Origin: Stercorarius parasiticus
Lineage: Eukaryota; Chordata; Aves; Charadriiformes; Stercorariidae
Direction: 5' to 3'
Length of the DNA: 64,000 bases
Assembly (NCBI GenBank): GCA_013396915.1
Contig: VWZL01005060.1
Location: 183,822-247,821 of the forward strand
Shown piece after piece: positions 1-64,000 of the stretch; positions within the stretch are counted from its first letter, which is position 1; each line of letters starts with the position of its first letter. The notes below the pieces were generated by a model. The model worked only from the letters and a program-made list of their open reading frames with translations, was not told where the DNA came from and did not search any database. A program made the position numbers and the translations under genes.

Positions 1-1924
1 GGTAAAAAGGGATGAAAGCATTTGCAACAGAAGGAAAAATTCTTTCCCTTCAAAAACTACAAGGATATTAAATTTGGTCTCACATTTTTTTTGAAGGACA
101 ACCAAGCTGGAACAAGAGTACTGCATGCTCTCTAACTACAGGAAAACAAAGCTTAATTCTTTACTATTTAAAAGAAACCTGTGTGCTAAGAGCAATGAAA
201 ACAATAAGAAAAATATTTTTACTTTCTATCAGCTGCTCAAGTTGCCTGGTAGATGATTTTGTAACCCCATTAGATCTAACATTTGTCCAGTCTATTTCAT
301 AAAACATTATCTGGCAGGAAGATCCCACTCTTCTGCTGTGTGGGACCCTTTGTCTAAAATCATAAAATTCACATCATGCTTTCAAGACCATGAGGTCTTT
401 TAACTGAGATTTGGGTTCTTCTCGGTTTTGATTCAAAGAAAGAAAGGTGCAGAGCGAACACAGGACAGTGTCATTCTCCTGCCAGGTCCAGCACAAGTGC
501 AGATGTCAAGGTGGGAATTTCCAGCTCCCCAGCAGGCTGGGAACTTTTGGGCCCCAGAGGGCAATAAATCAGTCAGGCTCATAAGGCAATCCCACCGTGA
601 TTCGATTACAATGCACATGCTGCAGACCAGCTACAACTGCTTCTCTGCACAACCCAGAGAGCATTTAGGTATTTATTTATTTCAATATAAATGAAAAGCT
701 AGCAAATGAAAGCTCTGCTCTCAAGAAAACTCTGTTTTCAGGAGAGATGTTAAAAAAAAAAAAAGAGACCTCCCTGAAAAACACTTGAAGTGTTATTCAT
801 AAAGAGAGGCAAACTGGACGGCAGACTGACCAAGATCGCATTGTGTTTTCAGGGTTACCGTGTTGTCACCACTTTGAGGAAGATGCAGAATCAAGTTTCC
901 CAGACAACATATTAACACAAATCAAACCTCTAGATGCTTGTTCCCAGCTAGACCTATTCAAACTCGGTTATCTATCTCCTTTCTTCCTATATCTTCTTTG
1001 CTGTTTCCATTACCGATGGTACATTCCTGACTTAAAACTCTTCTAAAGTGCACCCGCGCACTTTTAAAGCAGTTACTCAGCTCATAATTCAATAGCCTTG
1101 TAGCAGAAGCATACCTGGAGATGCTTGGAAATGAAAAATTTATTTGCTTAGAGGGTTTTGTGGGTTGCTTTTTTAGGGAAGTTGTTTTTTCTTTTTTTTT
1201 AAAAGCAGATTCCTATTACTTACCTTCTAGGTACATTAAAATATAATTTCACATAGAATCATTTGGAAACAAATGTGTCATTGTCAACAACCAGTAATTC
1301 AAACCCTCCTCAAGCAATCAGCAACCCAATAAAGAAAAGAAAAAGAAAAAAGGTGATCTTCTAAATTAAATCATCTAAGGAAAAAACTTCAGTAAATACA
1401 TATTCCTTACTCAGTGCCCTTAATGTCTCCCAGGCCTCTGTCCTTCCTATGTCCTTCCACTCCTCAATAATATCCAATTCATCTTAAACCACCTTTGACA
1501 GATTAACGTTACAAACACAGATAGAGAAATTAGTGCCATAAGAAGTCCTGAAATTTACAGCAAAAAGCCCTACAAGATTTGCCTTGGATGTTCCTAATTT
1601 AGGGAGTCAGAATCTCATGCCTCGCTCTCATTTCTAAACATTAAAAAAGGAACAAAACCCTCAATGAGCCTGCAGCTGTAATGAGGGACCAAGGGAGCTG
1701 GTGCTTTGTCAGATGCAAAGTAATGTACCATGGGAAGGGACTATATCACCAGAACAAAATCGAAATTAAAACTCCATCACGAAACCAACCCTATTTCCTC
1801 TGAGTACACAATCCTTAGTATCAGAATTTACATCCTGTTTCAATCTCAATTATTTTATCCTTTTTTGTATTTATGCATTGTTGGGGGGGAGGGGGAGGGG
1901 GGGAGTAATCTTCTATAACACATA

Positions 1925-2130
1925 ACAGAAATCATTATGATAAATTATGGAAGTGCCCAGCATGCAATTATTAATGCTGCCAACATATTGGCAATAGACA
2001 GTAATTGAATTCCCGGGCAAACGCTATTAAGCAGGCATTAAGGTTTTTCCTTTTGTTATTGATGTTATGCAAAACCTTACTAAGAATATTGCAGTTTTCC
2101 AACCAGCACTATTAAAACTAAGAAATCAAG
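1925..2130. other. AT-rich block, possible conserved non-coding element
   Basis: A dense stretch with several homeodomain-type cores (TAATTG, ATTATTAATG), a palindromic TTGAATTC run and no coding potential, inside the CTNNBL1 intron. It has the look of a conserved enhancer, but conservation cannot be tested from one sequence. Confidence 0.25.
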
Positions 2131-3732
2131 CCATAAGTGGAACACCTGGGTTTCTGCCCATTTCACAAGAGATGCACAGTCATGAACAACTGATTTAAGG
2201 CAAGCATTAGCTTCCGTTCATTGATTTTCATCTTTGGCTTGCATTTGTATTTTCTACAGGACTGTTACCAACCAACAAGAATTAAGCACGTACATTGTTG
2301 TGCTGAGACTGGCGCATTTTGCTAAGCAAACACATATATTGTGTCTAAACACATTTATTTAACTAATTTCATAGCTTCACACACATCTACACAAGTTTTG
2401 CTTTCTGGTAGAAAAGGGAAAGTTAATCATTTGATAAATAAAATGTGGGGGTTTTACTCAGTTGTGCTAAGGTGCATTTGGCAAGAAGATGGAACTCATT
2501 AGAAAATGCACAAGAAAAGCATTTTTAAATTGTTTTGTTACTTAAGCTTAATTTTGTTCCTGTTGAATGCAGCGCATTCACAGTAATTTATTCAGAAGAC
2601 ATTTTCATTTAAATCTAACACTGATATCACTACACAAAAAACAGCGAATACAAAAGGGTTTAAAAAAAAAAAAGCTGACATTTATAAAATACAATAAAGT
2701 AAGCAAAAGCTGGTGTTTGGTAAAGGGAGAATTATCTTTCTATTTCTCTTCTAGCCTTCAGCTGTACTTGCTTTGGATGTTAACTGACAGATCTAAGCTG
2801 TTACAGCCTGGGTCCGAGGCTTGGGGTGGCAGACGTCCTCTGGAAATACACACCAGACATGGGTCCTCATTCCTGCACGGACATGTAACGCGACGGTGAG
2901 GGACAAGATGCCCTAAAAATCAAAGAACAATGATCTGCCCACCCCCCCGCCCAGTCTCCCTCAAAGCAGTGACTGCACATCAATATCAAGATTAAGTATC
3001 CCATAGAATATGAAAAACCTATTGTTTAGGCCCCTGATTGCTTCCAGCCTTCTCCAAACATCAGGAAGGTTTAGAAAAGTCTCAGTAATGGAGTTTCATA
3101 TTACTAAGACATCTGCTTTGTAAGTAACCTTGTTACTGTGAAGCTTAGAAATTATTTGTTAATGAAATCTGAAATAAATCTTCATAAGTGATGCAGCTTC
3201 TTTTGTGACCACATCTCAGCCAGCTGCAGCCTGCTCAGAAGAGCCACGGCGGAAAGCTGTGCATTAGCTGTCAATTTAGGACTCATGAAAGCAAGTCCCA
3301 AATCTCCAGAGGTATCTTCACTAACTTCTTAATTTTGTTTCCAACATTTGTGATAAACCAGGCTACTATCAATCTTACTTTTCATTGTTTTTTTCCTTCC
3401 TGAAGCACAACACTTCTAGATGGTGTGAGATCTGAGCATTAAAAACTGGAAGGACTGGTACCAGGAAAACCCAGAAACCTCAGGAAGTCCTGAGAGCTCC
3501 AAAATGACAGAAACTGAGGCAAATGAAATGGAAGATGCTCACTGTACCTACATGGATACAGATTATTACTTTCAGAGAGAATTAACCCCTTTCGTTGTCA
3601 TCTTTCCACTCTGTGGGGCACCCAAGTCCCCACAGCAGCTTGCCACTACGAAAAGCATGCAGAGGAGGAAAAGACATAAAAGTAAAATCTGAAGTTTCAT
3701 CTCCCCATCAGAGCTACCATATAATAATACAC

Positions 3733-3763
3733 TACATATATATATATAAAAAATATACATAAT
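3733..3763. repeat. Short AT dinucleotide repeat
   Basis: A run of alternating TA bases followed by an A-rich stretch, inside CTNNBL1 intron 1. It is a simple-sequence repeat of no evident function. Confidence 0.6.
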
Positions 3764-6700
3764 GACCAAGAGATGAATGTTTGCATGGAGTGTACAAAGA
3801 CTGGTTATCCCGTATGTGTTCCTGCAGTTGCTTACTTTACTTCATTCTGAACCAATGCAAAAATAGATGAGAGAAATGACAGACAGTAGAAACTTTACAA
3901 AGACCAAGTCTTTTGTGAAGATACATCAAGAACTAGCACATAGTCTTCAGCAGAGACAGCAATCTGTTTGTGTTCCTGTAACATCAGAGAGAGAGCCCAA
4001 GGCTACCCCCTCAGCACCCGGGCTAGCCGCAGTCTTCAAAGCCCAGTCCTGTGGTCCCCCGCACACCTCCCTCCCTCTCTTCTCCCAACTCTACAGAGGT
4101 GACTGAACCCATCGGCGTCCCTCAAAAAAAAAGCAGGAAATTTGCCTCCTGCAACTGTATCCAGAAAAACAACTATTAAACCTAACAATTCTGAACCTGC
4201 AGCTGCCCACCTGAGACCTCTGCAAGCGCAGCAGAAGCCAATCCTGCTTCAGCAGCTCTGCCACAGCTGAGACAGGACCAAACTCTCTGAGGAGGCTCCA
4301 AGCTGCCCCAAGGAGGAGCACAGCCATCGGGACCCGTGCGGGGAGGTGCGCAGGGCAGGGATCTGCCTTGACAGACTTTTACATGCGCTCCGGTTTGGTG
4401 GCCAAAGATTACACACTGAAAAGTAAACTAAAGATTCACTTGCAATCTGCACCAACATGAGATCCATGGCATGGAGCCTGCACTCCCCCGGAGCGGAGCT
4501 GAGCGCTGCAGCCAGCGGCTGAGACAGTGACAGCTCCTTGCTTTAACCCGCAGGCAGGACAACAGCTACTAGGGTAATAAAACCGTAAGTTGTCAATAAC
4601 CTTATCGGCTGAGCTGCCTCTGCCATCAGATGCATCCATTACATTGCAAATTTACACCAAACTATCTATACCAGCAGTAGGTATAGATAATTGTGCCTCC
4701 ACTGACACACAGGGATCCATCCCACTACAAACTGCCCTCAACCCATTCAAACAATGGGGAGACCGCCCAGCTCAGTGAAGTTGGACCGTATCTCATTATT
4801 TACCACTTCTTTTGTTGTTTGATTTTACCAATATTCCATTAAAAAATTAGCAATTTGTAATGATCACTCACAGTGGTGAAATCTGCATTTAATGAGAATT
4901 AAAATAATCTCCCTTATTCCCTCCCAAGACGATTGAAAGAGATCTCTGAAAAGAACTGGAGTTGGCTTTGTCCCCTTAATTACCCTCCGTAATGGGAGGC
5001 CAGGCACAGAGGATCTGGGCACAGTCTTTCCGGGCACAACAGCAGCAATATTTAATCATCAGTTTAGACCATCTGCAACTGTTTTGCAGAAACACATAAA
5101 GTTTATGGATTCCTGAGCTTTGTATAAACTGCCAGGTGCTGTTTAATTGTATTTTTTGTTGCAAGTGGTTCCTTTTCCCACTCTGACAGACACTTGCTTC
5201 TGAATTGGTGGCACAGTGCCTGAAATCTTCCATGCCAGGCTTGGCACTGAGGGAGAACATCATCTTGATTAAGCAAGGGCACAGATTAGGCATTTAGAGG
5301 AGACAAATTCAAAACAACGTAAGAGAAAAGCAATTATTTTGGGTTGTGCTGAGGGAAGCTGAGAAGACTGACTCATTTGCAGCAAGAGATTAAAATCAGA
5401 CAGCGGAGGTGTGCATCACCCATCATCCGGCCCGCTCGACTGACAGCCGGTGCCACCCCTGCACCAAGGATGGATGAGGAGATCTTGAGCCAGCCCATTC
5501 TTCAGCCTAATGCAGGAAAGTGCCCAAACCCGTGCTCCAGTTAACCTTACAACACCGGACAGAAAAATGGAGCGGGTCAGGAGCTGTTGTACGAGCCACC
5601 AAGCCATCCTCCTTTCAGAAGCAGCAGCCCGTCAGCTGGGTACAGCAGGCAGCCTGGAGCAACGCTCAATTCATTTATCTGCCGTGCACATGTCAGCATC
5701 CTCTCTGTGGCACAGGCACAACAGTCTGATTATTCTGCATTTTACACATTCAGTGGACAGGAATGTACATTTCTAAAAATGATGCAGGAGGGCACATGCT
5801 TCTCCTGTCTCACAGAGCCGTGGCAGACGCCTGACCCACACAGGATGAGAGGCAGCAAAACCTGTTGTTTCCAACTTTTGTTTCTATCTTTCAGTCAGAA
5901 GTGCCCTCACAGAAGAGAATCTCATTTTCTCAGAATCAGAGCCGTTTATCCACCTTCTGCTCCTCCACCTCTTTCACCTGTATTCATCGTTTTACCTAAT
6001 TCTGGAAGTCTGAATACAGTGACACTGAAATCCAACGCTTACTCTGAAACATCACCTCATCTACTGACACAGGAACCATCTGTATTCGGGTGAGAGACCA
6101 GAAGAGCACAGAGCCAGGAGAATACCTTCAGGAACAATTTCAGTAGTTGTTTGAAAGCTGCAGAATGTTTTCTCCCACAGCTAAGAATAATTTCATCACC
6201 AAGAGAAGAAATTAAAATTGTAATATCCAGCACTTAAGCAGCATTTCTTTACCTCTAGTCTCATTGCAGTATAGAAAGCTCATCCAAGAGAAAGCTCTGC
6301 AGAAATCAAAAGGATCAAAGCAAAGCGGATGTGCACTTTCCTCCACAGCAGAAGGGAATTCTGCAGACTTCACATTTTCAGAGCAAGACAAAAACCAACA
6401 AACAAAACCCCAAACTAGAGCCTGGTTAAAAAATTACAACAAACGCTTACCTTTCCGCACCTTAGGTGTAAATTGCATCACAGAACAAGTAAAGGACAGC
6501 ATCATTAACCATAACTGAGATAGAGAGGAACAGAGAATTAAAGGAACATGAGAAATGATCATTCTAATTTGATACTGAAAAAAACATTGGGGAAAGTGGT
6601 AGATAGAGAAATACAAGAGTACAACAGATCTCAAACAGCACGACTATGTGGTCAGCACCACACAAACAGATGAAGTAGGAAGGATGTTAAGAGCAATCCA

Positions 6701-7851
6701 CAGAAGAAAACATCCTGGAGCTGAATCTAGTTGGAATCTAGTGGAGTTCTCAAAGAAAGACTACTCTTACAGACGCACTCCAGAGTATTTTAATACCACT
6801 GGGAAAAGAAGATGGGAAATTTCTCAAACCCAAAGGTAATTTTTCCTCTTTCCCTGTGCATCTCAAAATAACACATTCTGAACGTACAGACACATCCTGA
6901 GGAGTAGGATGGTCTTCTCGCCTCTGAACATGTGTAGTGCCTCCAGGCTAATGGATACCAGAATGGCACGTAGGAAGGAGCTCCATACAGAATCCTGTGT
7001 TCCGAATTAAGCTGTAGATCGAGTCATGTAACTCCCCTACTAAATTACTTACAACGTAGATAACGTCTTAGGGTGCTTTTCTAACCCACTGATTCAGCAG
7101 AGAAAGGCCACTGCCCCAGCTTGTTTAAGAATTAAAGTACAAGACAACACTATCGTGTGCACAAATTGCAGGGAAGTATCAAAACATTGTTGCGAATCAG
7201 TGCTCTCATTCCCCGATTCACATGGGAACACGCTAAATCCACTCTCATCACAATAAATATGTGATTTAGCACATCTGCTTATAAATTGACCTCCAAACAA
7301 CGTATAACAATCACATGCTGAGAGAAGAGAAATGCTCGCAAGATAAAAGGAAACTTTTATAAGAAGGAAAACCTTTCCAAAAGACTTCGGTAAAAATCAA
7401 ATCCAATGGGTTTTGTAGTAAAACAGGTAGAAAAAAAAAGAACGAGAATGCAAGCCACGAAATAAGCACAGGCTTTACTTCAGGAACAGACGCTCACCAG
7501 CAAAAACATCAAACCGTGCCCGTCTGTGGAAGAAACGGCATCAGCAAAGCCCCGTTCCCAGAGAGCTGCCGGTAACCGGGTCCCATCGAGGCACCGCTTC
7601 CCCGAAGGTGTGGGAAGGCCCCCCAAAAGTTAGAGACACCGTAACCCGGTCTCGTGAGAGAGGGTACCGAGAGCGGCTCTGCACAGCGGCCCGCCCCAGG
7701 CCCGCGGCCGCCCCAGAGCTGGGCCGGGAGCGGGGCCGGCCCAGGCCCCGCGGGAGCAGCCGGGCCCCGCCGCCCTGACAGGCCCCACAACCGCCCGCCC
7801 CTCTCGGCGCCCTCCCCCCAGCGCCCCGGCAGCCGCCGCGGGGCCGCTCAC

Positions 7852-7881
7852 CTGGTAGCTGAGCAGCTCCCCCACGTCCAT
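7852..7881 (-). CDS. CTNNBL1: CTNNBL1 exon 1 coding part (catenin beta-like 1)
   Basis: CTNNBL1 is a nuclear armadillo-like protein associated with the Prp19/CDC5L spliceosome complex and with AID. On the minus strand an ATG at 7881-7879 opens ten codons reading MDVGELLSYQ, followed directly by a consensus donor GTGAGC at 7851. These ten residues equal the conserved N-terminus of vertebrate CTNNBL1 as I know it, and the exon break after the Gln codon suits a phase-0 junction. The surrounding 7.6-8.1 kb is very GC- and CpG-rich, as expected for a housekeeping first exon. Only this exon is in the window. The match is short, so an unrelated gene with the same start is not formally excluded, but the combination of ATG, decamer, donor and CpG island is strong. 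Confidence 0.85.
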
Positions 7882-8450
7882 GGCACCGACCGGGCCCCGC
7901 CACCGGGAGACTGTCGCCAACGACCGGGGCGGCGCGACACTGTGCCGTAAGGCAGGGAGCGCAGGCGAGCCGGGAGGGCGCCGCTCTGCCGGAAAGCGAG
8001 GCGGGAGAGGTGCTGCCGGAAAGCGAGAGGCGGGAGGCGCCACACTGTCGCAGAGCAGTCCCGGAATGCGCAAGAGACAAGGGGTCAGGCGCGGCGTGGG
8101 GCAGGCGACAGCCGCGTCCCACGGGCCGTGCTGACCCCGGGGGCAACCCCACAGCCCCTCAGGTTGAGGGGTTCAGGGTGGACCCTGGTCTGCCCCCCTG
8201 GCCCAGCCCCCGCGGCCCCGGCCCACCCCGAGCCCTCCCGCCTGTGGCAGGGTGGGCTGGGCCTCTGCAGCGGCCTGGTGAGGGGAGCCGCTAGGCTAGG
8301 GCTAAACGTGAGTGACTGGTCCCGAGGGAGCGTGGCCAAGTGTGCTGCCTGCTGCACAATAGGGAGAGGGCCAGTGCCCTCCCGAGTGACAGGGGTCCGT
8401 GGGAGACGTGAGCTGCTGCCCCACGGGGCGGCTGAACCCTGGAGCACGGT
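7882..8450. promoter_or_regulatory. CTNNBL1: CpG-island promoter of CTNNBL1
   Basis: A GC- and CpG-rich block runs from about 7.6 kb through the first exon and on for several hundred bases upstream (to the right). No TATA box is apparent. It should contain the CTNNBL1 transcription start. Translations on the opposite strand through this block are Arg/Ala/Gly-rich composition artefacts and do not resemble a divergent gene. Confidence 0.55.
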
Positions 8451-10850
8451 GCCATGGGTGAAGCGGAGACCTTGGAGCCGTTCTGCGGCTCTGCCACTGA
8501 GCTGGGTGGGGATGAGGGTCCCATTACATGGCGTTTGGCAGCGTGGTGCCCCAGCAAAGCCCCCTGGCAGCCGGCCATCACCGCTGCAAAGTGGAGGCAC
8601 CAAAAATCAGTGGTTTCTTTTGACGCGTTTTGTGTCACCTTCTGCAAATCCTTCCCAGGGCAGAGTCAGCTTGGAAATGCAGAAGGCTGTTGCCAACGTT
8701 TATTGACAACACACTTCTATTTATATACAGCGTCATTAACCGCTGTCACCTTGAAAACAGGCCAATAACTGAGCACTGAATGCAGCAGGAGGGGACGTGC
8801 CGATCCCTCTGTTTGCTGAGGTCGTGACAAATAGTTCTGTAATTCAACAAGATGCAGAACCACAGACAGACAGAGGCATTTTTCAACTTAACAAATATGA
8901 ATAATTAGAAGAGAGTCGACTTGGCCAAAATCTTACTGAATTTATTTCAACTATGCTTTAAAAAACAGCTTTGAGTGAAAATAATTTTTCATAACATAAT
9001 GGTCGTAGCTATTATGCAGTTATCTCAGTAGGAGTCTGGTTTGAGAACACTCACGAAATTAAAAATATATATAATGTTTTCAAAGAAGTCCCTCGCATCC
9101 CCTGTTGTTTCAATAAAATATAGGAGAGATCAGTCATGACAAAATTAACTCAACAAATCTGCATGTTAAGGATGAGATAAATAGAAGATAATTATTGGAT
9201 CATCTGGCTTTCCTTTATTGAGTGTTCAGATAATTCACCAGCTGTGAAACCAGAACATTCATAGTCACTCGAGGAGTATTGACACGTAGTTGTGGACGTG
9301 ATACAGCTACGGGGGACACCTGACCAGTGATGGCAATAAACACAACAAGCAGTTGTAAAGCACATGGAGTGCAGTGGGAGATAAGAACTGACCCTCCATC
9401 TACAGACGGAAACACCCGGCATGGCGATCTTCACCAGCTCTGAGGTTTCTCCTCCCCGTTCCCTTCACCTGCCGTGTTCCCGCTGAACGATGTTATCTCC
9501 CTAAAATCATGTTTTTCCTTTCACTCCATAGTAGCACTTTGAACCTGTATGTTACCCACGTCTTGAGGCGGTTGATGCCCAGAATGAAGGGAGCCTCGTG
9601 GCCCCTGCGCAGGACGGGGCACAGGCTGCACGGCCGCAAACCCCAGCAGCTCCGGGAGTACACGTGACCCTCCGTGCGGCACCGGGAGATGCCGCGGCAG
9701 GAGCTGGTGTGCGGCACTGGCACGGGGGGCGAGATACGGCACAACTGCCATGCCAGAGCTGCAAACACTCTTCTGTCGGTCCTTTGATTTGTGTGGAGCC
9801 TGGGTCTGCGTCAGGCAGCACAACAGCAGCCCCAGGACGCCAAGCGTTGGCTGATGATCTGCAAACGCGCCCAGGGCAAAGGGAATAATCTTCAAACTGG
9901 AGAAGAGACCCAACCTGAACACAGGCAGCGAGGCTGGCACCTCCCTCCTGAAGCTTCTCCTCGTTAGACAAAGGGATAGAAAATGGTCGATTCACTTCCC
10001 TGGGAGAACTGTGGGGCCAGGGGGGATGCTCAGAAAAACAAAGTTGGGAATTTGAGAAGTGGCTGCTGCATTAACCGGTTTAAATAAAACTTGATAGCCA
10101 GAAATCTATATCCTTGTGGGAAAGGCACAAAAGCTCAGGTGCCGTTTCTTACCCTGACGACTGAAAATCCAGCAGAGGCACGGTCCACCACCCCATGTCT
10201 GTGAAGGAAGATTAATTTTGAAAACACTGTCACTGAAAAGAACGAATGCAAACCACATGCTGGGCGCCAGCACCTCCCGTCCCCTCTGCTGTGTGGGGAG
10301 GACAGTTAAAGCGCTGGGGACGCAGCTGGGGACTTGCTCAGGGTGCCGGCTGTGGAGGGCTCTGACGGCAGCAGACGGTGGCAGAGGGTGGGTGGGAGCC
10401 CCACGGATCTGCCAAACCGTTGTGGGAAGGGTCGCAACCCATGCATACCTGGTCCCCAGACCACGTTTAGAGCCCCTGTCTTGCTGCAAACAGCCTCTAG
10501 AAGCAACCCCCAAAGGCTTTCCTTTTGCTGGGATGTTTTTACCCAGCGCTGTGAGCCCTCGGGGTGCGGGGTAAGACGGGGGCAGTGTGGGGAACCGCAG
10601 AGCGCTGCACAGCGCAGTTGTCACTGAAACAGCCTCCAGCTCTGCCGGCTTCTCCTGTTCCCCCCTCCCATCCCCATTCTCTGCTGGCCTCATCATGTTC
10701 CGAAACAGCCGTATTGCTGCCTGGGAAACCCAATTCTCACCAAGCTGCTGCAGGGCAGGATTCAATAACAGAGAGGTTTTTATCCAATAAGGGGAGTTGG
10801 AGCACAGGGACAAAATATTGAATTTAAAAGCAAAACCAGGAGCAAAATCA
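8450..10850. other. Intergenic stretch upstream of CTNNBL1
   Basis: A mix of moderately GC-rich DNA and an AT-rich segment at about 8.8-9.3 kb. I recognise no complete gene, RNA gene or transposon. One cysteine-rich minus-strand reading frame at 9556-9765 is listed separately. Confidence 0.4.
9556..9765 (-). other. Possible exon of an unidentified cysteine-rich protein
   Basis: On the minus strand a TTTGCAG acceptor-like site is followed by an open stretch with the pattern C-x5-C, then SC, then PCSLCPV, and ends at a donor-like GTAAC at 9555-9551. Another frame just upstream, near 9.80-9.86 kb, encodes a hydrophobic signal-like stretch containing LGLLLCCLTQ. The two frames differ, so they would have to be joined by splicing that I cannot verify. 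I do not recognise the family, and no start codon or partner exon is established. It could simply be chance in GC-rich DNA. Confidence 0.15.
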
Positions 10851-13800
10851 AAGTATAAAAAAAAAAAGTCCTCAAGGAAATGAAAGGATGGGGACGAGCC
10901 GGCCAGCCTGGGTGGTGGGCTCTGCGTGGGACCGGCACCAGCCTCTCCCAGGGCGTTGCGGGAAGGTGCTGGAGGCTCTGGACAGGCTGGAGCAAACCCT
11001 GGGACTTAGCTCAGTCAGGAGAGCCAGGACCCCAGCAGAAGCCTGGCTCCATGTCCCCAGGTGCTCAGCGTGGCAGGGCCACGGGAGGATGCTCAGAATG
11101 GCGGCAGGAGGAAGAGGAGGAGGAGGCGAGGAGGAGAATCCCAGTTTCATTTTATTCCAAGTTCAGGTTTCAATCCAGATGCCTCAAGATCTAATTCCGA
11201 ATAAATAATTGTACTGGGTAACCCAGGTCCCCCGGTGATTAACTAAACACACTGAGGCTCGCTGAAATTGAATTAGTGGTGTGCACTCAGCCATTATTAC
11301 CCTCCCCACATCATGAATATTAATGAGGGGTTATTAAGAAATGTAAATGATGCCTCAGGGGGTTGGGAGCGGGGTGGGGGGGGGATGTGCAGGGCGGTGT
11401 GGGCTGATATGACAAACCATTAGGAAAACAGCCTGATTGAAGCCACTTTTTAATTATGTCAGATCTCGCTCTTTCTTGGGTGCAGCAGTGTTTCCGGATG
11501 CTTTCATTTTTATTAAAATGAGAAAAAGGGAACAAGTTATAGCTGGAATGTAAAATGAGCATTCGCAAAGCGGAAAAACTGCAGCCATGGAGTGCCCTGG
11601 CAGCGGAGGGTGGTGGCAGGGCCCTGCTCGCACCCCGTGGGCTCCCCACGGCCACCAGCCCCGGGCCAGCTCCCAGCCGGCCACCCCCATGACACCCGCA
11701 CCCTGGCCTCGGTGGCCCCCGCAGCCCACGGCTCCCCCCGCTGCAGCCCCGCTCCCTGCAGCCCCTTCCCTCCCAGTTCAGCATCACTGGCCAGAAAAGA
11801 GTGGCTGCGATAAAACTCATGCATTTTAACAGGTTCTTGCAGGCGCTCCCCGCGCCACCGAATAAAAGCTGACAGGTGCAGCTGAGTTAATCAGAGTGGA
11901 TAATGGAGGGAAAGAAAGAAATCTCAGACCAAATTGCTGCAGAAATCATGAGCCAGGGCTCAAAACTATCCAATTAAACTGGGATGAAGCTTAAAGGGGA
12001 AGACAGCTGTTCTCCGAGCCCGGCGTCCCACCGAAGCGGGAGAAGGGGGTCAGCTGCCCGCTCCCTTCTGCGGCCGTCTGTGCCCTGCCCGCAGCGAGCG
12101 CCGAACCCATCACCTGAATGCCTTGGGGAGGGCTGGGCTATCAGACAAGTTTAAAAAATGTGCATTTAATGTAGTCAAGGCCCATTACTGCGGCCGGTGG
12201 AAATCCACCGGCATTACTGCGGTGTTACCATGGCTAGATCGGACGGCCCAGGATGGGAACACGCACGAGTTTGTTAGTATTCAGGTCTCTCCGTGCTGAT
12301 AGCTTCATAACGCCAGTCTTGCCTCTTAATTGCACCCGTAAGTGTTGAAATTACTGAAGGGTAAAATGCAAATGGGCTGTAACCTTTCCGGAGCTAGCAC
12401 CGGCTCTGCACCAAAAGGGAGGCACCTGCATTTCTTCCCCTTTTTCTTAATTGCTAATGGAGCTGCCAGGCGATTCCTTCCTAAGGCCCCAGGAGGGAGA
12501 GAAGAGGCCCCGGTCGAGGGTCACAGGCTGGTCCCACCAAGCTGGAGGCAGCGGAGACACTGGGGTGGCCCCACGCTGTCCATGACACCTGCTCCAGCCC
12601 CACAGCGCAGCCCCATGGTTGGGGCTGCGGGGACCGGGCACCCCGGTGACAGAGCAGAGCGTGGAGCAAAACCTGCAGCCTTTGTCCTCCCTCCCTGGTG
12701 CCACCTTCCCAGCCTGAACCGGTGTGGTGTAACGCCTGCTGCGGCTCCTGGCCACAGTCCCAGGGTGCTGGGTCCTGAGGTGGCAGGGCAGAGCCGTCCA
12801 GCACCACGGGGGCCGGGCGATGTGGGTGCCAGCGGGAGAAGCCAGCTGTGGCGCTGAGGTTAATGAGATTTTCATGAACCTGCCCATTCGTTTGGCAGGT
12901 GGACGGGACCCAGCTAATTAAAGGGAGCTGACCTGTGAAATCAGGCTGGGAGGGGCTGGGGTGAGCAGAGGGGAGGGTGGGCAGGGGGAGAGGTGCAAGG
13001 GGAGAGGGTGGCTGGTGCCTGCGAGCCCTAGTAGGGTGGCCGTGGCCAGGCTGCTCCCTCCTTCCCGCCCGCATCGGTGCCACTTGCTGTCCTGGCACAG
13101 CTGGAGCCTCAGTGCCAGAGCGGCACCTTATTTATGGCTCTGCTTCCCCGAGTTAAACTCCACAAAGTGTGACAATCAAAATTAAAGATTTCTCCAGGAA
13201 GGCAGCCTGGGGGGAAATCACTGCTGAGGCCGACAGAGATTTCCCAACGGTGACTTTTAAATTAAAGGGGAAAAAAATTTCTTTAATTTGGCGGCGTGCT
13301 TGGGATGCAGCTCACTGGGCACGTTATTATCCAGCTCAGCAAATGCTCCCAGAATTCGCTCGTGCTCCAAATTGCCGATGTCTCCACCAGGCACCGCATC
13401 CCTGCCTGCACCAGCGTCCACCGGCACTGGGGGCCTGCGGCACAGCCCTGCTGGCAGCGAGCGGGGCCGGGGCCAGGCTGTGCCCACCAAGCCGGAGCTG
13501 AGCACTGCTGGGTGCCCCCTCCCCATGCCCATCCCAGACCCTGGCCAGTGGAGAATGGCCGGATCCTGCTCCTGCATAAGATGAGCGCACCCCCAGCCAG
13601 CACAGCCATTCTCCGGGACCCCCACCCCGGCACAGCCATGCTCCAGGACCCCCACGCTGGCTCTGCCGGTGTCTCCTGCGCCGTGTGGTGAGGATAAGGA
13701 CTGCTCCGGCATCCCCATGACACTGCCCCACAAAATGCCCCCAACCACCGGGGTGGCTGTCACGGTCCCTTCTCAAATGTAGAGCTGACTTGGGAGCAAG

Positions 13801-16800
13801 CACCCAGGAGCCTCCGTGGACCTACCAGGTCGGCATGTCCATGGGGCTGCGGGTGCAGGAGAAATTGTGACTTGTCCCCAGCGTAGGAGCTGCCCAAGGC
13901 GACAGGGGCTGGTGGCCCGGCCAGGGCACAGAGCCACGAGGGGGCACGGGGGGCATGAGCAGCCCCGGACCTGCCTGCCCTGGCACAGCTCTTCCCCTTC
14001 CTCTCCCTCCGCCCCTTCAAGATGAAGCAATGAAATTATTTTTCTACTTGAGTAGTTTTCAATTTAGATTAAGAAAAATCTGTGCTCCGTTAGCGACGTT
14101 GCAGTAAATCACGAGCGAGCAGCACTCCGCAGCTGACAGCCCGATCGCTTATCGGCTGCAAACCTTTTTTCAAGTTGACAGGCTCCAAGTGTGACATTGA
14201 GCGAGGGCAGCGGCAGCCCAGCGGGGACAGCGTGCGGGGAGGCGGATCCTCGCCCGGGCACGCACCCCGGGGCACCGCGGCTCAGCCCTGGCTGTGGGCA
14301 GCACCCAAAGTGGGTGGGCATTCCCAGGGAGGATCAGACCCTGGGCATCGCAAACTGGGACAGATCCGGAGATGCAGAGGGCACCACCAGCCCCTGACCG
14401 GCTCCAGTGCTGGCTCTGCCAGCCCACGGCACTGCTCCTGGTGCCACCTGTGGGAGCTGTGACAGGGGACATGCTGGCTCGCTGATGTCCCACCCAATCC
14501 CCGCTGGCCCCATCATGCCTCGGCAGGGCTGAACCAAGCACCTGCCACCAGGGCCACTTGGTGCTCCAGCATCTTGCCAAGCCCTTGCTCTCGCCCATCT
14601 GTCCCCACCAGTGACACAGTGGCACCCAGTGTGGCTGTGACAGTGCCCATCGCCAACTGCCCCGTGCCTGGAGCAGATCCCCATCCTTGCACCCATCTCC
14701 GTGCTGCCGCCATCCTCATGCCAGCAGCATCAAAAGGAGCATTTGACAGAAAACAAACCTCTTTTTTTTTCCCCCTCTGGTTCTTCCAGCTCGTTTATCG
14801 CTTCCGCGGGGCAGGCAGAGCTGTCAGTGCCTGAACCTCACTCATCCGTTTAACCTTGGGGGAAGAAACACATTTGTGCCGGATAACGTGCATCAGATGG
14901 TGGCACGGGGAGCGCCTGTAGCTCCTGCGCCTGATGGATGGACTACACGGGCCTCGCCTGACCTGTGCTTGTATGTTATCTGCATTGCCGCGGGAGGCTT
15001 TTCATCACACCGACAGCTCCAGCATCACCTGCCTGGCAGGAGCTCCTCGCCAGGGACGGCTGCCGGCAGCAGTGGCCAGGAGGAGCCCGGCCACGTGCCT
15101 GTGGCTAGCACCGCAGGAGGTGGCGAGACACTGTGCCAGGGGAAGGGAAAGGCCGCCGTGCCCGGGGGGGATGGTTTGGAGGTTGTCCCCATGCCATGTG
15201 CCCGTCTGCGGTGGGACTGGAGGGATGGGGACGGCCCCACCGGGAGCGGAGCTGATGCCCACCATGCCCGTGGGGTTGGAGGACGTCCTCACTGCCAGCA
15301 GTGCCACCATCCCAGACAGAAGGGAGAGGCCAAGCTGTTGCACTTGTCCTTTGGGTGACATTTTGCCAACGAGGGGTCCTGTGACAGTGACGGAGAGGGT
15401 ACGGAGCTGGGCAGCCCAGAGCCCCGGTGACGGATGAGCACTGCCAAGTGCCGACACAAAAGCCATTTGGTGTGGGGAAATGATAGATGCTAACACTAAT
15501 TTTAAGCACAGGCAGCCGAATTCCTCCAGACAGTCGCGGCGCTCAGGATTTAGGGCACAGCTGCTGGGTTCAGATAAGGTGTGAAATCAGCCCAGCATGC
15601 AGGGTGTTACTTAATAATGAACGTCTCGTGATGGATGGGGGTGGCTCAGCAATATAACCTCCACATTTGGAGCCTTTCAAATCTTTTGCCATCAATCCTG
15701 GTCCCTGCCGGGCGGCGGGAGGGGAAGCCGGCAGCGGGCTCACGCCTCGCCAGGCTGGCACCACAGCTTGCGCCCCCCCCAGGGACGTCCCTGCGCGGGG
15801 CCAGCGGGTTCTGACCCAATGTGGGCAGCGCGGGGACACGGCGCCAGCCCGAAATATTTATGGTAAAAGCTACACTGGAAATGGCAAGTGCTGTGCTTGT
15901 CTGTAGCATTTAATCTTTCTTCTGACCTTATACAAAAATCTATTTGTGTTGAGATTTTAAATTCACTTCTTAAATCACCCACTACAGGCTTCACACCATA
16001 TTAATTTCTCCTCAAGCAAATGAGTGTGGTTGTTTGCTCTTTTCCAGTGGCCGCCAACGCCAGAGAGCGGGGAGGACGTGTGCCACGTCCACCCCCCGCC
16101 CCAACTCAGACCCGCAGCCTGCGCTCTCACCCTGCGCTCGCTCATCCCGTGCCCACCCCCACGGTCACACTCACCCGCGCCCACGCTGACCCCTCCATGT
16201 GCCCACACGGGCACCGTGGAAGGGATCCTCTCTCCTCCAGGGATGGTTTGAGCGGGATGGCCACCGCTGCCACCTCCCAGGAGGAGGACTCAGAGCTGGG
16301 GATGAAGGCTGGAGGAGGCTGGCATGGAGCAGGAGCACCCAGCCAGGCTCCACGGAGGCGGCAGTGGGCTCACTTGGCCACACGGCTCCCGCTCCCCGTA
16401 GCCACGCAGCCCCCAAGGCTCCCAGCCCTTCTCGCCCTGCAGTGTCGGGGCTGCAGGCGTGACGGGGCGGCCGGGGCAGAGCAGCGCCGGGGACACGCGG
16501 CACCGCTGCAGCTGGAGCAAACGAGCTTTCAGATGAGCTCCCCGGCACGGTGCCATCGATTTGGAGGTGATTGCTGCTGGGGTGAGGCATGGTCAGCTCG
16601 CCTCATTATTGTGCAAATTGCCAGGAATGCAAATCTGGATGCACCTGGGGAAAAATGTATTAACAATATTACTCCTGATTAAGGTCGCAGGGCACTTTCT
16701 GCTTGTTCAGTGAAGCCTGGGCTTCCTTTCCTCTTTTGAATCTAATGGTTGGTTTATTTTTATATTTGTGACTGTGGGGTCTTTAGGAGATATTTTATCA

Positions 16801-19530
16801 GGTGCTTTCAAACCACGCTCTTGCAGTCACTTAACAAGATCCTGTTGGCAGCGCCGGCCACCCTCCTCAGGACATGGAATGAGAGATGGCGCTGGAGCCC
16901 ACCGAGGCGTTCGTTGTCCAAGCCCCAGGGTTCACCCTGGAAACGTCCTGGCCGCGTTGTGCTGTGGAAGGAGCCACAGGGACGACCCTACTCCAGCCCC
17001 AAAACCTTTCCCCATCCCAAAGCTTGAAATTCCCAAAGCGGGAGCACCGCCAGCCCTCACATCGGCATTGCCCCGGGCTGCCACGGGTCCTGTCCCCTGG
17101 CAGGCAGGGACTGGCCATGGGGCAGCAGGGAGAGCTCATGATCTGCTTAAGGAGTGAGAGCAGGATGCTAATTTATTGCCACGGAAATGCTTAATTTAGG
17201 CAATGTATTTAAAGGAACTAATTAGAATCGTATTAATATTTATGGACCTTATGGAGAAGTTGACAGTTGCTATCTAAGAGTATTAACTGTTATCTTATAC
17301 TGGGCAGGACCGTGGTTATTTGGAGGCAACTTTGATTGTGTTGAAAGCAGTTGAGATCTCACCAGAAGCCGGTCACAGCAGCCCACCCGACGCTGCACAT
17401 CCAAACCACATTTGCAGCACTAATGAATATCCGCTGGAATTAATAACCCTGCTCATGTGGTCCTCCCCCCAGCCCCAGAACAGCCGAGCATCGCTCCGAC
17501 GAGGGACGGGTGCAGCCGCCTGCTCGGGACTGTGCTGTGAGTGACAGGGGGCTGGGGAAGCTGGACCCCCCTCCTCCTCCAGCCCCCCAGAGGAGCAGCA
17601 CGGTCCCCATGTCTGACGCAATCCTCCTGGTCCTGCCACTGCCGGTGCTCCCATCCATCCAGCCCAGAGAAGGGGGCTGGGAGATGCCCGGGGGCAGACG
17701 GCCCCAGCAGCCCCCATCTCATCCATAACCAGCTCCCTGCCCGCGCCCGACCTCTCGCTATAGCAAAGTTCACATCAATTTTCCTTCCCCTCATTTGTCT
17801 GTAAACCACGAAGAAAAATCACCACCGTCTGCCCGCATCAGGCCGCCGCGGTGATGTATGGCTATAATAAAAACCCCATTTTGGGAGGCCGCCTTCCCCA
17901 TGCCGCCAGCCGGCGCGCCATGCGTGGCCATGCCGCTGGCCGGGCTGCGCCACGGGGCCAGGGCTGCCGCCTGCCCGTGGGCAGCCAGCGCCATCCCGCC
18001 CTGGCCCCCCCGCGCTGCCATCTCGGTCTCGCCGCGGCCGGCGGTTATGGATAGGAGCTATTAGAGCTGCTATGGAGCAGCAGCCTCTGCACCGCGTGCA
18101 GGCAGCCGGTGCCATTAAATCCCAAGAGGTGGATTGTTGGGGAAGGGGGGCTGGAGTGGGCAGCACCCTGCCTGGGACGGCCACCCTCCTCGCCCCAAGC
18201 TGGGGGACAGCCCTGGGGCCACACACCGCAGCCCTTCCCTGAGCTCCCCATGCAGTGATCACAGCCCCCACTGGCTCTGGGGATGGGGTACTGGGGACAG
18301 GGTGCTGGGGATGGGGTGCCACCTCCCCTGCCTGCCCCATGCGGGGACTTTCATCTCGGCAGCAGCCGCAGCGCCGGCTTGGGGCCACGTGGGAGCAGGT
18401 GGGGAGGGAGCTGAATAATAAATCGGCACTTTCAGGAGGTTTTCATCTTTTCTGTTTCAAGTTCCTCGCTGTCTCTGCCTGCAGAGCTCACCAGTGGCCA
18501 CAGCCAGTGGCGTGTGGGGAGGGAGCATGCACAGCACACCATCCAGCTGCCGTTCCCCCCAATTTGCTTAATGCCACCTCTGAGGCAACTCCTGCTCCCC
18601 AGCCCCAGCTCTCCAGACCTGTCCCCGGGGGGCCGGGAGCACTGAGGCGCTGCCAGCGTGGGTGAGCATCACCCACCAGTTCGGCACCAGCTCCCTAGTG
18701 ATGCCCAGAGCGAGGGCTCTCCTGTGGCTGCTCCGTGATTCATCACCCCCACATCTGGTCACCGCCACACCTGACACAGAGGGGTCAGAGGTGCAGCCGG
18801 TGCATCCCCCTGCTCTGTCCACCCTCCAAGCCCAGCCTGAGGATCCCCACTGCGGGACAGCTGTGGAGGTGCCACTACCCCGGAGCACACCAGGGCACTC
18901 TGTGCCCTGGGAATGCCTCCAGCATCTGCAGGCAGCGCATTCATCCACAGCCCACTCCCCTCTCTGGGCTCTCATTAATTAGCAAATTAATAAGACGGTA
19001 TGAGTGCTGACAGGAGGTGTTTCCGAGGAAGACCTGCAGGTCCCTGGCTTGCAGGCCCGTCCCACCCCCGGCACAGCAGCGTCATCCTCACCCCCCAGCT
19101 GTGCTCTCCCCTGGGATCGATCTGGGAGCGAGTAGCTGTGGGCGCTTGGCCAGGGCAGTACCATGGGGCTGTCCCCACAGGGTCCCCACAGACCAGGGAA
19201 GGGGACATGTCCAGGAGGAACATTTCACACCGGGGTCAGTGCTGCCTGGCTCAGTGCAGCCATACCAGGGTCCCCGCACTGGCTGCCTGCTGCGAGGGGC
19301 CGGGCTGAGAACCAGGAGACAGGGGCCAGTTGGAGCCACTCACCACCACGAGCAAGCCCATACCCTGCGTGCCAGGTACGGGGTCCCTGGGCTCAGCCAG
19401 GGTTGGGGGTCACAGCTCCAGTGCACATGGATGCACCGGGAAGCAGGAAGGCACTGGGCAGTACATGGAGCTGCTGGCACCCCGGAGACGCGGGTCAGGC
19501 AAGGTGATGGAGACTGGGCTGCTGCAAGCC
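10850..19530. other. Gene-free interval with AT-rich islands in GC-rich DNA
   Basis: No recognisable exon on either strand. The interval alternates GC-rich DNA with short AT-rich islands, for example at 11.15-11.35, 12.11-12.23, 12.85-12.94, 15.46-15.68, 15.84-16.03, 17.14-17.33 and 18.95-19.01 kb. These islands contain repeated homeodomain-like cores (TAATTA, CTAATTAG, ATTAATAA). Many open frames exist but are Pro/Ala/Gly/Arg-rich and lack domain signatures. The pattern resembles a cluster of conserved non-coding elements, which is an inference from composition only. Confidence 0.35.
12183..12222. repeat. Hairpin flanked by an 11-bp direct repeat
   Basis: CATTACTGCGG occurs at 12183-12193 and again at 12212-12222. 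Between and overlapping them is an 8-bp perfect inverted repeat, GCCGGTGG at 12193-12200 and CCACCGGC at 12205-12212, separated by AAAT. This could form a cruciform or a symmetrical protein-binding site. It lies in one of the AT-rich islands and has no coding potential. Confidence 0.7.
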
Positions 19531-19545
19531 AGGCGTCCTGGCGGC

Positions 19546-19551
19546 TTTATT
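19546..19551 (-). terminator. Polyadenylation signal of the WAP/Kunitz gene
   Basis: TTTATT on the plus strand reads AATAAA on the minus strand, about 105 nt beyond the stop codon at 19657-19655 and within the terminal exon that begins at 19671. Confidence 0.7.
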
Positions 19552-19654
19552 GCGTGGGGCAGAGCGCGGCAGCCAGCACCACCGCAGACCCTGGCCCCTG
19601 GACTGCCAGCCCCACGGAGGGGCCCATGCCCCACCGCTGCCTTCTCCTCGGGGA

Positions 19655-22000
19655 TCACTCCTTGGCTCTCCCTGGGGGACAAAACGGGACAGTGAGGAGG
19701 GGGGTGCGGGCAGGGTGGGGGGAGGCAGCGGGGTGCTGGCACTGGGGAGCGGAGGTGGCCCCAGAGCAGCTGCTGCACTCTCCCCTGGTGCCTTCACCCC
19801 CTCCCAGCATCTGCCCCCAGCCCCAGGCACCGGCTGCTCCCCCTGGCCCACACCCGCAGGGACGTGGCACAGCCAGGAGCCGCAATCGTGATTCCGAAGT
19901 TGCATGGAGATACAACTGCCATGCCAGGGAAGCTGAGCAGCCGCGGCGGCGGCTCAACCACCAACGGCCCCAACTGCCTGCGGCTCCGCTCGGAAACAAG
20001 TGTCACAACCAGGCGAATGGCCACATGGTGCTGGCCCCCCTGTCCCTCCATGGAGGTCACCACGGCTCCACCAGCCGCCAGCTCTCCCAAATGCACACCC
20101 TGTGCCAAACGCGTTCGGCAGAGATGTGGAAAGGCAAATGGGAAGAGCAGGCTCTTCCCCCTGCCCATGCAGGCTGAGCGCCTTGTTGGTCAGGTTTCCT
20201 GCTTTGGTAATCGGGCTGCAAAATTACAATTACTAACACTATTGCCTGGTTCTGACCAAAGACACCACCAGCTCCCAGGACAGAGCTGCGAGCTGTTGAA
20301 ATCATGCAGCATAAGCGCCCAGAGGCCCCTGTGCCACATGCCGAGGCCCAGGCACACCGTGGGATGATGCCGCTCTCCCTGCTGCAGGGAGGCTGCCCTC
20401 GCTCCAAGGGAACCGGCTGCCCGTTTTCAGGCAATGCAGCTCTGCGCTCCCACCCCCTGCCCGGCCCCCACCTCTGCCCGGGCAGAGGCAGCCCAGTCTG
20501 GCCCAGTCCAGCCCAGTCCTCTCACCCAGTTGCTGGCAGACCTGCCGGCACTCCTCCACCGTCCTGAAGTTGTTGGCATTGCCCCCGCAGCCGCTGTAGA
20601 TGAACAGCTGGCAGGTCCCTGTGGCAGGGTTGTAGGCATAGTGAAGGAAGAACCCCCTGCATGGGCCAGGCACGGGTGGGAGGTGACAGATGTCACCAGA
20701 GGACATGGGACCGTTGGAGGCAGCAGAACCTAGCTGGTGGTCCCAGCCAGCGGGCAGGAACAGGGCCGTGGCACCTCTGTCCGGAGGCAGGCAGCCAAGG
20801 CCACAGCCTGTGAAGCAGCACTTCTCGCGGTGGGGACAGTCGGTGTCATCGTGGCAGGAGCTGGTGCACGGGGCAAAGGTGTGCAGCACCTTTCTCTTGG
20901 GGCAGACACCCGGTTTGGCTGTGGGTGGGAAAGGACACCAGCTCACAGGCAGAGTCTGTGCTGGCCATGGCGCCCCTCCCACTGAGCCCCCCGGCTGCTC
21001 TTACCTGGCACCGGCAACGTGCAGTGGATGTGGCAGCCCCTGTGGCAGCACTTCTCGTTGCCTCGGCAGCTGCTGTCTCTGTCACACTCCACCAGGCAGA
21101 TGGTCACTATGCCAGGGTCCATCCGTGGGCAGAAGCCCCTCTTGGCTGTGAGTGGCCAGCAGGGTCAGAGCTCCACCAGCCCCTGCCCGTTCCCACCGCG
21201 CGGCCCACCCCCGGGGTGCCCACCCCCAGGTCCTGCAGGCAGGGAGCAACAGGCACCCCTGTCGCCCTACACCAGAGGGCTGAGAGCAGGGGGTGGGTGC
21301 AGGAGCCACACACACTGGCCCTTGTGGGTGATGCAACCCCCAGGCAATGGCTCTGCTTGAAAGACCCCAGACCCAGGGCATCTTGTCCACATGCCAGGAT
21401 GGGATGTGGGGACTGGCGGGGCTACAGAACCCGCTCCCCGAGGTGCCTTGGAGGGCGGAGCACGGGCTCGTTCAGGGCTGCTGGGGGGTGAAGGGACCCC
21501 CTCACCTCCCGCGGGGAGCCGGCACTCCCGTCCGCAGCCGGTGCTGCAGCAGCGCTCGCTGCCCGGGCAGTCGTCGTCCGTGGAGCAGAAGTTGTCGCAG
21601 GGCTTCGTGGGGAACCTGCTGGGCGGGGGACACTCGCCGTGCTTCCCTGGGAGGGCGGGCAGGGGGTTACGGTGAGCGGGCAGAGACCCGCCCCGAGCCT
21701 GGGCAGGGTCCCCCTCGGCGGGGGTGGCACGGCCGGGACCTGCCCTGCTCCGGCAGCGGGGACCCNNNNNNNNNNNNNNNNNNNNNNNNNNNNNNNNNNN
21801 NNNNNNNNNNNNNNNNGGGGACACGGGGGACACCGGGGCGGTGGCGGGGAGCGGGGCCGAGCTCAAAGGTACCCCCAGGCCGGGGCTCACCTGGCAGGCG
21901 GTGCCCCAAGGCCGCCCGGCAGAAGCCGGGGGGGCCCGAGGGGGCCAAAAGCAGCAGCAGCAGCGGNTGGGGCAGCCCCTGCGCCCGTCCCCGCCTCCGG
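19655..22000 (-). CDS. Secreted WAP-WAP-WAP-Kunitz protease inhibitor (eppin/WFDC8-like)
   Basis: Predicted secreted serine-protease inhibitor. Exons on the minus strand: signal-like exon ending 21891, WAP1 21646-21506, WAP2 21145-21005, a combined WAP3-Kunitz exon 20918-20526, and a terminal exon 19671 down to the stop at 19657-19655. All junctions are phase 1 with consensus GT/AG. Each WAP has eight cysteines (CPPPSRFP..., RGFCPRMDPG..., KPGVCPKRK...). The Kunitz domain starts at DICHLPPV and has all six cysteines, with Arg at P1 (GPCRG), suggesting trypsin-like targets. WAP3 and Kunitz are continuous in frame; the only candidate intron would be 45 bp, too short. The signal exon has a six-Leu run but no visible ATG: an unresolved base sits at 21967 and a gap lies in the next intron. 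Mammalian relatives are EPPIN and WFDC8; domain order differs, so I give no symbol. The upstream end is approximate. Confidence 0.8.
21766..21816. other. Assembly gap
   Basis: A run of 51 unknown bases within the intron between the signal-like exon and WAP1 of the minus-strand WAP/Kunitz gene, in extremely GC-rich DNA. A further single unknown base at 21967 lies in the signal-coding exon. Missing sequence here could hide the true start codon or an alternative first exon. Confidence 0.99.
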
Positions 22001-22059
22001 GGACGGGGCTCCCCGAGCTCGGCGGAGCCCGGCTCCCCTCTCCGGCCCGGCCCGGCCCG

Positions 22060-24280
22060 CTCTAACGGAGCAACAGCCTCCTCTGCCGGCCGCCGCTCCG
22101 GGATGCTGCGCCGCGGTCGGCCCCCGCAGCCCACGGAGCCCACGCAGCTGCGAGACACGGCAGGCGGGGGCACAGGGCAGGCTGCACAGCCCCAGCCCCG
22201 GCACCAGCACGGCACAGCAGGGAGGGGGCTGCAGGCAGGTGGGGGCTGCAGGAAGGGAGGGGGCTGCAGGCAGAAAGGGGGCTGCACAGGCTGGTGAGGG
22301 CTGTTCCCCACGGCCGGGGCATGGTTTCAGGACACGCCAAGCTTCACACCACCGTGTGCTCACAGGACTCGAACACGCTGTCATTAACAGCACGCGGCTA
22401 CGCGCAGTAACGTGCAACGCGCGTGCGGTAGCTGGGGGAGGAAGGGCGCGAGGCTGAAGGCCGCAGAGTGAGGAGCTGCCAGCACCAGACAAAGGCTGGT
22501 GACTCCGGGCATCACCACCGCAGCATTGCGGCACATGCCACGTCGAGGCAAAAATGTCACTCAGAGGGACCCAATGCACATAAACTGGGGACAGGGCTGC
22601 TTTCACAGCCATCTTTCTTGCTAAAGGTTCCCTTTATTTCACACCCAGAGTTTCTGTAGCAACAAGTGCATTTGGCCACTTGGAGCCAAGATGATGCAAA
22701 CAGGAATTTCCAAGGCAGGAAATATGATCGTTGAGCTGTAAAACCCCGTATGAGACCGCAGAGGTCACGTCAGCCTCAGCACAAAGACGCCTGTTTCCAG
22801 CTGGGCTGGCCTTGTGACAAACCCCCAGGCAGGGAGCCACCTCCCCCGCACACCAGGACACCAGCTGAGGCCGTTCTCCAAATCTCCAGCTCCGGTGGAA
22901 GACCAGCCCCTTCCACCAGACCCTCAAAAACCTAGATCCTGCCCCTCTCTGACCACCACGGCCATGGGCTGCCTCATTTGCCTTGCTACAGCCCTGCCAG
23001 CCCCCCCAGGCTGCTTCTGCTCAACCTGTTGGCAGCATCCGCCTGTGCCCTTTGCCATTTGGAGGGGCATGGCGAGCTGTGCCAGCATGGCCGCAATTCA
23101 GCAGACGTGCACCCCCAGCAGGGATGCAGCCCCTGGCTGCGCCCCCGCACCACATGGGATGGTGAGCAGGGAGCAAAGGCCTCTCTCGGCAGAGTCTTGG
23201 GGCGCGGCAGCAGCAGTGCCGCGGGGTTCCCACGGGCACAGAGTACACCTCACCCTCGGCACCGTCACCCTTCGCATGCTTGGCTGCGCTGAGCTCTCTG
23301 CAACCTCCCCGCAATGTTAACCTTGGGCTTCCCCACCCCATCTAGAGCTGCCTCTCACCGGTCCCAGTGCATGGCGGGGTGAAAGGCAGCCCCGGTGCTG
23401 ACCCCACTGGGGCACCCGTCTGCTGGGATGCGTCTGCAGCCGGATGATGTGACGGCACCAGCCACCCGCCTGTCCCCGCAGGGGAATGGTGCTCAGTGCA
23501 CGGCGCGGGGCAGCGGGTGCGCCCAGCCTGGCACGTCGCACAGGCTTCCCACGCTCCACTCCCCCTGAGGCCATGCTCGCCCGTGGGGACCCAGCCAGCT
23601 GTCACCTGCGGCTCTGCGGGCAGACACACCAGGATGCGGGCACCAGGGCAGGCAGGCGCCAGGTCTCCAGGGTGGGCATGGCCGTGGATAGACCCCCCGG
23701 CTGTTCCATCCCAGAACGCTCCTGTGCCACCCTGCCAGGATGGCCACCACCCCAGGGGAGTATCCACCTGCTCAGTCCTCCCTGGGTTCCTGTCCCGTAA
23801 ACTCATCTAATCACTTGTCACACCTGGACAGTGCTTGACATCTGCAGTATTGAGTCCCACAGCTCAGTGGGGAGACTGCCCACCTTCTGCCCCTTGCCTG
23901 CGGGTCTCCCCCAGCACCTGCAGCCACAGGAAGAAAGTCCCATCTGCACCCTTTTAGCCACTCTGGAAGTACAAGCCTTCCCTTTGTCCTTCTCTTTCCA
24001 AGCCGGAGAGCTTCAACCCGTTCCTCTGGACTCCCCATGGCCACTGGGGTGGCCCTGGCCCATGGCCCACATCTCCCTTTCCCCTGGGGAGGGTGCTGTT
24101 GGGTGCTGACGTCCCCACCCTGGCTGTAGCCTGGCTGCTGGGGCTGGAACAGGGCCGTGGTAAATGATTTCTCAGGCAACAACACGTCGTGGGGCTGTCA
24201 CTGCCTCAGGCACAACTGTGAAATGCAACAAGAGTTTCGGTACCCGAAGGTTATGTGTGCAGTGGCCCCTCCCCAGTCCC
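22060..24280. other. Intergenic stretch without recognisable genes
   Basis: Lies between the 5' end of the minus-strand WAP/Kunitz gene and the plus-strand orphan signal exon. It has short GGGGGCTGCAGG-type repeats at about 22.21-22.29 kb and no WAP, Kunitz or signal exon that I can identify. Open frames are compositional. Confidence 0.4.
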
Positions 24281-24287
24281 ACGTGGA

Positions 24288-24293
24288 TATAAA
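24288..24293 (+). promoter_or_regulatory. TATA box of orphan WFDC-type signal exon
   Basis: TATAAA 46-51 nt upstream of the ATG at 24339. The same kind of element at nearly the same distance precedes the other WFDC-type signal exons in the window. Confidence 0.5.
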
Positions 24294-24338
24294 CCCCCGC
24301 CGACCCGTGCTGGCCATCCGGCACCCACGGGGAGCACC

Positions 24339-24423
24339 ATGAAGACTGCTGGCATTTTGCTCGTGGGCATCCTCGCCCTGTGTGCCCAGCTGCAGCCGGC
24401 CATTGCAGCTGCCGGGGGTATGG
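24339..24423 (+). CDS. Orphan WFDC-type signal-peptide exon
   Basis: An ATG opens 28 codons of a typical cleavable signal peptide (basic start MKTAG, hydrophobic core ILLVGILALCAQ, small residues AIAAA) and ends in phase 1 at a consensus donor GGTGAGTG. The core resembles that of WFDC2 and of the Asp-rich gene in this window (GLLALWAEL type), and a TATA box lies 46-51 nt upstream. No WAP exon with the Cys-Cys core follows before WFDC2, whose second exon at 28504 also starts in phase 1. It may be an alternative first exon of WFDC2, the remnant of a dead WFDC gene, or the start of a gene whose second exon I cannot recognise. Confidence 0.5.
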
Positions 24424-27400
24424 GTGAGTGCTCGGGGAGCATGGGGCGGCTGCATCCCACCGGATTTTGGGGCGCTGCGGGTCTGGCTTGGGCTGGGGGT
24501 CCTGCATGGGACGAGCAGGTGAGACCAATCACACCGGCACAAAGCCAGACACATCCTTGGCTCCAGGGCACCCCATGAGCCGAGCATGACACCACCACCT
24601 TGGGGTGGCCCAGGCCACACACTGTCATTGAATTGTGAGGCTCTGGGTCTGCAGCACGGAGAGGGGCCGCCGAGGGCTGCACCGTGTGGGCAGCATGGGC
24701 AGGCAGGGAGGGCTTGGTGGCAGCAGCAGGATGTGGCAATGTGGCGGGAGCCCTGCCTGTGGGCACTGGCCTTCAGCTGCCAGCCCATGCACACAGCATG
24801 GGGACCCTGAGCTGATGACTGCCAGGGCCCAATGTCTCCCAAAGAAAGGGGTGTCCCTCTCTATCACTCTCCCCTGCTTTCTCTGCACCATGCCGGCTGC
24901 GGGGGCACCTTGCCTGGCCCAGCAACACTCTCCTTTTAATCATTGACTGCCCTCCCACGGCAGGCAGGGAGACGTGACTCCAGCACCTTCCCTGCTACCA
25001 TGAAGGAGCCGCGGTCACCCACGGGGCTTGGGTGCATCCAGCGTGACGGGGCTCAGCAGTGGCTGGCACTGCCACCCAGGGATGCTGCGGGGAAGAGCCC
25101 TGGGGATTGGGCTTGGGGCTGCTGATCCCAGCCAGGATCCTCCCCTGGGATGTGCTTTGGCACAGGGATGGCTGCCCGCAGCTGTGCCGGCAGACCCCCG
25201 CGCTCCCCACGGTCGTCCTCGGCCTCTGTCGAGGAAGCACCTGGCAGAGCCAGGGTGGGGACGGCAGCATCCCAAATGCCGCGCATTGTAGACGGGAGCC
25301 AAAGCATTTCTGTCTCCCAGAAAGCAATGCCGACTGCATGGGCTGGAGCCTGGCTCAGCCACTGGCCGGAGCAACTGGAGAGGGACAGAACGTGCCGGCA
25401 GCAGGGCCAGTGGATCGGCCACTTGGCAGCCAGCTGGGCATGCCAGGGCCAAGGCACAACCTTGGGCAAACCCACCAACGCCCACGCTGCTCACCGCAGC
25501 TCTCGCCTTCCTCCATAGTTTCCCCTTTGTCACCTGCCATGAGCCCGTTTCTGGGCTCCTGTCTGGTCCCATCCAGCTGCTCCGGTGCAGCCCAGCTGCT
25601 GGCATTCACTCTCGCAGCCTCCCAGCTCCGGCTGCTCACTGTCGGCACCAAGGTCATCCCACACACTGGGGCAGAGCAATTACAGGGTCGGGGCAGAGCA
25701 ATTACAGGATCAGGGCAGAGCAATTACAGGGTCAGACCAGGGCAATAACTCCCAAGGGCAAACACTGGCACAGGAGGAACAGCTCAGTCATGGTGGGACA
25801 TTGGGGCAGCCCCTGCCATGGCAGCGGGGACAGCACCACTGGGTGGGCAGCATTGGACTGGCAGCAGCACTGCTGTTCCAGGGATGTCACAGCTGGGTCC
25901 AGGTGGGCTCTGTCCTTGTGCAGACAGGCAGGGACAGCATAGATCCCTCACCTCCATCCTGGACAGAAGTGCTCACACCGCCCAGCCAACACTCACACCA
26001 TTACCACCCCCATCCCACCACAGCCATTGAAACAGTGTGCCTCAGCCCTGGCATGGTGGCCTCTGGGCTGCAACAGGACCGCCTTTATTCAGAGAGTCCC
26101 AGTGTTGGCCCTGGGCTAGAAACACCAGCCCAGCTCGGTTCCCCGAAGCACTGTCCCCAGCAGGGCCCGGCCACACAGTCAGAGTAGGATCATCCCAGCC
26201 AGCCCAAGCATGGCCAGGTCCTGGCAGCCTCCCCGGCAGCTCCCTGGCACCCAGCTACCGAGCACCCCAGTCCGGAGGGAGCATGGACAAGGACTGCCCT
26301 GCCGCTCTCCCCGCCACTGCCCTGCTGCTCTCCCCGCTGCCCCAGGCCTGTCCCCTGTCTCCACACGTCGGATCTCGCTGCCAATGGCAGTGAAGCACGG
26401 AGCGGCGGCTGGGCAGGCGGCTGGGCCATCCGCACCAGCTCCTGTTACTGCATAAACACCCGCGGCGGGGAAGGAGCTGCAGGCAAACCAAACAGTTACT
26501 GATTTACTGCCACCCCGCTCTGTGCTGCATTGTTGACTGTGGGGTTAAATTACTCGGAGACGGATCCCGGCAGAGCAGACACCGGCTCGTGACTCAGGGC
26601 AGGGACTGTGTCCCCAGCCCCTGGCACCCCTGGCTCATGCGGGGCTGCGGGATGCTCCAGCCTGGAGCTGGGGCTGCCCCTGGAGCCTCTGCCAGTGACA
26701 AGGGCACATCCTCACTGGAGACAGGGCAGGTCTCGCCCTCCTCCCCACACAGGAGAGGCTCAGCCTGTGACTGTGACCCGGGTGGGACCCAGGGAGCTGG
26801 GATGCTCTGGGATTGCCTCCCAGCAGAGGGGTCCAACCTGTGACCCGGCTGGGCGGCACCAGCACCGTGCAGAGGGACCCTCATCACAGTGGCAGCCAAA
26901 AAACCCAAGTCACTGAGCCCGAACTGGGAGCCACGAGCAAAGGGGCTGGGGTCCTCAGGTTCCCCCGCCAGAGTGCTGGGCTGCTCCCCTTCTGTCGGCA
27001 GCCCCGAGGAATTACAGCCACTGCCAGCAGTGCCTGCGGAGGAGACGGGAACTGGCAGAGCGGCAAATGCTGATGAGAGCAGGGCAGCCGTCCTGGGTGA
27101 TCTGTGCTGCTCAGCCAGCTGGGCCTATCCAAACAAATCCCAGCTCGACACTGCCAGGCACCACGGAGCATCCCAGCCCGCCGGAGGGCGGCGCATGTGC
27201 CACGGGAGGGGTATCCGGACAGCCGCCAGGCTGAGGGGATCTGGGGTCGTACAGCCCCCGGCACGGCCATGCCTTGGAGCACCGGGCACGCAGCCACAGC
27301 ATGCCGGCAGCTCGCTCCCTGCCAGCCACTCGCCCAACCGGCGCTGCCGGCTGGTCCGGGCTGCATCCCTGGGGCTGTTGGAGGCTGTGAGGATGGCAGG

Positions 27401-28070
27401 GGCCACAGGACGAGGCCGTGGCCGGGCAGAAGAAGCTCCCGAGGCTGCAGGGTAGCTGCGGGGGAGCCCCGGGGCGGGCGCCTGCCCAGAGGCGCAGACA
27501 GCCTGGAGGGCCCTTCAGTTGAGGAGCAAGAGCTGGAGGAGAACAAGAGGCTGGAGCAGGAGCTGGGCGAGCGGCAGCCGCTGCCGAGCTGCAGCCCCAG
27601 CCTGCGCTGCCAGCATATCCCGGCCTCTGGGCATCAGCAGCCCAGGCCGGGGGCTCCCCTTGAGCTTGTGATCACGGCCAGGGCGGTGGCAGGGATGGAT
27701 TGTGTCCCATCCCTGTTGCCTGCCGCACTCCCCGCTGGCCGTACCAGCCACATCCCCATGGCCTGTGGCGGCTGAGCCCCACGCGGGGCCATGACAGCTC
27801 CGGCCGCCTCAGGGTCTGGGACTGGCCGGGGTCCGGCGTGTGGCCCATGGGGGCCGCGGCCGGTGGTGGCTGGCTGCTGTTCCTGCCGGGCAAGTTTTCG
27901 GTGTGGCCGCCCGGTCTCCTCGAGGCTCCCCCTTCCTGGTAGGCAGCCAGCAGCGGCAGATACCTGATACTCGGGTTGTGCAAGCACGAAGGGGGAGCCT
28001 GGCCCTGCCCGGCCCTTGGGAGCCACCCGGAAGGCCGAGCCCTCCCGCCCGCCGGCCCCACCTGGAGAAG
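24424..28070. other. Stretch without recognisable exons
   Basis: Sequence between the orphan signal exon and WFDC2. I searched both strands for the WAP Cys-Cys core and for Kunitz motifs and found none. It contains a small 22-bp tandem repeat near 25.7 kb. A plus-strand frame near 27.5 kb reads like a short Glu/Leu-rich coiled coil but has no start, partner exon or family. Confidence 0.4.
25668..25735 (+). repeat. 22-bp tandem repeat, three copies
   Basis: Three near-identical copies of a unit containing GGGCAGAGCAATTACAGG with a period of about 22 bp. Because 22 is not a multiple of three, the copies read in different frames, so it is not a coding repeat. Confidence 0.75.
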
Positions 28071-28073
28071 AGC

Positions 28074-28079
28074 TTAAAG
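28074..28079 (+). promoter_or_regulatory. WFDC2: TATA-like element of WFDC2
   Basis: TTAAAG, a weak TATA-like element 44-49 nt upstream of the WFDC2 start codon, in the position shared by the other WFDC promoters here. Confidence 0.4.
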
Positions 28080-28122
28080 GCCGGCCAGGCAGCCCCGTAG
28101 GCACAGCACCAGCACCCGCACC

Positions 28123-29926
28123 ATGCCCAAGGCCCGCAGCGTGCTCGTCCTGGCGGGGCTCCTGGCTCTCTGGGCAGAGCTGCCTCCAGCATCCGCCCAG
28201 AATGTCACCAGTGAGTATGAGCGCACGTCTCGGCACGGCACGGCACAGCACGGCTCGGCTCAGCTCGGCTCGGCTCAGCACGCCCCGGGCGAGCAGCCAG
28301 CATCACTCCCAGCCCCAGGGCCTGCTAGGGTGGGGGCCGGGGCCGAGAGCCAGACGGCGCCCGGCGTGGTTGGGCTCAGCAGCATCCCTGGACCCAGCCC
28401 TGGGACTGGCGGCAGCATCTCCCGCCTCGGGATGGCAGCCCTCACCCTGCCGTGGGGCCGGCAGCCCCGGCGCCCGCCCATGCCCTCCGCCTTTGCCTTG
28501 CAGCGAAAGCCGGCGTGTGCCCGGACCCGGCGATGGAAGCAGTGAACTGCACGGTGGGGTGCCAGTCCGATGGCGACTGCGAGAGCACCCTCAAGTGCTG
28601 CCCGGCAGCCTGCGGAAAGGCCTGCCAGAATCCCGACGGTAACACTCCCTCCTGCTCCTGGCCCCGCTGCCCGGAGCTGGCCCTGCTGCTGCGAGCCGAT
28701 AGCATGTCCTAGCCGGTGGCACCAGCGCTCCGGGCGTGGCAGCGGCCATGGGGCTGGGCGCCCCTTGCGTGTCCAGCTGCAGCGCGGTTATTGGGGGCTG
28801 CATGGGGAGCTGGCGGGGTCAGGGTGTGCTCCTGTGGGGTGGCCTCCCAGCATGGTGCACCCTCCACCCAGGCTCGCCGGGGCCACGCTCATCCCTTCCT
28901 TCTCCCAGTGACATGGGGGTTGAGCAGACACCTCCGAACAACGCTGGGACGGGTGCAGAGGGCAAGGGTCTACACTGCCCTTGCTGCCTGCTCAGCCTCG
29001 TCACGAGCAGCCACCAGCCTGGAACATGGGCACTGTCCTGCCTCCTGACTCCGCATCTGGGATGAGTCTCTCAATGGCGTCATCCCTGGCCCTGTGCCGG
29101 ACATGACCCCACAGCCTCCCAGCCGAGTACGCTCCCCGCAACGGTCCTGCCAGAGAGCAGCCTGGATAGGCAAGCACAGGATTTGGGATTTCGAGCTGCA
29201 ATCGTGGATGTGAACCAGAGGCTGCTGTACCTTCATCGCCGCCTACAAGGACAGAGCTGGCCTGGCTGTGCCACAGCAGAGGACAGCGGGGAGCCCAGCG
29301 TCGGTGACAGGCAGCGGCAGGCAGCAGGATGGCAGGGCAGGGCCCCACGCAGCTGGGGCACAGGCTGTCTGGGAGACATGTGCCCCTCACCCTGAGCTGA
29401 CCCCACGTGCCATGAGTGCAGGGACAGGGCTCTTTGTGGCAGCTGTGGGGGAAAGCTGAGGCTGCCACTGGGGCTGTGTGCTGTGGCTGCGTGTCCTGTG
29501 CCATCCACGCACCCCTGAACGAGAGGCTGAACACAGGGACCGTGGGGGGCCACCACACCACGTGGCCTCCCTGACATGTCCCCATCGTGTCAGGCTGGCA
29601 AGAGTGCCAACAGGCAGAGCCACGGGGCAGGGGAGCGGCCAGCTGGCAAAGGGATCTCTCCTCCATGGCAGACAGGGGACAGGGCCATGCCCATAGCTCC
29701 GGGAGCTGCAGGGCTGGCCCTGCCCCTCATGCCAGGGCCTGTGGGTCTCAGGCTGTGTCCCTTTGCCTTTGCAGAGAAGCCCGGCACCTGCCCGCCCGTC
29801 AGTCCGGGGATCCCCATGCTGGGCGTCTGCACGAACCAGTGCAAGACGGACTCCAACTGCTCCGGGAACCAGAAGTGCTGCAGGAATGGCTGCGGCAAGG
29901 TCTCCTGCGTGACGCCCCTCCACTGA
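28123..29926 (+). CDS. WFDC2: WFDC2 (HE4), secreted two-WAP protein
   Basis: WFDC2 is a small secreted two-WAP protein expressed in epithelia, with proposed protease-inhibitor and antimicrobial roles. Coding exons are 28123-28210, 28504-28638 and 29775-29926, all with consensus splice sites in phase 1, giving 124 residues, the same length as human HE4. Exon 1 encodes a signal peptide ([11 protein letters not shown]). Exon 2 encodes WAP1 ([10 protein letters not shown]... to ACQNPDG) and exon 3 WAP2 ([11 protein letters not shown]...), each with eight cysteines. WAP2 ends [14 protein letters not shown], which I recognise as the nearly invariant HE4 C-terminus. The TGA lies just before a donor GTCAGT at 29928, so the 3' UTR sits mostly in a separate exon from 30018 to the AATAAA at 30204. 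N-glycosylation sequons NCT (WAP1) and NCS (WAP2) are present. Confidence 0.92.
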
Positions 29927-30203
29927 GGTCAGTTGGGCACCCGCCGACCCCAGGGAGCCCGTGGCACCCACGGCACGGTGCGCCTGTGCCACTCACAGCC
30001 CTCTGCTCCTTTTGCAGGCACAGCCGCCTCCTGCCAGTCCATCCACAGGGAAGCTGCTGCCTGATGTGAGTCCTGCACACCCAGGCCCTGGCCCCGCACC
30101 GTCCCCCCTGGCCCGGCCATGCTCCTGGCTCGAAGCCTTCAGCCTCAGCTTCCTCTCCGGGGTCCCCTGCTCGGGGTGCGCCACAGCCCCCCACACTCTC
30201 ACC

Positions 30204-30209
30204 AATAAA
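30204..30209 (+). terminator. WFDC2: Polyadenylation signal of WFDC2
   Basis: AATAAA in the non-coding last exon that starts after the TTTTGCAG acceptor at 30017. A GT-rich stretch (GATGTGTTCGTGG) follows. Confidence 0.8.
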
Positions 30210-30235
30210 GCAGCCTCTCCCTGATGTGTTCGTGG

Positions 30236-31440
30236 ACGCCTCTCTGTCCCACTGTGCTCCCAGCCAGGCAGCCGCTCTGCCTGCTCCTGGGCACTGGTGC
30301 CAGTGTTGGTGCCAGTGCTGGGGCCACCTGGCTGCACACAAGCGCCAGCACCGACTGGCTGCACCATGTCTCTAAGGGTTCCCAGCCTGTGCCCCTGCCC
30401 AGGGCTGCCCCATGGCCCCATGGCCCGGGCTGCCCCATGGCCCCACATCCTGGCTGCCCCGGCACACCAGCTCCTCCACCTGTGTGCAGACGCGCTCAGA
30501 GCGGGGCCATCACGGTGCAGCCACCTCTGTGTCCCATTGAAGCAAGGCTGCTCTCTGCTCTGCAATGGCCAGGGGACAGGGAGGCTGATGGTGTGTGCCA
30601 TTGCACGAGCACCGCCCAAACCCCCTCCTGCCCTACACAATCCCAGCCCAGCAGTGGCACGTAGCCCATGGCAGGAGCCCAAAGGAGCCATGGGCAGTGA
30701 AGCCCACAGCCTCTTGCCCCAATCCCTGCCCCCTGACTGCTCCTGCCCCCTCCCTCCCCGGTCTGCTCAGAGCTGGGCCGTGCTCCTGCTCCTCCTGCCC
30801 TGCTCTCCCTGACACCTTCTGCTCCCCACAGGGCTCCTGGTGCCATGTCCCTCCCAGACCCCCCCCCACTCCAGCTCCAGCCCCTGGGACCAGAGAAAGC
30901 AGTCCCACATGCCTTCGAGGGGCCAGCACAACCAAAGACCCCGCATTTGGAAGGGGACAGAGCACAGCTCTCCCCTGGGGCAGAGTGAGCCTCGCACACC
31001 CTACCCCGCAGAGCCCTGTGCCCGGTGCCGGTTCCCCCTTTCCCTGCAGCGTGGGTGCAGGCTGGTGCACCCCAGCTCAGTGCCACAGCTCTCTGCAGCA
31101 GCTCTCCCTGCTCCATGCATACCGGGAGGCAACCGGCAACACTCCCTGGGCAGGACCAGGTGGACACTGAGGACCAGGGACAGGACACTGCTCCCCCATG
31201 TCCCATCCCTGCTCACCACTGGGGAGTGCAGGCAGTGGGGCTCCAGGAGCACTTTCCGTGCCCCCAGCCCAGCTGCTTGCGGGTCACCGGTGACCTGGAA
31301 AGGGCACACTGTGGAGGAGCCTAGCACTATCCCAGGTGTCTCCCCCAAGCGGGATTGTTCGTGCCTGGCACTCCCACGGTCCCGACACAGTGCTGCCGTG
31401 GGAAGGAGCAGCTCAGCTCATCTGGCCCCCACCCCAGCAG
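30236..31440. other. Intergenic stretch between WFDC2 and the next WFDC gene
   Basis: Contains no recognisable exon on either strand. Open frames are Pro/Ser/Gly-rich and lack cysteine frameworks. Confidence 0.45.
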
Positions 31441-31442
31441 GG

Positions 31443-31449
31443 TTTAAAT
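31443..31449 (+). promoter_or_regulatory. TATA-like box of the five-WAP gene
   Basis: TTTAAAT 45-51 nt before the ATG at 31494, at the same distance as in the neighbouring WFDC genes. Confidence 0.5.
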
Positions 31450-31493
31450 CCCTGCTGGCAGGCCCAGCAGCAGAGCCCTCTGACAGCAGCACA

Positions 31494-33954
31494 ATGCCGG
31501 GCGAGCGCACTCTCCTCCTGGTGCTCCTGGTGCTGTTTGTGGAGCTGCTGCCCACCCCGGCCCAGCAGCACCACGCTGGGGACCAGGGCACTGTCCCCAT
31601 GATCACCCGGGCACCGCACCAGGCCCCGTGGGGACGCTGGCCCCCCACCATCCTACCTGTCCCTCGCAAAGCGGGTGAGTGCCCAGCGGTGGGGAGCACG
31701 TCCCCGCGTCCCCCCAGGCTGTACTGCATCTCCGACCACAGCTGTCCCGGTGCTGAGAAGTGCTGCCAGAGCGGGCAGGTCAGGACCTGCCTCCTCCCCA
31801 CCACAGGTACCGCTGACTCCCCTCGAGAGATGCCAGCGTGGGGACAGGGTGGTGGGTGGGATGCAGGCGGGGATTGGTACCCATATCGGGTGACTCTGGT
31901 GCGAGCCCTGCTCCCTGGACATGCGGCTGCACTGAAGCACCTCCCTCTGCAGAGAACCCGGGCTACTGCTCCCGTGCTGGCAGCGCCGGTGGGCAGAGCT
32001 GCAGGATGAGCTGCCACAACGATACGGCATGCAGCCCCGGGGAGAAGTGCTGCACCCGCGGCTGCTGCGCCCGCTGCATGCGTGCCGAGCCAGGTAAGGT
32101 GGCCTGGGTGTCCCCACGCCAGGCTGGCGGTGCCATCCTCCCATTGCTCTGTGGGGGAGACGCAGGTGCCGTGGTGCCAGGCCAGCTCCACACCGAGACC
32201 CGAGCCTCCCCTCCCCTCCAGCCAAACCTGGCCTCTGCCCACGGAAGCACGCCCGGAGGAGCGCCGCTGCCTGCCCCAACCGCTGCGCCGATGACCGGGA
32301 CTGCCCCGGGAGCCACAAGTGCTGCTTCTCCGGCTGCGGGCTGGCCTGCATCCCCCCGGACACAGGTACAGCCCCACCATCCCTCCTATGAGGCCAGGCT
32401 CACCAGACCTGCATCCCCCTGCCCAAGCGGGTGCACCCCCGGCACTGCCCACGGCTGCCCCACAGCTGCCCTGCAGCTGCCCTGCAGCCGCCCTGCAGCC
32501 GTGCTGGCGGTGGCATGGCTCCATCCCTGCAGAGCCCGGCGTGTGCCTGGCTGTGCCGCCGGACAAGCCCCGGAGGCTGTGCCTGGCCAAGTGTGCAGCC
32601 AGTGGCAGCCATCCAGGCCCCGGGGAGCATGTGCCGCGGGCTACAGCTCACGGTGCCACACACAGGGACAGCCCTGGCCCCCTCCTGAGGCCCCACGCAG
32701 GAGCAGGTCCTTGGGCTCCAGGGATCACCATGCCCAGCTCCTCCATGACGGGTGGGCGATGTCCCCAAGCGGGTGAGGGGCTGCACCCCATCCTGCCACC
32801 CCCATCCTGCACCCCCTTCCTGACATCCCCATCCTGCACCCCACTCGGGCTGGGTGCTGGTGAGGACAGTGGCCAGGGTTGTCCCTCAGTGCTCCAGCTG
32901 CCAGCTGGCATCCCACGTGCTGCTGTGGCTGGTCTCACTGGGTCAGACTGGTGTGGGTGTGAGGCTGGCGGCTGAGGCCAGCGCTGGACTCTGGGAGGGA
33001 GGATGGGGGGCAGGATAAGGGGCAGGACAGAGGCAGGATGAGGGCAGGATGGGGGCAGGCTGGAGACTGAGGCCGTGCCAGGAGCGGGGCTGGGGGAAGC
33101 AGGATCCTGGCACAGCCGCTGTCTCCATTGTCACCAGGGAGCCGCCGTGCCGCAGCGAAGCCCGGTGTGTGCCCCGTGGTGCTGCGGGGCTCTGTGGGAC
33201 CCTGTCTGGAGCTGTGTGACGCCGATGGCAACTGCCCCGGGGCTGCGAAATGCTGCACCACCGGCTGCGGCCACGTCTGCAAACCACCCACTGAGGGTAA
33301 AGCCACCGGCGCCCTGTGAGGCCGAGACCCCCCCGCATCCTCACCCTGCCCCATCCCAGGCTGAGCCCCCCAAGCCAGGGCCATCACCCCCTTGGCTGTG
33401 CCCACCCTCCCCAGGTGCTATCCCTCGCTGCGACTCTCCTGAGGGGCGATGAGGGTGCAGAGACCCAGCTGGTGTCCCCATGGGGCAGGAGCTGGGTGAG
33501 GGGCTCACCCCCTGAGGGCAGGGCAGCTCCCCCACCCCGGAGGGGTGTCCTACGCGCAGAGGGTGAGCCCCTCACCCTTCCGTCTCTCTGCATGTGCCAG
33601 CACGGCCCGGGCTCTGCCCCCCCATAGCTGATGGTGACCGAGCAGCCGAGTGCCTCCTCCTTTGCCTGCAGGACAAGGATTGTCCCCCCAGCCAGAAGTG
33701 CTGCCTGCGGGACTGTGGCCGGGCGTGCGTCCCCCTGCTGCGGGGTAAGACCCCCCCCAAGCCTGCCACCTCTTGGGTCCCAGCAGCCTGGGGCACCATG
33801 CAGGTCCTGCCCCTGCAGCGGGTCCAGCCTGGAGGGGACAAAGAGAGGCTGGTGGGTGCCAGGGTGGGGTCACCCCCAGGGCCCCCCATCCCTTGGAGCG
33901 GGATCACTCATCCTGCACTGACCACCTCATCCCTCTCTTCCAGGCACAGCCTAG
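31494..33954 (+). CDS. Secreted multi-WAP protein (five WAP modules)
   Basis: Predicted secreted WAP protein of 303 residues. Exons: 31494-31806, 31953-32093, 32222-32365, 33138-33296, 33601-33744 and a terminal exon from 33944 encoding only the last residues (stop 33952-33954). Every junction is phase 1 with good GT/AG. Exon 1 is unusual in carrying the signal peptide (TLLLVLLVLFVELLP), a His/Pro-rich spacer and the first WAP without an intron. WAP1 has only six cysteines: C2 and C7, which form one disulfide in elafin and SLPI, are both absent. The other modules start ENPGYCS, AKPGLCP, AKPGVCP and ARPGLCP and have eight cysteines each. A degenerate WAP exon at about 32533 is left out of the model; skipping it keeps frame. 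It lies in tandem with WFDC2 and the 13-WAP gene. No exact mammalian counterpart is evident. Confidence 0.8.
32533..32690 (+). pseudogene. Decayed WAP exon inside the five-WAP gene
   Basis: After a good acceptor (CCCTGCAG) the phase-1 frame reads a normal WAP beginning, EPGVCLAVPPDKPRRLC then LAKC, but C4 and the Cys-Cys core are missing. In another frame the following bases still read ACAAGYSSRC, which aligns with the C-terminal part of a WAP core. No GT donor follows where expected. This looks like a WAP exon disabled by a frameshift and substitutions. If included, translation runs open to about 32975 with no further similarity. Confidence 0.6.
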
Positions 33955-34276
33955 CCCTGGCCGGGAAGGGCTACGCTGGGAGCTGTCGTTTCGGGGCTGC
34001 CCCCCACCCTGCTGCCGTTGCACTCCTGTGAGTGAGCAAGACCCCCCGCACCCATCCCTGCTCCAGATCCTGTGCACCACTGGCGAGAGGGCACCAGCAT
34101 CGCTGTGATGGGTCCTGGATGAGGTCATCGGCACCCCCAGCTCCTTCCAGCCATGCTGCTGAGGGCTGCGCACTGCCTGCACCACCCCACGCCAGGCCAA
34201 CGCTCCCAGCAGCCCGGGCATGGAGGAAAATCCCTGCATCCCCATCAGCTCCGGCCACTTCACAGCACTGAAATAG

Positions 34277-34282
34277 AATAAA
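34277..34282 (+). terminator. Polyadenylation signal of the five-WAP gene
   Basis: AATAAA about 320 nt after the stop codon, within the terminal exon. Confidence 0.75.
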
Positions 34283-34289
34283 CCGGCAC

Positions 34290-35145
34290 GTGGCTGCCTT
34301 CTGCTCTGGCTCGCCACCCCTCTGCTCTGCTGCGGGTTCCCAGGAGGCGCAGGCAGCCCTGGGCTGTGCACAGGCAGGGAGGTGCAGGCAGGCGTCCAGC
34401 AGCCCTTCCTGCAGGCAGGTGCTGCCCTGGGGCAGGGAGAGGTTCCCTGTTTCCATGCGGGTGCCCTCCAGCCACCATCTCCCCGTGGTGATTGTCCCAA
34501 TGTCCCCTTGGCAGTCATGGATGGGAGTGCAGAAACCAGTTCCCTCAGATTCCTTGCACCGAGGAAGGGCTCATTTGCATCCCAAAGTGTGAAAACCTGG
34601 TTGGAAAAGCAGTCATGGGAAGGGGGCAGGGAGCAGCACCCACGTGCCAGGAGCCACGGCAGGACCCACTTGCTCCCTGGTCCCAGCCCAGCCCCATCAC
34701 CGTGCTGGGACACCTCTCCCACCTCGTGATGCCGGGCAGCACCGTGGTGGCAGAGCCAGCAGAGCCCCGCCAGCTGCTCCCACTGCCGAGCCAGGGACAA
34801 GCCATGGGATCTGTCCATGGCTCCCACCCCAAGGAGGAGAGGGACAAGCCGGGCTGGATGGAAACCCAGGCAGGGGGTCACAGCCAGCTGTGGCAGAGAC
34901 AGGGCTGTGTGCCATGGGAGACAGCACCCGCCTGACCTCAGCTGCCCTCCCCGGCCCCGCGGGTCATCCTGACCCGAAAGCGTGGCTCGGCTGGAGATAA
35001 GCGGGATGGCTGGCGGGGCGCCGGCAGGTTCTGGGAACTGCCCCTCCTCCTGATCCTCCTGCCCCTCCTGCCTGCGGCACAGCCAGTCTGCCACGGCCGG
35101 CAGCCTGGCCACAGCTGCCCCCTCACCCTGGGCACCCCCGGCAGA
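34290..35145. other. Intergenic stretch between two WFDC genes
   Basis: About 850 bp from the poly(A) signal of the five-WAP gene to the promoter of the 13-WAP gene. I see no exon here. Confidence 0.5.
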
Positions 35146-35148
35146 GAC

Positions 35149-35154
35149 TTTAAA
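35149..35154 (+). promoter_or_regulatory. TATA-like box of the 13-WAP gene
   Basis: TTTAAA 49-54 nt before the ATG at 35203. Confidence 0.5.
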
Positions 35155-35202
35155 CCCGGCCCTGGCTCAGCTCCGGACACGCGCGACATCCCCAGCAGCA
35201 CC

Positions 35203-38200
35203 ATGAGGCCAGGGGTTTTCCTCCTCCTGGGGTTCCTCGTCCTCAGGGCAGAGCCGGGCACTGCACCGGAGGAGAAAGGTGGTGAGTACCGGCAGGCAAA
35301 CCCGGCAGGCGCCCAGCACAGGCATCCTGGGGCCAGCTCCTTCCACTCCGCCACCCCCCCGTGCCCCTGCCATGTCCCCTCTGTCCCTGCCCAGCACATG
35401 CTGCCATTGCTTGGCCCATGCTGGTGGGGACGGTGTCCCAGCCGGCTGCAGTGCCTGTGCCACAGCCCCGCTGCCTCGGGGAGCCCGCTCCCACCCCAGG
35501 CTGCACGGGCACATGTGTGTGCCCCTCGTGCACACCCCCACGCACACCCCCTGCATCCTGCGTGCCCAGCAGCCATCAGCACCCGGGGGTGCTGCACGTG
35601 GCAGGAGCCCTCCCGGCCTCCCCGGGCACCCCCGCACCAACACGGGCAGACGCAGCTCTGGGCCATCTGTGCCCACAGAGCCCAGCGCCTGGCCCAGCGC
35701 CGAGGAGGGGTCTCTGGGCAGAGCGGGGGCTGCACGGCGAAGGCAGGAGTGAGGAGGGTGCTGTCAGCGGCTGGCAGGAGCTGTGCAGGGGTGCAGGGGT
35801 GCACAGACCCCCCCGCACTCGCGCCCTTGCAGTGTCTGGGCTCTGCTCCTCACACCTCCCATCCCTTCCCCACTCCTGCATGTGGCTTCCTACCACGGAG
35901 ATGGACCCAAACCCAGGCGGAGGGGCCTGGCCCCCCACTGCCAGGGCCCCCCCACCGTGGGTGCGATGCCGGGGCCGGTTATGCCCAGCCACAGCTGCTC
36001 TGCCCCAAGACACCAGCCGGGTTCCTTCTTTGTTTTAACCAAACAGCTGCTGTTTGGAGTGAAACCTCCCGGCAGCGTCTCTGTTTGCAGCCCAAACAGC
36101 GGGGCCCCACCAGGAGCCGGCAAGGGGTATTTGCAGAAACTGCTGCTGCTCCCTCGGCGTCTCCCACCTGGGTGGGCAGGAGCCAGGCACAGGTGCCAGC
36201 TCCAGCTGGAGCTCGCCTGTGTCAAAGGCAGCGCTGTCCCGATTTTCCCAGCCAAGATGAGCATAGGGTGCCAGCAGGAGGAGGAGGAGGAAGAAGAGGA
36301 GGGGGCAGTGGCGAGGAGCGCTCTGCTTGCAGTGAGGATGCTCAGGGCAGCAGGATGCTCAGGGGTGGATCCTGGCCTCCAGCTGGTGCTGCCTCGGTGC
36401 TGGCTTCTCCCTGGCAGGGCCAGTGGCACTCCTTGTGGCACTTGCTGCCTTGTGAGGGCACACACAGCCCTGTGCTGTGCCATGCTGTGCTGTGCAGGTC
36501 TCGGGGTGGGGTACGGCAGCCCCGGGGCCGTGCCACAGGGGAGGCTCCAGCCCCACTCCAACCAGTCCCTCTCCTGCCCAGGCGTTGCCATCAGCCGGGC
36601 ACTGCCATGCCAGCAAGGGAGGGTCAGCATGAGCTGAGTTCCTGCCAGGACCCTGCCGCCCAAGGCTACGCTCCCCTCTCCGGTCCCCTGTCCCCATCAG
36701 CTGGGACCCATGCTCCACTCCCTGGCGGATGGAGCTTTGCCGCCTGCTGCTGCCCTGACGCAGCCATCCCGCCACAGGGGATCCGGAGAAGCCGGGGAGG
36801 TGCCCGCGGGACTTCACGCGCTGCCTGCGCCTGGAGCCCCCCTTCTGCGCCAACGACTCCAGCTGCCCTGGCAGGCACAAGTGCTGCCCCCGGGAGTGCC
36901 GGCTCCGCTGCACCCCCCCAGCAGAAGGTACGGCACCGCGGCACAGCCCCTGGCACCACCTCTGTCCCAGGACAGTCCCCATCCTTGTGCCATCCCCATT
37001 GCCACGGAGCAGCTCTCTGTATGCTGCTGGCAGCCTCCCGCCCGCAGCTCCCAAGGCTGGAATGGGGCACACGGAGGGGTACAGAGAGGGGCAGGCAGCG
37101 GGGTCCAGCCTGGGGGGGTTTCCCGGCACTCTCCTGGGGTGCCACTGGTGCAGCCTCACCTCTCGGCCCCACACCGCTCGGTGTTGCAGAGAAACCTGGC
37201 GCCTGCCCGGCGGCAGCCCCCGAGGGGCTCTTTTACCCCTGCTCCTTCCCCTGCCTGGAGGACAAGGACTGCCTGGGAGCGCAGAAGTGCTGCCCGCTGG
37301 GCTGTGGCCCTGCCTGCCTGGAGCCAGTGCAGGATAAGGCCTCCATGGGGCCAGCGGGAGAGTCAGGATCACCGCAAAGCTCCTCCGTGCCATGGACATC
37401 TGCCACCACCCCACCGCCACGGGCCACCGCGGTGTCCACACACCACTTCCCCTACACCGGTAAACCCCAGCACCAACACATGGGCCATGGCAAGTGGCCG
37501 GGGAGCCCCAGGGCAGTCAGGGCAGCCCATTGGGGATGCTGAAGCCTCACACCTGCTCTGCTCCGCCAGATCAGCCCAAACCCGGGGAGTGCCCCACGGC
37601 GCAGCCGGGGCCATGCCAGGAGCGATGCCGAGGTGACAGCGACTGCCCCGACGCGCAGAAGTGCTGCAACAGCAGCTGTGGCCACCAGTGCGTGCCGGCA
37701 GCTCCGGCCGGTGAGACGGGATGGGACGGGCAGTGTGGGCAGGGCTGTGACTCGGGGACCAGGGGTGATGCCATGGGGCCATGGCCACCCTGAGGCACAG
37801 AGCTGTGGCACAATGGAGACCCCCTCGCTCTGGGCTCGCTGGGGTGGGCTCTGTCAGGGTTGGCAGGAGAGACACTGCCTGTCCCTGATCTCCCACTGCT
37901 GTTCCCTGTGCATCACCTGGACACCTGCATAGGGGGACACAGTGCTTGGGGCCGCGGTGCCACCGGCGTATTACCCACAACAGGCAGAGAGGGACCGGTG
38001 TGGGGACCCAACGCGTGGCTCCCGGGTGGGCACTGGGATGGGGAGGGGGCAGCAAGACCACCCTCCAGGGAGGCCACCGTCCCACTCTCACCTCCCCCTG
38101 CTGACACTGCCGGCTGGGCCCTGCTCCGCGGCACAGAGGACACCAGCCCTGTCCCAGCCACCCCGCAGCCGCACCACCAGCAGAGATGCCGTCAGGACCA

Positions 38201-41200
38201 GGACTGTCCCCCGTCCGAGGTGTGCTGTCACCAGCGGTGCAGCCAGGAGTGCCACGCACACAGCCGAGGTGAGTGGGGCAGGAGCACCCCAGCCGCCGTG
38301 GAGTCCCTGCTGCCGAGCTGCCACCCCCACAGAGCGGGGCTGGGTGGGAGCCCAGGATTGACAGAGGGGACAGATGTGACCTGGTCCTTGCTGGCATCCC
38401 TGGCACCACGTGCAGCTGCAAGCCATCTGCCTCGCAGGGACCCCCACAGCCACGCCAGCCTGGCAGGAGGGGACGAGGTGCTGGAGCAACAGGGACTGCG
38501 GCGCTGGGGAGACGTGCTGCGGCGGCCGATGCGCGGGCTTGTGCAGTGCTGAGCACCAAGGTGGGAAATGGAGAGCGGCTGAGTCCAGAGAGCCATGGGG
38601 CCAAGCACGGCTCCTCTCTGCAGCCCCCATGCCCCTCGGCTGAGGGGTCTGGTGCCAGCCCCACGGTCCCCCCTGGAGGAGATGCCGCAGCACTGCCAGG
38701 GCCAGAGCCGTGCTGTGGTGCCCGGCGTCCCCGGGCCTGTGGTGCCAAGGGGGCTGCGTGACCCATGGGGGCGGCTGGACTGTGGTGTGGGTCTGCATAG
38801 CCATCCCGGGAGCACCACAGCCACCCAGCGCCGTGTCCTGCAGGGAAGGCCGGCTTCTGTCCGACCCGCGCCGGGCTGTTCCCCAGCTATGATTGCAGAG
38901 CCTGGTGCCAGCACGATGCCGAGTGCCCCAGGGAGGAGAAGTGCTGCCTGCGCGGCTGTGACTATATCTGCCTGCCTCCGTCCCGAGGTGCGAGCCACTC
39001 AGCCCCACAGCGGGCAGGGCAGGGAAGGAGCAGGCAGGGGTGTCCCCCTCAGCTCTGGGAGCTGTGGGTCTGGGCAAGGGAGACCCGCTGTTGTCCCCCA
39101 CATCCCCAGCCCCACTGCCTCCTGCCCCCCAGAGAAACCAGGCATCTGTCCCTTGGCCGAGGGAGCACTGACCACCACGGCCCCATGTGGCACCGCCTGC
39201 ACTGGGGACTGGCAGTGCCCGGGGGCTGAGAAGTGCTGCAGGAGCAGATGTGGCTATGCGTGCTCGGCCCCCGAACAAGGTGAGGGGACAGTCACTGGGA
39301 TGGAGGTGCCACACACTGCCGGGCACACTGGCAAACCTCCCACGGGGCTGGATGTGGGGCAGTGCTGCCACAGGGCAGGCACTCAGACCCCTTGGGGTGC
39401 AGCCGTCAGGGTGCCCCGAGGCTCCAGTAAGGCGAGTGCCTGCAGCGATGGGGGGGTGCTTGCCCCTGCCCCTGCTGCCCCTTCCCGCCCCCCTCAGACA
39501 AACCCGGCAAGTGCCCGAAGGTGAGGCCGCGGCAGCCGCCGGAGCCGTGTGCGGAGGAGGATTCCTGCACCCACGACAGGGACTGTCCCCGGCAGGAGAA
39601 GTGCTGCTTCTCCGGCTGTGCCATGCACTGCACCCGCTCTGCCCGAGGTGAGCGCAAGGAGCCCGGCCACCGGCACGGGGCAGTGGTGCCCGAGCGGGGC
39701 TGGGACCCTGCGTCCTCTGCCGGGTGCCCCCTCCCACAGAGCACCCCGGGGAGTGCCCCCGGGCAGAGCCGTGCTGGGACCCGCGGCGCAGGCGCGGGAG
39801 CCAGTGCCTGGATGACAGCGTCTGCCAGCGCGAGGAGAAGTGCTGCGACACCGGCTGTGGCTGGGAGTGCATGGCCGTGCCTAGAGGTAGTGGGAGCAGG
39901 CTCTCAGGGGGAGCCAGCCACCAGCCCCCCAGGGCAGCCGGGTGACAGCAGGTCACTGTGCCCTTGCAGAGAGTTGGGACAGGGCTGGCAGCCGGTGCAC
40001 AGAAGAGTGTGAGGCCGACTTGCAGTGTCCCCGGGGGCAGAGGTGCACGAGCACCGGCTGCGGACGTGTCTGCATGGACATCCCTGGAGGTGAGAGCCAG
40101 CCAGGCCCCCCCAGGAGCTGTGCAGGGCCACCCTGGGGTGCCCCACGGAGGGGTGCTCCCAGCCGGTCCCGCCCAGCCGAGTGCTTGTCTTGCAGGCAGA
40201 GTGGGAGTGTGCCCGATCCCCAGGGAGGGGGGGACGTGCCTGGACCTGTGCAGTTTCGACGAGGAGTGTCCCTGGGGCCACAAGTGCTGCAGCAATGGCT
40301 GCGGCCACGTCTGCATGCCGGCCTCACTGCAAGGTCAGCCCCTTGCACCAGCATGCGGGTCCCCCTGCCCGGCTGAGCCCCGCAGGGACAGAGCCCAGTG
40401 TCCCCCTGGCACCAACCCCACACAGACATCCTGGCCTTCCCTCCCTAATGAGGACCCCCACCGTCACCACGCTGGAGACCCATACCAGGGGCTGCCAAGG
40501 TGGCTGTGCCCATGGGGTCCTGCCCTTTCTGGCTCCAGGGATGTGATCTGCCCCATCCTTCTTTCCATGACTCCCCCTCTTTCCATGCAAGTGATGAGCA
40601 TGCACGGCCTCAGCTGTCCTCTTTTGCCCGCAGAGCGTGACACCACGGTTGTGCCACGGCATGGTGCCAAGCAGTGCAGGGAGGAGTGCGAGGCCGACTC
40701 GCAGTGTCTCTGGGGACAGAGATGTACCCTCACTGGCTGCAGCCGCATCTGCATGGACATCCCCGGAGGTGAGATGCAGCTCAGCCAGCCAGGACCCAGG
40801 CATTGCCCCGGGAGCCGTGGGGTGCCCCTAGTCGGGTGCCCCATGGCGGTGTGCTCTGCCTTGCAGGCAGAGAGGGAGCATGCCCCATCCCCAGCGGCCA
40901 CGGGACGTGCCTGGACCTGTGCAGCCTCGACGAGGAGTGTCCCTGGGGCCACAAGTGCTGCAGCAACGGCTGCGGCCACGTCTGCATGCGGGTGCCTGGT
41001 GGTAAGGGGGCCCAGGGCCACTGAGCTTGGGCTGGCACTGGGGCTGGCATTGGGACATGTGGGGTGCCAGCCAGACCTGCGTGAAGGGCACAGCCCTCAG
41101 CGTGCTCCTGGCTCAGCATCGCTGCAGGGCCAGCTCCTGCTGCTGCCCCATCGCTCTGCTCTGGGCAGAGATACACCTTCGGGGCGAGGGGTCCTGAAGG

Positions 41201-41327
41201 GACACGGGGTGGGATGAAGCTCTCGCCAGAACTGACCGTCCTTGGCTGCAACTGTGGCCACCAGTCCCACGTCCCTGCAGCCTCAGGGCTCCCTAAAAGC
41301 ATGTCCTCCTTTTCAGACGCTGTGTGA
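35203..41327 (+). CDS. Giant secreted multi-WAP protein with 13 WAP modules (WFDC3-like)
   Basis: Predicted 673-residue secreted protein. Exons: 35203-35281 (signal), then one module each in 36778-36927, 37190-37459, 37570-37710, 38137-38268, 38438-38560, 38844-38987, 39133-39279, 39498-39647, 39740-39886, 39970-40089, 40196-40333, 40634-40768 and 40867-41001, and a terminal exon from 41317 (stop 41325-41327). All are phase 1-1. There is no internal signal exon or poly(A) signal, so it reads as one gene. Modules 1-3, 6-9, 11 and 13 have eight cysteines. Modules 4 and 5 keep only C3-C8. Modules 10 and 12 lack exactly C1 and C6. Module 2 carries a Ser/Thr/Pro-rich extension that may be O-glycosylated. 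Modules 10-11 and 12-13 are a recent tandem duplicate. Human WFDC3, next to DNTTIP1, has four WAP domains and is the likeliest relative. Intron 1 (35282-36777) holds nothing else recognisable. Confidence 0.82.
39970..41001 (+). repeat. Tandem duplication of a two-exon WAP unit
   Basis: Exons 39970-40089 plus 40196-40333 match exons 40634-40768 plus 40867-41001 in order, with offsets of 664 and 671 bp. Both first exons share CEAD, RCT, TGC and CMDIPG. Both second exons share [26 protein letters not shown]. The introns differ in length, so the copy is not brand new. Confidence 0.85.
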
Positions 41328-41426
41328 TGGGAGAGCAGCTCCTCTGTGGCAGGAAAACACCTTTGTTAGGGGACACAGGGTGGTCACGGGCCCCAGCTGG
41401 CCTGTCCCCTCCCCATCACCTCCAGC

Positions 41427-41432
41427 AATAAA
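41427..41432 (+). terminator. Polyadenylation signal of the 13-WAP gene
   Basis: AATAAA 100 nt after the stop codon, in the terminal exon that starts at 41317 after a TTTTCAG acceptor. Confidence 0.75.
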
Positions 41433-41439
41433 GCATGTG

Positions 41440-42330
41440 CGTGGCCACCTCCAGCGACCCCAGAGTCTCAGCAGTGCCAGGCTGGCCCCAACAGGCCCTG
41501 GGATGACCCTTCATGCTCCCAGAGCAGCCCTGGCATCTCCATGGCTTGTCAGGGAAGGGATGGTCCCGATGGTCCCGCCAGGGCTGGGGTTGGTGTCACG
41601 GGGCCAGCGAGGTGATGCAGACACAGACCCGCAGGGCCAGGGGCAAGCTGTGGGACGGGCACCACCCCAGGCGTCCATCGAGGCGGGGGCAGTTCCTCCT
41701 CCATTTGGTCACTTTAGCTCCCAGCCAGGTCACATCCACAGCTTGAGGGCAGAGACGGGGCTGGGAGCTCATCCAGAGGCAGTGGGAGTGCGGGGTGGTG
41801 GCCGGGGCGAGCCCTGGGGCTCCCGTGCGGTGCTGCTGAAGGCACCCATCGCCCGACCCCAGCGAGGGGGGAACGGCCCCGAGGGATGGGCACTGCCTGC
41901 TCCTGCTCGCGTGGGCAGGAAGGACAAGACCCAGACGTGCTCATCCAAGGACCTGTCCTTGTATTGAAGTGTCACAGTCCCAGGGGAGTGTCGGGCTCCT
42001 CCGGCCAGGCACCACACCATGTCGCTGCGGGCATGCGTCCCTGCCCTTGGGCTGGAAAGCATCCCCAGGCGAGCCACAGCCCCCAGCATGGCCACCCCGG
42101 CAGCAGCGCTCATTGCCACCAGCCCCATGAGGAATATCTCCCTGCAGGGACAGGGATGTGGCCACCAGCAGCAGCTTCTCCCGGGCAGGGGCTGTGCAGA
42201 GGCCACCAGGCTCCCCGGGTCAGTGCTACCAAGCAGCTGGAACTGAGAGATGGGGGGTCAGGAGTGGGGCTGGGCCGGGCATCGCCGGGGGCAGGAGCAG
42301 CCGCCGGCCGCAGCACATGGCACACGGCAC
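41440..42330. other. Region between convergent WFDC genes
   Basis: Holds the 3' end of the minus-strand WAP-Kunitz gene in some form. No AATAAA is visible for that gene; an AATACA variant lies on the minus strand at about 41962-41957. A minus-strand frame near 42.06-42.13 kb gives a hydrophobic segment (MGLVAMSAAAGVAML), but its phase does not match the Kunitz exon donor. No other gene is seen. Confidence 0.4.
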
Positions 42331-42334
42331 GCGG

Positions 42335-43335
42335 CTAGTTACCGACGTGGGAGCAGGCCTGGAAGCACTCGCCCTTGGTCTCGAAGTTGTTCCTGTTGCC
42401 GCCACAGCCGCCGTAGATGAACTCCTCGCACTGCTGGCTGGAGGCATTGAAGAAGAAGCGGCGGAAAAGCGCCTTGCAGTTGCCACAGACGGAGGGCAGG
42501 TAGCAGAAATCTGCATGGTCCAAGGGGGAAAGGCTGAGCCAGGGACAGGATGGGGACACCACCGGGCTTGGTGCTCCCAGGGCCCTCGGAGAAGTCTGCA
42601 CAGCTCTGGTCCCCTCTCACCTCTGAACCCTTCTGATGGCAGCCGGTTCTGTGCCCGCCTGCCCCACAGCCCCACACACCAGCAGCCCAGGTGCTGCCCC
42701 ACTGCATCCGTGGTCTGCAGGACCTGGCAAGAGCTTGGGGGAACCCCAGGGAACCCCCTTCCCTTGGGTCACCCCTCCTGTCACCCGCCCCTGCTCTCAC
42801 CACGCCGCCACTCCAGAGCCCCACCACCGCGGCACCAAGCCCTCACCCAGCACTGGCTCCTGGCATGTGTAGCCGCATTTGCTGGGGCAGCACTTGGTGG
42901 CACCGGGGCAGCCGGCATCACTGGTGCAGCGGGAGCAGGAGGTGTCCCTGCGGCAGGCAACGCAGTCATTGTCCAGCGGGTTCTCCACCTCTGGGATGTG
43001 GTAGCAGTACCCGGGCTTCACTGCGGGACACAGCGGCCGGGATGCTGGGGATGGCTGCAGAGCAAGGGGCTGAGCAGCCCCCCAGCACCCCAGGGCTGGA
43101 CCTCACTTGCCCGTGACCCATGCCCCCGTGGATGCTCAGCACCACGCAGAGGAGTGGGGAGCACCGGGCGGCAGCAGCACCTGGAGCATCCCTGTCCCCA
43201 GGACGTGCCCCGGGCACACTCACCCGTCCCTGGCTCCTTTCTTCCAGCCGCGCGCGGGGCTGGGCCAGACCGTGTGGCGAGGGGGAGTAGGACTGCGAGG
43301 AGGAGGAGGAGGAGGTGGCCGGGCGGCAGCTCCAT
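42335..43335 (-). CDS. Secreted WAP-Kunitz protein with extra cysteines
   Basis: Predicted secreted protease inhibitor with WAP then Kunitz domain, the layout of EPPIN and, from what I know, of the chicken eggshell protein ovocalyxin-25. Exons on the minus strand: 43335-43224 (signal peptide, HLLLLLLAVLLPL), 43020-42847 (WAP) and 42510-42343 (Kunitz), all phase 1. The WAP starts VKPGYCYHIPE and has ten cysteines, two more than usual, between C2 and the core. The Kunitz starts DFCYLPSVCGNCKAL: six standard cysteines, an additional one three residues before C2 and Lys at P1. A sequon NAS is present. The end is uncertain: reading through the donor GTAACT gives GN and a TAG at 42337-42335 (153 residues); splicing to a further 3' exon is equally possible. 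A TTTAAG-type box lies about 50 nt upstream. Confidence 0.8.
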
Positions 43336-43382
43336 GGTGCCCTGGGCAGCCGGGTCTGCACCCCGGGTGCGGCGGGCTGAGA

Positions 43383-43389
43383 TTTAAGG
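43383..43389 (-). promoter_or_regulatory. TATA-like box of the WAP-Kunitz gene
   Basis: Minus-strand TTAAAT about 48-53 nt upstream of the ATG at 43335, the spacing shared by the WFDC genes of this cluster. Confidence 0.4.
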
Positions 43390-45685
43390 TGTGCCGGCGG
43401 GGCGGAGGGAGCAGGGCTGGCGCCGGAGCCCGGATAATTCCTGCCATGTCGGTAATGAGCCGCACCCAGGCAGGTCCCGGCCTCCCTGGCAGCATCCCGG
43501 CCACAGCCCTCGAGCCGGGGGGACCGGTAGGACAGGACGGCTGCCCCGGCGCAGCCCTCCCAGAGGCCGGTCGGACGGCAGTGGCATGCCCGGTCTGGGC
43601 TGGGGGCACTGCCAGTGCCCACCCACAGCACCTTGGGGACAAACCGGTGATGGGGACGGGCAAGGGGACATCGTCACTGGCCTCTCCGCTGACAGTGAGC
43701 ACGGCAGTGCCATGTCAGGGCATGGAAAGCCACCACCTCTGGCGCAGTCGTCAGCCAGAGTCTGGGGCACCACACACTGTGGCACTGCCCTCCCTGCGGT
43801 GCAGGTCCTCATGGAAAGGCTGCACAAGAACCACGCGGGGGACATGTCCCTTCTTCCCTTTCTCCCACGCTCCCTCCCGGTTAATGGAGAGGACCCCAGG
43901 CGGGATGGTCCCACACACGGGGCTGAGCCTGTGGGTACTGCCTCGCCTGCTGTGGAACGGAGGTCCGGCAGGATGGTGATGCTCCCATCCGTTCCCATCC
44001 TGCAGGCACCATCGGCCCTTTGCCACCCACTTCATCGCCCTCTCCCGGCTTGGGGCCATCCCCTTCACCTGCTCCCCTCCCGGGGGACTGCCTGCGCAGA
44101 GCCGTGCCCTGTCCCCCCTGGCAGCCCCTGGCTCCCCGCAGCACATTGGGGTCTGGCGGCTGCGTTGCCGGCGAGAGTGACATCCCCCGGGGATGGGACA
44201 TGGCTCAGAGCCTGCCCCGCTCGTGGCTGGGGATCAGACCCACAGCAGCCCAGGGCTCCCGGTGCTGGGCTGAGCAGCAGGTGGGTTCCCAGCATCCCAC
44301 CAGCAGCCGTGGGCGTGTGTGGGGTTAAACCTGCCAAAAGGAGGGAGAAACAGATTAAGCTGTTCCCATTCAGCAGGAATAATTGTCTTCCTAATTAATG
44401 CCGTAATTACTGTCCCAAGGGGGAAGTGGAGGCCGAGGAAAGCTCCGTGGGGAGAGGCCAGGAAAGTTGGTGGGGTTTGGAGGGAGGTGCCGTGACCCGC
44501 CCACGCCCCACCGAAGCTTCTCCCTGCCTCTCCTCCAAAGCCCCAGGATGGAGACCACGTCAGTGTCCCTGGCACGGGACACGGTGACATGGCAAAGCCT
44601 GAGCGGGGCAGGAGCAAAGCCAAAGGGACATGCCAGTGGCAATCAGGGGTCACAGGGTCAGGGTGGGTGGTGGGAAGGTGACCCCTCCATGGGGACTGCG
44701 GTGGTCCCGGAGCCGCGGCTCGGTGGCCGCCCTCAGTGCATCTCCCACAACCTTGAGCTGTCCGGGACATTCCCAGTGGCACAGAGAGTCCCAGCCCCAC
44801 AGGAGGGATGAGCCACAGCACCAAAGTCTACCAGGGCTACATTTTTCCCCACTATCTCTCTGCAGTGTCTCAGCCGCCTGGGTGATCACTTTAATGAGTG
44901 ACATCGTCTTCCAGAGCAGTCCCTGCCGTCCCTGCATGGGGGTATTGCCGTGGGCAAGCTGGGGGGACGCTGCAGTGGACGCAGGAGCCTGTCCTGGGGG
45001 TGCTGGGGTTCGGGGCATTGCGGGGGGCGAGGGGGGGCTGCTTCCAGGCAGATGGCACGTTGCACACAGCAGAAATCATGCCACATGGGGGACCTGTGTT
45101 GGTGACCCCTGCCCTGCCCTACCACTATGGAGGAAATAGCGACCGGGGCAGCCCAGCCCAGGGAGCAGCCAGGAATGTGGCACCTCCCAGGGCGGGCACT
45201 CAGCGGGGACAGGGACAGGGACAGCACTGTGCCACCAGGATGGTGCTCCTGCCCAGACCAGGGCGCATAGCAGGAGAGGCATTGGGGGAGCCAAGGGGCG
45301 GAGCAGGTGCCCCCGGCCAGGGCATGTCCTGGCTGTCCCCACAAAGAGCCTGCTGAGACCTGGTGCTCCCCGGGGCTGACACAAGCCAAGTATTGTCCCT
45401 GCTGGCCACCCAGGGACAGGCACAGGGACAGGGACAGGGACATCTCCCATGGGGAGCAGGGACACCCTGGTACAGTGGAGCCAGCTCCACTGCTCCTTGT
45501 CTTGCAGCTCCGTGTGCTCCTGGGATGGGTCATCCCACCTCCGTCCCCCACATGGGGACACACCGATGGGAGAGGGTCCCCATGCAGCCGGCTGCTGGCA
45601 CGCATGGGGACGCGCGGTTTAGGTGGCACACGCAGCGTGGACTGTACACACGCCCACACATGCACATACACACAGAGCATGGACT

Positions 45686-45716
<31 letters not shown>

Positions 45717-46965
45717 TCCACACCTGGCCAGCTCCCCTCGCACGTGCACACACACACGCAGGCGCAGGCAGCCTGCCCGGCTGAGCGTGCCGGAGCCCTC
45801 CTGCCTCTTGCAGGGACAGGTGCTCCCGGAAGGGAACCGTCAGGGAAAACCCCAGCAGCTCCGGTGCCTCCATCCTTGCAACACACTGCACCAGCAGACC
45901 CACCTGCAGCCCCATGTGGCGCCGGGACAGGCAGCAGCTCCCGGGACAGCCCCTGCCGCTGGTGCAGCCTGTGGCACTCCTGCAGATACCCCGAGCAGTG
46001 CGGTGTTAGGGGTGGCTTCAGGACCCTTGGGAAAACCAGAGCCCAAGCGATTGCCATGGGGTTCTGGGCACGCAGAGAAACGTGGGTGGGAAGTGCAGCC
46101 AGACCCCGGGAAGAGCCATGTCCCTCCAAGTGATGGTGCTGGTACAGATCCATGCCCCTGCCTGGAGCCCCCAGCAGTGGGCAGCCACAGCGGCCAACGT
46201 GGCCAGTCCTGCCAGCCCCACGGAAGGGAGCGGGAGGCGAGAGGCAGCTCCGGCACTGTGTCACGGGGACACGAGCACCCACCCCGGCTCTGGCGAGGAC
46301 ACAGGACCCGATGCTACAGCTCCACAGCCCTGGCGCTGAAGCAGAGCCCCTTTTCCCCATGCGGCCTCCAGCTCCCTGTCCCCAGCACCAGGACCCTGTG
46401 CCCCCCGGCCGGCCCTGGTCCCCAGCTGCCACCCCAAGGTGTGGGGATGGGTGGGCACCCGCTGGCCAGGAGGTGCGGTGCTGAGGGGCCGGTGGCAGCG
46501 CAGGGCTGTGGACCGTGTCCGGTCACAGTATGTCCCTTTGGAGCCAGTGATTGTTCCTGGAGGCAGAACAATGCCCGGAGAGCTGCCAGGGCACCATGGG
46601 CCGCTCCACAGCACCCAGCTGGGGAGCCACCTCTGCTGCTTCGTCAGGGCCAGCCTCACGCTGGGGTCCCCCGTCCCCTCGCTGCCACCTGGCCCGTACC
46701 TGTCTCCCGTAGCAGGGAGCTGTGCTGGCTGCTCTCGGCTTGTGACATGGCACGGCACGGCATGGCACGGCATGGCACAGCACAGCACAGCTCTCTCAGG
46801 GCTTCAGGGAGGCCAATGCCAAGCAGCAGCACCTTTGTGCCTCCCTGCGCAGCTTGTTCAGCAGCAGCAGCCCACAGGAGGGAGGGGACAGAGGGGTTCA
46901 TGCTCGGATGGAACGTGCCGGGCACTGGGGCACGGATGGGGTCACCGGGACCAACCTCCAGCACT
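43390..46965. other. Intergenic stretch between divergent WFDC-type loci
   Basis: About 3.6 kb without recognisable exons. It includes an AT-rich island at about 44.34-44.42 kb with TAATTAATG and TAATTA cores, GGGACAGGGACA-type short repeats at 45.2-45.45 kb, and a CA repeat. Open frames lack a cysteine framework. Confidence 0.45.
45686..45713. repeat. CA dinucleotide microsatellite
   Basis: About 14 uninterrupted CA units, flanked by shorter impure CA runs from about 45.65 to 45.76 kb. Confidence 0.85.
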
Positions 46966-46972
46966 GGGAGGA

Positions 46973-46978
46973 TTTAAA
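46973..46978 (+). promoter_or_regulatory. TATA-like box of the short WFDC-type locus
   Basis: TTTAAA 49-54 nt before the ATG at 47027. Confidence 0.45.
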
Positions 46979-47026
46979 CCCCTGCCTGAGCCCAGGCGGG
47001 CAGCCCCCACGCTGCCCATCCCCGCC

Positions 47027-47471
47027 ATGCGGTTGCTGTCGCTGCTCCTGCTCCTGGGGCTCTGCTGCCTCTGGGCCCGGCTGATGTCCACAGGTGAGCC
47101 CAGGGTGGGCACGGGGACACGGTGGGATGGGGCTGCGGGAGGATGCACAGCCCAGGGTGGGCACGGGGACATGGTGGGACGGAACTGCAGGAGGATGCAC
47201 AGCCGCATGTAAAGGGATGAGCGTGGCCATGGCTGGGGTTCAGCCTCCCGCACAGCAGTGCTGTCTCACACAGCACGCTGCAGAAGTGACTGAGAAACCC
47301 CCCAGTGGCTCCCCCAGGATGGGAGACCAGGGTGTTGGGCCCCTTTCACCACCAGAGCCCTGCTGTGGGGCTAATAGCCGCGCCCCAGCATGCTCAGAGG
47401 CGAGGGCTTGGGACATGGATGCTCCTGTCTCCCCCCAGGATTCACCTAGCCCTTGCCTGGACCAGGACTGA
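47027..47471 (+). CDS. Small WFDC-type locus: signal exon plus degenerate second exon
   Basis: Exon 47027-47093 encodes a signal peptide (LLSLLLLLGLCCLWARL) and ends in phase 1 at a consensus donor. No intact WAP exon follows. A possible exon from 47284 (after CTGCAG) continues in frame as EVTEKPPSGSPRMG..., with a PCC pair and three further cysteines, to a TGA at 47469-47471, giving 84 residues. Its beginning resembles the EKPGxCP start of a WAP module. A strong acceptor at 47438 (CTCCCCCCAG) would also give a short terminal exon, G-F-T-stop, like the terminal exons of the other WFDC genes. I read this as a WFDC gene that has lost its WAP domain, or a small secreted peptide derived from one. 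An AGTAAA variant poly(A) signal lies at 47647. Confidence 0.4.
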
Positions 47472-47659
47472 GGAACCCACATGTGCAGCCACCCCACACC
47501 ACCCTGTGCCAGACAGATGGACAGCCAAACAGATGGCCATGGAGGCCATCAGCTACAGGATGAGCACCCGTCTCCCCATCCCACCTCCACCACCTCGCCC
47601 TCCGCTCAGCGCTGAGCACAGCGTCTCTGTGTCTCCCCGACTTCCCAGTAAACCCAGTC

Positions 47660-48575
47660 TGTGATGAGCACTGGCTGGCTCTTGCTGTGTCAGTCTCCTG
47701 CCGAGCCCCCACTGGTCTCCATGGGACCACCTCAGCCCCCGTGGGAGGGTTGGGGTCCCGGGCAGGGGCTGTGCCACCACAGCCAGCAGGTCCCGGGGGA
47801 CCTGTACACGAGTCCTGCCCAAACTCCATGGGTTCGGCCATTCCTGCCGGAACTGGGCTTGTTCCTATTCCTGGAGACCCTCCTGGGAGCAGGGACCTGG
47901 TGGGACCCCGTCGTGTCCCTGGGCTTGTCCCTGGGCCACGGTGACACAGCCAGCCCCGACCTTGCCTTGGTGCAGTTCCGCAGCCGGAGCATGTTGGGGC
48001 TGCCCTGAGCCCTCGGGGGTCAGCTGGGGGTGCCCCTCTCATCTGGAACGGGCAGCGGTCCCCCAGCTCCTGTCCCCACTGCCAGCATGGTGCAGCACAG
48101 CACAGCGGGCACAGATGAGGCTCCAAGGGGCATACAAGCTCCCAGCACCCCGTCAAACCCCCCATGCAAAACCACCAGATCTGTGACCCATGGGTGTCCA
48201 TGCCCGTGTGGCTCCTGGCCGAGCCCTGCCATGGTGTCTGCTTTCGCAGGATGCCAGAGGGCCTTGGGCATGGAGCAGCTCGCCGCAGGGAGCCCCAGGG
48301 AGCCAAGGGCAGGACAGACCCCACGGGGAGGTTTCTCCTGGCTCAAGGACACTGTACTGGTCCTGGGCATGCGCCTGGTCGGGGCTGTTCCTGTGGCTCT
48401 CCCATGGGGGACAGAGTCACGTCGCTGTGCAAAGGGCCCTGCCGAGCCCATGCCGGGCAGGAGCGGGAACAGGATCTCCCCGTGCCCAGAGCAGGGCTGG
48501 GCAGCCACGATGGCCTGGCAGCACCAGGCACTTTGACCAGGGACAGCTTGTCATGCTAAGCTGGTGGCCCAATGT
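47660..48575. other. Intergenic stretch
   Basis: Between the 3' end of the small plus-strand locus and the poly(A) signal of the minus-strand Asp-rich gene. No exon recognised. Confidence 0.45.
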
Positions 48576-48579
48576 GGAG

Positions 48580-48585
48580 TTTATT
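48580..48585 (-). terminator. Polyadenylation signal of the Asp-rich gene
   Basis: TTTATT on the plus strand reads AATAAA on the minus strand, about 155 nt beyond the stop codon at 48742-48740. Confidence 0.7.
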
Positions 48586-48739
48586 AGGAAAGAGAAGGTC
48601 CTGCCCAAAACACCATTGGTGCCTGGGACCGGCCCCGGCAGAGTGAGGCAGAGGAGGAGGCCGAGGGCAACCGCCCCTGTCCCCACCTGCTGCGGGCTTT
48701 TCTTGTCCCACACGCTCCTCACACACCCTGTGGCATTGG

Positions 48740-51700
48740 TCACCAAGCATCATCGCCGTCACCACCGCCATCGTCATAACTGTCATCATCATCGTCACCA
48801 TCATCATCATCATCATCTCCATAGTCATCGTCATCATAGTCGTCATTGTCATCACTGTCATCATCGTTGTCTCCATTGTCATCACCGTTGTCACCATTGT
48901 CATCACCGTTGTCGTCGCCATCATCATCATCATCATCATCGTCGCCATCATCGTCGTCACCATCATCGTCGCCGTCATCGTCGCCGTCATCGTCACCATT
49001 GCCATGCTCATTTTTGTCATCGTCGTCATCATCATCGTCGTCATCATCGTCGTCGTCATCATCGTCACTGTCATCTTCCTCCCCACTGTCACCCTTGTCA
49101 GACTCAGGCTTCTCTCCTGCCTCAGGCTTCCCCTCACTCTCCGGCTTCCCCCCTGACTCCGGCTTTTCCCCCAGCACAGGTTTCTCCCCAGCCTCTGGCT
49201 TCTCCGCAGGTGCTGGCTTCCCCCCAGCTACTGGTTTCCCACCGGTCTCCGGCTGCCCCGCAGTCTCCGGCTTCGCCCCAGTCTCCGGCTTCCTCCCAGC
49301 GTCTGGCTTCCCTCCTGGCTTTGCTGTGATCTCCGGCTTTGCTATGACCTCTGGCTTTTCCCCAGTCTCAGTCTTCCCTCCACATGCTGGCTTTTTCCCT
49401 GAACTAGGTTTCTTCCCAGTGTCCAACTTCCCAGCCAGCGTGGGCTCGTTCCCTGCCACAGGCTCTCCCCCGGTCATTGGCTTCTTCCCCAGCGCAGGTG
49501 TCGCAGCAGCCACCGGCACAGCCCCGGGCGGGCACCGGTTGTTACCCACCCGCTCCACACCTGGTTCCCTCTTCCCGTCCAGGGTGATCCTGCCGGGCTG
49601 TGGACCGGCCACCGCATTGGGCTCTTCACCAGGCAAAGGGCACTTCCCTGGCAGAGCTCTTCCAGGTTGCCCTGGCTGTGGCCACCTGGCAGGGACTGCT
49701 CCAGGGAGCCCTGGAAGGGAGCAGAAAGCAGCAGTGTCAGCCCCAGGGCACCAGCCCTGCGCTGCCCTCCCACCCACATCTCCCACCCACATCTCCCACC
49801 CACATCTCCCACCCACCAGCACCCTGCGTCACCATGCAGGGCTCTGGGACAGGCAAAGCCCACAGGGATCTGTTCCTTGATGGCTCAGGGTCTCAGACTG
49901 TGATGCTGAGCTACTGCATCGAGGGCAGGATGCTCCCCACCCTCGCAGCAGCCGGGTTTGCGCTGCCTGCTCCTCTGCAGCTTTTCACGGTGGGTTTTCA
50001 GTGCTCTACCTGACTTCTGCTGCCCACCCAGCCACAGTGACACAGCCCCCTGGGGACGCACCAGTGCCTCCCGGCACATGGCAGTATCATGGTGGGGCCA
50101 GTGCCCGAGGGGAGCCGGGGAGAGATGGCACCACGCCGCAGCCTGCCCCGACACCCACAGCAAGCCTCACATCGCCCAGACTCATCCCAACCCTGCTCCC
50201 CCCGTGGTTTCCCCGACCCTCGCAGGCAGAGACGCCGGCAGCTGCCAGAACCCCCAAAGCACTGTCTTTCCCCCCAGCAGCACCCCGACTCCTGCCTGCC
50301 AGCAGACAGCCGCCGGGCTCATTGCGGGCACAGGGCTGGGAGAGCTGGGCCAGAACTTGGAAAAGAAAAGCAAGAAAAATGTGTGTGTGTGAGATTGCAG
50401 CAACTTCTTGGCAAAACAACTACAAATACAGCATGTGCTATTTAACCAGGGCATAAATATATTACTAAGCGCACGTAGGAAGTCAGTCTGCATGCTCCCC
50501 AGGTGAGCAGCAGCAAACCATCCCGCTCAGCAGCAGCACGGCGCGGCACAAGGCTCCCCACGGGCAGTGCTGGCCCCTGGACATTGCTCTGAGACAGGGA
50601 AGGGGACAAACACCTCAGCAATGGAGGCACCAGCACCACCGGCTCACTGGCAAAAGGCGGGTTGCATCGTAAGGCTTAAAACCAGCCTGTAAACTGAGAT
50701 GAAAAGAAACTCGAGTTTCTCCAACACATTTTCATCAGCTTGCGACGGCCCCAGCATCTTGTCACAGAGCAATGGCAAACCTGGCTCCCACAGCACAGGG
50801 GCCGTTGCTGCCTCGGAGATTGAGCTTTAGGATAAAACAGCCCAGCTGGCAACACGTGGAGGAGCATTTGGATATAAGGTGTTCCATAAAATCTCAAACA
50901 CTGCTCTCAGAACCACTGTACTGCTCATTCAAAAGAAATGCAATTTTCACTTCTTGGAAAGTCGGTCATTTCAAAAAAAAAAAAAAGAGAGACAAAGAAA
51001 AAAAATTATTGTTTTGAGAATTTCCTTTCTCCCAGAGCTGCACCTCCCCAGCAGGGCTGGTGCTTTTGGAAGGCTGACATGGGGGGGAGATGCCTTGAAT
51101 TTGCCACGAAGCAAAGCGCAGGGGCAGCCGCCAGCGCGGGCGAGGACCGTGCCGCACTCTGTCTGAGGCAGGCACGGCCGGTAGGCAGCAGAGCTCAGCC
51201 CGCTGGAGCTCAGCTCCAACAACCTGCAGGCTCTCATTTCGGTTAGAGATGCCCTGAGCAGGGCTGTGGGGGGCGAGGGTCCCCACTGGCCCCAGGGGGG
51301 TCCCAGCCCCACAAATGGAAGCCATCCTGGCCCCCCCGGCAGCCCAGTCTGGGTCCGGTCCAGCCCATCTCAGTCCCATCTGCAGCACCCCCGGGCTCTG
51401 GCCGGGCTGATGTTTCCACCGTTCCCTGCCCTGGTCACTGGTTCGACTGACAAACCTCCTCCCGAGCATCCCTGTGCCTGCACGCTGGTACCACCGCTGT
51501 CTCCATCCTCAGCAGGAGTTTTGCAGAACTCCAAGATTATAAAATTTAATTAAGGGCTAAACCTCACAAGGGTTACAGCTCTTCACAGGAAGCTTTCATA
51601 AATACAAAGGTGAAAACAGGCATTTAAACACACATCACTGAACATCACCATCAATACTGATCTAGTTGAAGATGTCCCTGCTCATTGCCGGGTGATTGGA

Positions 51701-51887
51701 CTACATAACTTTAAAGTTCCATTGCACCCCAAACTATTCTATAATTCTATGAAAATACGGAAAATATTCTTAAAATCTAGAGAGGCTGGGTGTTTCCAGC
51801 ACACCCGTACTTGCCTGCGGTGGGTGCTGCCTGCAGCTCTGCCCACAGGGCGAGGAGCCCCAGCAGGAAGATGCCTCTCGCCGTCAT
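48740..51887 (-). CDS. Secreted hexapeptide-repeat and poly-Asp protein with a WFDC-type signal exon (trappin/REST-like)
   Basis: Two coding exons on the minus strand: 51887-51815 and 49710-48740, giving 347 residues. Exon 1 is a WFDC-family signal peptide (GLLALWAEL, as in WFDC2) with TTTAAAT 39-45 nt upstream. It ends in phase 1 at CAG|GCAAGT, a GC donor in perfect consensus. Exon 2 starts in phase 1 after TTTCTGCTCCCTTCCAG. Residues 26-98 are Pro/Gly-rich with two of the protein's three cysteines. Residues 99-228 are about 22 hexapeptides such as GKKPMT, GGEPVA, GEKPVL, GGKPES. Residues 229-347 are nearly all Asp with Gly, Asn and a few Ser/Tyr. There is no WAP domain. The hexapeptides recall the cementoin repeats (consensus GQDPVK) of mammalian trappins, transglutaminase substrates encoded in the mammalian WFDC locus; the layout of signal exon plus one large exon is that of REST genes. 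Calcium or mineral binding is my inference. The main doubt is the long intron and GC donor. Confidence 0.65.
48743..49099 (-). repeat. GAY triplet repeat encoding the poly-Asp tail
   Basis: On the minus strand the sequence is a long mixture of GAT and GAC codons, interrupted by GGT/AAT/AGT, encoding residues 229-347. Both Asp codons are used throughout, so it is not a pure microsatellite slippage tract. The opposite strand gives spurious Ser- and His-rich frames. Confidence 0.9.
49100..49489 (-). repeat. 18-bp coding minisatellite (hexapeptide repeats)
   Basis: About 22 tandem six-residue units, one shortened to four residues. Position 4 is almost always Pro, position 3 usually Lys and position 1 usually Gly. 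Examples in order are GKKPMT, GGEPVA, GNEPTL, GKKPSS, GEKPEV, GRKPET, GAKPET, GGKPVA, GEKPVL, GEKPES, GGKPES. Confidence 0.85.
49711..51814 (-). other. GC-AG intron of the Asp-rich gene
   Basis: About 2.1 kb from GC at 51814-51813 to AG at 49712-49711. It contains the CR1 fragment at 51667-51752 and a poly(A)-like run near 50.97 kb, and no other recognisable exon. Confidence 0.5.
51667..51752 (+). mobile_element. CR1 LINE 3' end fragment
   Basis: Matches the familiar 3' end of avian CR1: GAAGATGTCCCTGCTCATTG, a diverged GGACTA...TTAAAG...CCAAACTATTCTA run, and the terminal octamer-type repeat ATTCTATA/ATTCTATG. It is truncated to under 100 bp and diverged, so an old insertion. Confidence 0.85.
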
Positions 51888-51925
51888 GCTGCCGGAGCCA
51901 GTGGCCGCAGCTGAGCCGGGTGGCA

Positions 51926-51932
51926 ATTTAAA
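51926..51932 (-). promoter_or_regulatory. TATA-like box of the Asp-rich gene
   Basis: Minus-strand TTTAAAT 39-45 nt upstream of the ATG at 51887. It supports 51887 as a genuine first coding exon. Confidence 0.5.
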
Positions 51933-51934
51933 GT

Positions 51935-54900
51935 TCCTCCCAGGCAGCCCAGGTCTGGGAATGGGAGGAAGCAGCTCACAGGTGACTTGTAGGAACCTCC
52001 CACGTTTTACTGTAATTCTGTCTTGTAAGGAGCCACTCCAGCTGCCTTTCTCCACCCACAACCGAGGCAGGAGCAGGATCCAGAGTTGGCTACACACTGT
52101 GGGGAGAACAGCACAGGGACGGGGAGGAGGGAAGAGGGAACCCCAGCTGCAGAGAGGCAGATTCTTCACCACTGCTCTTGACAGGAATCCCCACCACCTT
52201 GCTAAAGGCTGTGACGGACCCCTCCACCACTGCCACCCAGCAGCACCCAGGGGGTAAGCATCTTCCCCGAGCCCCAGATGCTGCTGGTGCCTCCCTGCGA
52301 TGATGGGTGGGAAAAGGCAGTGCTGCCCGCGCCTGGGCCAGATCAGCTTTGCTCCTGACAGTCCCTTTAGTCAGATCCTCCCCCCAGGATCTGAGATCCT
52401 TCAAAAGGCTTTGGTCCTGCCGCCAGCCCTACCATCTCCCACTTCTCAAGACCGTTCTGGGAGGTGTGTGAATGAGCGGGCCCCCAGCACCGTTGCTTTC
52501 TTAAATGGGATTTTCAAAGGCTGTCCAAGTTAGCTGCAGGGAAGGAAAGTGCCAGCCCAGAGGCAGCCCTGTCTGAAACGGCACTGTCTGCTACTATCCC
52601 CCAGGAGCACAGCGCTCGCTGCACAGGTCTTGTACTTTGGTGAACTGCTGTATTTAAAAACCAGCAGGAATAAACATCCCTGGAAGACAGACCACTCCAC
52701 GTACTGCAGCACCCCCAGTTTCTTTTCTTCATGTCACTGCTGTGTTAGGTGGGAATCGCTTATACGCAAAACCTGGTGCAGTTTTAAAGATGAGAGCTCT
52801 CGATCCAGACGGGGCATCTGCTGGCACACCACACCGTCGCGCAGGACGCAGGCGTTTGGGAAACTGTGAGTGAGCTTTATCAACAGCAGCGGCCACCTGC
52901 ACTGCCCCAGCCCACCCCTGCCCCGCCGTCCCAGCCGAAACGGGTGCAGGGGATGAGCACCCACCCAGGCAGCAGCACTGGGGAGCTCACTCCTTCCACA
53001 TGCAAACCCTCTTCATTCCCAAGGCTGCCGTTTCGCATATGAGACTCTGTTTGCAGTTTGCAGGCCCAATATTCAAGGCTTCATTTGAATATCTGTCTGT
53101 AAATCCAATATATCGTTTGTTTGTTCAGTTCACGAGCAGTGCGCTCCGGCTCTTTCAACGTTACTAATGTAAATCCCCAGGTTTAGGCATTCAAATGAGC
53201 GAGCTCAAAGTCTCCTCAGCAAATTAACGCTGTCCCCCGACCCCACTTGCATGCATCAGAACCGAATGAGCTCAGGCAGGAGCACACAGTTATCACATGC
53301 ATGAAATTAGTTTCCCCAGGAGCCCCCCAACAGCACAGCACGAGGACCCGGGGCAGCACACGGCGTCCGGAGGCAGCATCAGCGCCCAGCTAGTGCATAC
53401 ACGAGCACCCCATCCATTCATGCCCGAGGGCTGTTTTGGGCATGAATTGCCTAGTTTAGGCAGCAATTCCTGCGCAGGAGGCGGCCACGGGCTGCACCAA
53501 GCCACAGCCGGTGGGAGCACCTGTTAGCTCTAATCAGTCATTAGAAGTTTGTGCTAACTGGCAATAGATTAAATGAATTAAAAATTCCCTTGAGTCAAGA
53601 CTATTTTGCCCGTGGCCAAGACTCCCCAGCCTGAGGACAGGGCTGAGCAGCCCCTTACCAGGTCGAGTGCCCACAGTCCTGGGAGAACCGTATGCAGAGG
53701 AACCGTCTCCCCTCAGCAGCCGAGGACCTGAGCTCAGGCTGCTCCCCCCACTGCGAATACAGCAGAAGGGTCTGCTCCAGTGAACCAGTGCTCCTGTGAA
53801 ACAGAGCTCTCTGGAGTGAAAAGTCTTGGGATTTCAAGGACAAGACCTCACCCAAGGCAAGGAGAGCACGGGAAATCTGTCTTCAAGCCCCAGGTCCAAA
53901 CCGCCGGCCTTCACTGGAGACTCACATTAAGAGTAGATGAAAAATTAAATGCACTGCCACATTTACTTCCCTTTTCTCTGCATCTGATTTCAGGGTAAAG
54001 ACTAATTTAACACGTTTGAGATAACAGATTAAGCAGTGCCTTCAATTATGTGAGTGTCAACCCATTTAAATTAAGTTATTCTCAAGTCACAAAAGAGCGC
54101 TACTCGGAATCCGATTTTGCAATTTTGTCCTTCCCTCTTTAATTATTTCTTCTTGAATTGCACGGAAGCCAAAGTGCAATCAAAATTATGGGAGAACTTA
54201 AGGACTGGTCTGGCCAGGACACACCAGGCGAGAATGGGTCAGACTTGCTGGATCAAAAGACAAACGAAGTTTAAATCTGCAACTGTGGGGCAAGTGAAAT
54301 TAATTGGTTTGAGCTCGGACGTTATTTCTACAATTCCAAGTTTGTGCCACTTGAGAGGAAAACTGAAAAGCAAAGTTCCTGGTCAAAGAGCTTTCCATCA
54401 AATTCACGTCAAAGCGATGCAGGGGCAGCGCAAGGGATGCGATTCAGGAATGGGAAGGTGCACATCTCCGTGCTCCCAACCCTGTGTGGGAAGAGGGTTC
54501 ATTGCAAGAAATATGCTTTAAATACAGGTTTTGTCTTCTCCTCGTAGCTGTGACTCAATTTGGATGCAATTTCTACGCGAACTGCCCATGCCTGTTGGAG
54601 ATCCGGTGCTTCACACCTCGCAGCTCCACGGCTTAACCCAACGACTCGGTGCTTATCATGCGTTGCTGTCGCTGTTAATCACTGTTGAGCACGACACCCT
54701 GCAGAGCAGCCTGTGCCGTTCTGCCAGTGTCGGTAGTGTCGACTCCCTTCCACGCACCCAGCAAAACATCTGGAACAACTTGTGGGACTGTGGGGCTCCT
54801 TCCAACCCTGGGACTCCAGCAGAGGAGAGCTCTGCCTCTGCCCCTGTGCTTGCCCGGCGAAGGAGAATGCCTTACAAGCACATTTCTCTACTGAAATAAA

Positions 54901-57400
54901 TACCTCAGAGAGGTGCAGTTCCTGTTCCAGCGGCACAACTTGGATCCTGCAGAGCAGAATCGCACCTGCACCCATTGAACACAGCAGCGCAGGTCCATGG
55001 AGAGCGGGATGCGCACCAGAGCCCTCCAGCTCGCTCTCAGGAGCAACTAGAGATCGCTTTGTTCCCATCAGGAACATTATTTGGGTCTCCGGATCCTTTT
55101 TTGTCATGTTTCTCCTCTTCTCATCAGCCGTTTCCTGACTCTCATTGAGTACCTGCAGTGCAGCACCAGTCTCATGAGAGGTCAGAGGGCGAATAAAGAA
55201 AAGTGAACCAAAAAAGCACATCTTCTTCTGCAGCAGGACATGGCAGGTGTGTGTGGCCCCTCACCAGGATCTTGCAGACACTGGTGCCACCGCCATTTGC
55301 AAAAGAAGAAGCCAGAAAAAAGAGCATGGTGATGAGCAGCACTGCTCCTGCGCCTCCTGGGGACGGCTGGGCTGTGTCCAGGGCACGTCATCGCTAAACT
55401 GACGCAGAGCTCACAGCATCCACAGAAATCCCGCTTCCACAGGGTGGCAGAAGCTGGACCCTGTCCACTCAGGTCCACAGACACGGAACGTCCTGAGGCT
55501 GACACAGATGGATGGGAAAGGGGCTCTTGACATTCAAACCACTCGGTTTCTCTCCCTCTTCTGTTCCCCTTCCTACCCACCTCAGCCCACTGAAACACAG
55601 ACTCCTCTGCGATGTCCTGCCTGCTGTCTTTCTGTGAAGGCGGGCATAATTTTACAGCATTTGATGCAAAGAATTCATGTTATGCAGTTAAAGTTTACAG
55701 GCTAGGATCCCATTCCTCCTTCCTGACCCCCTGTGCTGCTCGTCCTCCTACACCGCAGCCCTGGGGCGACCTGCAAGGATAGACCCAACACCATTGTGAG
55801 GATCCAGTGGGATAATGAAGCTTTGCCTGCAGGAGTCTCGCTGACAAACCAGGATGTGGGATTGGGTTCAACAGGCTTTCCGCTGCCGCCAAAAGCCTGC
55901 CTGCCCCGAGGACACTGGGGACAGACAGGACTTGTCCAAAGTCTCTCTGAGAATCAAAGAAGAGCTCACGTAACCTCAGCTGTAAAACAGCTGTTCGTGT
56001 CTCGCAGACATTGGCAGGATGGCATGTTTTGTCATTTGCACCTACCGCACACAACCACGGAAAAATTACCATTAAAAACCGGGGACTGGAAGAGATCCAA
56101 ACAAGGAGATCCAATATAACTCATCAGTTATATTTAGGTGATCCCTGACAGGCGTTGTTCTGATGTGCTCTTAAAAAGAGATCCTTATCCCTCAAAAGAC
56201 GGGGACTCCTTTATTGGGGATTTGTTCCAGTATTTAAGTCATCTTGTAATTGGAAAGTTTTTCCAAAGATCGAATACAGTCTCCCTTGATGCAAACCAAC
56301 ACAAGGACTTCTTCTCCACTAGCAGTAGGTACAACCGATCACTGTCCTGTCTGCAGCACACATACAAAGCTGAGTTCTCTCTCCGTTGAGCTTTCACAGC
56401 TTAAACAAAACCATTATTTTCACTTTTCCCCATGCGTTTCTACAGCCGTAGTTATTTTTCCTCTCCTCTGGATGATGTCCAATTTTTGTGGCTAACAATT
56501 TGTAGCAACCATAATAAGCACATAAAAAGCCCAGTGCTGATGATAATGAAGTTATAGCAACACTGATGATGACTTGATTAGCCCCACATCCGCAGGTCAG
56601 GTTTGTGTAACAGCCCTGATCTCATCCCGGGCTGATGCAGCCCCAGCCAAAGCGGCAGGAAGGAGACAACGACGGCAGGAGCCTCTTCCAGCACGTGAGC
56701 CATGAGTCACCCAGCCTCTCATCCCGCAGCTGGTCTCCCGTGGGTGCTGAGCGTGGTTACTGCTGGGCCAACGGCTACAGCAGAAGAATCACACTGGTCA
56801 CGCTGCAGGGACACAGCCACAGGCTGCAGCGACAAATGCTGAGAGACACCAACACACCGTCCCCTGGAGGCCCCACCACAGTGCCCGCAATGCAGACGCT
56901 GGTCTGGAACATCCAGCAGAGCTGGCGGAGGAGAATCCGCTTTCCCTCTCTATGGCATGGTGAAGTGCTTCCCCACTCGCACACAGAGCGCGTGAGGAAA
57001 CTGGAAACGACTGCTTGAGCACACGTCCGTGCTGCACCATCCTCCACATCAGCCGCTCTGAATGTGAAGCACTGAACAGCCTCAGCATCCTGTGCTTTGG
57101 GAAATCCCATTTGTTTACATCTTACAATCACCTTGGAAGTAACAAGGAAAAACATTACCAGAAAAACAGCAAATTTTTTTTAACCAAAGAAAATGTTGTT
57201 ATCCAGCTGACCCAGCAGAAAAGCCTCTTGTTGACCATGACAGAGGGTAAGAAGGTCTAGAAAATGATGGACAAGTCATTTTGACTATTCTGCACTTGTT
57301 AGATAAGATGAGGAAATGCTGGTTTCAAGTGTTTCCTCAGATAAACAATGAGATTCCAGAAAGATGAAAGACTTGCGGGAAAAAGTCCACTGTAACTACT
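51935..57400. other. Gene-free stretch between the WFDC cluster and the LTR
   Basis: About 5.5 kb without a recognisable gene. AT-rich islands with homeodomain-type motifs occur at about 53.0-53.25, 53.53-53.60 and 53.94-54.15 kb. Open frames on both strands are short and lack signatures. No WAP or Kunitz exon was found. Confidence 0.45.
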
Positions 57401-57408
57401 ATGAGTTC

Positions 57409-58000
57409 TGCTGGTTTTGGCTGGGGTAGAGTTAACTTTCGTCACAGTAACTAGTATGGGGCTATGTTTTGGATTTGTGCTGGAAAGAGTGTTGATAACA
57501 CAGGGATGTTTTAGTTACCACTGAGCAGCGCTTACACAGTGTCAAGGCTTTTTCTGCTCTTCACGCCACCCCGCCAGCGATCAGGCCGGGGGATACAGAA
57601 ATTTGGGAGGGGACACAGCTGGGACAGCTGACCCCAACTGACCAAAGGGATATTCCACACCATATAATGTCATGCTCAGTATATAAAGGTGGGAGAAGAA
57701 GAAGGAAGGGAGGATGTTCAGAGTTAGGGTGTTTGTCTTCCCAAGTAACCATTACGTCTGATGGAGCCCTGCTTCCCTGGAGATGGCTGAACACCCGCCT
57801 GACAATGGGAAGCACGGAATTAATTCCTTGTTTTGCTTTGCTTATGCGCTGCTTTTGTTCTACCTGTTAAATTTTCTTTATCTCAACCCACGAGTTTTCT
57901 CGCTTTTACTCTTCTGAATTCTCTCCCCCACCCCACTGGGGCGGGGGGTGAGCGGGTGGCTGTGTGGTGCTTAGTTGTTGGCTGCGATTACACCACGACA
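57409..58000 (+). mobile_element. Solo LTR of an avian endogenous retrovirus
   Basis: A 592-bp unit beginning TG (TGCTGGTTTTGGC) and ending CA (ACCACGACA), flanked by the perfect direct repeat TGAGTTC at 57402-57408 and 58001-58007. It has a TATAAA at 57682 and a sequence type (GGGGACACAGCTGGGACAGC) that I recognise from LTRs common in neoavian birds. No internal retroviral sequence lies beside it, so it is a recombined solo LTR. The preserved target repeat suggests a moderately young insertion. I do not assign a named family. Confidence 0.88.
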
Positions 58001-58009
58001 TGAGTTCAT

Positions 58010-58715
58010 TTTTCCATTTCAGGCACAGAATATAATACAAGGAGGAACGCAGAGATCGTGGAAGGACAAACACTCATATTTCTGCAGCTGCAACTACTTC
58101 GGTCTCATGGTCAGGGTCAATGTGCGACCAGTTTCATGTGAGACAGGTCCTGTTCTGAGGTGGAACAGGGTGGAACAGCATGACTTTTTAAGGCTTTGGG
58201 ACTTAGGATTATTTTAGAGCTGACCGTCCATCACTGCGTTCATCAATGAAGCTGCACTTCTTTAGAACTAAGGATTTCTTTAGTGCTGCATGCTCTGACA
58301 TGACCTCTCGCCCGCGTATGTATGAGAGGGACCACACAGAGCACGGGGTGAGGTTTAAAACAAGACATGAGGGAAAACCAATGGTGGAGGCCTGGCAGGG
58401 AGCAAGCGGGGGTCTGTTAAAGTCCCAGCGGCCATGTCAGCCTGCGTCGCCCTCTCGGGCCGGTTGCGTTCGGCTCTCCGCTCTGCCCCACCGCCCGCTC
58501 CTCGGGAACGACCCCATCCCCAAACACCGTGTGTGTGTGTGTGTTCCCCGTCACGGGGCTCCCCACTCCCGCACCTGGCCTCCCGCCGCCGTCGCCATGG
58601 GAACCCTTCACTTCCGGCGCACGGCCGGGGCGTCGCGGGCCGATGACGCAAGCTGCGCCCAGCGCTTCCGGTTGCGCCGAGCGGGAGCGGGGTTGGGGCC
58701 GCTGTAGCTGCTGCC
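58010..58715 (+). promoter_or_regulatory. DNTTIP1: DNTTIP1 upstream region and CpG-rich promoter
   Basis: The first 400 bp are ordinary sequence. From about 58.42 kb it becomes GC- and CpG-rich, with CACTTCCGG and CGCTTCCGG ETS-type sites near 58.61 and 58.66 kb and a short GT run, ending at the DNTTIP1 start codon. No TATA box is seen, as expected for a housekeeping gene. Confidence 0.6.
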
Positions 58716-61700
58716 ATGGGTGCCGCCCGGGATGCGGAGCAGCAGCCGGGGCCGCCAGGCGAGGAGGGTCTGGGCGGCGCCGAGGAGCAGCTGGTCAGCA
58801 CGGTGAGGCGGGGGGTGGCCGGGGCCGGGCGGTGGAGGGGAGGGGGCAGCGGGCAGCGGGCGGGCCGTGGCTGACGGCTGTGTCCCGCAGAGCCCCTGGA
58901 ACATCATGATCAAGCACCGGCAGGTGCAGCGGCGCGGCCGGCGCTCACAGATGACCACCAGGTACGGGGTGGACCGGGCCGGAGGGACCGGGCCGGTCGG
59001 GAGCTGGACTGGGGGGGCGGTGGGGGGAGTCCGGGCCAGCTGGATCCGAGGGGGAAGGTTGAACAGCGGGACTGGACTGGCTGGACCAAACTGGGCACCA
59101 GACCGGAGAGGAGGATCTGGGTCAGACCAGTCTGGGAGACACCCACACACACACCTGAATCCTCCATCTTTAGCTTCACGGACCCGGTCGTGTCCATGGA
59201 CCTGCTGCGAGCTGTCCTGCAGCCCAGCATCAATGAGGAAATCCGGGCTGTCTTCAACAAGTACATGAAGGTGAGAACTGCCCCATCCCATCATGGGCTG
59301 CATAGAGAGAGCTCTGCTCCCAGCTGCTGTGCGAGGCTGTCGCGCCCGGCTCCTGGGTGCAGTGTGGGAGCTGGGCCTCCATGCCTGCCCTGACGCTACT
59401 TGGCTGCTCAGGCTGTAGCGCTCTCTTCCAGTTTTTCCAGAAGGCAGCAATCAACGTACGTGATAATGTCGGGGAGGAGGTGGACCCAGAGCAGCTCATC
59501 CAGGAGACGTGTCGGAGCTGCTTGGAGCAGGTGGGTGCTAAGTGAGGGGCTCCACTCCCTCAGCAGAGCCTGGCACCTGGACGAGCAGAGCAGCCCAGCT
59601 AGGACACATCCCTCTTAATGGCTTTGCCATTAGTCGGGAGGGATGACACATCCACAGCCCTTCTATGGTTGCTGGGCTTGGCTTCATTCTCACTGGGAAG
59701 AGGAGAGCAGTCAGGTCCGGGGGCAGCTCATGCTGCTGCTTTCTGCTGCTGTCGTTAGCACGTGTCGCACAGAGCTTCCACAGAGACCAGCCTCCTGGCA
59801 TCTGTCAGAGAATCCTGGGGGCAGCAGGTTTTTTTTCTTTCACATCTTGCTTTTGTCCCAGTTGACCAGATTGTGCTTTTGCATCTTGCCATCTCTGAAA
59901 GCACTGCATGGTGGCACTCCAAAAGCAGACATGTTACAGGGCTTTGGGGCAGATACACAAAAGTGGGGGTTGCTGGCAGGTCCCTCTTGGGCCCAGAATC
60001 GGGTAACCCTTCTTTGTCTTCCTGCAGGCCAAACTGTTGTTCTCTGATGGCAAAAAGGTTGTTCCCAGGTTGCCCCATGAGCAGGTAGTACCAAAGGTAA
60101 AAGTTTTTATTGTTCCCAGAGGCATGAATGGCTTGTAAGAGCTGGGAGAAAGGTTGGAATTGCTTTGTTCTCTGCCTGTTCTTGTCCATCAGTGCTCCAG
60201 GGGGAAGGCAGAGCTGGGGGATGTTAGGCTAGGAGGGAGCGGTACCTAGAGGGCAACGAAAATCCCAGGTGCAGTCACCGCTTGTTGGAGTTCGATGCAT
60301 CTCACAGGGACAGGGTGGGGTTGGCATTTCCCTGTGCGCTTGGGCTCTCTGCCTCAAGTGTGGCAAAGGAGAGAGTGGCCAGCGGGATGCGTGGGGCTCT
60401 GCCCGCCTGGTGGGGAGAAGGGCTCTGCTCATCCCACTGCCATTCCTCTTCCAGCGTGCCAGACAGATGGATGAGGATCTGAATCGTAGAGGGAGCCCCA
60501 TTCCCAAAAAGGTAGGAAGGCTTTCCACACAAGGGATTTTATTTTTTGGGAAGCCTCGTCCTCCTTCCTGGCCATTCTCACAGTATGAGCACATGCAACT
60601 GCACAGGCAGCTTTTGGGGTGCCTCAGAGGGGCTCGTTCTCATGCCAGCCTACATTTCTGCTCATGACAAAAAGAGCAGCTTCCCTGGGAGGGGGTGGGT
60701 AGCCAAGAGGGTTCTCTCTGCCTGCACAGCTGAGTCACTGAAGGATTTCTTCCATGCAGAGAAAGGGGCGGCCTCCAGTACAGAGCCTGTCAAATGATCG
60801 TGGGGTCTCAGGCATGGCTGCGTGAGTATGGGTCCCATGTTTCAGGAGGGCAGGGGGGGAAATGAGGCTGCCTGAATCGGGAAGTACAGAAACCCTGCGG
60901 TCTCCTTCCCATCCTGCAGAAAGTAAAGGTGCAGGGAGAGTGCCAGAGGGCGGGTGGGAGGGATTTAGGTTGAGCTGTTCTTCCCAGGAGGCAAAGACCT
61001 TCAAGGAAAGGGTTTTAAATAGGCCTAAAGGGGTGAAAAGGTCCAGATGGACTATTCAGAGTGAGGAGTGGGTGGTGATGGGATCTTGGCAGCCAGGGAG
61101 AGAAGAACTTGCAGCAAAGATGAGGGTCCGGAGCAGGGNCAGATCTGGAAGGGCTGGGGCTCAGTCCCTGCTGCTGGTGCCACAGTGGTGACTGCGCTGG
61201 TCCCGTAGGAACTCGTTCTTACTGCATTTTCCTTCCCCTCAGGTGGAAGCTCAAGGTCTCTGAGCCAGTGAGAAGGGATGGACCAAAGGTATTGGCTGGC
61301 CAACACGACTGGGCTCACCCTCTCCTCCCCTTTGCTTCCGCCAGCAGAGCCCCGCTGCTGCGGGAACGGAGGACAGCACTGAGCTGTGCTGTGCCCCAAC
61401 GGGCCCCTGCAGTGTAGGAGAGAAGCAAGAAGAGGAGCGAAGTGCCTCGAGGCCTTTGCTTGTCTCCCCCAGGCACTGTAGCCTGTAGCTCTGCAGAGTG
61501 GTGCCACTGTTAAGAGACCTGGGGAGAGCAGTAGTAGCCAGGAGGATCCCACAAGTGTTTCCCGCAAGGGAACCTGCTTAGATCAGCCCAGAGGGAATAT
61601 AACTTCCCTCCTCTGCGGAAGTCCGGAGGTCTGTGGCCAGCTCCCTCCCTCCCAGGCTGGGGGCGGTTCTGAGGTTCCCCATCAGAGAGCTGAGGCTCAT

Positions 61701-63769
61701 GGAGCATGGGCCGGCACCAGCTTCATTTCTAATGTTGCCCCTTTTCCAATTGCTCTGTAGTGGGATCCATCCCGACTGACTGAAACCACAACCTTTGTGC
61801 TGGGATCTCGAGCAAACAAGTAAGGAATGGCCCTGTTGATGGAGGGTGGTGTCTCCAAGGCAGGAGCCCGTAAGACTCCTCCCGTTACTTTGCTTCTCTG
61901 CCTCGAAAGCAGTAGGAAGGGCTTGGGGAGGAGAGGAGGTGTCCCCGTACCACCGCACCCGCCCTCCGTGCAGGTGTAACACCCCTTCGTGTTCCTCTTT
62001 CAGAGCTCTCGGGATGGGAGGAACAAGAGGGCGCCTCTACATCAAGCATCCCCACCTCTTTAAGGTCAGATGCCGCAGCAGGACGCTTCCTCCTTCGGGG
62101 TTTGCTCAGAAATGGTTTCTGATGGGAATCGGGAGCGTGTGCTTTGGCTCATTTGTTTTCTTCCTCCCCCACACCCTTGTTTGTTGTCTTAGAGCACACA
62201 CAGAGTCTGTCTAGCACACTGGAACATAAGCTAACAGATTAGGGCAGCCTCCAAGGTGGTGGGTTTGGCTGGAGCCAGGGCTTGAGGCTGGAGAAACGGC
62301 GGGCAGAGCTGAGCCCCCACTTCCCTGACAGCCCCTGGTGGGGGGCAATGCACTTGAGGGAGCGCTGGAGCGGGGTGCAGCATCCCGGCAGGAGGGTGGT
62401 CAGAGCGGAAGGTCTGTTGCCTGTGTTGAGCTAGGTCCTTGCTGCTTTATTGCAGTACGCAGCCGACCCGCAAGATAAGCACTGGCTGGCAGAGCAGCAG
62501 CACATGAGGGCCACTGGGGGCAAGATGGTGAGTACGCCCGGGCTGGCGGCTGCTGCAGCCGGCGGGGACCGCGCAGAGACCCACTGCAGGGCTAGGACGG
62601 GCAGAGGAGCCGCCTGCTGCGGGGAAGGTGGCTTTGGCAGGAGGCTAGGCAGGGCGCACGGAGGCAGACATGCTGCCAGGGGGCTGCGGAGGTCCGTCCG
62701 CTGCCCCCTGGGATTTGGGTGAAGGCGAGTGGCGCAGGCCAGGAGGCCACCCCAGCTCCCGCGGGGAGCAGTGACTCCACACTGGCTGGAGACAGGGGAT
62801 GTGGCACTGCCCTCGCTGCTGCCAGAGTGGGTGTGTGACAGCCCTGAGGTGTGTCCTCACCTTGTGCTGCAGGCCTACCTCCTCATCGAAGAGGATATTC
62901 GGGATTTGGCTGCCAGTGACGATTACAGGTGAGGAGCAGAGCAGGGGTGCCATGTGTGCCTGGGGCTGCTGCCCTGGGGGGGCCTCTGCTGTGACCACCC
63001 TTGCTGCTTCTCTGAAGGGAGGGACCTGTGTTGGGAGAAGCCCTGCCCTGTGCCAGCTGTGGGGGGGCTCAGTGCTGGTTGAGGGCTTGCTGCTGGTTGG
63101 GGGTTGGTGCCAGGGGTCCATGGTGGGTGCCAGGGGTTTGGGCTCACTGCTGGTTGGGGTCAATGGTGGGTGCTGGGGCTTTGGGCTCGCAGCTGGATGG
63201 GGGCCTGGGGTGCGTGCTGGGGGTTTGGGCTCACTGCTGGATGGGTGTCTGGGGTGGGTGCTGGGGGTTTGGGCTTGGTGCTGGTTGGGGGTCCACAGTG
63301 AGTGCTGGAGGTTTGGGCTCAGTGCTGGTTGGAGGGCCACGGTGGGTGCCAGCATCTGTAGTGGGTGTGGGGGGCTTGGGCTTGTTGCTGGCTGGGGATC
63401 CATGGTGGGTGCCAGGGCTCGGTGCTGGTTGGGGGTCCACAGTGGGTGCTGGTGTCTATGGTGGGTGCTAGGGGTTTGGGCTCACTGCTGGTTGGGAGTT
63501 CATGGTGGGTGCTGGGGGGTCAGGTTCGGTACTGGTTGGGGGTCCATGGTGGTGCTGGAGGTTTGTGCCTGGTGCTGGTGGGTCCGTGGTGGGTGCCGAG
63601 GTCCCACTGTCTCACCCCACCTCTCCCCAGGGACTCCGTCGACCTGCGGCTGGAGGGGCTGAAGCCCTTCATCCCACCGGCATGGATGACGGAGAAGATG
63701 CAGAAGCACATGGAGACACTTCGCCGCGGGGGGGACGCGCCGCCTTCCGAGTGCCCCCCTGAACCCTGA
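58716..63769 (+). CDS. DNTTIP1: DNTTIP1, deoxynucleotidyltransferase terminal-interacting protein 1
   Basis: Nuclear protein that binds TdT and is a core subunit of the MiDAC histone deacetylase complex with HDAC1/2 and MIDEAS. Thirteen exons: 58716-58802, 58891-58961, 59174-59270, 59432-59530, 60028-60096, 60455-60511, 60760-60821, 61243-61288, 61761-61819, 62004-62064, 62456-62527, 62873-62928 and 63631-63769. All have consensus GT/AG and matching phases, giving 324 residues against 329 in human. Recognisable segments in order: SPWNIMIKHRQVQRRGRR, the helical dimerisation region (MDLLRAVLQPSINEEIR), KKRKGRPP (AT-hook-like), TTTFVLGSRANKALGMGG, RLYIKHPHLFKYAADPQD, and the C-terminal LKPFIPPAWMTEKMQKHM. 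An unknown base at 61139 is intronic. Human synteny (WFDC3-DNTTIP1-UBE2C) agrees with the context here. Confidence 0.97.
63085..63595. repeat. 44-bp minisatellite in DNTTIP1 intron 12
   Basis: About 11-12 imperfect copies of a GT-rich unit containing TTTGGGCTCACTGCTGGTTG and GGTGGGTGC. Successive TTTGGG motifs fall at 63137, 63180, 63224, 63268 and 63312, a 44-bp period. It fills most of the intron from 62929 to 63630. One strand is strongly G-rich. Confidence 0.88.
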
Positions 63770-63788
63770 GGGCCCCGTCCGGGCCCCC

Positions 63789-63794
63789 AATAAA
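63789..63794 (+). terminator. DNTTIP1: Polyadenylation signal of DNTTIP1
   Basis: AATAAA 20 nt after the stop codon. The 3' UTR is therefore extremely short, leaving little room before the next promoter. Confidence 0.85.
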
Positions 63795-63839
63795 GCCGCT
63801 TCGCACTTGCTTCCGCCGCCTCCTGGGGTCGGGGTGAGG

Positions 63840-64000
63840 GGCGTTGGTGGTATCTGGCCCTTTAAGAGACCCGCGGCGGCGCCCAGCGGCTGCCGGCCGT
63901 TACCGTGACAGCCGCATCCGGGGCGAGCCACCATTGGTTGGCTCGAAGGGAGCTGCCCGCTGATTGGCGGAGGGGCCGCACGTTGGAAACATTCAAACGG
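63840..64000 (+). promoter_or_regulatory. UBE2C: Cell-cycle promoter, probably of UBE2C
   Basis: Two ATTGG boxes (inverted CCAAT, NF-Y sites) at 63933-63937 and 63963-63967, 30 bp apart, are followed by TTCAAA at 63992-63997, the inverse of the CHR element TTTGAA. CCAAT boxes plus a CHR are the signature of late cell-cycle genes regulated by DREAM/MMB. In human the gene next to DNTTIP1 is UBE2C, whose promoter is of this type. The coding region lies beyond the window. Confidence 0.6.

What the first reader, a model, noticed from the sequence alone, without database searches (positions are those of the whole stretch)
48740..51887. A WAP-less member of the WFDC cluster encoding a secreted hexapeptide-repeat plus poly-Asp protein
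The minus-strand gene joins a signal exon of the WFDC family (GLLALWAEL, almost as in WFDC2, with the same TATA-like box spacing) to a single large exon encoding about 22 G-x-K-P hexapeptides and a tail of about 119 residues that is nearly all Asp. Phase matches exactly and the total is divisible by three. In mammals the same locus produced trappins and semenogelins by fast remodelling of WFDC genes (REST genes). This would be an independent avian product: a lysine-rich repeat that could be cross-linked by transglutaminase, joined to an acidic tail that could bind calcium. In a bird, eggshell, eggshell membrane or oviduct is an obvious place to look, but that is inference.
Basis: partly seen in the sequence, partly recalled or inferred. 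Interest (0 to 1): 0.92.

Follow-up and report, generated by a model that had tools for sequence, protein, structure and literature searches.

The report
Bird WFDC-locus gene lacking WAP domain
In what looks like a bird genome, inside a cluster of protease-inhibitor genes, lies a probable undescribed gene whose inhibitor part is replaced by a lysine-proline repeat and a long acidic tail; relatives in two birds suggest a fast-evolving secreted protein, with its tissue and function still to be shown.

Summary
On the minus strand a TTTAAA box (51932), a signal-peptide exon (51887-51815), a phase-1 GC-AG intron and one large exon (49710-48740) encode 347 residues, followed by AATAAA at 48585. The repeat block has 13 exact GxKP and 17 KP, not about 22; the 119-residue tail is 65% Asp, not nearly all.

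Relatives favour a real gene; the transcript test could not be run. A predicted Willisornis vidua protein matches both exons (E 1.6e-32), with KP repeats and an acidic tail. A 115-residue flycatcher prediction, named NO66-like, joins the same signal exon to the same exon-2 start and an acidic tail, but has no repeat block. Five ORFs of unnamed source carry the promoter, signal exon and donor region.

Signal exon and promoter resemble those of WFDC-type genes in the window; no WAP domain was found. This resembles mammalian REST and SPINT3/4 genes (WFDC frame, new central exon), but it lies beside DNTTIP1, apparently not at the REST locus.

Best reading: a fast-evolving, presumably disordered, polyanionic secreted protein. 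Ca2+ binding, transglutaminase linkage and eggshell or male-tract use are untested. New variant of a known kind.

The parts
51927..51932 (-). TTTAAA TATA-like box, 45 nt before the ATG
   Evidence: six signal exons in the window that I read as WFDC-type have such a box at 51-54 nt; 36-38 of the 40 codons' worth of sequence upstream of the ATG read the same in P0002, P0006 and P0007
51815..51887 (-). coding exon 1: signal peptide [24 protein letters not shown](G), ends in phase 1
   Evidence: blastn to signal exons at 28145, 24351 and 35198 (E 3e-7, 1e-5, 4e-5); first 25 residues 25/25, 24/25 and 23/25 identical in P0002, P0006 and P0007
49711..51814 (-). GC-AG intron, 2104 bp (CAG|GCAAGT ... 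CCCTTCCAG|GG)
   Evidence: the Willisornis and Ficedula protein predictions join the same two exons at this point
49490..49710 (-). exon 2, non-repeat N-terminal part (to aa 98)
   Evidence: 35 of 74 aligned residues identical to Willisornis
49100..49489 (-). exon 2, GxKPxx hexapeptide block, aa 99-228, pI 8.6
   Evidence: 13 GxKP, 17 KP; codon position 3 most variable among 12 in-register units
48743..49099 (-). exon 2, Asp-rich tail, aa 229-347, 77 of 119 Asp, net charge -78
   Evidence: acidic tails also in P0001 and P0003
48740..48742 (-). stop codon TGA
48580..48585 (-). AATAAA polyadenylation signal, the only AATAAA/ATTAAA in 45000-48760 on this strand

Best explanation
It is a functional two-exon protein gene of the avian WFDC cluster. 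It kept a WFDC-type promoter, signal exon and phase-1 splice frame, but its central exon encodes no WAP inhibitor; it encodes a fast-changing, presumably disordered protein with a short Pro/Gly-rich N-terminal part, a Lys-Pro hexapeptide block and a strongly acidic tail. Shown: gene anatomy, similarity of promoter and signal exon to others in the cluster, protein-level similarity to predictions in two named birds, no WAP domain detected. Inferred: the signal peptide sends it into an epithelial secretion; the tail works by charge, binding Ca2+, mineral or cationic proteins, with Asp here partly replaced by Ser/Asn/Glu (possible phosphoserine) in the two passerines; the Lys-rich block may anchor it, perhaps as a transglutaminase amine donor. 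I put about 0.9 on a real secreted-protein gene, about 0.4 on a charge-based Ca2+/mineral/cationic-partner role, and 0.2 on eggshell in particular.
For: One spliced frame carries signal exon, N-part, repeats and tail. Willisornis vidua P0001 matches it (E 1.6e-32 for residues 1-228; 3e-23 for residues 1-140) and Ficedula P0003 (E 4e-12) joins the same signal exon to the same exon-2 start. Tails are acidic in 3 of 3 (window, P0001, P0003: Asp+Glu 67%, 41%, 32%), with 1, 7 and 3 S-x-E motifs. Promoter and signal exon recur in 5 of 5 unnamed ORFs. The TATA-like box sits nearly as in six other signal exons; all 5 such boxes on the + strand of 20-50 kb precede signal exons. AATAAA follows the stop codon. 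Codon position 3 varies most in the repeats (mean heterozygosity 0.17/0.27/0.40) and in the tail (19, 25 and 55 of 119 codons off GAT). Mature protein pI 4.05, charge about -73; no Pfam family.
Against: No transcript or peptide was seen here. Both named homologues are computer predictions: P0001 runs on into the neighbouring WAP-Kunitz gene, and P0003 lacks the whole repeat block; P0001 is 60 residues shorter than the window protein up to the tail (173 vs 233). The intron needs a rare GC donor. The stretch upstream of the ATG is about as well conserved (36-38 of 40) as the signal exon (23-25 of 25), so conservation of exon 1 alone does not prove coding. The third-position signal does not tell the strands apart, because one antisense frame shares third positions and is open over 48840-49880. 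No sequence here tests Ca2+ binding, cross-linking or tissue. Term searches in the main texts of three eggshell papers found nothing matching.
Confidence: 0.6

Rival explanations
1. The ORF is a chance reading of a decaying GAT/GAC microsatellite and a GC-rich minisatellite next to an orphan signal exon; there is no protein.
For: Repeats with few stops keep several frames open: antisense frames of exon 2 hold only 2, 3 and 4 stops and one other sense frame only 3. Some slippage is visible (seven identical codons in a row).
Against: Protein-level matches in Willisornis and Ficedula cross the intron in the same frame; the non-repeat N-part is conserved (35 of 74); promoter, splice sites and AATAAA are in place; third codon positions vary most.
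Confidence: 0.06
2. The exon belongs to a larger gene that continues into the WAP-Kunitz exons at 43.0-42.3 kb, as in the Willisornis model, so it is not WAP-less.
For: P0001 joins the acidic tail to a Kunitz domain (E 4.5e-17) and a WAP match just under Pfam's cut-off (20.1 vs 20.8 bits) that align to window 43018-42338 (-).
Against: The window's WAP-Kunitz gene has its own CTTAAA box (43388) and signal exon (43335-43224) that splices in frame to its WAP and Kunitz exons. The tail has its own stop codon and AATAAA. The joining stretch in P0001 reads like a shifted frame of the GAT-type repeat (MMMMVIMVMV; inference). P0003 ends without WAP or Kunitz.
Confidence: 0.06
3. The product is a male-tract secretory protein (epididymis, cloacal gland or semen), a bird counterpart in role to semenogelins or SPINT3/4.
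For: Several mammalian genes of the telomeric WFDC sublocus are epididymal and REST products include semen coagulum proteins (PMC3209443, abstract and passages; PMC7556508, passages). The central exon changes fast, as in REST genes.
Against: No expression data here; the same paper notes that several WFDC genes are expressed in many tissues; Gln, relatively abundant in REST products, is rare here (5 of 347); no Asp-rich semen coagulum protein is known to me (recall).
Confidence: 0.3
4. The product is an eggshell, eggshell-membrane or oviduct matrix protein that binds Ca2+ or calcite through its tail.
For: Asp-rich low-complexity tails occur in known mineral-matrix proteins (recalled: dentin phosphoprotein, mollusc Asprich/aspein); the Willisornis tail has 7 S-x-E motifs, which I recall as Fam20C-type sites.
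Against: Term searches in the main texts of three eggshell papers gave no such protein (supplementary tables could not be read). This is weak: among 17 theoretical tryptic peptides the repeat and tail give pieces of 66 and 90 residues that standard proteomics would miss.
Confidence: 0.2
5. The gene is a dying copy in this bird: the GC donor and expanded Asp run mark relaxed constraint.
For: GC donor; large differences in repeat and tail length between birds.
Against: Donor CAG|GCAAGT otherwise fits the consensus (recalled); frame intact over 347 codons; first 25 residues identical to P0002.
Confidence: 0.07
6. The coding strand is the + strand: the signal exon at 47027 splices to an antisense ORF that reads a Ser-rich stretch and then GFPPxSGF repeats.
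For: One + frame is open over 48840-49880 (347 codons with the stop) and covers most of the tail and the whole repeat; phase-1 joins to + frames are possible on a crude acceptor scan. Third codon positions coincide in that frame, so codon variation does not tell the strands apart.
Against: Both named homologues run from the minus-strand signal exon in the minus frame; no AATAAA/ATTAAA lies on the + strand in 49700-51900, while the minus strand has one 155 nt after its stop.
Confidence: 0.03

Closest known systems
REST genes (semenogelins, rodent Svs2-6, rabbit SVP200)
   Same: Signal exon of PI3/WFDC descent, one large fast-changing main exon, WAP lost in primate and murine members (PMC7556508, passages).
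   Different: Lies beside DNTTIP1, apparently not between MATN4 and KCNS1; polyadenylation signal close behind the stop codon in exon 2 with no separate 3' exon seen; Asp-rich tail; poor in Gln; bird.
Trappins (PI3/elafin) with transglutaminase-substrate hexapeptides
   Same: Six-residue repeat with Gly and Pro three apart, Lys-containing, following the signal exon (repeat KGQDPV from PMC2831891, passages).
   Different: Repeat is GxKPxx, almost without Gln, and starts some 75 residues into exon 2; no WAP domain; PMC2831891 reports no typical trappin in chicken or zebra finch, and the trappin-related bird gene there has a WAP but no repeat.
SPINT3/SPINT4/SPINT5
   Same: Proposed to keep the WFDC regulatory and signal frame while the WAP part is lost; human telomeric sublocus (PMC3209443).
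   Different: Their central part is a Kunitz domain, here a low-complexity repeat plus acidic tail.
SIBLING-type and other acidic mineral proteins (osteopontin, DMP1, dentin phosphoprotein; features recalled)
   Same: Secreted, presumably disordered, Asp-rich; the two passerine homologues have Ser/Asp/Asn-rich tails with S-x-E motifs.
   Different: Different gene family and locus; no RGD motif; no evidence of mineral contact.
Ficedula 'NO66-like' 115-aa RefSeq prediction (P0003)
   Same: Homologue: same signal exon, same exon-2 start, acidic tail.
   Different: Model lacks the hexapeptide block; I read the name as chance acidic similarity, not tested against NO66.

Membership tests
WFDC (WAP) protein family | WAP four-disulfide-core domain with 8 Cys | tested here: not met
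   No Pfam family at E 0.01; hhalign of the two-sequence N-part/repeat profile against 12 of the window's 21 WAP matches Prob 0.1; only 3 Cys in 347 aa
WFDC gene cluster, by descent | WFDC-type signal exon, phase-1 junction and TATA-like box | tested here: met
   blastn E 3e-7 to 4e-5 to three signal exons; box spacing 45 nt vs 51-54 in six others; phase 1 as in the WAP-Kunitz gene and the 47027 signal exon, the only two others whose phase I checked
WFDC gene cluster, by descent | lies inside or beside the cluster | tested here: met
   21 WAP-pattern matches between 20.8 and 42.9 kb, 17 on + and 4 on -, a WAP-Kunitz gene at 43.3-42.3 kb, a DNTTIP1 dimerisation domain match in 58878-59390
REST (semenogelin) genes | locus between MATN4 and KCNS1 | tested here: inconclusive
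   One neighbour is DNTTIP1, which speaks against it; MATN4 and KCNS1 were not searched for and the window's left end was not identified; locus definition from PMC7556508
REST (semenogelin) genes | three exons, third wholly untranslated with the polyadenylation signal | tested here: inconclusive
   AATAAA lies 155 nt after the stop; no transcript to exclude a third exon
REST (semenogelin) genes | seminal vesicle expression, transglutaminase substrate | not testable with these tools
   no expression or biochemical data
Trappin | KGQDPV-type transglutaminase-substrate repeat | tested here: not met
   Repeat is GxKPxx; 5 Gln in all
Trappin | C-terminal WAP domain | tested here: not met
   as in row 1; the sequence ends in the acidic tail
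SIBLING-like acidic mineral protein (features recalled) | acidic low-complexity region | tested here: met
   77 of 119 Asp; acidic in 3 of 3 proteins compared
SIBLING-like acidic mineral protein (features recalled) | RGD motif and multiple S-x-E sites | tested here: not met
   no RGD on reading the translation; 1 S-x-E in the window protein, 7 in the Willisornis tail, 3 in the Ficedula tail
SIBLING-like acidic mineral protein (features recalled) | presence in a mineralised tissue | not testable with these tools
   no proteome data could be searched by sequence

The most novel reading that the evidence does not exclude
Birds independently did beside DNTTIP1 what mammals did at the REST locus: a WFDC gene kept its promoter and signal exon, lost the inhibitor, and turned its main exon into a cross-linkable Lys-Pro repeat fused to a polyanionic, Asp- or Ser/Asn/Asp-rich tail that works in a calcified or coagulated reproductive secretion (eggshell, its membranes, or seminal/cloacal fluid), with constitutive Asp and phosphorylatable Ser trading places between lineages.
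Probability: 0.3. Interest if true: 0.85.

Novelty: new variant of a known kind. Interest (0 to 1): 0.6.

Why it matters
It would show that remaking the central exon inside a conserved WFDC promoter and signal frame is not only a mammalian habit, and it would give birds an undescribed class of secreted acidic protein. In the two annotated birds found, the gene is named after a demethylase or fused to its neighbour, and its repeat and tail would largely escape trypsin-based proteomics, so eggshell and semen studies could have missed it. It can be tested directly.

Tried and rejected
Degenerate-WAP idea: the two Cys in the exon-2 N-part (C47, C84) looked like a WAP remnant, but Willisornis does not share them; only C134, in the repeats, is shared, and profile comparison gave nothing. 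Fusion with the WAP-Kunitz gene: rejected because that gene has its own promoter and signal exon. Antisense gene from the 47027 signal exon: I first thought that repeat and tail lay in different + frames; one search showed this to be wrong (one + frame is open over 48840-49880), so that rival now rests on homologues and poly(A) signals and its odds went from 0.02 to 0.03. ORF length as evidence: 0 of 20000 Markov simulations stayed open, but I give this little weight because the model destroys repeat structure and other frames are nearly open too.

Literature: eight text searches. I saw titles and abstract starts of the listed papers only: 19 of 19, 9 of 9, 20 of 62, 30 of 6657, 15 of 237, 12 of 55316, 10 of 176 and 12 of 2058. 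None of those listed describes this gene in its title or abstract start; one search returned mostly unrelated bacterial papers, and the term NO66 (or histidyl-hydroxylase NO66) occurred in none of the 30 and 12 listed papers. The window's left end was not identified: 5 ORFs from 5.5-13.1 kb had no Pfam match, nor had two further ORFs near DNTTIP1.
Full report
What is there. The minus strand of window 51932-48580 reads as a compact gene: TTTAAA box at 51932, ATG at 51887, coding exon 1 to 51815, a 2104-bp intron with donor CAG|GCAAGT and acceptor CCCTTCCAG|GG, coding exon 2 from 49710 to 48740, and AATAAA at 48585. The spliced frame has 1044 nt including the stop, 347 residues. The product begins with a signal peptide (by eye; no predictor was run), followed by a Pro/Gly-rich part to residue 98, a Lys-Pro repeat block (99-228) and an acidic tail (229-347). 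The repeat has 13 exact G-x-K-P and 17 KP, 12 of 16 KP spacings being six. The tail has 77 Asp of 119, coded by 41 GAT and 36 GAC. The mature protein has pI 4.05 and a charge of about -73; the part before the tail has pI about 9 and the tail pI about 4.

Is it a gene? ORF length says little here: three antisense frames of exon 2 have only 2, 3 and 4 stops, and one other sense frame only 3. Four kinds of evidence do say something. First, homologues. Searching residues 1-228 gave one protein, Willisornis vidua P0001 (E 1.6e-32); residues 1-140 gave P0001 again (3e-23) and P0002, an unnamed ORF. A profile of the window protein and P0001 gave six hits at E up to 0.1: Ficedula P0003 (4e-12) and unnamed P0002 and P0004-P0007; P0001 itself, at 515 residues, is outside that search's length range. 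In the non-repeat part of exon 2, 35 of 74 aligned residues are identical between window and Willisornis; the first 33 aligned residues give 14 of 33 with Ficedula. Second, P0002 and P0004-P0007 are unspliced ORFs that run through promoter, signal exon and donor region. In the three closest (P0002, P0006, P0007) the first 25 residues are 25, 24 and 23 of 25 identical, but the 40 codons' worth of sequence upstream is 37, 36 and 38 of 40 identical, so this supports the element as a whole more than coding as such. Third, third codon positions vary most, both across 12 in-register repeat units (0.17, 0.27, 0.40) and in the tail (19, 25 and 55 of 119 codons off GAT). The caveats are that repeat copies are not independent and that one antisense frame shares these third positions and is itself open over 48840-49880. 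Fourth, promoter, splice sites and polyadenylation signal are all in place; the AATAAA is the only AATAAA/ATTAAA on this strand in 45000-48760, and none lies on the + strand in 49700-51900.

Against it: no transcript or peptide was available; both named homologues are computer predictions; P0001 runs on into the neighbouring WAP-Kunitz gene; P0003 has no repeat block; the donor is of the rare GC type.

One gene or two. The Willisornis model ends in a Kunitz domain and a WAP match just under Pfam's cut-off that align to window 43018-42338 on the same strand. In the window that neighbour has its own CTTAAA box, signal exon (43335-43224) and in-frame WAP and Kunitz exons. The given gene has its own stop codon and AATAAA. 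The join in P0001 passes through a run of Met/Val that looks like the acidic repeat read in another frame. I therefore take the Willisornis model as an annotation fusion.

Kinship. Besides itself, the three best blastn matches of the promoter and exon-1 region inside the window are signal exons at 28145, 24351 and 35198 (E 3e-7, 1e-5, 4e-5). Six signal exons that I read as WFDC-type (one of them shown to splice to a WAP exon) have a TATA-like box 51-54 nt before the ATG; here the distance is 45 (the box variants were chosen after seeing the sequences). All five such boxes on the + strand of 20-50 kb precede signal exons. The region at 50-53 kb is richer in TTTAAA (five on the minus strand), so the box alone could be chance at a few per cent. 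In the coding exon I found no WAP: no Pfam match, three Cys in the protein, and no profile match to 12 of the window's 21 WAP-pattern hits. An ORF at 58878-59390 (+) holds part of the DNTTIP1 dimerisation domain (E 1.6e-8, above Pfam's cut-off).

Comparison with known kinds, made after the above. Mammalian REST genes keep the signal exon and 3' exon related to PI3 and remake the main exon; in Glires their locus is between Matn4 and Kcns1 (PMC7556508, passages). Trappins have KGQDPV repeats plus WAP; typical trappins were not found in chicken or zebra finch, where the related gene has a WAP and no repeat (PMC2831891, passages and one section). SPINT3, 4 and 5 of the human telomeric sublocus are Kunitz genes thought to have arisen in a WFDC frame, SPINT3 and SPINT4 highly specific to the epididymis (PMC3209443, outline with abstract, and passages). 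The given gene shares the way of arising with all of these but meets the definition of none. The WFDC2 and EPPIN labels and the human gene order around DNTTIP1 are recalled, apart from what PMC3209443 states; MATN4 and KCNS1 were not looked for in the window.

How it may work. Secretion follows from the signal peptide (inference from sequence). The tail is acidic in 3 of 3 proteins compared (Asp+Glu 67, 41 and 32%), but Asp gives way to Ser, Asn, Thr and Glu in the two passerines, with 7 and 3 S-x-E motifs against 1 here. A conserved charge with a changing sequence points to a bulk electrostatic role: Ca2+, mineral or cationic proteins. The Lys-Pro block could be an amine donor for transglutaminase, but with 5 Gln in the protein it is unlike the trappin repeat, whose Lys or Gln residues are cross-linked (PMC2831891). 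The tissue is unknown. Eggshell is possible; three eggshell papers searched by term in the main text showed nothing matching (PMC8144736 and PMC4666066, passages; PMC9363672, no passage found). That is weak, because only 8 of 17 theoretical tryptic peptides fall in the 7-30 residue range, covering 137 of 327 residues, and the repeat and tail contain pieces of 66 and 90 residues. Male tract is at least as likely, since several genes of the mammalian telomeric sublocus are epididymal.

Verdict. A probable real bird gene, undescribed as far as the eight text searches listed under Tried and rejected can tell; a new variant of the known kind with a WFDC frame and a new central exon; function open but testable.

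Noticed in passing
window 46973-47093 (+): Another WFDC-type promoter and signal exon (TTTAAA at 46973, MRLLSLLLLLGLCCLWARLMST, GT donor, phase 1) with no WAP-pattern match downstream on the + strand; possibly a second WAP-less gene or a relic, reading towards the given gene.
   Followed up: partly
window 48840-49880 (+): A single antisense frame, open for 347 codons with the stop, reads a Ser-rich stretch and then GFPPxSGF repeats across the given exon; its third codon positions coincide with those of the minus frame.
   Followed up: partly
window 43388-42335 (-): A three-exon WAP-Kunitz (EPPIN-like, recalled label) gene with CTTAAA box; its Kunitz exon differs from that of Willisornis at 2 of 58 residues while its neighbour evolves fast.
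   Followed up: partly
window 20922-20524 (-): A second WAP plus Kunitz pair on the minus strand at the other side of the cluster.
   Followed up: no
window 28578-40938 (+): A dense run of WAP motifs on the + strand (17 of the 21 found by pattern), including two nearly identical copies at 40267 and 40938, suggesting recent tandem duplication.
   Followed up: no
P0001 (Willisornis vidua WISP_90844) and P0003 (Ficedula 'NO66-like'): Probable database annotation errors: one seems to fuse two neighbouring genes, the other is named after a demethylase, probably because of its acidic tail.
   Followed up: partly
window 49767-49816: A perfect 13-bp tandem repeat (3.8 copies) about 57 bp upstream of the acceptor of exon 2.
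   Followed up: no
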